Shown here: positions 1 to 64,000 of the stretch, in pieces | How positions within the stretch are numbered: the first letter of the stretch is position 1 | How the letters are laid out: every line of letters begins with the position of its first letter | Assembly (NCBI GenBank): GCA_021234155.1 | Contig: JAJEKV010000101.1 | Coordinates: 841,453 to 905,452, forward strand | Direction: 5' to 3' | DNA: 64,000 nucleotides | Source of the DNA: Isoetes taiwanensis | Taxonomy: Eukaryota > Streptophyta > Lycopodiopsida > Isoetales > Isoetaceae | Notes under the pieces: generated by a model | Seen by the model: the letters and a program-made list of their open reading frames with translations, nothing else | Databases searched by the model: none | What the model was told of the DNA's origin: nothing | Translations under genes and position numbers: made by a program

Positions 1-846
1 TCGGTATTACTTCGTTCAGTTACGTATTGCTCACACAATTTTGTGTTGAAGGGGCAAGGCGGTTGATAGGAGGAACTTGTCTCATCGCGGTGACCCCTAC
101 GGTAGTAAAACCTATGAGTCTTTGGTGAAAACTGGAAAGCAATGGCTTGTCACCTGGCGTGTGGAGCAAGGCATGGGCTTCGACACTAGTGGGGTGGTGG
201 ATATGACCTTCCGATTGAGTTCAAGTGTCGAATAAAGAGCGGTAGCCCTCTAGCCGCTGCGATGAGCATGGATACCTCTGGAGGAGGCGGCTCTCTTCTG
301 CCTCTCGCGCCGAGGGGTTGGGGAGATGCAACCCGGCCAGTAGTAGCCTCAAACACCACTTGCGGCCGGGGCTACGGCCAAGTCAACGCACCCCGACCTA
401 CTGCACCCAAAGTGTGCGGGAGGATGGGTGGAACCACCTAAGCCATGTTCTATGCCCGGCCAAATCCATTGCCATGAATTACATGCGCAATGAACTCACG
501 GAGGCCTAGCCGTCGATCATCCCCCCTTGAGTAGAGCCATGGGTAGAATCTTTCCTTTGTATTATTATTTATGAGGTATTAGCGACTCTGTGATGTTGCT
601 ATTATTATGGTGATTGTGTTGTATATTATTAGTTGTGCTCACGTTTGTTTTGTTGCAGCTTCAGCGAGATAGATTCGATCCGATGGAAGAAGCCGGATGA
701 ATGACACATCCCTCTTCCCGTCTTGGCTCTGCCCCCATGGGAGTGGAGTCAGTGGATGGCCTGTCAGAGAGGCGGTTGCCAGAGGGAATGCTCACTCCCT
801 TAGTGCGATCGCGGGCATGTTATAAGGAGATGAGGGGCGTCCGCGG
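1..846 (+). repeat. Element A 5' LTR, 3' portion only
   Basis: The segment matches the second half of the 3' LTR at 48825-50417: shared blocks include the aaggggcaaggc..aggaggaacttgtctcatcgcgg stretch near 51-105 and the end block around 780-845. The upstream part of the LTR lies outside the window. The end is placed just before the primer-binding site at 847. The first 50 bases match less well than the rest. Confidence 0.85.
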
Positions 847-866
847 TGGTATGAGGCATGATCTTG
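847..866 (+). other. Primer-binding site of element A (initiator Met tRNA type)
   Basis: The bases right after the LTR read tggtatgaggc, close to TGGTATCAGAGC, the common plant LTR primer site complementary to the 3' end of initiator methionine tRNA. The match is imperfect. The same type of site follows the LTR in each array unit. Confidence 0.7.
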
Positions 867-1054
867 GCATCCAAGATCGAGGCAAGCAGCCATTTTTCCC
901 TTAGGACTAGCGGTAGATTGAGGTCTTGGGGTATAGCCACCCAAGCAAGAGCTTGAACAATTGGGACAATTCCCAATTTGGGTAGATTTTAGTTCCATGA
1001 TAGATTGCTAGTGAAGGATAGCACCTTTCCCAACCTAAATTGCCAAAAAATAGG

Positions 1055-1340
1055 CCACCCCTCGCGGTCGCCCCGGCACCATTGATTCATAAGCCCAGAT
1101 TCCGCCCGAGCGCCTTGTGTGAGTGGTTGACCCTCGTTGACATAGTTTAGGTGTCCCAATTAATTAAGATATTAGTTTGGTTTATTTCCTTAGTTCTAGA
1201 TAGGTTTTGTATTTATAACACTAAAGAAACTCCCTGTAAATTGTAAAAATAACCTCAGCAGTGTTCGACCCCTCCGCGAGTGCGGACCCTTTAGGTTGGT
1301 AATCCAATGCGGCCCGGTATTGCTTGTGTGAGTGTGGAGT
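1055..1340 (+). repeat. Element A leader repeats, first pair
   Basis: Two copies of a roughly 75-bp motif (about 1055-1130 and 1267-1340). Each has a cacccctc..g block, a GC-rich centre and a closing ttgtgtgagtg block, so the ends are partly inverted-complementary. Three further copies lie at 2850-3335, after ORF1. The placement mirrors the hairpin motifs of the array units although the sequence differs. Confidence 0.65.
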
Positions 1341-1589
1341 GTTTTTGGAGTATGAAAAGTGAACAGAGCCAGATGCCTCGTACCTTCGCTAATGCCCTAG
1401 TTTGTTTTTTTTCCCATATGAATTGCGTTAACCCTAAATCCACCTCCTATAAATAGAAAATTAGGGTTTCCATTTTACCCCACCTTTCAGGGCTTATTTC
1501 GCCCAGGCGATCTTGGTAGCTTCCAGCTTGGAGCAAACAAAGCATGTACGGACCCGAAGCAGTGCGCAGGTTGTGCCACCGGTTATGTG

Positions 1590-2680
1590 GCCTTAAAGCG
1601 AGCCGTCCGGTGAGGCGAGGCGGAGGCAAGTGCACATGGGGAAGAGGGAGGCCTTAGGTTGAACCACCTAACCCTAACCACGAGGGCGAGGAGCAGGCAT
1701 CGGAGAACCTTGGGGAGGGCCCGGGCCTTGTGGCCGGAGGCTGCGGGGCTGCGAGGAGATCTTGAGGATAATGAGGAACCCGAGGCGAGGAACGAAGAAA
1801 GAAGAAGAGAAAGGGAAGAAAAGCCAGTAGAAATCCAAAGCCGGGCGTCGGAGGGGAAAGGAAGAAGCCGAAAAAGAGGGAGGGGAGGGAGGAGAGCGAA
1901 GAGAAAGCGCCAAAAAGAGGGGGGCGGGGAGGGTAGGGAGGCGGGAGGAATTAGGACCAGGAGTGCGGCGGGCCGAAGAAGAAGAGACAGAGCCTTGGCG
2001 GTAACCATCTGAGGCCGAGGATCAGAAGCCCCTATCTTGGTAGACTCAGAACACCGAGGAAGGCGGGAGGCCTGAGCACCGAGGAGACTTGGACCCCTTC
2101 CAGGCTATCTGGGATGAGACCTGTTATTTCGCCTTTTTACGCCCTATATCCTAAATGGCATTAAAGCACTTCGAAAGCACAGGCGGCAGCACCAAGAAGC
2201 AAAGGCCTTGAGAGGGAGTCTATCGCATTTGAAGCGGGACTTGCGATGCGAAGGGAGCTAAAGGAGTATCACTAGTACATGAAAATGCCAGAAGAATACT
2301 CAAATATTCTGAAGAACAGTGAGACCATTGAGGAAATTGACCCTTGAAGAAGAAGAACTGCGTTGAGCGCGTGCCGGGCTGCCAACCTCGAAGAAATGGA
2401 GAAGAAAAGGCCCGGTAGGACTCAAAGTCCTTGGGCGGCCCAAAAATTGGCACTTCAGTGAGCTATGGCTTCCCTCATTCCCCGAGGCCCCTTTTGCGTC
2501 CCTAACGAGGGGAGATTTTTGCGAGAGTTGACCCATCCCAAGCGGGTCCGCGGACGACATGTTGCTACTTCGAGGGAAGCGTCGGGCGGCTTATCGTTAC
2601 ATTACTTGAAGACTACATCGGCGTGCTCTCCAACAAAGCTAAGAAGAGTGACTTGTATGCCCAGATATTAGACTAGCTCA
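1590..2680 (+). pseudogene. Element A ORF1 (extra ORF before gag; H3-like C-terminus)
   Basis: This is the counterpart of ORF1 in the array units. The middle part (about 1659-2012) is extremely rich in Arg, Glu, Lys and Gly, as in the array copies. It lies between the two groups of leader repeats and ends near 2672. The last 240 bases show a diverged histone H3-like pattern (separate entry). No standard retroviral domain is recognisable. The fossil is broken in several places, and its exact start is uncertain. Confidence 0.6.
2430..2672 (+). pseudogene. Histone H3-like region of element A ORF1 (diverged)
   Basis: Lying where the array units have their H3-like domain, this stretch shows faint counterparts in more than one frame: an arginine/histidine-rich start with LIPRGPF-like residues, where H3 has LLIRKLPF, and a C-terminal part with a leucine-rich LLEDY segment where H3 has GLFEDT. 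Resemblance is much weaker than in the array copies and would not stand alone; the call rests on position and on the array units. The length of about 80 codons is right for an H3 fold core. Confidence 0.45.
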
Positions 2681-2849
2681 GTTTATTAAGAAGGAGAGGC
2701 CACTGAACTATTGTAAATGACCTTTTCTCGGGTGTAAGTCTATAATTTTGATAAATAAATAAGTCAATCGAGGTTTAAATAGGGTGTATTCTTAGAATTC
2801 TACATTTAGAAATATAAAGGATTCGGAACAAACGAAGGGCATTTTGATC

Positions 2850-3335
2850 CCCCCATCACGAGAGTGGCCCCAACCCATTAGGTTTGCAAACCCGATTCCA
2901 CCACAGCGCCTTTGTGTGAGTGGTTGAGCATGGTTTTGGTGCCAAATCTTACCTAAATGCACGAAGTAGGTATACTATTAGACCCTAACTCATCGAGTTA
3001 GTGGGAATTTGACCCCCTAATCTGTCCAAATTGGCTGTAGCGAGTCAAATGGAGCTCCACCCCTCCCGCAACGAGTCGCCCGAGCCCATTTGGTTTGGAA
3101 TCCGGATTCCACCTGCAGCCTTTGTGTGGTAATTGTCTTCCCAAACTCACCACAACTTGCCCAAATAAAGGCGAGTAAAGGCTCAATCCTATCTATCTCC
3201 GATGAGATATCAGGATTATGTCTTTAGTTCTCTACTTTAGCATCATTAGTGACCTAAACGGCGGTCCACCCCTCCTGAGTGCGCCCCAACCCATTAGGTT
3301 TGCAAACCCGATCCCACCTGGCTTTGTGTGAGTGA
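2850..3335 (+). repeat. Element A leader repeats, second group (three copies)
   Basis: Three copies (about 2850-2930, 3055-3140, 3257-3335) of the same motif as at 1055-1340. The best copies contain GGTTTGCAAACC, a perfect 12-bp palindrome, flanked by gccccaaccc and by cacc..tttgtgtgagtg. They sit between ORF1 and ORF2. Confidence 0.7.
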
Positions 3336-3539
3336 AGTCTCGTCAATTGATCCAAGTTGTCAGTAAGGCGAACCAAAATCATTGCTTAGGGACCCTTAGG
3401 AGCATTTCCAAGCTCGGTTAGCCTATAAATCATACCTCTAGACCCAGAGAAATTCGGAGAATTGTAAACCTAAAATTTTTCCCAAAATTAGGGTTTTGCC
3501 TATAAAAGGAACCCAAGTGTCATTTGCACCTTCCAACCT

Positions 3540-5110
3540 GCGCTCTAAGCTCCAAGCCGATTTCCCTGATCCTTAGAAATACGCATGCAATGCATCATCC
3601 CGGCTCCCTCGATTACTCATGGCCACTTCTTCATTCAGCGATGAGTGCGGCGCCCACGACTCATAATGGGAAGGCGACATCAATCGATCTTCGATGTCTT
3701 CGAAGGGAACTTGACATTGAGGCCACCATCAAACGCCACTCCCTTCTGCAAAACATCGTAATAGGTTCCATGCCAAGATAGGACCCTTTTGGTAGAACTC
3801 CCTGCTGTGTAGGGTATTTTGCACTAACAACCCCTTCAAAGTCCATACACCAAGATATCCCAAATGTAGATAAGTACTTAGAGAATAAAAAGCGTCCGCC
3901 TTCCCAACTACATGTCCATCTCTGTCAATAGGAGGAGGTACTTCTCCTATCACTGCGGTGTAGCCATCTTTCTATCTCTTGAGGGTCAAACCGGATAGGG
4001 GAACCCTCAGTCGCGACCTTTAGAAGTTGAACCCATAGCCATGGCCTTGTGAGGAAGGGAGGAGCGGATCAGCTTCGAATCTGGCGGGAAGAAGAGGAGG
4101 AGGATGAGATGCAGATGGGACCGGAAGACACGGATCTAGAACAAGAGGCGCGGCAAAGCGGAGCAGCGGATCAAAACCCGAAGAGGAATTTGCGAGCAAC
4201 AAGAAAGAGCCCCACCACTTTCGGGGAGGGCATTTACAAGCCCAGCCAGCCCGGTGTTCATAGCGTGAGGCATATCTAACCCTTCCGACATCAAGAATCT
4301 TCCCGCGATCGCTGCGGCGGAGGCCTTAGGGTGGATGAGATTTTACACCTTCTGACGTGGCCCGGATCTCGGCGACTTCATGTCCGATGAAGCTTCGGGG
4401 AACTTCCCTATCGGCATAAGGCGGGGACCTTCACCCGTGAGACATCGCCGAGATATAGAGGCTTACGCGGGCATCAGGGCCAGAGATGATGGCGAAGCGG
4501 AATTGCCCTCGGAGGAGGAGTTCATGAATTCCAGGAACAAATGGGCATCAAAGGCAAGTCCACATCAGCATTATTACGAGGCACAAAGCCAGCACCCATC
4601 ACGAGGCGGCATGGAAGCATTATCAACCTAAGGAGGCATTGTGCACCAAGACTTGAGCTAGAGGAGATACCCATTGGATGACTTGGCGGGGAAGCCTGAG
4701 GGCAACTTCCTGGAAATGCGCGAAGAAAGCGGGGCATGATAAAATTTCCGGATACTACTGCCCGTTCGCTCTTTGGGCCGGAAGAATAGCGGTTATTCAC
4801 CCCAATTTGGCCAAGAGGTGAAGAAGGGGTCTTTATGCTTATATTAAGCCCTCTCGGGGTTTGGACACCATGCGATTACCTCCAAACATCGACCATGTTG
4901 TCTGCGATCCAAAGGCGATTGCATTGACCATCTTGACTTTGCAATCCTTATAGGCGGGCGGTTGGCGGTGGCAATTTTGCGTATTATACATGGATAGGAG
5001 AATTGCGGACATGGAAGCGATTACTCCAAGGAGGGGCGTCAACAAATATTCTCGAGGGAACTTAACGGGGCCGTGGGTACGGCCCAAGTGAAGAAATTTT
5101 GGAGGACCAC
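3540..5110 (+). pseudogene. Element A ORF2 (unrecognised extra ORF)
   Basis: Counterpart of the array-unit ORF2: an IEAT-like segment near 3716 and a DIPNVDKYLENK-like segment near 3855 match DIQAT and DVPNIAKYLTNK in the array units. A Glu-rich stretch follows at 4085-4150. I recognise no family. It is followed by an AT-rich spacer and then gag, as in the array. Broken fossil. Confidence 0.55.
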
Positions 5111-5124
5111 CACGACTACCTCCA

Positions 5125-5300
5125 AAGAAATTTCAAAAGTAAAAGTCCTATTAATTTGCATGTAAAAAGCTTATTATATATGAATATAATATATATCTCT
5201 TTTTTGTATATAATTGCTCCCTCAAATTGTATAAGCAAGTAAAACAATGTAACACACAAACAAGAACTAATGATGAAATGTACTCTAATGTGCATGCGGC
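5125..5300 (+). other. Element A AT-rich spacer between ORF2 and gag
   Basis: About 170 bases of strongly AT-rich sequence (attatatatgaatataatatat and similar) in otherwise GC-rich surroundings. All three array units have an AT-rich spacer of about 130 bases in exactly this position, so it is a built-in part of the element. Confidence 0.6.
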
Positions 5301-5309
5301 TAGGGTACC

Positions 5310-6620
5310 TAGAAACCTTGATGAACAGGCGTGAGAACAACAAGCGTACCCGCGAAAGCTTCGGTAGAGAATTTCGTGAGGAATTGAGGCGGTAACAGGA
5401 GGAGGAGCTATCTCAAATCAGATCGGCATCCACGACATAAAGGGCATTGCTAGCGAGGCGGCGGCAATAGGAGGGGCGGGACGGGAATGTACCCTTGCAG
5501 CGGTGGCCAGAGCGATTACCTTGAAGGAAGAAGCAGGGAGGAAAGATCTCCTGGCTCGGGATCCTCAAGCTCGGCTGGGATCTGATTTCGGCATGGAAGA
5601 GGGGAAAAAGAAACGCGAGGTGGTTGGCGAAACCAAAAGCAAGTAAACCGAGGGGCGGATCCGCAGGCCCGGTGTAGGGAAGAAGTTGACTCCGCCCTTA
5701 GTAATGTGTGGAAAGCCCGAGAAAGTTAAGCGATTTTAGGGAGAAAGCAGGATCGGAATGGAGCGAGAGGCATGGCTGGATGAGATGAGTGAGTATGCTT
5801 AGCGCCTATGGCATGAAAGATAAAGACAAAAGCGAGGGGTAACGCGGCAAACCTCAAAGGGTCACGCGGCTAGAATTTGGTGGAAGGGGTATGCCAAAGC
5901 ACATGGGCTGGCGAGGGGCGGTTACCAAGTTCAGAAAGTTAAGCCAAGGCATTCAAACATCATTATGTACCGAGAGAACATAAGTGCAACATGATCTTGG
6001 TAGTTCTATAGGCTGCAACGGGGCAACAAATCAGTCCGAGAAATACACGGAGGAATTCATAAGACTAAGGCTTTATGTGCCAAAGTTGAGTGAAAAGCAT
6101 GGAAGGCTATATTGAAGGCTTGAGCGATGAGATCCGCAAGCTTGTAAGGGCAATAAACCCAAAGTCCATTATCGAGGCTGTAAGCAAAAGGCCATAAGTT
6201 TGCAAGGAACAGGTCCACAAGAGGCGAGCATCAAAGCAACAATATTTCGAGGATAAGGGGAAGAGCACGGGGGGAGTAGCCCAAAGGCGGCAAGCCCAAG
6301 AGCTAGCAAGGCCTTGTACAATTCAAATTATGGGAAGCAAGGCAACACAAGTAGTGGCAAGCGGGGAAAAGCGAGGTAAGCTTCAAGGAGCAAGGAGCCA
6401 AGTCTAACTACTCCCCAAGCGGTGAGGCAATTTCTGCAGTCCATTCCCAAGGAGAAGAAGCGAGGAATGTATAGAGAAGCGGTTATGTTTCAGATGCTTC
6501 CAGCCGAGGCATAGGACCAACAATTGCCCCACGATTATGAATCGCGGCATTGCGGATGGGGAGACACCATCGGGCCTTGACGCGGCATTTACGAAGCGAG
6601 ATTACATCCATGGTGAGTGT
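5310..6620 (+). pseudogene. Element A gag region
   Basis: Position and residual motifs identify gag, the structural polyprotein. A stretch around 5690-5900 matches the array gag segment with WLDEMSEY and GMKDKDK, and a CxxC-type zinc-knuckle remnant lies near 6480-6530. Many breaks. Confidence 0.7.
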
Positions 6621-6629
6621 CACATCTTT

Positions 6630-8836
6630 GCGGCCCTATTGATAAGGGAATGCTGAGAAAGTCGTTATAAAAGGTGATCTCAGCGGCCCAGGAAAAGCCC
6701 AAGAAATCCTTTATAGTATTGATAGACTCGAAGGCGGTCATAATTTTGCATCCCCTAGGATGGTAAGCATGTTGAAGTTAAAGCGTTAAAGTCCAAGCCC
6801 AGCCGGTCGTAGCCAATGGAGCAATTAGGCATGTCTGGCCGGGGAAGAGAATAAACTTCAATGTAGACTTGCCGTGTTAATGTTGCATTGGGGCGGGAAG
6901 TCATGAATATAGGCAAGTATGATCTCATTATTGGAATGGAATATCTTGGACCAAATAGGAGCAACCATCGATTGTGGGAAACGTAAGGTGACCTTAACAA
7001 CGCCATGAGGGCAAAGTCATCGAAATCCGCAGGGTAAAGTAACCCCAATCATGCAATGCATGAGTAGTGAAAAATTGCTTAAGTGCATAAGAAGCGTGGT
7101 GGCCTATCTCCTTAAGCTTGAGCTCAAGATCGAGGGCGGAGGAGATAAAGAGATCAAAGAATGCGGCAAGCTTCCCGGGCCAATAGCAAAGTTGATCGAG
7201 GAATTTCACGACTGTTCCACGATGAGATTAGCGACTTCAAGCCCTATAGAGGAGTCGAGTGTGAAATAGCACTTGAACACGGGGCCAGACCTACAAGCAA
7301 GGCACCTTATAGGATGTCAACCCGAGGAGTTGAGCAGAGTTAAAAGCGATTGCAAGAATTGCTAGACCTAGGGTTCATAAGACCTAGTGTCTCCCCGGAT
7401 TCGAGCCCTATTCTCTTTGTGAAGAAGAAGGATGGGAGCCTTAGGATGTGCATTGATTACCGCCAATTAAATAAGCACACCATCAAAAATAAGTATGCCT
7501 TGCCTAGGTCGGATGACTTAATGGATCGATTCTTTGAGGAGCAAAGATCTTCTCCAAAATAGATCTCGGATCGGGATATCACCGATTAGGATCAAGGAGG
7601 AAGACATTCATAAAGGCCGGTTCGGGACAAGATATGGGCACTATGAGTTCCGCGGTTATGCCCTTTGGATTGTCTAATGCACCAACAACATTCATGAGGT
7701 TAATGAGCGGCGTCTTCCGAAATTTCTAGATTCCTTCATCATAGTCTTTCGACGATATCTTGGTTTTCACGGTAAGTCAGTGGAGGAGCACGCCCAACAC
7801 TTGAGGAAGGTGCTTGAAAAGTTAAGAAGGCATCAACTCTTTATGCGGTTATCGAAGTGCCACTTATGGCATGCGGAAGAGGAGTACTTGGGGCACGTGA
7901 TCACGGCGAAGGCATTTCCACGGACCTACTGCGAAGATAGAAGCTGTGATTGGCTGGCGGCACCAAAGAATACGCATGAAGTGAGGGGCTTCCTAGGGCT
8001 AGCGAGGCTATTATAGAAGATTTGTCAAAATTTTGCCAAGGTAGCGAGCCATTAACGGATCTCACAAAAGGTGGGAAGATAAAAGATTGGGCAGCCCATT
8101 GGCAAAACAAGGCCTAGAAAGCATTTGAGGCAGAAGGAAGCTTTGGCAATGGCGCCCGGTGTTGGTCTTGCGGATCCGACCAAAGATAAGCTTGTAGCAA
8201 CAGATGCTAGCGAGGATAGCAACAAAGTAGCGGATCCTCATGCGAGGAGGAAAGAGTAGTGGCCTATGATTCCAAGAAGTTGAATGGCCTTGAAAGCGTA
8301 CCCAACGATGATCGGGGAGCTCCTGGCTATAGTAAGGGCTTTAAGAATTTGAAGGCATTATTTATTAGGAAGAAAATTCAGTTAGACACGGATCATCAAA
8401 GCCTCCAATATATATTTACGGCCAAGCTCCTTAATTTGAGGCAAAGGAGATGGATGGAATTCTTGGAAGAATATGACTTTGAGATAAGTTATAAGCCGAG
8501 GAAGCTCAATGTGGTTGCGATGCCCTTTCGGGAAGCCATTGGCAACGAGAATTCATTATAGCGCCATATCAACACTTGTAAGTGAGTTTGGCAAGAAGAT
8601 TGAGGAAACATTGCCGGCCGGACCTCTCGACTTCAAGGAAGTTTGGGCGAGCCTTTCCAAAGAGGCCAGGACCGACAAGGGAAGGGAGATGTTCAGCACT
8701 ACAAGAAGGAAGGAAACTTGCTATATTATAAAACAAATTGTGTGTACCAAAATCTTCGCCGAGTTAGAAAGCTTATTTTGAATGATACACAATAGTCCCA
8801 TAGCGGGGGCATGCGGGGGTTCATGAAGACATATTT
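6630..8836 (+). pseudogene. Element A pol, left part (protease, RT, RNase H, start of integrase)
   Basis: The protease region is at about 6700-7060. RT follows: the open stretch at 7350-7562 shows [20 protein letters not shown] and MCIDYRQLN, classic Ty3/gypsy RT motifs; the region around 7780-8016 has HLRKVLEKLRRHQLF and YLGHVI. RNase H features (DTDHQSLQY, RRWMEFLEEYDFEISYKP) lie at 8259-8520. The integrase zinc-binding region begins near 8780 and is cut by the array insertion after 8836. Broken fossil. Confidence 0.9.
8832..8836. repeat. Target-site duplication, left copy (tattt)
   Basis: tattt lies directly before the TGTGG start of the first array LTR and recurs directly after the CCACA end of the last LTR at 46728-46732. 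A 5-bp duplication is usual for Ty3/gypsy integration. It shows that the whole 37.9-kb array occupies a single insertion site in element A. Confidence 0.9.
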
Positions 8837-10499
8837 TGTGGCGTCCCCTACTGCATTATACGGTGCACTCACAGTATACAAACAGAGTTCATCCCCATAC
8901 CAGCTCCACGCTAATCACGGGGGGCCCTCACATGACACCGCAACCGTGGCCGGGTTCCAAAGGGAAGAGTGGAAGGGTCATTGCACCCCCGCTCCCTCGG
9001 GGGCCTACCTAGGCTGCGGAGCGTAAACATACATGTCAAGCACATACATCAACATCATATGACTATCACGAAGGATGGTCCTCCACATATCTGCATAGAC
9101 AAAGATCAAAGACATCACATAGGGAATCCTACCCAAGGCTTTCCGGACTCAAGGGATGGTGGCGGCAGGTCTCGAGTTCATTGCGCAGGCAAATTCATGG
9201 CAATGGATTTGGGTGGCATATGAACATGGCTTAGGGTTGTCCCTCCATCAGCCCCTCACATGCACACTTTACTTCGAGTAAATTGAAAAGTGTTGGGACC
9301 CTGGCGTAGCCACGCCCGGATGCATAGCCAAAAGAGGGCTATTCACGGGTTCCATCTCCCGTTCAGATGGGGCGGTAAAGGGATCTCCCCCTCGAGGAGG
9401 AGGTCTACATCTTTGACTCAAGGTGACTAGAGGGCCCTTTGCGTATTCATTGAACCTTTGGAAAGTGTACACCACTTCACGGTGTCGAGCCCATGCCTTA
9501 CCATACTTGGTGGTAAGCCATTAGACCTAGTCACAATGATCCTGGTAGCACTAACACACCATAGGGGTGGATTCAAAGAGTCGAACACGAACCTCCTTCT
9601 AAGCGGTCGGCCCTGCACCCACAACGGTGTGGTTCTTGTGCCTGAGCGAATCTCTAGATGTGCTAGAGAGGCTACTCTAGGAGCATCAACTACAAAGCTT
9701 TAGGTCTCTACCCCCTTCCCAATACAAGGAGTTCATAGAGATGCATCATCCATATACTTCCTGAGAGAACTAAAGAACTAGATCTAATCTACAACATAGA
9801 GTTAGGTTCTTTAGTTGGGATCTGCTATCTAGAGATCTAGAGGGCTGCTATGGGTAATCTAATAGGCTAAACCCTCTTGATTCTAGGACTAAAATAAGGT
9901 TTAGACTATCTAATTGGCCAAAACCTGATCCTTGAGGGGCTCCTCGACTGAGCTTCGACCATCTATTTGGCTTTCGAATCTAGAGGAACTAAGGATGCAA
10001 TTCTCCCAGTAGTGCAGGATCAGGTTTTAATTTTGTTGAGGCAGCCAAAGCAGTTCTAAAACCCTAAAATCGAAAATTGGGCTGGTTAGGGTTTCCTACC
10101 CTATATAGACAAGGGGTTGGCTAGGGTTTCCAATTATCCCCTTTGGCATGTGGGATAATTGGGAATGGAACCCCACTTGCCTTTAAAGGGCTAGGTGGCC
10201 AAATGTGCACACATGGAAATGTGTGCCCACATTAATGTGTACATTGGAAAATGTGCACATTAATTGCACCTATAGAGTGGCCCACTTGGCATGAAGTGTC
10301 CACTTGTAAATGTGTGCCCCATTAATGTGTACATTGGAAAATGTATTGCGTTAATAGTTGCACATATTTCGGCAAGTTGCCCCTAGGGCTACTCACTGGC
10401 TACGCAGCTAAGCATTACCGCGTCGGTGGCGTGGGCGTGTACGCGTGTGAGGCGATGCGGTATATCGATCACGGGGCGATACTATCTTTGAACGTCACA
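8837..10499 (-). repeat. Array LTR 1 (outer 3' LTR of unit 1)
   Basis: 1663 bp, starting TGTGG and ending cgtcaca next to the polypurine tract. It contains a TATA-like box on the minus strand and two copies of a 50-bp internal repeat (about 10216-10268 and 10309-10365; aaatgtgtgccc..acattggaaaatgt). It is matched along its whole length by the other three LTRs. Confidence 0.93.
10101..10108 (-). promoter_or_regulatory. TATA-like box in array LTR 1
   Basis: ctatatag on the plus strand (reading ctatatag on the minus strand too) lies in the middle of the LTR, next to telo-box-like aaaccctaaaa at about 10058-10070. The same pair recurs at 22419-22427, 34069-34078 and, shortened, near 46332 in the other LTRs. 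A role as the transcription start region of the minus-strand element is inferred. Confidence 0.55.
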
Positions 10500-11335
10500 T
10501 TCTCCCCACCTTGAAATGATCTTTGTCCGGCATCGTGGGTCTCCACCTTGGGATCATCGTAACAATCAACACGATACATACGATTACTACTATAATTCCT
10601 ACACATTTATTAAAATTACCTTAAGGTAATATCTTTATGACATTATCACATCCTTATATTATGAAATAACTTATCAATTCACAACATTACTAAGCAGTTA
10701 CTTCAAAATTCACTTAACATTACGATTAAGTTTATCAAAATTTTAAAATTACGTCCGAGGTATTCTTCATCCCTTGCAACACATTCCAACAAAATTTGTG
10801 TTGCGAGTCTTCGTAGCTCGACCTCCTTGCCCTCCGGCGCGCTCTATTGGCCTGCAGGTCGACACTACGTTAGTACCATTTAATTATTAATAAAATTTTG
10901 GTTATATGGTGACCACCCCACCTATCTACATGGATGCATGGCTAATCTCGGCGTTAGGAAGAGGGTGAATCTTCCATTATAGCTTGGAGAGGCAGCCCTA
11001 TATGCCTATATGCGCTCATGCCTACACCTCTAGTTGCCCAACAGGAGGATATCCTTCTCGTGTGGGGGCGAGAAGGATAGATTCCTCCTATCAAAGCATA
11101 TATGGGGCTAAAGGTGCTTTCCTATCAGCGCATTCCTTCATGACCTCCTTTCTCTCGAGGTGGTCTACTTCCGGGGGGACAGTAGACTTTCTAATCTACC
11201 TTCCACTAAGCCCAGTGAAACGTCATGCCTACATTGACATTACACCACGCCCTAGAGATCACCGTAGTGGTCCCATCATCGGTGACAACGCATGCGACCC
11301 ATACTAAGCATAGGTGGCATCGTGGGATTAATCTT
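10500..11335 (-). other. Unit 1 polypurine tract and 3' noncoding region
   Basis: On the minus strand, caaggtggggagaa directly abuts the LTR, a typical polypurine tract for plus-strand priming. A second, nearly identical purine block lies about 40 bases further in (about 10540-10555). The rest is AT-rich noncoding DNA with the end of pol near 11335. The same double tract is seen in units 2 and 3 and in element A. Confidence 0.7.
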
Positions 11336-11339
11336 AACT

Positions 11340-14300
11340 ACACCAGAATTAACCTACACAAATCGACATGCACGAGCCGATTTCTTGAAGATGACCTTGC
11401 CGTCCCATTGCTCCATAAAGCGTGGATCTTTGCTTTACTAAATCTTTCTTAAGTACCCACGTCGCATCTTCCACTTTGGTAAGTGTTTCCACTTGACCAA
11501 ATCTTTGAGGAATTCTGATCTCCTCGTTTTCTTGAAAGCTTTATCAAGAATCAGTTGGAACTATTTCCAATCGCTCCTCCTTCATTTCCAACAACGTTGG
11601 CGAATCAAAGACTTAGATACGGATTTGGAGTATGCTTCTTCAACAAACTCACGTGGAAGACCTTATGAATCTTTAGGTGTCTTTGGCAAGTCTAACTTGT
11701 AGGATTGATTACCTACTCTCACGACTATTAGAAGGTCCAGCCCACCTTGGAGCAAGCTTCTTGCAATTCCCGATCTGAGCCGCTGCTTCACCTTGATCTT
11801 GAGCCAAACGTCATCTCAACTTTGAACTCTCTTCTTTATTCGATGCTTGCCGTGATGCTCTTCGGCGACTTCTTGCTGCTAGCGGATAACCTCGAACTTC
11901 TTCCACAAGCTGCTGCATATCGGCCAACATCTGCTGCTTGAAACTTCCACTTTTGACCGGGTTGTGCCAAATTATCCGGAGTTAGCAGCGATAGCGTAAT
12001 TGATCATAAAATTGGTGACATTTGGGATGATTCTGCTTGGTGCTATTGTATGCAAACTCCACCAAGTGAATAAATTCTTCCCACATACTTTGCTTATTCG
12101 GACATAGTTCCGTAGCATGTCCTCTAAAAATCCTGTTGGTCCGCTCGTCGGCCATCCGTCGAGGATGGTATCGCGTGCTCATGGATAGCCGTTACGATTT
12201 GTCGCGAAGAGGTCTTGCCAAAAGCTCATGAACCCGGATCCTTGTGGGAGATGATCTCCCTTGGCATGCCATGAGCACGAAGATCTCTTTGGTGAAAGAG
12301 CTTTTTGTATCCATAAAATTTGTATCTGTGGTCACACAAAGGCACAAAATGTGCCATCTTAGACAACATGGACCACTACCATCAAGGCATCCTTCCCTCT
12401 TGCTGTTCTTGGGAGTCACCGTGATGAAATCCATGCTAATTACCTCCCACTTGGCGTTTGTACCTAATGGCTCTAATGCCCCTGGAATTGAAAGGCTGCT
12501 CGCCCCTTCGTCTGGCGGCATAAACTGACATTCCTTGATAGCGAGCTATTTGCTTCTTCATTCTGGCCAATAATAGGCTAGCTGCGCACTTTGAAATATG
12601 TTTTCATGAATCCGCATGGCGGCTATTGGGGACATCTGTCGTGTCATGGAGGATCAACTTCCTTACACGATGGTTAGATGCAGCACAACTTGTTCTTATG
12701 GTATAACGAGGTTGCCTTCCTTCTTATAATGCTTGAAGGCCTCCCGCTCTTTTATACTGTTCTAGCCTCCTTAGAAAGGCTTGTCCATACTTCACTGAAA
12801 TCCACATCCGTTGGCAAGGACTCTTCAATCCCTCTTACCAAAGTCATTTGGAGGCGTCGAAATTGCATTGCAATGTACTCTAGTTGTCGGGGATGCCTTG
12901 AAGCGTCACTACCACATTGAGCTTCTGGCTTGTAGACTATATCAAAGTCGTACTCTTCAAGGAACTCCATCCACCTTCTCTGCCTCAAGTTGAGGTGTGG
13001 TTATGAATACATATTGAGGCTCTGGTGGTCTGTATCCAACTGGAACTTCCTTCCCAAAAGGTAGTGCCTCCAAATTCTTAATGCCACGACAACCGCGAGC
13101 AATTCCCGATGCGTGCGTGGGGTAGCGTTTAAATCGTTCATCTTCCGGAATCATACGCCACTACACGCTCTTCTTGCATAAGCTTAACACACCGTAGCTA
13201 TCTTACTGCATCTCTGTTGCTACAAACTTATCCTTCTCGGGTCCGTGAGGTTAAGGCCCAGGGTTGTTAAAGCTTCCTTCAACAATTCAAACCACAGCAG
13301 GCTTTCTTGTGCCAATGCTTTGCCCAATCTTTCACTTTCTCGCGCGCGTCAAGTGCATTGCGAGAACGCTATCTTCACAAAGTTCTTCTCTGAACTTCAC
13401 AGCGTAGTACCACCTTTAGGCGAAACTTACGACTTCATGCACATTCTTGGCACGGCCTTTGAATGGCGACCGATCTTTGCGGGATCCGTTGAGATGCCTT
13501 TCTCTGAGATCACATGACCTAGATACTCCACCTTCTGCATTTGCGAAGTGGCGCCGACATAACTTGGCTACAGCGGTGCCTCTTCAACTTCTCGGCACTC
13601 TTCTCAAATGTTATGCGTGCTCTTCAAAGGGATCTGCTATACACCAAAAATGTCATCAAAAAACAATCACAAAGGTGTCTAAAACTCCCTCGAAGATGTG
13701 GTTCATGAGCCTCATGAGCGTTATGGGGGGCATTAGATAAGCCGAAAGGCATTACCGTGAACTTCGTAGTGCCCATACTGCGTTCAAAGGCGGTCTTATG
13801 GATATCTTCTTCCTTTATCCTGATCCGATGATAACCTGACCTTAAGTTAGATTTTGGAGAAGATCTTTTGCCCTTGGAGCTGATCCATCAAAAATTCGTC
13901 ACGATCTTGGGCGCATACTTGTTCTTAATGGTGTGCTTGTTCAATCGCCTTTATAGTCTATGCACATCCTTAAACTGCCATCCTTCTTCTTAACGAAGAG
14001 AATGGGCGCTCCAAATGGCGACACACTAGGTCTAATGAAACCTAGGTCCAGCAGCTCCTGCAACTGCTTCTTTAGCTCCGACAACTCCTGCGTTGTCATT
14101 CTATATATGGAGCTTTGCTTGTTGGCTTTGTTCCCGGCCAGGGTAGCCCTTAAGGACGAAAGTTCGCCAAAAGGCTATTTTTTAAGGGTTTCGAGAAACT
14201 TTGATGCTATGATTTAGTAGGGCCGTTATAGATGAAAAAAATAAAATTAGCCAACTTTTCTACAAACAAATCTCACTCCACTTGAAAATTCGCCACATCC

Positions 14301-15590
14301 ACTAAGCGTCATAACTATGGATTCGCCTTATTCTCTACCCTCCTCCTCGAAGATTTCTTAAGGAATCGCCTAATATTCTAGGCTTTCTTCATAACCTAAT
14401 ATATCCTCCATATCCATCCAAGTACATATGATAATTTTAAGAGCTATTTTTGTAGCTATTGTGTTGCAAATACTTCTAAGGTTATTGTGTTTCTATTGTG
14501 TCTTATCTTTTAATAGATTTGTTTTATCTACAAGGATAAGCCATGTTCTCATTTGCAAAGGTTAAGTTGTGGTATTGCATCATGCAACTATAGTTATAAT
14601 GTGTTTGTGTCCTTGTTTAAATATGGATGCCAGTGAATAAAATTTCACCACGAAATTGCACTTGGAAAATAAAGACTTAAATCTTGGCAAAAATAATATT
14701 GGCCATGATTAAAGCTAGATTTCTATAAAACATTCATGTCTAAAAACATTCGCCCGGCAAGATAACTAATCTTGCAACTCTATTATTAGCACCTTCTAAA
14801 TTATGCTTAGACAAATTTGGCCTTAAGGGCAACCATTTCCTTTCGAGTGCAATCTCGCACTCAACTCCCCTATATGGAGGGAGCGCTTGATCTCATCACG
14901 GGAAGAGATCATGGAACTCGCGGATCAGCTTAGCTACTTGCCCGGCAACTTGCCGAGCACCTTGTCTTCTTTGCTTCCTTAGATTACGGCTCACTAATCT
15001 CAAGCTTGAAGATGTATGCCACCGTTAAACTCTTGATGCACTTGAGCAGTAGTTTAGAAGACATACAACATGATGGGAACAACTTCCTTTTTGTTATCTC
15101 AATGATCTTGCCGTCGGGTGTTGGGAATGTCACCTTCGCTTTCCATTAATCGATAATGGCCCCTAGCGGCCCAAAAGGTACTCCATTCCTATGATCAAGT
15201 CATACTTGCCAATGCCCATTATACGCCCCCATCGGATATTAATGCACGGCAAGTCGATGTCGAGATTAATTCTCTTGCCCGGCCGCTTGCTTCTTTGCAC
15301 CACTTGCTAAAACAAGGGTCTTGGCACGGCTTTTGCGGCTTCAAATTCAACATCCTGAACCGTGCAGGGGATGCAAAGTTATGGCTACTTCACGAGTCTA
15401 TCAAGACTATGAAGGACTTGGCCTTGGCCTTCCCTCGCGGGAAATTACCTTATCTTGGCTCTCTTTTGCTCTGTATCTATTGCGGCAAGATATGACACTC
15501 ACCCCTGAATGTAGTCGCGGGCCTCTTCGCCGTCGTCGTCCGACAGTCGTCCCAATCTCCCAACTCCTAGAGCCTGCACTCATGGCGTAG
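11340..15590 (-). pseudogene. Unit 1 pol (protease to chromodomain)
   Basis: Reading from high to low coordinates: protease (about 15100-15500), RT (about 13500-14110 and beyond the insert), RNase H (12750-13270), integrase (11700-12650) and a chromodomain near 11400-11510. Diagnostic strings include RQRRWMEFLEEYDFDIVYKP (12930-12990) and WEEFIHLVEFAYNSTK (12020-12090). The 14139-14833 insert lies between the RT and protease regions. Fossil with many breaks. Confidence 0.88.
14139..14833. mobile_element. Probable hAT-like nonautonomous DNA transposon in unit 1
   Basis: About 695 bp of AT-rich DNA absent from the same site in units 2 (near 26480) and 3 (near 38125). The left end reads cagggtagcccttaagg and the right end ccttaagggcaacc, which are inverted complements over gcccttaagg. 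The CAGGG start is typical of hAT elements. The flanking 8-bp duplication is not clean here, so boundaries are good to a few bases. No transposase is recognisable. Confidence 0.65.
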
Positions 15591-15594
15591 GGGC

Positions 15595-16850
15595 AGTTTG
15601 TTTGTCCCGGCGGCTGGTGGAAGCACTGGGCTACAACCTTTTCTATGCACTCCTGCCTCTTTTCCTTGGGCATTGCCCACAAAAAGGATCGCCTTGCTTT
15701 GGAGTAGTTTGACCCCTCCCTTGTCTTTGAAGGACACTGCTTCTTCTCCTGTTGTTTCCCGTTCCCACCATATGGGGCTCTAAGGCGGACTGGGTAGCTG
15801 CCACGGGGCTACTTATAGCTTCACTGTCGCCTTGCTTTTATCCGGAAGTATCTTTGTTTTCTGCCGGCTATTACGAAATCGACCCTGCAAACATAGCCTT
15901 GGATTAAGCAACGATCATGTCCTAGGGTTTATTGCTCTCACAAACTTGCGGATCTCCTCATTCGACCCCCTCGATATAGCTTTCCACCGATGCTTCTCTC
16001 CCAACCCGGCACATCTGACCCCTTAGCCTCATGAATTCCTCTCAGATATTTACGGGTGATTTGTTGCCTTTCTTTAGCAACCTTTAAAAAGGCTCTTTGC
16101 ATCATCTTTGGACTTATGTTCCCTTAGAGACGTAATGGCTTAGAGGCTTTTACAAACTTTACGAACTTTACAAAAAGCGTCCTGCAAGCCATGTGCCTTT
16201 GCATAACCCTTCCACCAAATCCGGCGGCTCCTTTCAAGTTGGTATTGCAACTCTGCCTTTGTCCCTTATCCTTCATGCCATAAGCATTTTAAAATTTTCG
16301 CTCATTTAAATCCAGCCATGCCTCTGCTTCCAATCGACTGTTCTCCCACGAGGCTGTTCGATTCAGGGCCTTCCATACATTGCGGTCGCGGGAATCCTAC
16401 CTTCTTACGGTAGTCGAGGGCCTGGTATCTCTTTGTATCGTCCCTCTGGGGTATTCCTCTGCCTTCCATCTGTTGGTTCACAGGCCTCTTCTTCCCTCTT
16501 CCTTGGAGTGGTCCCGGTCAGGAACTTGAGTCGGGAAGGGTCAGGGCTGGAAGGATCTCCTTCTCTTGCTCCTCTTCTTGTCTCTTCACCTTCTCAGAGC
16601 TGATGCTTGCGGCAACTGGCGTTACTTACCAAGACCCACCTGCTTGCGGACTGGTAATGCCTTTATCACGCTCCAGTCCGTCCTCATCGGGCTATCTCCT
16701 CCTCACGGGGTCATGGGTTCCATATCTTCAAATAGGTTCCTTCTTGCAGGGTGGTGCGGGTGGGGTTTGCTCTTCTATAAGATCTACATGGTTATGGTTC
16801 CCCTGCGTTTTAGGCCTCTAGCTTGCATCCACAAGCAATTCATGGCTATA
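15595..16850 (-). pseudogene. Unit 1 gag region
   Basis: Minus-strand counterpart of the unit 3 gag: the Ser/Asp/Glu-rich N-terminal part lies at about 16480-16850, the gag core (AYGMKDKDK-type) at about 16200-16330 and the zinc-knuckle part at about 15600-15680 (KEKRQECIEK). Broken fossil. Confidence 0.75.
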
Positions 16851-16854
16851 TGAT

Positions 16855-16985
16855 TAGTTTCATTTGTTCTCTTGCATTATTTATGTTTGTTGGTATAGTT
16901 GTGGGGCAAAAATACATCAACAAAGCATTTAAAGTGCAATAAGATTTATATTCATATATCATATAATATTTGGTCATACAAAATC
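16855..16985 (-). other. Unit 1 AT-rich spacer between ORF2 and gag
   Basis: About 130 AT-rich bases (tatattcatatatcatataatattt) between ORF2 and gag. Nearly identical spacers lie at 28495-28625 and 40740-40868. On the minus strand the ORF2-side border carries gta and the gag-side border catatag, so intron-like ends are possible; this is inference only. Confidence 0.55.
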
Positions 16986-16989
16986 TCGG

Positions 16990-18530
16990 GGATCAAGAGT
17001 TTAACTAGTCTTGAAATCGCCCGGTAAGGCGGGTTGTCTTCAAGAAACTTCTTAACTTGGGCCGTCCCTACCGAGTGACCCAAGTTCTGATAATGCTTGC
17101 CGGCGAGCCTCCCTGTATGGCCCTCACGGGTCTTCTACCTGCGGTCCGGATGTAGGGCCGCGGATCCTTCTCGCCAATCTCTGGCGTCGGTGGGGGTATG
17201 GTCGAAGGTCAAGTGTCATTGCCCTCTTGACTAAAACTGGCATAGTCGACATTTATTGCTATTAAGGCATGCATGCCGAGCACGAGGTGCAATCGGCATG
17301 AACCTCCTTCTTAAGCCTCGGGGGTGAACTTGCGGTGAATTACGCTATTCTCCCCATCCATCGGCCCGGCAAGTAGTACGGCGACACATCGTTGTGTGTC
17401 GTAGAAGCTTCTCAGCTTGTTTGGCCTCCCGCTCACGTGCGCCCGGCGTACTCATCGACCTCAATTTGATCGACTCCACCATAGTCTTCCATTGTCTTGT
17501 CCGAGCCTCCTGGGGAGTCGATTCCTTCTCGCTTTTGGCGGGGTGATATGTCGGAGGATTCGGCATTAGGATGCTTTCGTGGATGTTCCCACGGATCCCC
17601 ATCTGCTCTTGGAGGCGAGGAACTCCTCCTCACATTGGCGACTCCTTTCGTCCATCATTTGCCTTATCTTCTTTTGTAGGCCTGGATATGGTCGTCTCCC
17701 ACTTGGCCAGGTGTCGGCCTCCCTCACTTGCGGAAAGTCCTGAGGCTCCCGGACGATGAAGTCGTCCATGTCGGTCTACCCGCTGTTGGTGGGCGATTCG
17801 TCAACCCAGCTCCCTCTCCCGCATTGGGGAAGGTTACGGATGTCGAGGGAGTAGATACTCCTCTCCGTTAATGATGATCAGGGGCTAGGCTTGTGATGCC
17901 CCTGGCAGAGTGGGGAGGCGACTCGATGCCACTGTAGGCTACGCTTTCGAAGTTGATCGGCTCCTGCTGCGCGGCGCCGTTCTTCGTCACGAGTCGAGCT
18001 CAGGTGTATCCTTCGTTCGTCCGACTCCTCCTCATCCTCTCTTGCTTCCTGTTCTGTTGATACTACAACATCATCTGCTCTTCCTCTTACCTTTGCTATG
18101 GGGTCTACCTCCATCGGAGGGATGAGGTTGCCCCCATCGGGTTCTCCGGCGGTGGGATAAGAAGATGGCTAGGGCTGCGGTGTAAGAAATACTTGGTCTG
18201 TTGGCTTTTCTCGGGGACCATGTAGTCGTAGTCTCTGCGCCTTGTTAGTCAAGTACTTGGCGATGTTGGGGACATGCCCAAAGTACTGAAGGGATGGGCG
18301 GGGAACAAAGTATCCTATGCAAGGGGGACTTGGACAAGGGAGGGTCCTACCCTAGCCTGAAATTCTGCTAGCACACCGCCTATATCTTTTGGGTTGCATT
18401 CAAATATAGTAGCTTGGATGTCGATTTCTTTCACAAAGACTTGGAAGATGTCGTTGACATCCGCCTCTCGGCGACATGGGCCTTTGTACCATGCCCGAAA
18501 ATCAGCGAAAGGCCATTGATCTAGCAAGGA
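16990..18530 (-). pseudogene. Unit 1 ORF2 (unrecognised)
   Basis: Minus-strand coding remnant starting near 18530 with an ATG region followed by FADFRAWY, DVNDIFQVFVKEIDIQAT and DIGGVLAEFQARVGPSLVQ (18315-18527). A charged Glu/Arg-rich stretch follows at 17880-18110 and an Asp/Glu/Arg-rich one at 17430-17770. It ends near the AT-rich spacer. No known domain recognised; it could be an N-terminal extension of gag or an independent accessory protein. Three near-identical copies in the array and a diverged one in element A show it is a regular part of the family. Confidence 0.6.
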
Positions 18531-18817
18531 AGGGGAGTATCAAACGGATCACCGGCGCCTTGAGGAGGCTACAAAAGATCGCCCTAGCGTGGGGAGCAAA
18601 TTTGCAGGGTGCCAATTGAGAAATGGGGGACTTATTTATAGAAAAGGGGAAAACCCTAATTTTTGGATGACTTAGAATTTATTGAGATTAGGCAATTCTG
18701 ACCTATTAAGTGATGCAATTGCAAGTTTGAAGTATATTTCTAGGGTTTGGGCATGCTAAGGACAGCTACTGAACCTATTGTACAACTTGGAGATCATTTG
18801 GTGATGAAATGAGCGGG

Positions 18818-19081
18818 GGTCTCCTGCGTTGCGCCCGGCCCGATTTCTAAAATGTAGAAATACGTCTGGCGGCGTGTGAGACATGGGTCCTAATTGGGCT
18901 AGGATTACTCAATTTAGGTGATCTAAGGCTGTAATTCCACTAAACTCCTGGAGTTAGGCAGAATTGACCCCTTACTTGGTCGATTTGGAGCTGTTTTGGG
19001 CATTTTTGGGCATGGTCTCACACGTTGCGCCCAGCCCGATTTCTAAAATGTAGAAATCTGTCCTGGCGCGACGTGTGAGAC
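18818..19081 (-). repeat. Unit 1 hairpin motif pair between ORF1 and ORF2
   Basis: Two copies (18818-18882 and 19014-19081) of a 65-68-bp inverted-repeat motif. The ends are ggtctcacacgt and acgtgtgagac, nested inside is tgcgcc/ggcgcg, and the centre is atttctaaaatgtagaaat. It can fold into a long hairpin. Two more copies lie upstream of ORF1. Confidence 0.85.
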
Positions 19082-19229
19082 ATCGTCTCAATTTTGCTCA
19101 AAGCTCCAATTTACTTAAAACAAAAGCTAGGGATCGATATCTTGACCTATTTAAACGGGGTTTGAGACTTTATTTACACAAAATTTTCTTTATATTAACA
19201 AAATTTTCCAGTTATTTACAAAACTCAAG

Positions 19230-19492
19230 GGCGTTCACCCTTGATGTGCCTGGCAAGATACATATCCTGCCTCATGAGGGTAACCCTCTTCGGCGTGCCG
19301 TCTTGGTAGTTGAATCTTCAAAATGCTTTACTATATGGCGCCCGGCGCCTCTTGTAAACACAGCAGCATCTCGTCGGTCACGCGCATGTCTGTGTTGTAT
19401 TCTTGTATGACTTCGCGGACCAAACGCTGGAACGGCGCCCGGGGGATCAGGAGTCCGTAACTCTTCTGGAAGTGGCGGATCTCCTTGAGTGC
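19230..19492 (-). pseudogene. Histone H3-like domain of unit 1 ORF1
   Basis: Minus strand from 19492: ALKEIRHFQKS, then LLIP, PFQRLVREVIQEYNTDMR, a LLCLQEA string, and near the end KRVTLMRQDMYLARHIKGE. Canonical H3 has ALREIRRYQKS, LLIRKLPFQRLVRE, ALQEA and KRVTIMPKDIQLARRIRGE in the same order and spacing, and the total length (about 87 codons) equals the H3 core. Loop 1 has canonical H3 length, not the longer CENH3 form. The usual K4/K9 tail is not recognisable; a Lys/Arg-rich segment precedes the fold. Not all strings lie in one open frame. Confidence 0.85.
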
Positions 19493-20503
19493 CCTGTCTT
19501 CCAGCTTCTTCTTCTTGCTCCGCTTCTTCCCTGGTGCTCGGGGAGGCTTGGGTTTTGGTGGGGGCCCGATTAATGCGGCTTAGTCGGTTATCCGCCTTCA
19601 ATCGTTCTCACGGTGCTCCCCGGTAATATCGTTATGCGCCTCCCACCTTGCCATATAAGCGTTGTGCTCCTTGATCCTCTTCGGTAGACCTTTAGGGGGT
19701 CTATCACATATGCTTCCGTTCGCGGCGGCGGGGCTTTGACTCTATCCCGCGTTGGAAGCGGTGGGGGCTTTGCTAAACTTGTCCGGTCTCCTCCCCTTCT
19801 TGGGTTATGCGCTCGGGGACCTCTTCCTCTATGACGGGGCTTTGAAGAGCTTGCTCGTCTGCGCCCGACGCGTGAGTCTCCATCAGGTCGTCGGTGGTGG
19901 GCGGGGTCTCCCCCTCGACGGCTGCGTTGATGGCGGACCTTCGAAACGCTTCAGACCTTTACCGGCTTCCTCTTGCACACGCGCTTCTGACTTTGGCCCT
20001 CCTCTTCTTGGGTCATTTAGTGTGATGGTCGTCTTCCCGACTCTTTGTCCTCTGCTCGCTCGGCTCCTTGGCCGTGCCTTGTGGGCCGAAGCGTCTTGTC
20101 GGCCTCTTCTTCGGGGTGAGTTCCGGTGCTGCTCCTCTCTTCCCTGCTCCTCCTGCGGGTGGATCTCGGCACAGGGGTTGCTCACGGGCTGTTGATGGAT
20201 CCCTTTGTTCCCTCTGCTCTCCACGTGGGTTGGCGTCCTCACGGTGTTGCTCCTGCTGCTGCGCGCTTCTTTCCTCTTCCGTAGCGATTTGCGTCGGGGA
20301 TGCGGTTCATAACATCTGGCGGTCATCCTCCAAAGAGCTGCGATGCGGTCGCTCGATCGACCACAGCTTCCACCAAACCGGCGAAGATTACGTCGCCGTG
20401 GAAAAGCGTTCGAAGAATCACGTGAAGAGGCGGGCATTTGGCCCATTTGGAGGAAAAACCCGGCTAGGCTTCCTTGCGATGCAGCTTTGTCGCGGGCCAT
20501 CAT
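19230..20503 (-). pseudogene. Unit 1 ORF1: extra ORF with histone H3-like C-terminus
   Basis: Begins at about 20503 with MMARDKAASQ and runs towards 19230. The first 200 residues are Arg/Lys/Gly/Pro-rich and look disordered. The middle carries a KVYQKRIKEHNAYMARWEAY-like helix-prone part (clearest in unit 3). The last 87 codons are histone H3-like (separate entry). It sits between the leader and ORF2, well before gag, so it is an accessory ORF. Extra ORFs 5' of gag are known in the Ogre/Tat group, but this element has a chromodomain and is a chromovirus. Broken fossil. Confidence 0.7.
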
Positions 20504-21129
20504 CTTACGGTTTGTTGATCAGACTAAAGCGCCCGGAAGATACGCCTTGGCGATCCGGCGAAGTTCACTGGGAAGAACGGGAAAAATGGGAGATGCAGTT
20601 CTATTTATAGGGCCAATTTTAGGTCAACTTTTAAACTACCTTTTTGGGTTGTCTAGAGCACCTAAAAACACCTAATTAAGCAAGGTCTCACCGCGTTGCG
20701 CCCAGCCCGTTCCTAGAATCTAGAAACAACCCGTCTTTGGCGGACGTGTGAGACATGGTGGGGCCCACTATTAAATTAACATGTAACATGCTAAATCTAC
20801 TAATTCTTAGCTTAAAATTAGAATTATCAAAGGTATTTTCTTTGTAATTTACAACTTTTTGGTGTCAAAGTGAATGTCTCACCGCGTTGCGCCCGGCCGA
20901 TTTCTAAAATGTAGAAATGCGTCTGGCGGCGTGTGAGACCACCCTACTTTTTGGATGTTGGCTCATCAATTTTAGTCTTTTTTCGTTTTTATTCATTTTA
21001 AGCATTTACTAGCTTAGCATAAACTACAAAAATGAGAAAAAATTTTCTCATTTTTGAGGTTTGAGGATCCTATCAAGTTAGTGCTCTTGGGAACATGGCG
21101 GTGCTTTGCTCTTGGTCTCCAAGAACATA
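20504..21129 (-). other. Unit 1 leader with hairpin motif pair
   Basis: Noncoding leader between the primer site and ORF1. It contains two hairpin motifs, 20684-20754 and 20875-20940, of the same type as at 18818-19081, separated by AT-rich DNA. No gene seen. Confidence 0.8.
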
Positions 21130-21142
21130 ACTCACGATACCC
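21130..21142 (-). other. Unit 1 primer-binding site (initiator Met tRNA type)
   Basis: The minus strand just inside LTR 2 reads ggtatcgtgagt, close to the TGGTATCAGAGC primer site. Equivalent sites are at 32792-32803 and 45034-45044. Similarity, position and the same following block (atgttcttggag) support the call. Confidence 0.75.
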
Positions 21143-21143
21143 T

Positions 21144-22822
21144 TGTGGCGTCCCCTACTGGTATACGGTGCACTCGCCATTATACAAGCGAGGAGTTCAT
21201 CCCCATACCAGCTCCATGCTATCTGGGGCCCTCCACATGACAATCGCGGCCGGCGGGTTCGATTGGGAAGAGTGGAAGGGTCATTACACCCGTCTCCCTC
21301 GGGGCCTACCTAGCTGCGCGGAAGCGTAAACATACATGTCGAAGAGCACATACATCAACATCATATGACCATCCGCGAAGGATGGTCCTCCACATATCTT
21401 GCATAGACAAAGATCAGCACATCACATAGAATCCTACCCAAGGCTTTCGGACTCAAGGGATGGCCCGGCGGCTTGGGTCTCGAGTTCATTCTTCGCGGGG
21501 CGAGAATTCATGGCAATGGATTTGGCTGGCATATGAACATGGCTTAAGGGTTGTCCACTCCATCCGCCCCTCCCACGCACACTTTCTGCGAGTAGGCTGA
21601 AAAAAGTGTTGGGACTGGCCCAGCCCGCCCGGATGCATAGCCAAAGGGCTATTCACGGGTTCCATCTCCCGATTCGATGGGGCGGTAGGGATCTCTCCCT
21701 CCAGAGGTCTACATGCTGACTCAAGGTGACTAGAGGGCCCTTTGCCGTATTAAACCCTTTGGAAAGTGTACACCACTTCCGCGGGTGTCGAGCCCATGCC
21801 TTACCGACGCGGTGGTAAGCCATTAGACCTAGTCACAATGATCCCGGTAGCACTAACACACCATAGGGGTCGTTCAAGAGTCGAGAACACGAACCTCCTT
21901 CTAAGCCGGTCGGCCCCTTCACCCACAACCCAGTGTGGTTCTTGTGCCTGCAGGCCGAATCTCGATTGTGTGCTAGAGGCTACTCTAGGAGCATCAACTA
22001 CAAAGCTTTGGGTCTCTACCCCCTTCCCAATACAAAGGAGTTCATAGAGATGCATCATCCATATACTTCCACGAGAGAACTAAAGAACTAGATCTAATCT
22101 ACAACATAGAGTTAGGTTCTTTAGTTAGGATGCACTTTATCTAGAGATCTAGAGGGCTGCTATGGGTAATCTAATAGGCTAAACCTCTTGATTCTAGGAC
22201 TAAAATAAGGTTTAGACTATCTAATTGGCCAAATATACGATCCTTGAGGGGCTCCTCGACTGGCTTCGACCATCCTGTTTGGCTTGGCTTCGAATCTAGA
22301 GGAACTAAGGATGCAATTCTCCCGAGGCCCGATGCGGGATGCGGTTTTTTTTTGAGGCAGCCAAAGCGGAGTTCTAAAAACCCTAAAATCGAAAATTGGG
22401 CTAGTTAGGGTTTCCTACCCTATATAGACAAGGGGTTGGCTAGGGTTTCCAATTATCCCCTTTGGCATGTGGGATAATTGGGAATGGGCCCCACTGCCTT
22501 TAAGGGCTAGGTGGCCAAATGTGCACACATGGAAATGTGTGCCCACATTAATATGTACATTGGAAAATGTGCACATTAATTTACACCTATAGATTATGGC
22601 CCACTTGGCATGAAGTGTCCACTTGTAAATGTGTGCCCCATTAATGTGTACATTGGAAAATGTGCACATTAATAGTTACACATATTTACGGCAGAGATTG
22701 CCCCCTAGGGCTACTCACTGGCTTCTGCAGCTAAGCGTACCGTCGGTGGCGTGGCGTGTGCGGCGTGTGGAGGCGATGCGGTTATCGTCTGGGGCGTTAT
22801 CTTTGTCTTTGGAAACGTCACA
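21144..22822 (-). repeat. Array LTR 2 (shared by units 1 and 2)
   Basis: 1679 bp, TGTGG..TCACA. It serves as 5' LTR of unit 1 and 3' LTR of unit 2: its left edge abuts a primer site and its right edge a polypurine tract, both on the minus strand. TATA-like box at 22419-22427; internal 50-bp repeats at about 22518-22570 and 22624-22676. Confidence 0.93.
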
Positions 22823-23675
22823 TTCTCCCCACCTTGAAATGATGTTGTCCATGACATCGTGGGTCTCCCCACCTTGGGATCATCGTAACGCAATCAACAC
22901 GATACATCACGATTACTACTATAATTCCTACACATTTATTAAAATTACCTTAAGGTAATATTTTTATGACATTATCACATCATTATATTATGGAAATAAC
23001 TTATCAATTCACAACATTACTAAGCAGTTACTTCAAAATTCACTTAACATTACGATTAAGTTTATCAAAATTTTTAAAATTAAATCCGAGGGTATTCTTC
23101 ATTCCTTGCAACACATTCCAACAAAATTTGTGTTGCAAGTCTTAATCTTCGACCTCCTTGCCCTCCGTGGCTCTATTGGCTGCTTGTTAGACACTCACGT
23201 TAGTACCATTTAATTATTAATAAAATTTTTTGGTTATATGGTGACCACCCCACCTATCTACATGGATGCATGGCTAATCTCCGGCGTAGGAAGAGGGTGA
23301 ATCTTCCATTATGGCCCGGCGGAGGCGGCGCCTATATGCCTATATGCGCTCATGCCTACACCTCTAGTTGCCCGGCGTGGAGGATATCCTTCTCATTGGG
23401 GGCGTGAAGGATAGATTCCTCCTATCAAAGCATATATGGGGCTAAAGGTGCTTTCCCTATCAATGCATTCCTTCATGACCTCCTTTCTCTCGAGGTGCGT
23501 CTACTTCGTGGAGCAGTAGACTTTCTAATCTACCTTCCACTCCCCAAGCGAGCGGTCATGCCTACATTGACATTACACCCACGCCCTAGAGATCACCGTA
23601 GTGGTCCCATCATCGGTAACAATGCATCGACCCATACTAAGCATAGGTGGCATCGTGGATTAATCTTAACTACAC
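22823..23675 (-). other. Unit 2 polypurine tract and 3' noncoding region
   Basis: The polypurine tract (minus strand caaggtggggagaa) abuts LTR 2; a second tract, ccaaggtggggagaccc, is complementary to 22862-22878. AT-rich noncoding DNA follows. No gene seen. Confidence 0.7.
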
Positions 23676-23679
23676 GGAA

Positions 23680-26600
23680 TTAACCTACACAAATCGACAT
23701 GCACGAGCCGATTTCTTGAATGACCTTGCCCGTCCCATTGCTCCATAAAGCTGTGGATCTTTGCTTTACTAAATCTTTCTTAAGTACCCGCGTCGCATCT
23801 TCCAGCGGTAAGTGTTTCCACTTGACCAAATCTTTGGAGGAATTCGATCTCCTCGTTTTCTTGAAAGCTTTATCAAGAATCAATTGCGGAACTATCTCCG
23901 GTTTGCTCCTCGAGTCATTTCCAACAGCGTTGGCGAATCAAGACTTAAATGCGGATTTGGAGTATGCTTCTTCAACAAACTCCGTGGAAGACCTTATGAA
24001 TCTTTAGGTGTCTTTGGCAAATCTGGCTTGTAGGATTGATTACCTACTCTCTTGACTATTACGAAGGTCCGGCCCACCTTGGAGCAAGCTTCTTGCAATT
24101 CCGATCTGAGACTTAGCTGCTTCACCTTGATCTTGAGCCAAACATCATCTCCAACTTTGAACTCTCTTCTTTGTTCGATGCTTGTCGGCGATGCTCTTAC
24201 GGCGACTTCTTGCGCTAGCGGATAACCTCGAACTTCTTCCACAAGGCTGGCGCATATCGGCCAACATCTGGCTGCGAAACTTCCACTTTTGACGGGGGGT
24301 TGTGCCAAGTATGCGAGTTAAACAGCGATAGCCGTAATTGATCATAAGCGGCGACATTTGGGATGATTCTGCTTGGTGCTATTGTATGCAAACTCCACCA
24401 AGTGAATAAATTCTTCCCACATACTTTGCTTATTCGGACATAGTTTAAAGTAGCATGTCCTCTAAAATCTGTTGGTCCTTCCGTCGGCCATCCGTCGAGG
24501 ATGGTATGCGTGCTCATGGATAACCGTGCGAATTGTCGCGAAGAGGTCTTGCCAAAAGCGCTCATGAACTTGGATCCACATCGGAGATGATCTCCCTTGG
24601 CATGCCATGAAGCACGAAGATCTCTTTGGTGAAGAGCTTTCTTTGTATCCATAAATTTGTATCGTGGTCTGCAAGGCACAAAATGTGCCATCTTAGACAA
24701 CTTGTCGACCACTACCATCAAGGCATCCTTCCCTCTTCTTTGTTCTTGGGAGTCTGTGATGAAATCCATGCTGATTACCTCCCACTTGGCGTTTGGCACA
24801 GCTAATGGCTCTAATGCCCTGGAATTGAAGCTGCTCCGCCTTTGTCTGGCGGCATAGCTGACATTCCTTGATGTAGCGAGCTATTTGCTTCTTCATTCTG
24901 GCCAATAATAGGCTGCTTTGCGCGCAAAATATGTTTTCATGAATCCCGCATGGCCAGCTATTGGGCTGTTTTGTCGTGTCATGGAGGATCAACTTCCTTA
25001 CACGATGATTGAGATGCGCTGCTTGTTCTTATGGTATAACGGGTTGCCTTCCTTCTTATAATGCTTGAAGGCCTCCCGCTCTTTATCTGTTCTAGCCTCC
25101 TTAGAAAGGCTTGTCCATACTTCCACAGAAATCCACATCCGTTGGCAAGGACTCTTCAATCCTCTTACCAAAATTCATTTGGATATAAATCGAAATTGCA
25201 TTGCAATGTACTCTAGTTGTCGGGGGGATGCCTTGAAAGCGCGTCCGCTACCACATTGAGCTTCCACGGCTTGTAGACTATATCAAAGTCATTACTCTTC
25301 AAGGAACTCCATCCACCTTCTCGCCTCAAGTTGAGGTGTGGTTGCGTGAATACATATTGGAGGCTCACGGTGGTGCGTATCCAAGCTGGAACTTCCTTCC
25401 CAAAAGGTAGTGCCTCCAAATTCTTAATGCCACGACAACCGCAAGCAATTCCTGATGCGTGCGTGGGGTAAGCGGCGTTCGGCGTCGTTCATCTTCACGG
25501 AATCATGCGGCTACCACAGCTCTTCTTGCATAAGCCTTTTTGTAGCTATCTTACTGCGCATCTGTTGCTACAAGCTTATCTTTCTCGGTCCGGCGGGTTA
25601 AAGGCTGGGGCTGTTGTTAAAGCTTCCTTCAACAATTCAAACCACTTTTGGCTTTCTTGTGCCAATGCTTTGCCCAATCTTTCACTTTCTCGCCCGGCGT
25701 CAAATTACATTAGGCGGGGCTGCTATCTTGGCAAAGTTCTTTCTGAACTTCTGTAGTACCCTTCTAAGTAGAAACTTCGACTTCATGCACATTCTTGGTG
25801 GCCGGCCAGCGAATGGCGGCTTCAATCTTTGCGGGGATCCGTCGAGATGCCTTCTGGCGAGATCACATGACCTAGATACTCCACCTTCTACGTTGCGAAG
25901 TGGCGCCGACAACTTGGCGTTACAAGCTGGTGCCTCTTCAACTTCTCCGGCACTCTTCTCAAGTGTTATGCGTGCTCTTCAAGGGATCTGCTATACACCA
26001 AAATGTCATCAAAAAAACAATCACAAAGGTGTCTAAAACTCCACGAAGATGTGTCGTTCATGAGCCTCATGAGCGTTGTGGGGGCATTCGATAAGCCGAA
26101 AGGCATTCACGTGAACTTCGTAGTGCCCATCTGCGTTACGAAGGCGGTCTTATGGATATCTTCTTCCTTTATCCTGATCGATGATAACGACCTTAAGTCA
26201 ATTTTGGAAGATCTTTGCCCCTTGGAGCTGATCCATCAAGTCGTCACGATCTTGGAAAGCATACTTGTTCTTAATGGTGTGCTTGTTCAAGCGCCTATAG
26301 TCTATGCACATCCTTAAACTGCCATCCTTCTTCTTAACAAAGAGAATGGGCTCCAAATGGCGACACACTAGGTCTAATGAAACCTAGGTCCGGCAGCTCA
26401 CACAAGCTGCTTCTTTAGCTCCGACAACTCTGCGTTGTCATTCTATATGGAGCCTTGCTTGTTGGCTTTGTTCTGGTTGGTTGGTGCAATCTCGCACTCA
26501 ACTCCCTATATGGAGGGCTGCTTGATCTCATCACGGAAGAGATCATGGAACTCGTGATCAGCTTAGCTACTTGCCCGGCAACTTCTTTGAGCACCTTGTC

Positions 26601-27225
26601 TTCTTTGCTTCCTTCCGATTACGGCTCACTAATCTCAAGCTTGAAGATGTATGCCACTTGCTCACTCTTGATGCACTTGAGCAGTAGTTTAGAAGACATA
26701 CAACGCATGATGGGAACAACTTCCTTTTGTTATCTCAATGATCTTGCCGTCGGGCGTTGGGAAGGTCACCTTCCGCTTTCCACGGTCGATAATGGCCCTG
26801 GCGGCCCAAGGTACTCCATTCCTATGATCAAGTCATACTTGCCAATGCCCATTACTTACGCCCCCCATCACGGATATTAATGCACGGCAAGTCGATGTCG
26901 AAGTTAATTCTCTTGCCATGGTCGTGCGCCTTCTTGCACCACTTGCTAAAACAAGCGGGTCTTGGCTTTGACTTTAAGCGGCTTCAACTTCAACATCTGA
27001 ACCATTACGGGGGATGCAAAGTTATGGCTACTTCACGAGTCTATCAAGACTATGAAGGACTTGGCCTTGGCCTTCCCCTCTTGTGGAAATTACCTTATCT
27101 TTTGGCTCTCTGCTTGCTCTATCTATTGCGGCAAAGATATGACCTCACCACAGATGTAGTCGCGGGCCTCTTCGCCCGTCGTCGTCCGATAGTCGTCCCA
27201 ATCTCCCAACTCCGCTAGAGCTGCA
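23680..27225 (-). pseudogene. Unit 2 pol (protease to chromodomain)
   Basis: Same domain order as unit 1. The chromodomain string LVKWKHLPLEDAT is readable in the open stretch 23680-23883. The integrase part includes [15 protein letters not shown] (24720-24799) and a linker segment with FKVGDDVWLKIKVKQLSLRS (24100-24180). RNase H and RT lie at 25210-26300, protease at about 26800-27100. No large insert. Many breaks. Confidence 0.88.
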
Positions 27226-27229
27226 CTCA

Positions 27230-28490
27230 TGGCGTAGGGGCGGTTCTTTGTCCTATGGCTGGCTGGGAAGCACACGAAGCACAAGCCTTTTCTATGCACT
27301 CCTGCCTCTTTTCCTTGGGCATTGCACGCAAAGGATCGCCTTTGCTTTGGAGTAGTTTGACCCCTCCTGCTTGTCCTTGAAGGACACACTGCTTCTTCTC
27401 TATTTGTTTCCCTGGTTCCCACCATATGGGGCTCTAAATTTGGACACAGGGCTGGCTGCCACAGGGGCTATAGCTTCTGTCGCCTTGCCTTTATCACGGA
27501 AATCTTCTTTGTTTTACCCCGCTATTACGGGTCTTGACCCACGCAAAGCTTATAGCCTTGGATTCAAGCCGATCTTGTCCTAGGGTTTATTGCCCTCACA
27601 AGCTTGCGGATCTCCTCATTCAGCCCCTCAATATAGCTTTCCTCGCATGCTTCTCTCCCAACCCGGCGCGTCTGACCTTAGCCTCATGAATTCCTCTCGT
27701 ATATTTACGGACTGATTTGTTGCCTTCTTTGCAGCTTTTTAAAAAGCTGGCGCATCATCTTTGGACTTATGTTCCCTCGGACGTAATGGCGCAGAAGGCT
27801 TTAGCAAACTTTACGAACTTACAAGCATCCACAGCTTAAGCCATGTGCCTTTGCATAACCCTTCCACCAAATCCGGCGGCTCCTTTCAAGTTGGCTGTTG
27901 CAACTCGCCTTTGTCCTTATCCTTCATGCCATAAGCATTTCCGTTACTTCGCTCATTTAGTCCGACCATGCCTCTGCTTCCAATCGACTGTTCTCCCACG
28001 AGAACTGTTCGATTCAGGGCCTTCCATACATTTGCCGGTCGCGGAATCTACCTTCTTCTACGGTAGTCGAGGCCACGGTATCTCTTTGTCGTCCCTACGG
28101 GGTATTCCTCTGCCTTCCATCTGTTGGTTCACGAGCCTCTTCTTCCTCTTCCTCGGTCGGTCAGTGCGAACTTGAGTCGGAAGATTCGGGCTGGAGGATC
28201 TCCTTCTCTTGCTCCTCTTCTTGTCTCTTCACGCCCTCAGAGCTGATGCTTGCGGCAAGCGGCGTTGCCCACCGAACCCACTCACACTTTGCGGGACGGT
28301 AATGCCTTTATCTGCTCGGGTCCGTCCTCATCGGGCTATCTCCTCCTCTGGGGTCATGGGTTCCATATCTTCAAATAGGTTCCTTGCTTAGGGGGTGAGT
28401 GCGGGTGGGGTTTGCTCTTCTATAAGATCTCGCGGTTTATCGTTCCCCTGCGTTTAGGCCTCTAGGCTGCATCCACAAGCAATTCATGGC
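27230..28490 (-). pseudogene. Unit 2 gag region
   Basis: The zinc-knuckle remnant CFVCFPASHRTKN lies in the open stretch 27123-27425; the core region and the Ser/Glu-rich N-terminal part extend to about 28490. Broken fossil, same order as unit 3. Confidence 0.75.
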
Positions 28491-28494
28491 TATA

Positions 28495-28625
28495 TGATTA
28501 GTTTCATTTGTTCTCTTGCATTATTTATGTTTGTTGGTATAGTTGTGGGGCAAAAATACATCAACAAAGCATTTAAAGTGCAATAGGATTTATATTCATA
28601 TATCATATAATATTTCGGATACAAA
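28495..28625 (-). other. Unit 2 AT-rich spacer between ORF2 and gag
   Basis: Nearly identical to the unit 1 spacer at 16855-16985. Confidence 0.55.
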
Positions 28626-28634
28626 AGTCTCAGG

Positions 28635-30190
28635 GAATCAAGAGTTTAACTAATCTTGAAATCGCCCGGTAAGGCGGGTTGTCTTCAAGAAACTTCTTAA
28701 CTTGGGCGTCCCTACCGGGGTGACCCAAGTTCACGATGATGCTTGCCGGCGAGCCTCCACTGTATGGCCCTCACCAGGTCTTCTACCACTAGCGGTGGGA
28801 TGTAAGGGCGCGATCCTTTGCTAATCTAATCGTCGTCGGGGGGTATGGCCGAAGTCGAAGGTCAAGTGCCATTGCCCTCTTGACTAAAGGCGGCATAGTC
28901 GACATTTGTTGCTATTGAGCATGCTGCCGAAGCACGAGAGTGCAATCGGCATGAACACTCCTTCTTAGCCTGGGGACTGAACTTGCGGTGAATTACCGCT
29001 ATTCTCCCATCCATCGGCCCGGCAAGTAGTACTGGCGACACATGCGTTGTGTGTCGCCGAAGCTTCTCCGCTTGTTTGGCCTCCCGGCTACGTGCGCCCG
29101 GCGTACTCGTCGACCTCAATTTCGATCAGCTCCTGTAGTCTTCCATTGTGCGGTCGAGCCTCACGAGGTCGATTCCTTCTCCTTTTGGCGGGGGTGATAT
29201 CGGGAGGACTAGGCATTAGGATGCTCGTGGTCTTCCCACGGATCCCCATCTGCTCTTGGAGGCGAGGAACTCCTCCCTGTTGGCGACTCCCCTCGTCCAT
29301 CATTTGCCTTATCTTTGCTGTAGGCACGGATATCGGAGGTCGTCTCCCACAGTGCCGGTGTCGGCCTCCCTCACTTGCTAGCCCGGAAAGTCACGAGGCT
29401 CCCCGGCTTGATGAAGTCGTCCATGTCGGTTTACCGCATTGGTGGGCGATTAAGTCCAACTGAGCTCCCTCTCCACGCATTGGAAGGTTACGGATGTCGT
29501 GAGGAGTAGATACTCCTCTCCGTTAATGATGATGGGGGCTAGGCTTGTGATGCCTAGCCCGAGTGGGGAGGCGACTTCGATGCCTGCCCGGCTCTGCTTC
29601 GAAGTTGATCAGCTCTGCTCTCCTTGGCGCCGTTCTTAGTGCGAGTCGAGCTCAGGTGTATCCTTAGTCGTCAGACTCCTCTTCATCCTCTCTTGCTTCT
29701 GTTCACGTTGATCTTTGCCAGCGGCATCTACTCTTCCTCTTACCTTTGCTATGGGGTCTACCTCCATCGGAGGGATAGAGGTTGCCCCCGGGGGTTCTCC
29801 GTGCGATGGGATAAAGAAGATAGCTAGAGGCTGCGGTGTAAAAAAATACTTGGTCTGTTGGGTGTCGAGGGACCATGTAGTCGAGTAGCCTTTGCGCCTT
29901 GTTAGTCAAGTACTTGGCGATGTTGGGGACATCGCCCAAAGGCTCTTGAAGGATGGGCGAGGGAGCAAAGTATCCTATGCAAGGGGGACTTGAACAAGGG
30001 AGGGTCCTACCCTAGCACGAAATTACTGCTAGCACACTGCCTATATCTTTGGGGTTGCATTGGCATTAACTTGGATGTCGATTCTTTCACAAAGACTTGG
30101 AAGATGTCGTTGACATCCGCCCTCGGCCCGACATGGGCAGCTGGCTTTGTACCATCGCCCGAAATCAGCGGTAGCCATTGATCTAGCAAA
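28635..30190 (-). pseudogene. Unit 2 ORF2 (unrecognised)
   Basis: Copy of the unit 1 ORF2; DVPNIAKYLTNKAQRLLDYM is readable at 29880-29939. No known domain. Broken fossil. Confidence 0.6.
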
Positions 30191-30476
30191 GAAGGGGAGT
30201 ATCAAGCGGATCTTGAGAAGCGCCTCGGGGAGCTGAAAGATCGCCCTAGCGATTAGGAGCAAATTTGCGGGGTGCCAATTGAGAAATGGGGACTTATTTA
30301 TAGAAAAGGGAAAACCTAATTTTTGGATGACCTAGAATTTCTTGAAATTAGGCAATTCTGACCTATTAAGGATGCAATTGCAAGTTTGAAGTATATTTCT
30401 AGGGTTTGAGCATGCTAAGGACAACTACTGAACCTATTGTACAACTTGGAGATCATTTGGTGAAGAAATGGTACGA

Positions 30477-30738
30477 GGTCTCACACGTTGCGCCCAGCCC
30501 GATTTCTAAAATGTAGAAATCTGTCCTGGCGCGACGTGTGAGACATGGGTCCTAGTGGGCTAGGATTACTCAATTTAGGTGATCTAAGGCTGTAATTCCA
30601 CTAAACTCATCGAGTTAGGCGAGAATTGACCCCTTACTTGGTCGATTTGGAGCTGTTTTGGGCATTTTGGGCATGGTCTCACACGTTGCGCCCCCGATTT
30701 CTAAAATGTAGAAATACGTCTGGCCGGACGTGTGAGAC
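30477..30738 (-). repeat. Unit 2 hairpin motif pair between ORF1 and ORF2
   Basis: Copies at 30477-30544 and 30674-30738 of the tctcacacgt..acgtgtgaga inverted-repeat motif described for unit 1. Confidence 0.85.
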
Positions 30739-30886
30739 ATCGTCTCAATTTTGCTCAAAACTCTAATTTAATTAAAACAAAAGCTAGGGATCGATATCTT
30801 GACCTATTTAAACAAGGTTTGACACTTTATTTACACAAAATTTTCTTTATATTAACAAAATTTTCCGGTTATTTACAAAACTCAAG

Positions 30887-31144
30887 GTGGTTCACCCTTG
30901 ATGTGCACGGCAAGATACATATCTGCCTCATGAGGGTAACCCTCTTGCGTGCACCGTGCGGGCCGTTGAATCTTCAAAATGCTTTACTATGTGGCGCCCG
31001 GCGCCTCTTGTAAACATAGGCGACATCTCGTCGGTCCGCGGCGCGTATGCGTGTTGTATTCTTGTATGACCCAGCGGACCAAGCGGCTGGGCGGCGGGGG
31101 AATCGAGTCGTAACTCTTACGGAAGTGGCGGATCTCCTTGAGTG
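30887..31144 (-). pseudogene. Histone H3-like domain of unit 2 ORF1
   Basis: Same layout as in unit 1: LKEIRHFRKSY at the start, VIQEYNTH in the middle and the C-terminal helix block at 30887-30950. H3 core length is kept. More breaks than in unit 1. Confidence 0.75.
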
Positions 31145-32150
31145 CCCTGTCTTCCGACTTCTTCTTCTTGCTCGCTTCTTCCACGGTGCTTTCGGGGAGG
31201 CTTGGGCTTTGGTGGAGGGGGGGCTTCGATTAATGCGGCTCTTAAATCGGTGTCCGCCTTCAATCGTTCTCACCGGTGCTCACAGTAATATCGTTATCGC
31301 CTCCCACCTTGCCATATAAGCGTTGTGCTCCTTGATCCTCTTACGGTAGACCTTTGGGGGTCTATCACATATGCTTCCGTTAGGACGGCGGGGCTTTGAC
31401 TCTATCCCGTTGGAAGCGGTGGGGGGCTTTACTAGCTGTCCGGTCTCCTCCCCTTCTTGGGCTATGCGCTCCGGGACCTCTTCCTCTGACCCGGGGGCTT
31501 TGAAGAGCTTGCCCGTCTGGCGCCCGGCGACGTAGTCTCCATCCAGAGTGGAGTCGGTGGTGGGCGGGGTCCCCTCCCGAAGCGGCTTCGTTGATGGCGG
31601 GACCTTGGCTCGCTTCCGGAGCCTTTACCGGCTTCCTCTTGCACGCCTTTCACGGCTTTGGCCCTCCTCTTCTTGGGTCCGGTGGCTGTAGTCGGGGTCG
31701 TCTTCCCGACTCTTTGTCCTCTGCTCCGGCTCCTTGGCCGTGCTTGTGGGCCCGGCGTCGTCTGTCGGCCTCTTCTTCGGGGGTGAGTTCGGTGACTCGC
31801 TCCCTCTCTTCCACAACTCCTCTGCGGGGTGGATCTCGCACAGGGTTGCTCACGGGTTTGTTGATGGAGTCCGCTGTTCCCTCTGCTCTTCACGTGGGTT
31901 GGCGTCCTCACGGTGTTGCTCTAGCTGGCGCGCTTCTTTCCTCTTCCAGCGCAATTTAAATTCGGGGATGCGGTTCATGACATCGGCGGTCATCCTCCAA
32001 AAGCTACATTGGTAAACGGTCGACCACAGCTTCCTCGCTTCGGCGAAGATTAAATGCGCCCGTGGAAGTTCCCGAAGAATCACATGAAAGAGGGCGGCGG
32101 CTGGAGGATCCGCCGGCTAGGCTTCCTTGCGATGCACGCTTTGTCGCGGG
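30887..32150 (-). pseudogene. Unit 2 ORF1 with histone H3-like C-terminus
   Basis: Copy of the unit 1 ORF1. The basic, Arg/Pro/Gly-rich N-terminal part is visible at 31460-31910, and the H3-like region occupies about 30887-31144. Broken fossil. Confidence 0.65.
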
Positions 32151-32154
32151 CCAT

Positions 32155-32791
32155 CATCTTACGGTTTGTCGATCGGAGCTAAAAGCGCCCGAAGATCGCC
32201 TTGGCCGATCCTGGCGAAGTTCTAGGGAAGAACGGGAAAAATGGGAGAGTGCGGTTCTATTTATAGGGCCAATTTTAGGTCAACTTTTAAACTACCTTTT
32301 GGGTTGTCTAGAGCACCTAAAAACACCTAATTAAGCAAGGTCTCACCGTTAAGCCCAGCCCGATTCCTAGAATCTAGAAACACATCTGGCGGCGGCGTGT
32401 GAGACATGGTGGGGCCCACTATTAAATTAACATGTAACATGCTAAATCTACTAATTCTTAGCTTAAAGTTAGAATTATCAAGGTATTTTCTTGTAATTTA
32501 CAACTTTTTTTTGTGTCAAAATGAAATGTCTCACCGTTAGCCCGGCCCGATTTCTAGAATGTAGAAATCTGTCTGGCCCCATGACGTGTGAGACCACCCT
32601 ACTTTTTGGATGTTGGCTCATCAATTTTTTAGTCTTTTTCGTTTTCTATTCATTTTTAAGCTGTTACTAGCTTAGCATAAACTACAAAAATGAGAAAAAA
32701 TTTTCTCATTTTTCGAGGTTTTGAGGATCCTATCAAGTTAGTGCTCTGGGGAACATGGCGATTAACTTTGCTCTTGGTCTCCAAGAACATA
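32155..32791 (-). other. Unit 2 leader with hairpin motif pair
   Basis: Hairpin motifs at 32339-32405 and 32527-32594, separated by AT-rich DNA; primer site follows at 32792-32803. No gene seen. Confidence 0.8.
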
Positions 32792-32803
32792 GCTCACGAT
32801 ACC
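32792..32803 (-). other. Unit 2 primer-binding site
   Basis: Minus strand ggtatcgtgagc next to LTR 3, resembling the initiator Met tRNA site TGGTATCAGAGC. Confidence 0.75.
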
Positions 32804-32806
32804 CTT

Positions 32807-34474
32807 TATGGCGTCCCCTACTGTTATATCACGGTTGCACTCCCGTATACAAGCGAGTTCATCCCCATACCAGCTCCATGCTATCACGGGGCCCTCCACA
32901 TGACCTTTGCAAACCGTGGCGGGTTCCGGTGGGAAGAGTGGAAGGGTCATTGCACCCCGTCTCCCTCGGGGGCCTACCTAGGCTGCGGGCGTAAACATAC
33001 ATGTCGTTAGCACATACATCAACATCATATGACCATCACGAAGGATGGTCCTCCACATATCTGCATAGACAAAGATCGGCACATCACATAGGGAATCCTA
33101 CCCAAGGCTCGGACTCAAGGGATGGCCCGGCGGCTTGGGTCTCAGAGTTCATTGCGGGGCGAATTCATGGCAATGGATTTGGCTGGCATATGAACATGGC
33201 TTAGGGTTGTCCACTCCATCCGCCCCTCACATGCACACTTTGCGGTGGCTACGAAAAGTGTTGGGACACGGCCCAAGCCAGCATGGGATGCATAGCCAAG
33301 GGGGGCTATTCACGGGCTCATCTTCCGGTTCGGATGGGGCGGTAGGGATCTCTCCCTCGAGAGATCTACATCTTGACTCAAGGTGGCTAGAGGGCCACTG
33401 CCGTGTGAACCCAACTTTGGAAGGTGAACACCACCCGCGGGTGTCGAGCCCATGCCTTGCCCCCATGCGGTGGCAAGCCATTGGACCTAGCCACAATGGT
33501 TCACGGTAGCACTAACACACCATAGGAACCGTTCATGAGTCGGGACATGAACCTCCTTCTCGGCCCGGTCGGCCCCTTCACCCACATCCGGGTGTGGCTC
33601 TTGTGCCTGGGCGAATCTATAGTGTGCTAGAGGCTACTCTAGGAGCATCAACTACAAAGCTTTAGGTCTCTACCCCCTTCCCAATACAAGGAGTTCATAG
33701 AGATGCATCATCCATATACTTCCTGAGAGAACTAAAGAACTAGATCTAATCTACAACATAGAGTTAGGTTCTTTAGTTAGGATCACGCTATCTAGAGATC
33801 TAGAGGGCTGCTATGGGTAATCTAATAGGCTAAACCTACTGATTCTAGGACTAAAATAAGGTTTAGACTATCTAATTGGCCAAATACCTGATCCTTGAGG
33901 GGCTCCTCGACTGAGGCTCGACCATCCTGGCGAAAGCTTTCGAATCTAGAGGAACTAAGGATGCAATTCTCCCGTGCCAGTGCGGGATGCGGTTTTAATT
34001 TGTTGAGGCGGCCAAAGCGAGTTCTAAAACCCTAAAATCGAAAATTGGGCTAGTTAGGGTTTCCTACCCTATATATAGACAAGGGGTTGGCTAGGGTTTC
34101 CAATTATCCCCTTTTGGCATGTGGGATAATTGGAAATGGGCCCACTTGCCTTTAAGGGCTAGGTGGCCAAATGTGCACACATGGAAATGTGTGCCCACAT
34201 TATGTGTACATTGGAAAATGTGCACATTAATTACACCTATGGGTGTGGCCCACTTGGCATGAAGTGTCCACTTGTAAATGTGTGCCCCATTAATGTGTAC
34301 ATTGGAAAATGTGCACATTAATAGTTACATATTTACGGCAAGTTGCCCCCTAGGGCTACTCACGGCTACACGCTAAGCGGCGTACCGCGTCGGTACCGTG
34401 GGCGTGTAATGCGGCGTGGCGAAGCGATGCGGTTATCGTCACGGGGCGGTATCTTTGTCTTTGGAAACGTCACA
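32807..34474 (-). repeat. Array LTR 3 (shared by units 2 and 3)
   Basis: 1668 bp. Same edges as LTR 2: primer site to its left, polypurine tract to its right. TATA-like box at 34069-34078. Confidence 0.92.
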
Positions 34475-35335
34475 TTCTCCCCCTAAAATGATGCTTGTCC
34501 GGCAAAGACGGTCCCCCACCTTGGGATCATCGTGAACCTGCAATCAACGTTGATACATGCGATTACTACTATAATTCCTACACATTTATTAAAATTACCT
34601 TAAGGTAATATCTTTTTGACATTATCACATCCTTATATTATGAAATAACTTATCAATTCACAACATTACTAAACAGTTACTTCAAAATTCACTTAACATT
34701 ACGATTAAGTTTATCAAAATTTTAAAATTACGTCCGAGGTATTCTTTATCCCTTGCAACACATTCCAACAAAATTTGTGTTGCAAGTCTTAAAGTCTTTC
34801 GACCTCCTTGCCCTCCGTGGCGCTCTATTGGCTGCCCAGGTCGACACTACGTTAGTACCATTTAATTATTAATAAAATTTTTTGGTTATATGGTGACCAC
34901 CCCACCTATCTACATGGGTGCATGGCTAATCTCCGGTAGGAAGAGGGTGAATCTTCCATTATAGCCCGGAGAAGCGCCTATATGCCTATATGCACCTCTA
35001 GTTGCCAGGTACGTGGAGGATATCCTTCTCGGCGTGGGGCCGTGAAGGATAGATTCCTCCTATCAAAGCATATATGGGGCTAAAGGTGCTTTCCCTATCA
35101 ATGCATTCCTTCATGACCTCCTTTCTCTCGAGGTCGCCTCTACTTCCGATGGGGCCAGTAGACTTTCTAATCTACCTTCCACTAAGCCCAAATGAAACGG
35201 CGATCATGCCTACATTGACATTACACCACCCTAGAGATCACCGTAGTGGTCCCATCATCGGTGACAACGCATGCGACCCATACTAAGCATAGGTGGCATC
35301 GCGTGATTAATCTTAACTACACGAATTAACCTACA
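34475..35335 (-). other. Unit 3 polypurine tract and 3' noncoding region
   Basis: Purine-rich tract abutting LTR 3 on the minus strand, then AT-rich noncoding DNA up to the end of pol. No gene seen. Confidence 0.65.
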
Positions 35336-35339
35336 CAAA

Positions 35340-38300
35340 TCGACATGCACGAGCGGATTTCTTTGGAGATGACCTTGTAATCCCATTGCTCCATAAACCT
35401 GTGGATCTTTGCTTTACTAAATCTTTCTTAAGTACCCACGTCGCATCTTCCAACGGTAAGTGTTTCCACTTGACCAAATCTTGGAGGAATTCTGATCTCT
35501 CGTTTTCTTGAAAGCTTTATCAAGAATCAATGCGGAACTATTTCCAATTTTTCCTCCGTCATTTCCAACAACGTTGGCGAATCAAGACCGTGCGGATTTG
35601 GGGTATGCTTCTTCAACAAACTCCGTGGAAGACCTTATGAATCTTTAGGTGTCTTTGGCAAGTCTAACTTGTAGGATTGATTACCTACTCTCTTGACTAT
35701 TAAAAAGGTCCAGCCCACCTTGGAGCAAGCTTCTTGCAATTCCGATCTGAGCTTAACCGCTTCACCTTGATCTTGAGCCAAACGTCATCTCAACTTTGAA
35801 CTCTCTTCTTTGTTCGATGCTTGTCGGCGATGCTCTTCTTCGACTTCTTGCTTGCTAGCGAGATAACCTCGAACTTCTTCCACAAGGCTGCTGCATATAT
35901 CGGCCAACATCTAGCTGCGAAACTTCCACTTTTGACGAGGGTTGTGCCAAGTGTCCGGAGTTAGGCACTGATAGCCGTAATTGATCATAGCGGCGACATT
36001 TGGGATGATTCCTGCTTGGTGCTATTGTATGCAAACTCCACCAAGTGAATAAATTCTTCCCACATACTTTGCTTATTCCGACATAGTTTCCGTAGCATGT
36101 CCTCTAAAATCCTGTTGGTCCGCTCCCGAATGCGGCCATCCGTCGAGGATGGTATGCGTCGCTCATGGATAACCTTCTGAATTGTCGCAAGAGGTCTTGC
36201 CAAAAGGCTCATGAACCGGATCCTGTGGGAGATGATCTCCCTTGGCATGCCATGAAGCACGAAGATCTCTTTGGTGAAAGAGCTTTGCTTGTATCCATAG
36301 GCATCACGTGGTCCCGCAAGGCACAAAATGTGCCATCTTAGACAACTTGTCGACCACTACCATCAAGGCATCCTTCCCTCTTGCTGTTCTTGGGAGTCCC
36401 TGTGATGAAATCCATGCTGATTACCTCCCACTTGGCGTTTGGCACCGCTAATGGCTCTAATGCCCCGAATTGAAGCTCCGCTCTTAGCCGTCTGGCATAT
36501 AGCATGACATTCCTTGATGTAGCGAGCTATTTGCTTCTTCATTCCTGGCCAATAATAGGCTAGCTGCGCTTTGAAATATGTTTTCATGAATCCCGCATGG
36601 CCAGCTATTGGGGAACTTTGTCGCGTGTCATGGAGGATCAACTTCCTTACACCTGATGATTCGGGTACGCACAACTTGTTCTTATGGTATAACAGGTTGC
36701 CTTCCTTCTTATAATGCTTGAAGGCCTCCCGCTCTTTATCTGTTCTAGCCTCCTTAGAAAGGCTTGTCCATACTTCCCTGAAATCCACATCCGTTGGCAA
36801 GGACTCTTCAATCCTCTTACCAAAGTCGCTGGAGAGCGTCGAAATTGCATTGCAATGTACTCTAGTTGTCAGGGGATGCCTTGAAAGCGCGTCCGCTACC
36901 ACATTGAGCTTCCCTGGCTTGTAGACTATATCAAAGTCGTACTCTTCAAGGAACTCCATCCACCTTCTCTGCCTCAAGTTGAGGTGTGGTTGCGTGAATA
37001 CATATTGGAGGCTCTGGTGGTCTGTATCCAACTGGAACTTCCTTCCCAAAAGGTAGTGCCTCCAAATTCTTAATGCCCTGACAACCGCAAGCAATTCCTG
37101 ATCGTGCGTGGGGTAGCGCGTTTCGGCGTCGTTCATCTTCCTGGAATCATACGCTACTACACGCTCTTCTTGCATAAGCACTGCACCTGTAGCTATCTTA
37201 CTCGCATCTGTTGCTACAAGCTTATCCTTCTCCGGGTCCGGCAGGGTTAAGACTGGGGCTGTTGTTAAAGCTTCCTTCAACAATTCAAACCCTGCTTGGG
37301 CTTTCTTGTGCCAATGCTCTGCCCAATCTTTCACTTTCTCGCGCGTCAAGTCTACGTTAGCGGGGGCTGCTATCTTGGCAAAGTTCTTTACGAACTTCTG
37401 TGGTACCACCGCTGGCCGAGGAAACTTCGACTTCATGCATTCTTCGGCGACCCACTGAATGGCGGCTTCGATCTTTGCGGGATCCGTTGAGATGCCTTCT
37501 GGCTGAGATCACATGACCTAGATACTCCACCTTCTACTGTTGCGAAGTGGCGCCGACAACTTGGCGTGGCGGCGGTGCCTCTTCAACTTCTCGGCCTCTC
37601 TTCTCAAGTGTTTATGCGTGCTCTTCAAGGGATCTGCTATACACCAAAATGTCATCAAAGAAAACAATCACAAAGGTGTCTAAAAACTCCTCGAAGATGT
37701 CGTTCATGAGCCTCATGAACGTTGGGGGGGCATTCGATAAGCGAAAGGCATTACCGCAGGAACTTCGTGGTGCCCATACCAAGCGTTCGGCGGTCTTATG
37801 GATATCTTCTTCCTTTATCCCGATCTGATGATAACCCGACCTTAAGTCGATTTTGGAGAAGATCTTTGCCCCTTGAGCTGATCCATCAAGTCGTCGATCT
37901 TGGAAGCGCATACTTGTTCTTAATGGTGTGCTTGTTCAACTGCGCCTATAGTCTATGCACATCCTTAAAGCGCCATCCTTCTTCTTAACGAAGAGAATGG
38001 GCGCCCAAATGGCGACACACTAGGTCTAATGAAACCTAGGTCCAAAGCTCCTGCAATCGCTTCTTTAGCTCCGGCAACTCTGCGTTGTCATTCTATATGG
38101 AGCTTTGCTTGTTGGCTTTGTTCCTTCCGAGTGCAATCTCGCACTCAACTCCCTATATGGAGGGGAGCCGCTTGATCTCATCACGGGAAGAGATCATGGA
38201 ACTCCGTGATCGCCTTAGCTACTTGCTTGGCAACTTGGCCGAGCACCTTGTCTTCTTTGCTTCCTTCCCCCTCGCTCACTAATCTCAAGCTTGAAGATGT

Positions 38301-38880
38301 ATGCCACCTGTTCGCTCTTGATGCACTTGAACAGCCGTTTAGAAGACATACACTGCATGATGGGAACAACTTCCTTACCTGTTATCTCAATGATCTTGCC
38401 GTCGGGTGTTGGGAATGTCACCTTCCGCTTTCCACAATCGATAATGGCCCCTGCTGGCCCAAGGTACTCCATTCCTATGATCAAGTCATACTTGCCAATG
38501 CCCATTACTTCTGCCCCCATCTGGATATTAATGCCTGGCAAGTCGATGTCGAAGTTAATTCTCTTGCCCGCCGTCTGCCTTACTGCACCACTTGCTAAAA
38601 CAACGGGTCTTGGCTTTGACTTTAGCGGCTTCAACTTCAACATCCGAACCGATTCGGGGGATGCAAAGTTATGGCTACTTCCTGAGTCTATCAAGACTAT
38701 GAAGGACTTGGCCTTGGCCTTCCCTACTGTGGAAATTACCTTATACTGGCTCTCTGCTTGCTCTGTATCTATTGCGGCAAAGATATGACACTCACCCTGA
38801 ATGTAGTCGCGGGCCTCTTCGCCGTCGTCGTCCGACAAGCAAGGCCCCAATCTCCCAACTCCGCTAGAGCTGCACTCATG
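35340..38880 (-). pseudogene. Unit 3 pol (best preserved copy)
   Basis: Protease with active-site DSGSSHNFAS at about 38663-38692; RT with FSKIDLRSGYHQI and catalytic FFDDILVYS near 37640-37665; RNase H in the longest open stretch of the window (36363-37436, 357 codons) with TDASKIATGAV, DTDHQSLQYVF and ADALSRHP; integrase zinc-finger part with YYWPGMKKQIARYIKE and core start WEVISMDF; chromodomain DLVKWKHLPLEDATW at about 35430-35490. This is the reference for family placement: Ty3/gypsy, chromovirus. Still a fossil with several breaks. Confidence 0.93.
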
Positions 38881-38884
38881 GCGT

Positions 38885-40735
38885 GGGGCGGTTCTTTGTC
38901 CTATGGCCTGGCCGGAAGCACCTGAAGCACAACTGCTTTTTCTATGCACTCCTGCCTCTTTTCCTTGGGCATTGCTCGCAAAAGGATCGCCTGCTTTGGA
39001 GTAGTTTGACCCCTCCGCTTGTCCTTGAAAGGACACTGCTTCTTCTCCCCGCTTGTTTCCCGGTTCCCCACCATATGGGGCTCTAGCCGACCTCGACTGG
39101 CTGCCACAGGGGCTATAGCTTCCCGTCGCCTTGCTTTTTATCACGGAAATGCTGCTTTGTTTTACGCCCCGCCATTCGAGGTCGACCCACGCAAGTTTAT
39201 AGCCTTGGATTCCGCGGATCTTGTCCTAGGGTTTATTGCTCTCACAAGCTTGCGGATCTCCTCATTCAGACCCCTCGATAGAGCTTTCCACCGCATGCTT
39301 CTCTCCCAACCCGGCACATCATTTTGCCTTAGCCTCATGAATTCCTCTGTATATTTACGACTGATTTGTTGCCTTGGCCGCAACACTGTAAAATCTTTGC
39401 ATCATCTTTGGACTTATGTTCCCTCGAACGTAATGGCGCTTTTTGAAGGCTTTAGCAAACTTTCTGAACTTACAAGCATCCACGCTTAAGCCATGTGCCT
39501 TTTGCATAACCCTTCCACCAAATCCGGGCGGCTCCTTTCAAGTTGGCTGTTGCAACTCTGCCTTTGTCCTTATCCTTCATGCCATAAGCATTTCCGTACT
39601 CGCTCATTTCGTCCAGCCATGCCTCTGCTTCCAATCCTGACCTGTTCTCCCCTGAGAACTGTTCCAGTTTCCGGGCCTTCCATACATTGCCCACAGGGAA
39701 AAAAATAGCGGCTAATATTAGCCAAATGGCGATTTTTTGGACATTGTTGGAAAAAGTACGGCTAAACTATAAAGGAGGAAATTTTTGAAAAAAAGAAAAA
39801 AATCGCCAAATATTTTCAAAGTTGACCTCCCTTATACCAAGGTTTAGCCAAACATAAGAAAGAAGGAGAGGAAAAATTCTTCCACTTTAGCCAAACGTTC
39901 GAAAGTTTTCCTATGCATTTAGGGATAGATTAGCCGTACTTTTTGATAGCTAATGTAAAATATGAGATTATTCATGAGATTATGGAATAGAGGTTGCTAA
40001 TACTATATTAGATGGACAGTTTTTTGTTCTCCAACTAGTAGATTTCTATTATTAATATGTTCATACAATAAAAAGTTTGGCATAGCATAAATGTTTGGCT
40101 AAAGTTTATATAAAGATTCAAACAAAAAATAGCCAAACATTCAAAACTAGTAAAGGAAAATTATTCAACTTTAGCCAAACATTCGAAAGTTTTCCTATGT
40201 ATTTTGGGTTAAATTAGCCAAAGTTGTTCTAGCTAATCTAAAATATGACTTTAGTAATTTTTTCCCTGATTGCCCAGTGCGGAATCTACCTTCTTCTGGT
40301 AGTCAGAGGCCCTGGTATCTCTTTGTCGTCCCTCTGGGGTATTCCTCTGCCTTCCATCTGTTCATTCCTGAGCCTCTTCTTCCTCTTCCTCGGAGTCGGA
40401 GTCTGAGTCTGAACTTGAGTCGGAAGATTCCGGGCTGGAGGATCTCCTTCTCTTGCTCCTCTTCTTGTCTCTTCCTGCCCTCCGAGCTGATGCTTGCGGC
40501 AACTGAGCGTTGCCCACCGAACCCACTCCTGCTTGCGCGGACAGTAATGCCTTTATCTGCTCCAGGTCCGTCCTCATCTGGGCTATCTCCTCCTCTGGGG
40601 TCATGGGTTCCATATCTTCAAATAGGTTCCTTGCCGGGGGTGGTCTGGGTGGGGTTTGCTCTTCTATAAGATCTCGCAGTTGTCGTTCCCCTGCGTTTAG
40701 GCCTCTAGCTGCATCCACAAGCAATTCATGGCTAT
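38885..40735 (-). pseudogene. Unit 3 gag, interrupted by a DNA transposon
   Basis: The N-terminal part (40362-40724) reads LVDAARGLNAGERQLRDLIE, then a basic patch and a Ser/Asp/Glu-rich tail (SSDSDSDSEEEEEE). The gag core lies at 39470-39694 with LEAEAWLDEMSEY and GMKDKDKGRVA followed by a WWKGYA motif, and further at 39160-39390. The hAT-like insert 39694-40268 splits it. Broken fossil. Confidence 0.82.
39686..40276. mobile_element. hAT-like nonautonomous DNA transposon (MITE) in unit 3 gag
   Basis: 575-bp AT-rich insert at 39694-40268 with terminal inverted repeats cagggaaaaaa and ttttttccctg and an exact 8-bp target duplication attgccca (39686-39693 and 40269-40276). The CAGGG ends and 8-bp duplication are hAT hallmarks. 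It contains two internal repeats of the block cattcgaaagttttcctatg (one base variable; about 39893-39915 and 40180-40202) and many tagccaaa words. No transposase, so it depends on another element. It is absent from units 1 and 2. Confidence 0.92.
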
Positions 40736-40739
40736 ATGA

Positions 40740-40868
40740 TTAGTTTCATTTGTTCTCTTGCATTATTTATGTTTGTTGGTATAGTTGTGGGGCAAAAATA
40801 CATCAACAAAGCATTTAAAGTGCAATAAGATTTATATTCATATATCATATAATATTTCAGATACAAAA
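40740..40868 (-). other. Unit 3 AT-rich spacer between ORF2 and gag
   Basis: Nearly identical to the spacers of units 1 and 2. Confidence 0.55.
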
Positions 40869-40879
40869 AGTCTCCGGGA

Positions 40880-42425
40880 TCAAGAGTTTAACTAGTCTTG
40901 AAATCGTAGGTAAGACAGGTTGTCTTCAAGAAACTTCTTAACTTGGGCCGTCCCCTACCGAGTGACCCAAGTTCTCTGATAATGCTTGCCGACGAGCCTC
41001 CCCATGGCCCCTCACCAAGTCTTCTACCTAGCGGTTGGGATGTAAGGGGCCGCACCCATTGCCATCTTTCCGCCAGCTCGTCGATTGGGGTATGGCGGCG
41101 GTCGAAGAGGTCAAGTACCATTGCCCTCTTGACTAAAGGCGGCATAGTGGGCATTTGTTGCTATTGAGCATGCTGGGAAGCACAAAGTGCAATCAGCATG
41201 AACACTCCTTCTTAAGCCTCACGGGACTGAACTGCGCGGTGAATTACGCTATTCTCCCGGCGGCATCCATCGGCGGCAAGTAGTACTGGCGACACAATGT
41301 TGTTATATGTCGCCGGCTTCTCCGGCTTGTTTTTGGCCTCCGTGCATGCGCCGGCGTGCTGATGTCGACCTCAATTTCGGTCGGCTCCACTGTAGTCTTC
41401 CATTGTACGGTCGGTCGAGCCTCACGGTCGATTCCTTCTCCTTTTAGCGGGGGTGATGTCGGAGGGGACTTCGGCATTAGGATGCTGCGTGGTCTTCCCA
41501 CGGATCCCCATCTACGCTCTTGGAGGAACTCCTCCTCTGTTGGCGACTCGCTCGTCCATCATTTTGCTTATCTTTCGTAAGGCACGGATATGGGAGTCGT
41601 CTCCCGTGTGAGTCTTCGGCCTCCCTCACTTCTGCGCTGAAAACACGAGGCTCCCTGGCGATGGAAGTTAGTCCATGTCGGCTGCCAGCTGGTGGAAGCG
41701 GTTGTCAACTGGCTCCTCTCCTCGCATTCGAAGGTTCTGGATGTCGGTGAGAGTAGATACTCCTCTCCGTTAATGATGATCGGGCCTGGCTTGTGATGCC
41801 TAGCCAGTGGGGAGCGACTCACGATGCCCCTGCCGGCTACCTTTCCGAAGTTGATCAGCCTCTCGCTCGCTTGGCCGTTTCTTCGCCCTCGAGTCGAAGC
41901 TCAGTGTATCCTTCGCCGTCCCGGCTCCTCCTCATCCCCTCTCTTGCTTCCTGTTCCTCGGATACCGCACATACGCTCTTCCTCTTGCAATTTGCTATGG
42001 GGTCTACCTCCGCCGGAGGGATAGAGGTTACCCCCATCTGGTTCCTACGGTGGGATAAGAAGATGGCTAGGGCTGCGGTGTAAAAGAAAATACTTGGTCC
42101 TCATGGCTGTCGGGACCATGTAGTCGAGTAGTCTCTGCGCCTTTGTTAGTCAAGTACTTGGCGATGTTGGGGACATCGCCCAAGGCCGCTTTGAAGGGAT
42201 GGGCGGGAACAAAGTATCCTATGCAAGGGGGACTTGGACAAGGGAGGGTCCTACCTAGCCTCGAAATTCTGCTAGCACCTATATCTTTGGGGGTTGCATT
42301 CAAAGCCGTAGCTTGATGTCGATTTCTTTCACAAAGACTTGAAGATGTCGCGACATCCGCCTCGCAGAAGATAGACGCCCGGGCGCCGTACCATCGCCTC
42401 AAATCAGCGGCCATTGATCTAGCAA
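40880..42425 (-). pseudogene. Unit 3 ORF2 (unrecognised)
   Basis: Third array copy of ORF2. The C-terminal part (40888-41154) contains LVKRAMVLDLFDRR and DELAERWQWVRP; the N-terminal part (42067-42414) contains DVPNIAKYLTNKGAE. No known domain. Broken fossil. Confidence 0.6.
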
Positions 42426-42709
42426 GGAAGGGAGTATCAAACGGATGCGTATGCCCCTCGGGAGGGTGAAAGATCGCCTAAGCAATGGGAGCAAATTTGC
42501 GGGGTGCCAATTGAGAAATGGGGACTTATTTATAGAAAAGGGGAAAACCCTAATTTTGGATGACTTAGAATTTAATGAGATTAGGCAATTCCTACCTATT
42601 AAGTGATGCAATTGCAAGTTTGAAGTATATTTCTAGGGTTTGGGCATGCTAAGGACAGACTAATGAACCTATTGTACAACTTGGAGATCATTTGGTGATG
42701 AAATGAGAT

Positions 42710-42975
42710 GGTCTCACCGCGTTATACCTTTCGATTTCTAAAATGTAGAAATCATTCCGGCGCGACGCGGTGAGACATGGGTCCTAATTGGGCTAGGATT
42801 ACTCAATTTAGGTGATCTAAGGCTGTAATTCCACTAAACTCCCTGAGTTAGGCAGAATTGACCCCTTACTTGGTCGATTTGGAGCTGTTTTTTGGGCATT
42901 TTTGGGCATGGTCTGACACGTTATACCCGGCCCGATTTCTAAAATGTAGAAATCATCCTCGGCGCCGTGTGAGAC
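42710..42975 (-). repeat. Unit 3 hairpin motif pair between ORF1 and ORF2
   Basis: Copies at 42710-42776 and 42910-42975 of the inverted-repeat motif with central atttctaaaatgtagaaat. Confidence 0.82.
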
Positions 42976-43121
42976 ATCGCCTCAATTTTGCTCAAAGCTC
43001 CAATTTACTTAAAACAAAAAGCTAGGATCGATATCTTGACCTATTTAAACGGGTTTTGACTTTATTTACACAAAATTTTCTTTATATTAACAAAATTTTC
43101 CAGCTTATTTACAAAACTCAA

Positions 43122-43392
43122 GGGCGTTTCACCCTTGATGTGCCTGGCAAGATACATATCCCCTCATGAGGGTAACCCTCTTCAGCGTGCAATCGTGCAA
43201 GGGCCGTTGAATCTTCAAAATGCTTTTACTATGTGCGCTTGACGCCTCTCTTGTAAACACAAAGAAGATCTCGGCGGTCACGCCAATGCATGTAGGAAAG
43301 TATTCTTGTATAACCCGTAGCGGACCAAATCGCGGGAATCCCGGGGGATCGGGTCCGTGAACTCTTACGGAAGTGGCGGATCTCCTTGAGTG
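43122..43392 (-). pseudogene. Histone H3-like domain of unit 3 ORF1
   Basis: LKEIRHFRKS is readable at the start and KRVTLMR near 43150-43180, in the same order and spacing as in unit 1. Breaks separate the parts. Confidence 0.75.
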
Positions 43393-44400
43393 CCCCCGTC
43401 TTCCAGCTTCTTCTTCTTGCTCGCTTCTTCCCTCGTGCTTTCGGGAGGCTTGGGTTTTGGGTGGGGGCTTGGGTCTCGGCTCTCTTAGGGTGTCCGCCAA
43501 TCGTTCTCACCCGGTTAACTCCTGGTAATATGCGTTGTACGCCTCCCACCTTGCCATATAAGCGTTGTGCTCCTTGATCCTCTTCTGGTAGACCTTTAGG
43601 GGGTCTATCACATATGCTTCCCGTTGCGGCCGCGGGGCTTTGACTCTATCCCACGTTGGAAAGCGTTGGGGGCTTTGCCCAGCGGTCTCCCTCCCCTTCT
43701 TGGCTGTCTGCGCTCGGGACCTCTTCCTCTCGGACCGGGGGCTTTGAAGAGCTTGCTCCGTCTGCTTCCCGCCAGTGGTCTCCATCCAGGCCGCTTCCGT
43801 TGGTGGGCGGGGTCTCCCCTCGCTCGTTGATGACCAGGACCTTTCTCAAAGCTTCCAGACCTTTACCGGCTTCCTCTTGCACGCGTTTCGGCTTTGGCCC
43901 TCCTCTTCTTGGTCCGCTAGCTGTAGTCGGGTCGTCTTCCCGAACTCTTTGTCCTCTCTGCTCCGTGGCGCTCCTTGGCCGATACTTGTGGGCCGAAGCG
44001 TGCGGTCGGCCTCTTCTTAAGTGAGTTCCGGCCAAGGCTGCTCCTCTCTTCCACGCTCCTCCTGCGGTGGATCTCAGCCCGGGTTGCTCCCTGGCTGTTG
44101 ATGGTCCGCCGCTCCCTCGCTCTCCCTCGTGGGTTGGGCGCCCTCCCAGTGTTGCTCCTCGCCGCTGCCCGCTTCTTTTCCTCTTCGTAGCGATTTCGCC
44201 GAGGATCTGGTTCATAACATCTGGCCGGTCATCCTCCAAGAGCTGCGGCGGCCGCCCGTCCCACTGCTTCGCCGGCGAAGATTCGTCGCCGGGAGAAGGC
44301 GTTCCCGAAGAATCCCGTGGAAAGAGGCCCGGGAGCCGGGCGCCGGAGGATCCACTTCGCTAGGGCTTCCTTGCGACCGCTTTTGTGCGGGCCATCATCT
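43122..44400 (-). pseudogene. Unit 3 ORF1 with histone H3-like C-terminus
   Basis: Basic, Arg/Gly/Pro-rich N-terminal part at 43646-44239; helix-prone middle with YQKRIKEHNAYMARWEAY (43507-43600); Lys/Arg-rich segment (ARGKKRARRRS) leading into the H3-like region at 43122-43392. Broken fossil. Confidence 0.68.
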
Positions 44401-44404
44401 TACG

Positions 44405-45033
44405 GTTTGTTGATCGACTAAAGCGCCCGGAAGATCGCCTTGATCCGCGATACGCGAAGTTCTAGGGAAGAACAGAAAAAAATGGGAGGGGTCCGGGTTC
44501 TATTTATAGGGCCAATTTTTAGGTCAACTTTTAAACTACCTTTTTGGGTTGTCTAGAGCACCTAAAAACACCTAATTAAGCAAAGGTCTCACACGCTTGC
44601 CCAGCCCGATTCCTAGAATCTAGAAACCCCGTCTTTGGGCGGCGTGTGAGACATGGTGGGGCCCACTATTAAATTAACATGTAACATGCTAAATCTACTA
44701 ATTCTTAGCTTAAAATTAGAATTATCAAGGTATTTTAATTTGTAATTTACAACTTTTTTTGGTGTCAAAGTTTAATGTCTTACAATCGTTATAACGGCCC
44801 ATTTCTAAAATGTAGAAAATCATTCATGGCGGACGTGTGAGACCACCCTACTTTTTGGATGTTGGCTCATCAATTTTAGTCTTTTTAATGCTTTTTATTC
44901 ATTTTAATCACATTAGCTTAGCATAACTACAAAAATGAGAAAAAATTTTCTCATTTTTCGAGGTTTGAGGATCCTATCAAGTTAGTGCTACGAATTTATG
45001 GCGGCTGCTTTGCTCTTGGTCTCCAAGAACATA
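44405..45033 (-). other. Unit 3 leader with hairpin motif pair
   Basis: Hairpin motifs at 44585-44652 and 44776-44843; AT-rich DNA between them; no gene seen. Confidence 0.78.
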
Positions 45034-45044
45034 GCTCATACCAC
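45034..45044 (-). other. Unit 3 primer-binding site
   Basis: Minus strand gtggtatgagc next to LTR 4, followed by the conserved tatgttcttggag block. Confidence 0.75.
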
Positions 45045-46727
45045 TGCTGACGTCCCCTACTCAGATACGGTGCACTCACCGTATACAAAATGTGGAGTTC
45101 ATCCCCCATACCAGCTCCATCGCTAATACGGGGGCCCTTCCACATGACACCGCGAACCGCGGATTCGGGTTCGGTGGGGAAGAGTGGAAGGGTCATTGCA
45201 ACTCTGCCCCTCGGGGCCTACCTAGGCGCGGAAGCGTAACATACATGTCGGTGTAACATACATCAACATCATATGACCATCACGAAGGATGGTCCTCCAC
45301 ATATCTCTATTGAGACAAAGATCAGCACATCACATAGGAATCCTACCCAAGGCTCGGACTCAAGGGATGATCGACGCTTGGGTCTCCGTGAGTTCATTGC
45401 GCATGAATTCATGGCAATGGATTTGGCCGGCATATGAACATGGCTTAGGGGTTGTCCACTCCATCCGCCCTCCCTGCACACTTTGCAGCGTAGTAGGCTG
45501 AAAAGTGTTGGGACCCGGACGCCCTTGGGATGCATAGCCAAAAGGGCTATTCCCGGGTTCCATCTCCCCGCTTCGATGGGGCAGGTAGGGATCTCTCCCC
45601 TCCAGGGTCTACATGCCGACTCTTGACTAGAGGGCTACCGCCCAGATTCGATGAACCCACTGGAAAGTGTACACCACTTCACTGCAAATGAGCCCATGCC
45701 TTACCCGCACGCAGCGGTAAGCCATTAGACCTAGTCACAATGATCCCCGGTAGCACTAACACACCATAGGGGGTCGCTTCAAGAGTCGGAAACACGGGCC
45801 TCCTTCTAAGGGCCGGGCCTGGCCCCCCCGCACCCACAACCAGTGTGGTTCTTGTGCACAGGCGGATCTACAAGTGCTAGAGAGGCTACTCTAGGAGCAT
45901 CAACTACAAAGCTTTGAGGTCTCTACCCCCTTCCCAATACAAGGGAGTTCATAGAGATGCATCATCCATATACTTCACGAGAACCAAAGAACTAGATCTA
46001 ATCTACAACATAGAGTTAGGTTCTTTAGTTAGGATCTACTTATCTAGAGATCTAGAGGGCTGCTATGGGGTATCTAATAGGCTAAACCTACCCATTCTAG
46101 GACTAAAATAAGGTTTAGACTATCTAATTGGCCAAATACCTCTCCTTGAGGGGCTCCTCCCTGACCCGAGCCTCACCATCCCGGAAACGCCAATCTAGAG
46201 GAACTAAGGATGCAATTCTCCCAGTGCGTAGCCGGATGCGGTTTTTGGCCGCTGAGGCAGCCAAAACATCAACACAAAACAGAGTTCTAAAGCCCCAAAA
46301 TCGAAAATTGGGCTGGTTAGGGTTTCCCACCCTATAGACAAGGGGTTGGCTAGGGTTTCCAATTATCCCCTTTTGGCATGTGGGATAATGGGGAATGGGC
46401 CCACTTGCCTTTTAAGGGCTAGGTGGCCAAATGTGCACACATGGAAATGTGTGCCCACATTAATGTGTACATTGGAAAATGTGCACATTAATTGCACCTA
46501 TGGGTGTGGGCCCACTTGGCATGAAGTGTCCACTTGTAAATGTGTGCCCCATTAATGTGTACATTGGAAAATGTGCACGCTAATAGTTGCACATATTTCG
46601 CAAGTTGCCCCCCTAGGGCTACTCACCGGTTGTTACGCGCCAGCGCATACCGCCATTTGGCGGAGGTACGCTGCGATGGCAGTACGCAGTATACGCCCCA
46701 AGAGCATCGTGGCTTTGAACGTCCACA
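45045..46727 (-). repeat. Array LTR 4 (outer 5' LTR of unit 3)
   Basis: 1683 bp, ending CCACA directly before the right target duplication. The inner edge abuts the unit 3 primer site. TATA-like region near 46332 is shortened relative to the other LTRs. Confidence 0.92.
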
Positions 46728-46732
46728 TATTT
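46728..46732. repeat. Target-site duplication, right copy (tattt)
   Basis: tattt directly after the CCACA end of LTR 4, identical to 8832-8836. The bases that follow resume the integrase region of element A. Confidence 0.9.
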
Positions 46733-48025
46733 CAAGATTAGAAGCGCTTATTATTGGCCCTAATGAAGAAGGAAATAGCAAGATATATTAGAGAGTGCCG
46801 ATATGCCGCCAGACAAAGGCGAATGGTGCCGGATCCTGTGCCTTGGAACCATTGCGTGCCAAATGCTAAGTGGGAGGTGATAAGTATGGATTTTATTACA
46901 GACTCCCAAGAACAGCAAAGGGCAAAGATGCCTTGATGGTGGTAGTAGATAAGTTGTCAAAGATGGCACACTTTTGCCGCGGCAGGACAAACAGACCTGA
47001 CATTAGACACACCAACCTATTTGTTAAGGAGATTTTAGGCTCCATGGTATGCCAAGGGAGATAATCTCTGATAGAGACTCCAAGTTTATGAGTGCCTTTT
47101 ACAAAACCTATTCACCACCATCCAGCATTTAAGCTTTCGATGAGCACGGCATATCATCCCCAAACAGATGGTCGACCGGAGAGGACAAACAGGATCATCA
47201 AGATATGTTAAGAAGCTATGTATGGAACAAGCAATCCAAGTGGATGATCTCATCTACCTAGTAGAGTTTGCCTACAACAAGACTCACAAGGTGGAGTCAT
47301 CGCGAGATGAGTCCTTTTATGATTAATTACGGGTATGCTTAATCTTACCCCCGATACTTGGCACAACCCCAGGTCCAAGGTGGAAGTCTCCCAAAGAGAT
47401 GCTTTGAAATGCAAGACTTGGTGGAGGAAGTGAGAGGATATCTCCTTGCAAAGAAGAAGCGTGCAGTAAAAGCATCACCAAACAAGCATAGGACCGGTAA
47501 GAGAATTTGAAGTGGGAGACAAAAGTGTGGTTGAAGATCAAAGTCAAGCAGGCCAAGCTCCGCATCGGCAATTGCAAGAAGCTTGCTCCAAGATGGGCTG
47601 GACCCTTCAGAATAGAGAAGAGAGTAGGTAACCAATCCTACAAGTTGGACTTGCAAGACATCTTAAGATACATAAGGTTTTCCAATGTAAACTTGCTAAA
47701 GAGGCACACCCAAAACCCCGAGGAAGTATTGGAGACAAATGAGTTTTTAGAAATGACTTTGACGAAAGCATATTGAAATCGCTCCTAAGTCCTTCTTAAT
47801 AGATCTTATAAGAAGACAAGAAGGTCAAAATTCCTCCAATACCTTGTGAAGTGGAAGCACTTACCGCTGGAAGACGCCACGGGTACTTGAGTCAGATCTT
47901 AAGAAGCAAGCACTCGAGTTTATGGAGCAATGCAAGGGTTTCCACACCGGGTGAGTCGACATCAAAGAACCAAGAAATCGCCCAAAGCATGTCGATTTGG
48001 GTTTGGATTTAAGCATGTGTAGCTA
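46733..48025 (+). pseudogene. Element A pol, right part (integrase and chromodomain)
   Basis: Integrase continues with KKEIARYIRECRYAARQ and [15 protein letters not shown] (46754-46930), [13 protein letters not shown] (46930-46975) and a linker region VWLKIKVKQAKLRIGNCKK, PRWAGPFRIEKRVGNQSY (47520-47650). A chromodomain string LVKWKHLPLEDAT lies at about 47845-47885. Coding similarity ends near 48025. Broken fossil. Confidence 0.9.
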
Positions 48026-48824
48026 AGGCTAATCTACGATGCAGCCTATACTAGGCATGGGTTGCATGCGTTGTTACCGATGATGAGACCACTACGGTGC
48101 TCTCTAGGGCGTGGTGTAATGTCAATGTAGGCATGACCGCTGCCTCCGCTTTTTTGAGTGGAAGGTAGATTAGAAGTCTACTGTCCCACTAAGTAGACGA
48201 CCTCGAGAGAAAGGAGGTCATTGAGAGATGCATTGATAGGAAAAAAGCACCTTTAGCCCCATATATGTTTTGATAGGAGGAATCTATCCTTCACGCCCCA
48301 TATACGGAAGGATATCCTCCACCGGGCAACTAGAGGTGTAGGCATGAGCGCATATAGGCATATAGGGCCGCCTTTTCGCCGTGATGGGAGAAACATAATC
48401 TTCCTATGCCAAGAGATATGCCTTGCATCCATATAATTGTATTTAATGGGTGGTTCCCTCACAACCAACCCTTATAATAATAATTAAATATACTAATGTA
48501 GCGCACATCCCGCAGCAACTAGAAGAACCGAGCGCGAGGGTAGCGCTACAAGAACTCACAACGCATAGTTTTGCCATAATGTGTTGTGAGGAGGCGACTT
48601 GGAAGTTTTTAGTTAAAACCTTAAAGCTATAATTGATGTCAATTTTGTTTATAATCGATTCACAGTAGAGGACCGAAAGAGCCTCTCACCATAGTACAAT
48701 TACAGTAAACTATAAATATTACCCGAGGCGATTAATATAATATGGATATGTAAGTGTTGTAATTGCAGGGATATCTCGTACCCAAGGTGGGGAGACGCGT
48801 GATGCCGAGGACGTAGTGGGAGAA
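48026..48824 (+). other. Element A 3' noncoding region with polypurine tracts
   Basis: The region corresponds to the 3' noncoding DNA of the array units in inverse orientation (shared blocks around 48040-48370). Purine tracts caaggtggggaga (48783-48795) and gtagtgggagaa (48813-48824) precede the LTR, so the double tract of the array is also seen here. Confidence 0.7.
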
Positions 48825-50417
48825 TGTGACGTTCCAAAGATAATATACCCAACACGATATTATATTATTGACGTCACACGTACATGTCACAAGTGACATG
48901 TACTTGAGAGTAGGACAACGTTGCACCTAGGAGCTAAAGGTTGCACCTAGGGGGCAACCTTGGATGTTGGGTATGTAATTAAACATACACAACAAAAGGT
49001 TCCTTGTTCATCCATTTCAAATGGCTTAAAGCCATTTGCCCATGTGGGATGCCCTAACCTAGATAGGGATCTATATAAGGGCTAAAACCCTAGACCCTAG
49101 CTCTCCTTTCACTTTGCCAATTAGGGTTTTCTAGAGCTTCCTTTCCTCCTTCGCATTTAGGGCTTTCCTGGGCCAATTCGGCCAAGGTAAGGCTCGAAAT
49201 CGCATTGCCAGGCTTCGAAAAGTCGGATTTGCACAACAGGTTGCCGAGTAGCAGCTGTCTTCGCAAGATCAGGAGCATGGACGCCTTCCAAGGATCAGAG
49301 CAAGCCAAGGAGCAGGTATCTAGTTGTTCTCATAGCAAAACCGCCTTTAGGCATGGCAATATGCGGGTTAGTATGTTAGATCATCTCTGAAAGCCTTGTA
49401 GATCCCTAGATCCGAGACTCTAATGAATGAACCTAACATTGGATGTTAAAGTAGATAGATTGATATGATTCTCTATCTACGTTACCGTGATATTGCATGT
49501 ATTCCACTCTTGTGATCTCCTTGTTGTGGGAAGGGGGTAGAGACCTAAAGGCGTTGTAGAAGATGTTCCTAGCATAGCACCTTAGTTCCCACATAATTGC
49601 GGCCCTGCGGTACGTGAGCCCACCGGCCGGGTGAAGGGGCAAGGCCTGCTGATAAGGAGGAACTTGTCTCATCGCGGACCGACCCCTCGGTAGTAAAAAC
49701 CTATCGGGGGTCTTTGGTGGCTAGGCTTAATGGCTTGTCACCGCCAAGTGTGGGCAGAGGCATGAGCTCGACACTCGTGGGGTGGTGGATATGACCTTCC
49801 AAAGAGTTCAAGTCAATAAGGGCAAGTGGCCCTCTAGTCAGCTTCGCGATGAGCATGGATACCTCCTGAGGAGGCAGCTCTCTTCTGCCTCATCGGGGTT
49901 GGGGAGATGCAACCCGGCCAGTAGTAGCCCCCTCGGCTACTCACACCCCAAGCAGGCGGCCAAGTCCCAACACTTTTCAGCCTACTGCAGCGTGTGCCCG
50001 GGAGGGGCGGATGGAGTGGACTACCCTAAGCCATGTTCTATGCCCAAATCCATTGCCATGAATTGGCATGCGCAATGAACTCGAGGCTCCTAGCCGTCAG
50101 TCATCCCCCCTGAGTCCGAGCCATGGGTAGGATCTTTCCTTTGTATTATTGTTATGAAGGTATTGCTGACTCGTGATGTTGCTATTATTATGGTGATTGT
50201 GTTGTATATTATTAGTTGTGCTCACGCTTTGTTTGTTGCGCTTCCATGAGGATAGGTCGATCCGATGGAAGACGGATGAATGACACATCCACTCTTCCCC
50301 TTTGGCTCGCCCCCATGGGAGTGGAGTCGGTGGAGTGGCCTTTGTCGGTGATTTGCCGAGGGGAATGCTCCTCGCCGATGCGATCGCGGGCATCGATAAG
50401 GAGTAGGGGACGTCACA
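48825..50417 (+). repeat. Element A 3' LTR
   Basis: 1593 bp, starting tgtgacgtt after the polypurine tract and ending ggacgtcaca. Its 3' half matches 1-846. The first part differs strongly from the array LTRs, apart from the ends and shared blocks. Confidence 0.88.
49071..49080 (+). promoter_or_regulatory. TATA box of element A 3' LTR
   Basis: ctatataagg followed by gctaaaaccctagaccctag, a TATA box with telo-box-like sequence downstream, in the position equivalent to that of the array LTRs. Likely transcription start region of element A. Confidence 0.65.
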
Positions 50418-50640
50418 TCGCGAGCTCTTTTAAAGAGACTGCTTTAAGATCAGACGACATGGCCGATAACCTCTTTCAAATTTGGGTGGGCGGTTGGCGA
50501 GCGTCGACTCCTAGAAGAATATGCGAGGGGCTTACAGCCGCTTCGACGAGCCATTAGCACGAGGGCCCCTCGGCAAAGTCTACTTTGAGCAAAGAAGGAT
50601 AGGGAAGAAGCTAGCTCTAAAGGCGTGGAAACTATAATGA
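50418..50640. other. Flank right of element A, no clear gene
   Basis: Starts immediately after the LTR end. The 5' end of element A is outside the window, so no target duplication can be tested. Short open frames only. Confidence 0.5.
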
Positions 50641-53600
50641 CAAAGAGGCCTTACAAGTGACGATGACAAGGCCGGCGGTTGGAGGCAATGAGCAAAACCA
50701 AGAAATATGTCGACAAGTATCCACCGGGCCTCGGCTTCACCCATCGATCCAAATTAACGTGGGACAGGCTTTTCAGGTCCACTAAAGCAATTTATATTAG
50801 CGAAGGTATGACAAGCAGCACTCTTTGGAGATATTGAACAAAGATGATCGAAAAATCCGTGGCAAAGCCAATGCCCGCGGATGTAGTGCCATACGATACC
50901 GAACAAAAAGGTAATCATTTGGAGCAAGTCGGAGGACTTCATCGAGAACCTGGACATACATTTTATGATAATAGATGGCCAGTATTCAATAGAGGCCCGA
51001 GAAGATTCTCATCAAGAAGGCAATGTATCTTGGGAATCAGTTGTTCTATAAGCTTTATTCGGCCGGCTGTAAATTTACCCGTTCCCCCGAGTGGCTCAAC
51101 AACACCACCGAACTAGCCGGAAATAAGCGCCTCCTAAATGACATGGGAAAAACTTTCTTATACAAAAGGTAATTCTCTTCCTACATTTTTATTTTTCAGA
51201 TTTGCAAATCAGCGCGATTTCATTTTCAAATCAATCGCCAGCGCCATTTACCATCTCTAAATAGCCAAAGGGTTCTACGGGATGGTAGACGTTTCCACCG
51301 TCAAATAAGCAAATCGGCGCTGGCGCGATTTCTTATTAGAATACAAATTAGCGCCACGCCGCGATTTGCCTAGCCCCGAGAGACATGGCTGTCCTGAAGA
51401 TAGCCGTTTCTCCTCAAAGTAGGTAAATCGCCCGGGTTGGCTAGTTGTATTCTAATATGAAATCGCCCGCCAGCGCCGATTTGGCGATAGGACGAGAAAC
51501 GCCTACCATTCCAAACACCTCTTTGCTATTTAGAGAAGGTAATTCACTACTGGCTGGCGATTGCCTTCTAATATGAAATCGCGGCGTGGCGATTTTAAAC
51601 TAGAAAGGATTGTTTGAATTCCACGATTATGAAGCTAACGGGTTATTCCTTGCAGTCCCTATATAGAGCAACTTCGGCATGCTCGAACCAGTGGATTGAA
51701 TATGGGAAGCCAATGCCGACCAGGACAGGGCCAGTCCCAAAAGCGCTGAATTCAAGTTGCTGGAAAGGACACTTAGTCAGACTATAATACAGGACAAGAC
51801 CAAGAGCACCAGAACAAAGAAAAAAAAAGGAGATGAAAAGGGTGACGCTGCCGAAGAACCAACTGTACCCAAGGATGCATGCAAGATAGTTTTTGCTTCA
51901 GATTCGGTTTGGGAGAAATGGAATGAATTCTGGGACGCCTACGTGGAGAAGAAGTTGCCAGATTCACAAGGAAGATTTCCTCCTGACACACATCAATTTT
52001 GATATCCATATAACAGAGATGAGGAAGGCCCAGGGATTGGAAGATCAAGAACTCATCTCACCCGGATAGGTTAATCGTAAAGGAAATCCTTTACAAGAAA
52101 ACTCTGGCAAAGAAAGGCTATGGAATCATTCAAGATGCATGCAACGAGCTGAAAAAAATATTAGAGTGCTCAAGAAGGCAACAGGTGAGGAATTACAAAA
52201 GGCTTACAGGAGAGGGTCGTTGTCGGAGTTAGGACTCATGCAAAGTATAACGTCTCCAACGACGACCTAAAGAAGTATGTATTTTGGTCCAAGGACTTTG
52301 TCAAGCGGCCACAGGTTGAAGAACGTTGCAAAGATCGATTAGGATTCACACAAAAGTTGCATCCGACTTGAAACGAAAAGTCGCGTTGGTGAAGCAGCCC
52401 CGAGACGGAATCCACGTTTTTTTATCAAGTCTCCACCGGTTTCAAGTGTGCCTTGCCGTGGGTGAAGGTCCCCATGATATCACACTCTTCGCGGCTTGAT
52501 AGCCGAGGCACCGGATGGTCGCTGAAGACTATAACACGTTCTTCAACATATGCAAAGGTTGCACGACGAAATGAATTACACAATCGTCACTATATGTCCT
52601 CCGACATGTCCTATGCATATGCTCTAAGTGCTGCAAATGACTTAGAATCGTGAAAGTCATCTGACGAGCGATCCTCATAGATGAGAACAAGGACAAAGAC
52701 TTCAAAGACAGCTAGTAAAATTTCTCATGCTTATTATTATGATAGCCATGATGGATGATAAGGAATATGAAAGGCTTAAAGGGAAAACGGATGGAGAAAA
52801 ACTAGCATGGCGGTGCTATCGGTTAGATGAACGATAATGCGGCGCCTTCTATCCGGAGCAAGAAAACAAGGGGAAGGTACCGGCAAGGTCGTGGAAGAGT
52901 TAGAGGAAGAAGAGGATGAAAACGAGGGCGACCCAATTCTTGTGGGCCACATTAAGTATGAGCTCTTAACTTCACATAAGGGGAAGCTAAACAAGAATGG
53001 GTTCTCTATGGACCTTTCCCAGTACCTTATTGAAGCATTTTGTCCATTGGGAACAACTTGGTTGGGAACTTCACGTTGGAGGTTACATCGGTAGAGAAGC
53101 TTTGAAGTTAGCAAGGAAATGTCGAGCCGTCGTCTCCAATGATGATCGAGCCAAAATTTCTTGACCTCTTCTTTGAGAAAGTACTAGAGGAAGCACCTAA
53201 GGGACCAATCGGGGTAGGTAAAAACAAAGCTTCTAGCTCTAAGGCGAAATACCCCAGCAGATTTGCTTAAGGAACCGGAGAATTTGAGAAAGCCATTTGT
53301 TGGCCAAAACATGATGGATGAAATCGAAGAGCAGCCAGATCAACATGTACATATCGACATGCCTGTGAACATCCATGACATTGAAAATATAGATCAGGAT
53401 GAAGCTAACAAGGATGATGATAATAACAATATTGATGATGAAGCAGACTCCAAATCTGAAAACACTAGCCAGGTTAGCGTAAAGAGTAATGAACTATCAA
53501 GCATAGTTCACACTGGTCAGAACAGATCTCAACTGATGTGGTTGGTGCTTCTATCAGACCGGAGACAACTCAGAAATAAGGACGCAACGGAAGAATACAC

Positions 53601-53745
53601 CGCGGGGAATGAAGAAGAAGAAAGGTATCGTAACAATCTTCCTTTTTTTGATATCCATGCATTTTTCAAACTACAAGCATATAGAAATCGCGCCTGGCGC
53701 GATTTAGAGTTACCTAGAGATCATATTTTTAAATTATGTTGACAT
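50640..53745 (+). pseudogene. Unrecognised multi-exon gene remnant (ParB-like and methylase-like motifs?)
   Basis: Several open stretches with non-repeat coding character: 50690-51169 (KYVDKYPPGLGFTHRSKL; separately, HFMIIDGQYSIEA near 50955-50990), 51757-52002 (KKKKGDEKGD, then FASDSVWEKWNEFWDAYVEK), 52837-53094 (acidic EELEEEEDENEG, then GFSMDLSQYLIEAFCPLG) and 53263-53742 (acidic DIENIDQDEANKDDDNNN). A GT donor at about 51169 and a TTGCAG acceptor near 51652-51657 suggest an intron. The IIDGQYSIEA string recalls the DGQHR/ParB-like signature, and EAFCPLGTT with a following LKLARKCRAVV-like string recalls the SAM-binding region of DNA N6-methylases. Both are by-eye and weak. Origin (host, transposon or virus) unknown; not intact. 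Confidence 0.35.
51195..51605. repeat. Foldback element: 400-bp imperfect palindrome
   Basis: Two arms of about 190 bp (51200-51385 and 51408-51600) are inverted complements. Paired blocks include tctctaaatagc (51254) with gctatttagaga (51525), gatggtagacgttt (51281) with aaacgcctaccat (51498), and ttattagaatac (51333) with gtattctaatat (51447). Each arm also contains smaller palindromes of the AAATCGCGCC/GGCGCGATTT type. It lies within a likely intron of the surrounding gene remnant and resembles a foldback MITE. No coding capacity. Confidence 0.85.
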
Positions 53746-53778
53746 GCATCATTCTTGAAATCGCGCCTGGCGCGTTTT
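53686..53778. repeat. Two short GC palindromes
   Basis: Two copies 70 bases apart (about 53688-53710 and 53757-53778) of gaaatcgcgcctggcgcg; the first continues gattt, giving 10-bp arms AAATCGCGCC and GGCGCGATTT round a single T. The same module occurs several times in the foldback element at 51195-51605. Confidence 0.85.
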
Positions 53779-54306
53779 CCGTTTCCATTTCTTTTATCTC
53801 ATACGTTATTGTTCTCCTTACAGAAATGATTTGGCTTCCCCAAAAGTACCGGGTCTTTGATTTGACCTAAAACAACGTTTGAAAAGTCATGGTATGCGCA
53901 ACAACCATTTGAGACACGCATTACCAAATATGTTTACCCGCCCTTATCCTGAAGGAGATGTTGGACCAGGCCTTCATTCTCGTTTTTCAGTGCAATTTGG
54001 TCATCTATGGAGCATAGAAATATACGTGATGTTTTGAAAGTAGTGCCTCGAGCTAAATAGAAATTGAAGCGTCCATCCGGGATCAAAGCAAATGTGATTC
54101 ATTCACAAACCCTAAAGAACCGGCCGGTAAAAGATATTTGTGAAATGCTTAAGCAACATGATGGATGCCCTAGGTGTTGAGGATAAGGAAGGCATGATCA
54201 TGGTGGATGATGACGCTCTAAAGTATTGCTTCAATCAGTCCACGCCATTGAATCCGCCACCCTATCATCCTCAAGATTTTGACAAAGATGACTTCCCCGC
54301 TTCGCT
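53746..54306. other. Possible last exons of the gene remnant
   Basis: A CTTACAG acceptor-like sequence at 53817-53823 is followed by short open stretches; nothing recognisable. The segment may belong to the remnant at 50640-53745. Confidence 0.25.
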
Positions 54307-54480
54307 TTGTTAGTGTCCCGCAGAAATAGCCCGGCAGAAAAATCGGTCAAAGAGATACAAACACTATACCCAACCTTGATCGGACAGGGGAAATTGTTAG
54401 TGTCCCATGTGAAATAGCTTCGTGAAAACCGGTCGAAGAGATACAAACACTATACCCGAACCTTGATCGGACGGGGAAAT
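54307..54480. repeat. 87-bp tandem duplication
   Basis: Two adjacent copies, 54307-54393 and 54394-54480, both beginning ttgttagtgtccc and sharing agagatacaaacactatacc and ccttgatcggac. They differ at about a dozen positions, so the duplication is not very recent. Confidence 0.9.
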
Positions 54481-55449
54481 TGACAGGACCTTGAGAAAAT
54501 CGTTCTAGAAAGGGAACTTTTTGATATATATGTATACACGAAATACACTTTCCAAAAAGTTTTGAATATGAAATATACTTTACACGAAAGGTTTTGAATA
54601 TATATTGTGTTCTTATATCAAGATTATTGGTTCCGGTGGTAATGCGTATTGTTTTTTTTATATTATGTGTATGGTTTGCTATACTTGCAATAATTTGTAT
54701 GTATATCTTTTGTCAATAATTTAGGTGTGTATAAATAGGTATGCATGAAATTGGCAAACCATCTACCGGTCTCCGCCTATACACTTTGTTATTATGGCAC
54801 ATTCTATTACCCGCAAGATGAACCATGCGGACCTCTGCGTGTGCGCGAGAGCTAGAAATAGAACTTCGTGGACTGGCTTGATGTCGTTGCTATGAATCCC
54901 GTCCCGCTTCTATCCGATCCCTTTGATGTTGTAATCCATCTTATATGGAATCCGAGCATGGTTTGTTCATGATCGACAGATCTCGTGACCCCTTCTTGGC
55001 CTTGAACTGGCGATGAATCGGATTAGTTTTTTAAGTTTATGTTCTATTATAATGCGTTATTTATGCCAAGCAAATCGCGCTTTGAACCACGAAAATCTCT
55101 GTTTTGTAGCTACTTGCTTGCTGTTATTTATGCGTAAAACATTACAATTTTAATGTTTAGATTTCGTTGTCGTCCGTGAATGTGCGAATTAATAAGCAAT
55201 TTCCTGCTTTTTCTATTGCCAACATTCTGTCATAATATGGGTCATTTGCATCGGATATTTGAATGCCTTTGCATTTTAACGTAAAATGCATCTTCCTAGC
55301 CCGAAAATGAACACAGTGCAAAAGTGTGGTTAATTCAATATAATGGTCAATAAAATGCTTATACGGCGCGATTTTGGAATAGACATAATCCCAATTTAAT
55401 TGAATGATGGTTGTTGCTATTCTTACCATGTGGCATCCAATTTGTACAA
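54481..55449. other. Intergenic DNA, no supported gene
   Basis: AT-rich to 54800, then mixed composition. The longest open frame (55157-55429, minus, 90 codons) has no recognisable motif and no context, so it is not called. Isolated caaatcgcgc words near 55070 and 55365 recall the palindrome module. Confidence 0.5.
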
Positions 55450-55705
55450 CTAAAATTTAAATTCTTGCATTAGCCCTCGCACTTAGCGCGAGATGTGGCG
55501 AAGAAGAGTATGCTATCCTTGCCATGCCACCTCCAATTGGACATAGTATATTGATCTGAAAGGTCAGAATCTTAGTTTTTTTACAGCTAAAATTTATTTT
55601 TTTGCATCAATTCTCGCGTTAAGCGCGAGATGTGGCAGAGAATGGTGTGACCTCGAATTGGACATATTGGTCTGAAAGGTTAGAATCTTAGTTTTTCTAC
55701 AGCTA
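55450..55705. repeat. Tandem duplication of about 130 bp with GC palindrome
   Basis: Copies at 55450-55585 and 55586-55705 share gctaaaattt, gcgcgagatgtggc, aattggacata and ctgaaaggttagaatcttag-like blocks. The second contains ctcgcgttaagcgcgag, a perfect 6-bp-arm palindrome; the first has ctcgcacttagcgcgag. Two small deletions separate the copies. Confidence 0.85.
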
Positions 55706-56043
55706 AAGTTCATGTAAATAGAATTTTCGTAAATTTTCGTAAATGCACTTTTATTTTAACAAGCAATTTATCTTTCTCTTTTTCAAATCATCATGAAAAA
55801 TTTGTGTGTTCAAAAAGACTGCAAAAGCAAGCCAGAAAACCTCACCAAGTTTTCCTCAAGTTCTATGATTCTTTTGCTATCAACAATGTGTCGTGAAAGA
55901 GGGTTATTGATCATGTAACGTTTCCCTTCACATCGTTTAATTCGTGCAAGATAAGTGCACCTAATTTCCCTATATATATAAAACGTAAATTGAAGTAATG
56001 GTTAGAATTAGGCAAGAAAGGGGACAAAGTATATTCCTTAAAT
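55706..56043. other. AT-rich intergenic DNA
   Basis: No gene or repeat recognised, apart from a short atttttcgtaaattttcgtaaa duplication near 55723-55742. Confidence 0.5.
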
Positions 56044-57640
56044 TCATGGAGCATAACTTATATCAAGTTTGCAAAAGCCATCAATGTATAGACTGCTGGC
56101 TTCTTGATCTAAGAACCATTCCAACACCAACATGGCAATTGTAGAATAGGGGTGAACGTCGGAGCACACAAAAACCGAACGGATGTATGGCATTGCCTTG
56201 TTATTTGTTATTAGCGGTTGTTCAAAATGGTCAAAAATACCCTCTGCATATTCAACAGTAGAAGGTGACATGCCTGAGGCATTGAATCGAGACCCATTTG
56301 TTGGAAATCACACTGGACCTGGAATCATTCTGCAAGAGGCAGCAATGTATCCTTTTGCCTTGAGATAAGAGAGCCTGGCTCGCACAAGTAGAAAGTATCG
56401 TAACACAAACAGTTGCATCTGGTATCACATTTTCTAGCTCCATCTGCTTAAGTGATTGAAGAGCCTCCTTAAAGTATCCATGCTGAGCATACATTACAGT
56501 CATTGCATTCCACAACACCACATCTTTCTCTTGTGTATCTTCGAACAGCCTACGAATGCCATCAAGCATGCCAAGTCTGTTATAGACTTTCTCCCCATTA
56601 CTTGTTTCCATGCTTTCTTGTCCATAGGGGTTCTCAAACATTTGGGCTTGCACATCTTCTTGGCTGGCAAACACAGAAAAGAGGCTTGCTATGGTGAACC
56701 TATCTGGCACCAGACCTTGAAACTGCATTTCCTGGAAAAGCATTAAAGCTTCTTGATTATGTCTCAGATTATGTATGATACAACAATTATGGCATTCCAA
56801 AATAATTAAATTGCGATCGCATTTTATCAAATACATCAGCCCCGCTTTCATGCCACCACATTTGCCATACATAGTGATAAGTGCATTGTTTTACAAAGAA
56901 CATCTATTCTAAATTTACTACCTCTAATAATGGCATGCAGATACATTCCCTTAACTAAAGCTTTTGGGTGATTATGTAAGCTAAGAATACTGATAAATGT
57001 AATTTCATTTGGGGTCTGACCATCTAACTGCATTTTCTCCAAGAATTGCAGAGTGTGTTCCGGTAAGACACCACCTCCTCCTGAAATCATAGCATTCCAA
57101 GAAGCTACATACAGGGCCATGTGGTTAAAAGCAGCCCAAGCATCTTCCACTTCACCACACTTGATATACATGTTTAAAAGTGCATTTCCCACTATAACCT
57201 CCGAATGAAGGCTGTGCTTTTTGATGCTTTCATGCACTTCTTTTCCTTTGGTAAGATCGCCTTTCTAGCACATATACGTAAAAGAATAGTGATGAATGTG
57301 ACCTTGTCTGATCTCATGCCTCTGGCCGTGATTCTGCCGAAAAGTTGAAGTGCTTCAAAGTCATAGCCATACTTGAGAATATGCACACATCATGGCATTC
57401 CAAACAACCAAATTGCGGCGTGGCATTTTGTTAAAAAGTAGACCGGCATCCTCTAAGTAACCATTATGAGCATATGCTGCAACCATAATAGTCCAAGAAT
57501 ATACATTTGGCTTACGCATTTTAGCAAAAACTTCCCTTGCATTCACTTCTTCCAAATCCATTTCCCGCATTGTAATATCTATCAATCCAGCACAAAAACC
57601 AGGATCCAGCATAAATCCAGCACAAACTAAATCGACCATA
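56044..57640 (-). pseudogene. PLS-type pentatricopeptide repeat (PPR) protein, degenerate
   Basis: PPR proteins bind organelle RNA one base per repeat; PLS-class members direct RNA editing. Reading from 57640 downwards, repeats include AREVFAKMRKPNVYSWTIMV, ALQLFGRITARGMRSDKVTF, NALLNMYIKCGEVEDAWAAF, ASWNAMISGG, QMQFQGLVPDRFTIASL-like strings, DVVLWNAMTVMYAQHGYFKE and ISNKW. The array of about 8-10 repeats is spread over different frames, with frame changes near 57370, 57215, 56870 and 56260, so the gene is disrupted. No DYW domain is seen. Start and end are uncertain. The abundance of PLS-PPRs fits a plant with heavy RNA editing. Alternatively, introns or sequencing errors explain some frame changes. 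Confidence 0.85.
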
Positions 57641-59280
57641 TCTTTAAGCTATGGCTATTATGCCGTGAATTCAGAGCATGCTTCCCTTCAAGAGGGGAAG
57701 AAATCTTATCTCTGAAAAAAACTCTGAAAATGCCACAGAAGAAAACGTTGGCGATGCCCGCAGACCAGAGTTGCAGTAGAGCAGAGCTTGGATCCAGCTC
57801 CCATGATGAAATCCAGCTGCAACAAAGCAGAGTTGGATCTGCCATAGCAGAGTTTAAACAGGGTCAAATCCCTGGATATTATTTGCAATGGCGCCCATTT
57901 GGGTAGCTCGCTGGAGCAATGCGGTTGTAGACATCTGAGCAGCAGAGCTGTGCCTTGCCTGGCCACCGATTGAATACATAGAGCTCATATTTTCGGCTGG
58001 ATTGGAATGCCAATACCTACATTCTAAAATCATCCCAAGTGCTGCTAATGCGGCCACCAAAGCGGCGAGAGAGGAATGGGAGCGGCAGAGCACGAAACAG
58101 GGAAAAGGCCGCCATAGCCGCCGTAGCTGCCATAAATGCACTTATTAGGTTCCAATATTACTTGCACACATGTGTCACTACCAGAATGCTTCAACAAAAT
58201 AGCACCAAATAAATAGCTTCAAACAAAAAATGAAACTGAATTATATATGAGTGAAAATAAATAATGATGCAAAAATGTCTTGAACAGTATCATGTGATGC
58301 AATTGACGCATTGGGTCTTAGTCTAATTGGTACCATGCCTGTAGAAACACATGCAATATTTTTCGTTTGACTTAACTCTATTCTGATATAAATGGATCGT
58401 AAATCATGAAGGTGATTGGAGACTTTAAAAGATATGAGCCACAACATGTATACCTACATGTAGTTTCATGTTGTCAGTTCTTTCCTTCACGCAATATGAT
58501 GTCAAAAGGCAATGGAAGGTCCTTTAATACCATTCAGGGATGGCCAATGCCATAAAAAAAATTAAGTTCTCGAAGCTAATTTACACAACAAAGCTTTGTT
58601 TTTGGAGCCTACAGTGAAAGGGAGGGCCAATTTGACCATTTCGGCCCTCGGATCGGGGATAGCGGCTCTCCACAATCCAACCAACGGCAAAGGAAAAATG
58701 TCTATAAAATTTGCGGCTAATAGAATCATTCTACAATATATAATTATACAAGAAATTTATCGCGGTGGCCGCCGCGGACATTTCTCTTTCCTGACTCCTC
58801 TACATTTGGGAAGCAATTTTTACAAAAGCAGCACCCAAGCAAACAGTTTACAATGAATGCCTGTCGGTTTAAGAAGACACAGGATTTGACCTGTGAGCCA
58901 TTGCCGTAACAACCATAGAGTTGTCTATGGAGTCTATTAGATATGGAGTTTCGGTTCATAACAACCATAGTATTCCCACTATCGAGTATCTAACCAACAA
59001 TGAGAAACATAACAAAGTCCTTGTCTAAACATTTATCATTTTTATAGGTTTTGCTCGAATGGAAATGAAGTTAGTAATGTTTAAAACTAGTAATGTCTAA
59101 ATGAAGCTATGGGAAGGGCTTTAATGTGTTTGTTAATGTAATTTTTCAATCCTGCCAAAAGGTTGTTCTCGTAATATAATTGGATCAATTTTAAATTGGA
59201 AATATTGTAAAACCAAGGCGAGAACAAAATATGTTCAGACACAGAAATTCCAATACACAATTCCAAGATGAGATGCATGC
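57641..59280. other. Intergenic DNA between PPR and CK1 relics
   Basis: A 95-codon minus frame at 57854-58141 (MHLWQLRRLWRPFPCF, Ala/Leu-rich, then NPAENMSSMYSIGG) might be an upstream exon of the PPR relic, but nothing identifies it. Repeated gcagag/gcagagtt words occur at 57770-57850. The rest is AT-rich. No kinase C-terminal exons are found here. Confidence 0.4.
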
Positions 59281-60181
59281 CTGATTTGCTAATTCGCCAC
59301 ATTCCATTAAGAAGTTATCAGGCTTAATATCCCTATGAACAAACCCCCGAGAGTGCACGAACTCTATCAGACCAATCTGCAGCAGACAACTGAAAGTTGG
59401 CGCACAGAAAAGGGGCACCAATTGCTTTGAGATGATAAAATAAATAAGGAATACTATCTGATTGACCAGCATAAGGACAGTCTTCAGAGAGAATCTCTTG
59501 TTACAGAAGTTAAATATGTCTTCAAGACTAGGACCCAAGACTAGGACCCAATAGATCAAGTACTAGAACATTGTAGTCTCCCTCAACCCCAAACCATCTT
59601 ATGTTTGGTATGCCACCTGCACAAAATGATAAACTCTTAGAGCAAACTGAAAACATGAAATGTGAAAATAACACCTAAACACTTACGCCCTCCTCGTGGG
59701 TCTCATACACTTTAGACTCGTGGAAACAACCGGGAAGCTTTGCTTTTAGGCTTTCTGTTCAACAAAGGAATTGTCGGGTAAAATAGCATAAATGCCGTTA
59801 TTCTTACTTAAATTTGTTTTCAGATCTTGTTTGAAAAAAGTGAATATTTGAAGTTCAAGGAAATTGTTTGCATTTATACTTAGTGATGCTTGAACATTGT
59901 TCCAAGATCTATTACATTGCCTTAATCGGGCAACACCATCACTTACCAATTTAATACCTACTTCTTCCTTTGTCTGGATGTTTGTTCCCGCAAGAGAAAT
60001 GATATGCAGACAAAATTTAGAAAGTTGCAATTTTTCAAAATCCTCGAATAGCAGATATGCAGTTATGATCATCGACAACATGAACAGACTCCATCATGTA
60101 TTCACCTAGGTAAATCTCGTCAAAGGATCCATTCCCAAGCCGTTGCCCAATAACATAAGTATTCAACACCTTCCCTACCAT
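59281..60181 (-). pseudogene. Casein kinase 1-like gene, 5' part only (five exons)
   Basis: CK1 is a Ser/Thr kinase. Exon-like blocks: 60106-60181 (VIGQRLGNGSFDEIYLG, the glycine loop), 59947-59988 (TNIQTKEEVGIKL with the ATP-binding Lys), 59687-59754 (ESKVYETHEEG), 59455-59616 ([18 protein letters not shown], then [20 protein letters not shown]) and 59281-59376 ([20 protein letters not shown], catalytic loop, ending ELANQ). Most borders show GT donors and AG acceptors. A 13-bp tandem duplication at 59524-59549 breaks the frame in exon 4, the exon 2 acceptor reads GG instead of AG, and all exons after the catalytic loop (DFG onward) are missing. It is a truncated, inactive copy. Confidence 0.88.
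59524..59549 (-). repeat. 13-bp tandem duplication in the CK1 relic
   Basis: aagactaggaccc occurs twice in a row, where intact CK1 genes encode LGPSLED only once. The 13-base unit shifts the frame. Confidence 0.9.
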
Positions 60182-61276
60182 CTTCACCTCGACAATGAAG
60201 AACCACAAAATCAAATTCCACTGTGATAATACCAGTTCAATAACTACCAAAAATATTGTGTCCAGTATATATGCATGCCGTCAACAACCCACTGCTGCAG
60301 TCTCTCCAAAAGGCAACACAAAAGGTACTAAAAGTACGGAAAACTCTTTCTTATGAAGACCCACGAAGTTTTTGCGTCGTATATGCATCATAATAACCAG
60401 AAACTCAACAGCCGACGGAGGCCATCATCACATGGATGTTTTCGACAACAACTTTCTTTGAATCTGCCTCTAAACGTGAAGCGAATTCTCAAAATACCTA
60501 GTTTTAGCAGGAATCCCGTCTCAGATATATCATATGGATTGAAAACCAAAAACCATTAGCTTTAAAAAGGGTGAGCACCCCTAAAATCGGGGGGCCACCT
60601 GAACGTGGTTAAGCACGGTTCTGAGACACAAAAGCTGCCGATTTTCGGTGGCGCAGTAAGTTTTAATGGATTCCCCAAGAAGCACACCCGCTTATGACGG
60701 CCGACAGAGCAGAAATCGTGCACAAATCAAGCAGAAGCTACGGATATGGCCATGGGAGAAGCGCCCGACTTGGCCTGGGGATTTCGCCCCTTTTAAGCGA
60801 AGCATTTCTCCGAAGATCAAAATCTTGATCCCATTTAGGAGCGGATACTTCGAGAGGTGGAGCAAGGCATTGGAGCAACGGATTTGCCCGAAAATCTGAC
60901 GCAGTTTCAGTAGCTAATTCTTGATGAACTATGTAGAACAGGCCAGTCTATTTCAAACAGTAACTAGTAATTGTGTAGAACCAAAGAAAAGTAGGGAAAT
61001 TCACAGGCGACATACCTTAAACGGAAGCACAAGAGCATCTCATAGTAATAGCAATGAACTGAAATTGGGCGATCTAACTCTATTTATATCCAAAAAAAAA
61101 CCACATAAATTTTCACACGTAAATGATCTAGGTGTGGTCGTGGTTGTGCCACAGAATTTGTTTGCAGACTGTCACAATCTTCCAGCCAAGATCTGCCATG
61201 CAAGAGCGTGCCACTCAGAGTTTTTTTGCCCCCTTTTTTTTAAACAGCGCTATTTTTTGCCCCCCTAAACATAGAA
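60182..61276. other. Intergenic DNA, no supported gene
   Basis: Frames of 60-115 codons (60353-60559, 60666-60899, 60921-61268, all plus) show no recognisable motif. A GC-richer stretch at 60565-60660 has no tRNA-like fold that I can make out. Confidence 0.45.
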
Positions 61277-61356
61277 TATGCCAAAGCATCTTGCCAATAA
61301 GAATTACATGAGTTGTATATGCCAAAGCATCTTGCCAATAAGAATTACATGAGTTA
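61277..61356. repeat. 40-bp tandem duplication
   Basis: Two adjacent copies of the block containing gccaaagcatcttgcc and aagaattacatgagtt, nearly identical. Confidence 0.92.
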
Positions 61357-62045
61357 GATATGTTCAGATATATGATGAATATATATGTTCAGATATACAA
61401 TGAGTATATGAAACAAAAAAACTGTTGCTCAAGCAAGAGATTGCAAATGGGCTGGTAAACAGACAAAGGAAAACAAGGTGCTGCGCACGGAGGGTTGCCC
61501 TCCATGGCCGGAGGGTGAGGTGGCTTAAATCATAGTTCAAAGTCATGTTTTGACAATCAATTCAAGTTGCTACTTCTAGACAATAGAATACTTGATACCA
61601 TGACTTTATGGAAATTGGCCTGAAGAAATCTTTGGTGCTCGACATGGAACAAGTATTGCAGGAGCATAAGGACAAATCTAATAGAGCAGAGAATGGAAAT
61701 ACATGTCTTGTCAGCAAAGAAATGAGGGAACTCCTTGAAGATCTCTTTTTATTTTTCTTTTTATATTTTATGCCATATCCATAGAACCTTTTGTTCATTT
61801 ATAGTTCAAATTGCAAACACATTTTCTATTTTAGCATATTAAATATGAGATTGAAAACAAGAGGTTTCTATGTGATGCCATTTTGTCTCAAACTTTATCA
61901 TGTTATATTACATACAACTCATTAATAATAACGTGCTCTTAATGTATAATCATATAGAAGGTCCAATCGAAGGTGGGCGTTTTCTATTATACTATTTGAC
62001 AAGGAGTTTGAGCTGAACCGGTTTTCTTTCATGCAAGTTCTCCAA
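61357..62045. other. AT-rich intergenic DNA
   Basis: No gene or repeat recognised. The 78-codon minus frame at 61562-61798 has no recognisable features. Confidence 0.5.
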
Positions 62046-62123
62046 CTTAACACTGCACACTGTTACTAGTAAAGCTCCTAATTTCTTAACACTGCGCACC
62101 GTTACTAGTAAAGCTCCTAATTT
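62046..62123. repeat. 39-bp tandem duplication
   Basis: Copies at 62046-62084 and 62085-62123 share cttaacactgc and gttactagtaaagctccta, with two differences. Confidence 0.92.
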
Positions 62124-62756
62124 GATAGCCTACGTAACGTAAGTCATGCCCCACCAAAAAGTAAGTGGGAGAGGTTTGAACCGGTTTCCATCGTGATAAA
62201 TGTCAGACATGGGCATGTTATAGTCAACCTTAAATGGCAAAAAGCCCGCTAAGCCCACAAAAACACCGTGTAAATTTTTTTTGGTGTGGCTATAACATGT
62301 CAAAGACATGAATATGCCCGTGGCTATAACATGATGACGTCCAATATATATGGCACTCCGGTTTGAACCTCTATCACTTTGAAAATAACATTAGTCGGAG
62401 TGGAATAGATACGATTTTACTTCTTGCCACCCATTAACTCTTAGAGCCGGTGGAGTCAAGCACATCCATGCTTGGTCATAAGCTTTTAGAAAACGAAATC
62501 AAGCTTAGGGGGAGTTTTCCAGGGACTACCAGTTATCGACCGGTTTTGAATCATATCTCCGACGTCTTAGAAGTTGCAAACACGACACACCTTACGTCAT
62601 AAACAACGTTTTATGTGTGACGTGAGAGCAACGATATGACAACATTACACCGACGCCGTGGACGTCGCAAATGATGTTTTACCCAATTCAACTATAGGTC
62701 CGATGGAGAGAGATGTGATGAAGCAAGACAGAACCTGGCATGGCATAATCAAAGGT
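62124..62756. other. Intergenic DNA left of the atp1 fragment
   Basis: Noncoding. The 10-bp word ctataacatg occurs inverted at about 62215 and direct at about 62288 and 62323. No gene seen. Confidence 0.5.
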
Positions 62757-62940
62757 CTGATAGGAGACAGACAAACTGGAAAGACTGCTATAGCTATTGA
62801 TACCATATCGAACTAGAAAAGAATCAACGCACAGGGCACCTCTGATAGTGAAAGATCGTATCGTGTGCATGCAGCGATCGGGTAGAAATGCCTAATCGTG
62901 GTATAATTAGTTAAGATTCCTCCAGAAGCGGGTGTTATTT
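62757..62940 (+). pseudogene. atp1: Nuclear copy of mitochondrial atp1 (ATP synthase alpha), fragment
   Basis: atp1 encodes the alpha subunit of mitochondrial F1 ATP synthase. The plus strand reads LIGDRQTGKTAIAIDTI, the Walker A (P-loop) region, then INAQGTSDSE, and then a stretch aligning with conserved LYCVYVAIGQKR and TVAQLVK. INAQGTSDSE marks the mitochondrial rather than the plastid gene. Many codons differ from the conserved protein by single C/T changes in both directions (TCG for Leu, CGT for Cys, CAT for Tyr, GCA for Val; TAG and TAA for Gln, TGC for Arg). This is the pattern of an unedited gene with both C-to-U and U-to-C editing. About 60 codons are recognisable; the flanks are not clearly atp1. 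Confidence 0.85.
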
Positions 62941-63056
62941 TTGAGCCCCTTCAAAATATTATTAAACAAGTTACGCACCGATCATGTTCCAATTTCAGCA
63001 TGTTCTTATGGTGCGAGGGGGATCCGGGGGGGGGTAGGTGAGCAAAGATGGTTTTT
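62941..63056. other. Possible decayed continuation of the atp1 fragment
   Basis: Weak similarity to the next part of atp1 may persist to about 63020, but it is too diverged to call. A poly-G stretch lies at 63026-63036. Confidence 0.3.
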
Positions 63057-63575
63057 AATGTTACACTTTATTAGATTATATAAAGATTTATCTAGGTTTC
63101 CTAAGACTTTATGGAGTTGCTAAGTTCCCTTAGGTTTTATGAGATTCTCTTAGATTCTATGAAGATTTCCCTAAACTCACTAATAATTCATGAAGACCTT
63201 TGCATATTCCAGTTTTTAGCATATTCCCTTGCAAAAGTTTCTATGGTGCAAAGGTGCGTGAGTAAGTTGCAAGGTTTTTAATGTTAGAATTCCCTTAGTT
63301 TTTATGAAGATTGGCCTAGGTTTTCTGTCTAGAATCCCTTAGATTTTATGAAATTCCCTTAGATTCTGAAAATTCCCCTAGATCCTCTAAGATATAATGT
63401 AGATTCCCTTAGATTCTTCGTGATGTTATCTGATTCTTTTAGATTTTTATAAGAATCTACAAGATTCCATTAAGACTGCCCTAGATTCTCAAAGATTTTA
63501 TGAAGGTTCTTCTAGATTCCTTTAGACTTTATGAGATTCCCTTAGATCTTGTTAGATTCCCCCTAGCTTCTCTTG
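63057..63575. repeat. Degenerate short-repeat tract (ttcccttagattYtatgaag type)
   Basis: About 20 irregular copies of a word like attcccttagattctatgaaga spaced 20-35 bases apart, e.g. near 63125, 63155, 63290, 63340, 63360, 63405, 63535. It looks like an old, decayed minisatellite. No coding capacity. Confidence 0.75.
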
Positions 63576-64000
63576 GGATTACCAATGCATTGCTGCAAAG
63601 GGGGTAGGCGCAAGAGGTGAATGTCGAAGTTTCTGCCATGGTGGTTGGTGCATAGAAGCGTTGAATGAATAAGATTGTTGTAGTGGTATTCACTAGTTGT
63701 GTAGGAGGAGGATAAGATTGTGTTGTAAGGTATTAACGTAGAAGCAGTTGAATGAATAATAATATTGAGGGTTATTTGTAATTATTCCATGTAGGTGTGT
63801 TGGTGATGCTTCATGTGTTGGTTTTTTTTTGGAGGGGAAGTTGGTTGGGTCTAATAGAATGCGTGAGAAGCTAAATAATATGTGCAAGGCATGTGTACAA
63901 CTCATTGTTTACGTTTAGTCCCATTGTTAATCTTTTAGCAATTAGTGGATGAATGAATGGATTAGGGTACATTATTTACTGACAAATTATGGAAATGCAA
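63576..64000. other. Intergenic DNA to the window end
   Basis: AT-rich, with the word tgaatgaat repeated near 63664, 63751 and 63950. No gene recognised. Confidence 0.5.

Follow-up and report, generated by a model that had tools for sequence, protein, structure and literature searches.

The closest described counterpart of the elements reported here is a hAT DNA transposon of the wheat fungus Pyrenophora tritici-repentis, which transduplicates an H3-like gene; in the accessible parts of that report, ESTs of the gene are recorded and no function is given (PMC3538342). Plant Ty3/gypsy elements are known to carry extra coding capacity. Orchid elements encode an AlkB demethylase, and a screen of 121 angiosperm genomes recovered 15 unusual domains in LTR elements (PMC9289625); the accessible main text uses the word 'histone' twice, neither time for a captured domain. 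Additional ORFs have also been catalogued in plant Ty3/gypsy elements, in a report whose accessible text has no occurrence of 'histone' (PMC7264820). In the corresponding parts of two chromovirus papers (PMC2864245, PMC6317226), the word occurs once each, in connection with chromodomain binding, and a figure legend in the former marks an additional ORF without giving its function. Core histones encoded by parasites are known from DNA viruses, as judged from the portions available: a bracovirus H4 becomes part of host nucleosomes, where its 38-residue extended tail changes expression (PMC5423620), and Marseillevirus encodes histone doublets (PMC5704553). The initial annotation of the DNA studied here held that no LTR retrotransposon had been reported to carry a histone, and we found none in the literature covered (titles, the starts of abstracts and passages, with most subscription journals and bioRxiv falling outside), the fungal hAT element being the nearest case.

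The elements described below come from Isoetes taiwanensis, a lycophyte rather than the fern that had been implied; its genome paper has no occurrence of 'histone' in the main text (PMC8566536). Like the Pyrenophora transposon, they place an H3-like gene in many copies on a mobile element. As far as the accessible text of that report goes, however, the fungal element is a DNA transposon with terminal inverted repeats, confined to one fungus, with near-identical copies and its H3L gene beside the transposase (PMC3538342), whereas the Isoetes elements are LTR retrotransposons, with LTRs, reverse transcriptase (RT) and integrase instead of a hAT transposase and terminal inverted repeats, an N-terminal part fused to the H3, two lineages and deeper divergence. 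With plant chromoviruses, as the available passages describe them, they share gag, protease, RT, RNase H, integrase, a chromodomain and a 5-bp target-site duplication, but differ in that an H3-bearing ORF (ORF0) and a second ORF precede gag (PMC3350952, PMC2864245, PMC6317226). The situation resembles orchid AlkB and the additional ORFs in that a host-derived or unassigned ORF is fixed in a gypsy lineage (PMC9289625 and PMC7264820, accessible parts), and resembles bracovirus H4 in that a parasite encodes a core histone. Going by the same portions, the bracovirus and Marseillevirus are DNA viruses with H4 or doublets (PMC5423620, PMC5704553), unlike the retroelement-borne H3 found here.

We analyzed a stretch of 64,000 nucleotides (the window). 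Self-comparison revealed a minus-strand tandem array, in which four LTRs and three internal regions lie head-to-tail. Since TATTT bounds the array on both sides, it is enclosed by a single insertion event; it is a multimer, formed via unequal recombination or inserted as a concatemer. The array interrupts a related plus-strand element, with which it shares ∼68% DNA identity over gag-pol and 71–73% over the part beyond the array. The features of the two elements are as follows.

8837..46727, minus strand: tandem array of the inner element (four LTRs, three internal regions, one target-site duplication)
8832..8836, no strand: target-site duplication TATTT, left
46728..46732, no strand: target-site duplication TATTT, right
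8837..10499, minus strand: LTR 1 of the array (TGTGACGTT...GACGCCACA)
21144..22822, minus strand: LTR 2, the 5' LTR of unit 1
32807..34474, minus strand: LTR 3, the 5' LTR of unit 2 (low end approximate)
45045..46727, minus strand: LTR 4, the 5' LTR of unit 3 (low end approximate)
19225..20503, minus strand: ORF0 of unit 1, with a frameshifted start (MMARDKAA...), a long charged linker, the H3 core (19231-19492) and a stop after KGERP
19228..19579, minus strand: H3 core of unit 1 (PF00125, 2.4e-13 at 19334-19579 and 0.017 at 19228-19317)
30885..32157, minus strand: ORF0 of unit 2, frameshifted, starting MMARDKACIARKPSR, H3 core 30891-31145
43122..44398, minus strand: ORF0 of unit 3, frameshifted, starting MMARTKAVARKP, H3 core 43128-43399
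38218..39225, minus strand: protease region of unit 3 (RVP_2, 1.2e-9)
37615..37935, minus strand: RT piece of unit 3 (RVT_1, 3.7e-12)
36366..37508, minus strand: RNase H and integrase zinc domain of unit 3 (1.3e-34 and 2e-13)
23683..23937, minus strand: chromodomain piece in the array (PF00385, 0.074, below the cut-off)
1..845, plus strand: end of the outer element's 5' LTR (end placed by eye; the LTR may begin before the window)
2403..2702, plus strand: fourth H3 core, in the diverged outer element, frameshifted
5703..8836, plus strand: gag-pol part of the outer element, interrupted by the array
47501..47773, plus strand: integrase C-terminal SH3 domain of the outer element (8.1e-13), followed by chromodomain-like sequence (by eye)
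48825..50417, plus strand: 3' LTR of the outer element (end placed by eye)

Outside both elements, the plus strand at 51700-53739 has several open pieces, the longest 174 aa.

The initial annotation had placed an H3-like domain at 19230..19492, giving no strand. Its existence is confirmed, on the minus strand: Pfam PF00125 recognizes the open piece 19579-19334 as it stands (E=2.4e-13), and the piece 19317-19228, on the same strand, matches the last 17 profile positions (E=0.017). The core stops where H3 does (KGERP-stop in unit 1 versus RGERA-stop in H3), and the fold as judged from sequence, H3-specific motifs and the RGER C-terminus are found in the window and its relatives. Centromeric H3 (CENH3) carries a longer loop 1 than H3. 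Solved H3 chains align with the 19579-19334 piece at ∼1e-12 and without gaps, giving an H3-length loop 1; CENH3 identity is thereby ruled out, in line with the initial annotation, which saw no CENH3-type longer loop. The further domains announced at 30887-31144 and 43122-43392 are also present, but they are repeats of one tandem array and hence no independent recurrence. When pieces were searched separately, the Pfam match held for unit 1 only; eight others (one from unit 1 in another frame, seven from units 2 and 3) gave a single weak match (0.12), the reading frames of units 2 and 3 being broken by frameshifts. We therefore aligned plant H3 residues 42-136 to the whole 64-kb window with frameshifts tolerated. 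Scores of 212, 134 and 127 were obtained at 19231-19492, 30891-31145 and 43128-43399, all on the minus strand, and of 109 at 2403-2699 on the plus strand, compared to 56 for the next best place in the window and maxima of 49–71 over 20 Markov-shuffled 64-kb strands, which rules out a chance origin. The plus-strand copy, in the second element, and the H3-tail-like start of ORF0 had previously been overlooked.

In both the inner and outer families, H3 sits between LTR and gag, so it is either older than the split of the two families or was gained in both. ORF0 begins MARTKAVARKP in one array copy and MARDKACIARKPSR in another, compared to MARTKQTARKS for the H3 tail, which the starts of units 1–3 listed above all resemble. 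Profile searches of unit 3 recovered protease, RT, RNase H and integrase zinc domains. All four H3 copies in the window are frameshifted. Array copies differ by short indels clustered at CG-rich spots, and these look like nanopore errors at methylated sites left by imperfect polishing; the assembly was built from nanopore reads, according to the accessible part of PMC8566536. Because of this resemblance, sequencing error and decay are inseparable for the array copies, and single reading frames in this error-rich assembly are unreliable.

We extended the analysis to the whole genome assembly (1,658,258,908 bases, 1110 contigs). A PF00125 search brought up 8705 first-look candidates. The 150 that were scored all exceeded the cut-off, with open frames reaching 494 aa; the 8705, like the 9147 of another first look, are candidates and not a count of copies. 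Ten loci with long H3 frames (E1–E10) were fetched with 20 kb each, and 20 further loci were spread by hand down the PF00125 list. Together with one more, L057, these make 31 loci, all chosen by H3 match. Element genes lie downstream of the fused H3 in every one of the 31, bearing out across the same genome the earlier assignment of the window's H3 to an accessory ORF of a chromovirus; in all ten long loci, these include gag-pol in the same orientation. Between ORF0 and gag, 30 of the 31 (9 of the 10 long loci, all 20 further loci, and L057) carry another accessory ORF (ORF2, ∼400–470 aa), of which two pieces that were searched had no Pfam match. Examples are:

L011, 3064-4473, minus strand: ORF2
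L057, 2099-3199, plus strand: ORF2
Sampled loci L029-L048: ORF2

The remaining locus, E7 (L021-L022), has an LTR pair, the H3 ORF and long open gag-pol frames without ORF2. LTR pairs, 91.6–96.5% identical, mark both ends of six of the ten long loci (E2, E3, E4, E5, E7, E8). Within the 20 kb fetched, E1, E6, E9 and E10 showed no clean end-to-end pair, E9 having several LTR stretches. Target-site duplications of 5 bp are exact in E2 (GTGGC), E4 (AAAGT), E5 (GGAAA) and E7 (CAATC) and have one mismatch in E3 and E8. The primer-binding site TGGTATCAGAGC is present in E2, E3, E4, E7 and E8, and altered in E5. In E2, one long open frame covers capsid, protease, RT, RNase H and most of integrase (Ty3_capsid 1.4e-16, RVP_2 1.6e-13, RVT_1 2.8e-36, plus RNase H, integrase zinc and rve), and a zinc-knuckle-like stretch in gag matches weakly (0.0085). 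The Ty3/gypsy order of gag, protease, RT, RNase H and integrase is seen in E2 and, from protease to integrase zinc domain, in window unit 3. A chromodomain lies at the integrase C-terminus of E3 (PF00385, 8.2e-10). These elements are thus Ty3/gypsy chromoviruses with an H3-bearing ORF0 between the 5' LTR and gag.

One could suppose that the long H3s form a host gene family, lying near elements by chance or joined to them by assembly chimeras. The assembly is indeed rich in errors, and the records of the public proteins described below do not give their genomic setting. But target-site duplications enclose ORF0 together with pol, element genes follow in 31 of 31 loci, and the opposite-strand second element in the window repeats the arrangement. 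The idea is contradicted for the Isoetes loci examined and could still hold for the public proteins; overall we consider it very improbable. The narrower possibility that a host H3 gene was inserted by chance into a single copy is ruled out by the fourth window copy and the 31 further loci. Family members lacking the H3 region, which would have favored such an insertion, did not turn up among these loci, picked as they were by H3 match.

The H3 might instead be a passenger, a transduced host gene copied along and of no use to the element. Transduction of host genes by plant LTR elements is on record (PMC7264820, accessible text), and the window's own H3 copies are broken. Against this, ORF0 occupies the identical position in all 31 fused loci, its open frames attain the length given above, and two lineages with differing N-terminal parts retain the same complete H3 core. 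The core also appears constrained. Median dN and dS are 0.0139 and 0.622 for type II cores (36 pairs) and 0.0328 and 0.796 for type III cores (190 pairs), compared to 0.018 and 1.277 for host H3 (seven loci), and 0.097 and 0.739 (6 pairs) or 0.166 and 1.413 (15 pairs) for the N-terminal parts. Thus element cores differ mostly at synonymous sites (dN/dS ∼0.02–0.04), with dN biased low because the loci are the best-scoring H3 matches. Taken together, these data make a passenger distinctly unlikely.

ORF0 proteins fall into two lineages by what precedes the H3 core: the H3-tail-like start seen in the window, or another N-terminal domain, which is commoner in Isoetes. In the latter, long ORFs (the ten loci and L057) consist of an N-terminal domain of ∼300 residues, in most a short TGGK-like stretch, and the H3 core. 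Types II and III are distinguished among the Isoetes loci, with L048 and L057 as further kinds. The N-terminal domains of types II and III matched no Pfam family above the cut-off, and a protein search with the type III part gave 4570 candidates, none at E≤0.001. Predicted AlphaFold models were poor (mean pLDDT 47.6 and 53.6), and a fold search of the PDB returned no match at E≤0.001. In one public protein (P0014), residues 276-330 form, with relatives, a module before the H3 core; pLDDT is 75–86 over 281-330, the best part of a poor model.

The window lineage groups with public proteins that begin MARTKQTARK(N/D/T)TGGK. A composite query retrieved 554 proteins at E≤0.001, with 116 of the 120 matches listed coming from ENA contigs, and a query with the N-terminal part retrieved 758, with all 120 matches listed from ENA. 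Full-length proteins of this kind, here called type IV, comprise MARTKQTARK-x-TGGK (x usually N, D or T), 250–300 residues and an H3 core. A start pattern that fixed Q5, T6 and K9 and allowed K or R at position 4 fits 160 of the 222 proteins retrieved; all 160 have K14, and position 10 is N in 78, D in 48, T in 25, S in 5, A in 3 and H in 1. Their number and kinship suggest that the type IV proteins are themselves retrotransposon-borne. Matches of P0041 (residues 204-385) at C1044 in the Isoetes genome were considered as type IV copies and rejected, L057 being another subfamily of the common lineage; no locus of this genome is therefore established as type IV itself. Searches of viral contigs with an 82-aa piece and alignment A1, and of plasmids and phages, gave no match. 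In 15 comparisons of the window linker with the N-terminal parts of types II–IV, some scored slightly above 15 shuffles and some did not, which falls short of demonstrating homology.

Identity along type IV was assessed in 54 of 104 rows, the other 50 (<370 aa or without the core motif) being dropped. Median pairwise identity is 0.87 for the tail, which lay inside the query, and 0.80 for the H3 core, which did not, the proteins having been found by their first 335 residues; between the two it falls to 0.58 (insertion domain), 0.49 (linker) and 0.54 (pre-H3 module). Types II, III and V retain the H3-H3' contact residues C110, H113 and D123; among the public type IV rows, C110 and D123 vary. These contacts bear on the possibility that the protein acts inside the virus-like particle or pre-integration complex, its H3 fold binding cDNA or RNA there without entering host nucleosomes. 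In favor of such a particle protein, a retroelement requires nuclear entry and DNA compaction, and the ORF0 linkers are strongly charged. Yet H3 folds poorly without H4, the H3-H3' contact residues are conserved in those three types, and gag already has its weakly matching zinc-knuckle-like stretch. We regard a role confined to the particle as unlikely.

Separately, types II and V (E1, E4, E10, L036, L048) have H87 and L90, and in host H3 copies L001 and L004 position 87 is S or T and position 90 is L. H87 with L90 is typical of the replication-independent plant H3.3.

A histone phylogeny, which the initial annotation had called for, was computed from 27 H3 cores (96 columns). The window copy, on a long branch, clusters there with type IV (98/97). 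Types II, III and V make up another clade (99/97), whose neighbor is Isoetes host H3 (89/77). Two captures are what this best tree shows, though not decisively. Forcing all element H3s together, apart from host and reference H3, costs 1.27 log units (p 0.206), and neither this, nor a single element-H3 clade without the window copy (p 0.331), nor the window copy joined to types II, III and V (p 0.096) is rejected. The AU p of 0.008 applies to a constraint holding the window copy on the host side and has no bearing on single capture.

The anatomy, the recurrence across the H3 loci examined and the conservation of the core indicate that Ty3/gypsy chromoviruses took up histone H3 and have retained it in ORF0, between the 5' LTR and gag. 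Our preferred reading, which we hold to be probable, is that ORF0 is kept as a working gene, whose H3 variant would pair with host H4 and enter nucleosomes. An element-specific N-terminal part would thereby be displayed on chromatin: in one lineage an H3 tail with K4, K9 and K14, usually without S10, running on into 250–300 extra residues, and in the other an unrelated domain of ∼300 residues. The closest functional parallel that we found for this mechanism is the bracovirus H4 with its extended tail (PMC5423620, accessible passages). Such a signal of the element's own might recruit Gag or integrase to sites, or might blunt the silencing of new copies; we rate recruitment of integration and resistance to silencing about equal. 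The cage of a type I chromodomain is formed by aromatics at Y24, W45 and Y48, and type II lacks a full cage, according to the parts available of PMC2864245 and PMC6317226. In E3, E5 and E7, by eye only, the W of LVKW is present and the other two cage aromatics look absent; this apparent incompleteness gives no support to the notion that the tail is read by the element's own chromodomain. It is conceivable, if rather doubtful, that chromoviruses of non-seed plants, perhaps through two captures, build nucleosomes of their own, in which the element H3, with one lineage's tail carrying K4, K9 and K14 mostly without S10, marks element chromatin such that it escapes silencing or attracts integration. 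The initial annotation had likewise suggested that an element with a chromodomain integrase and an H3-like protein could mark, package or target its own chromatin.

Histone H3 is among the most conserved of eukaryotic proteins and one of the main targets when transposons are silenced. In the present elements, the party being silenced brings its own H3, which is present in many copies and seems to be under selection. It would thus become possible to test directly whether transposons can edit the chromatin by which they are repressed. These elements also provide natural H3s with inserts of hundreds of residues, in which the core has apparently been kept working.
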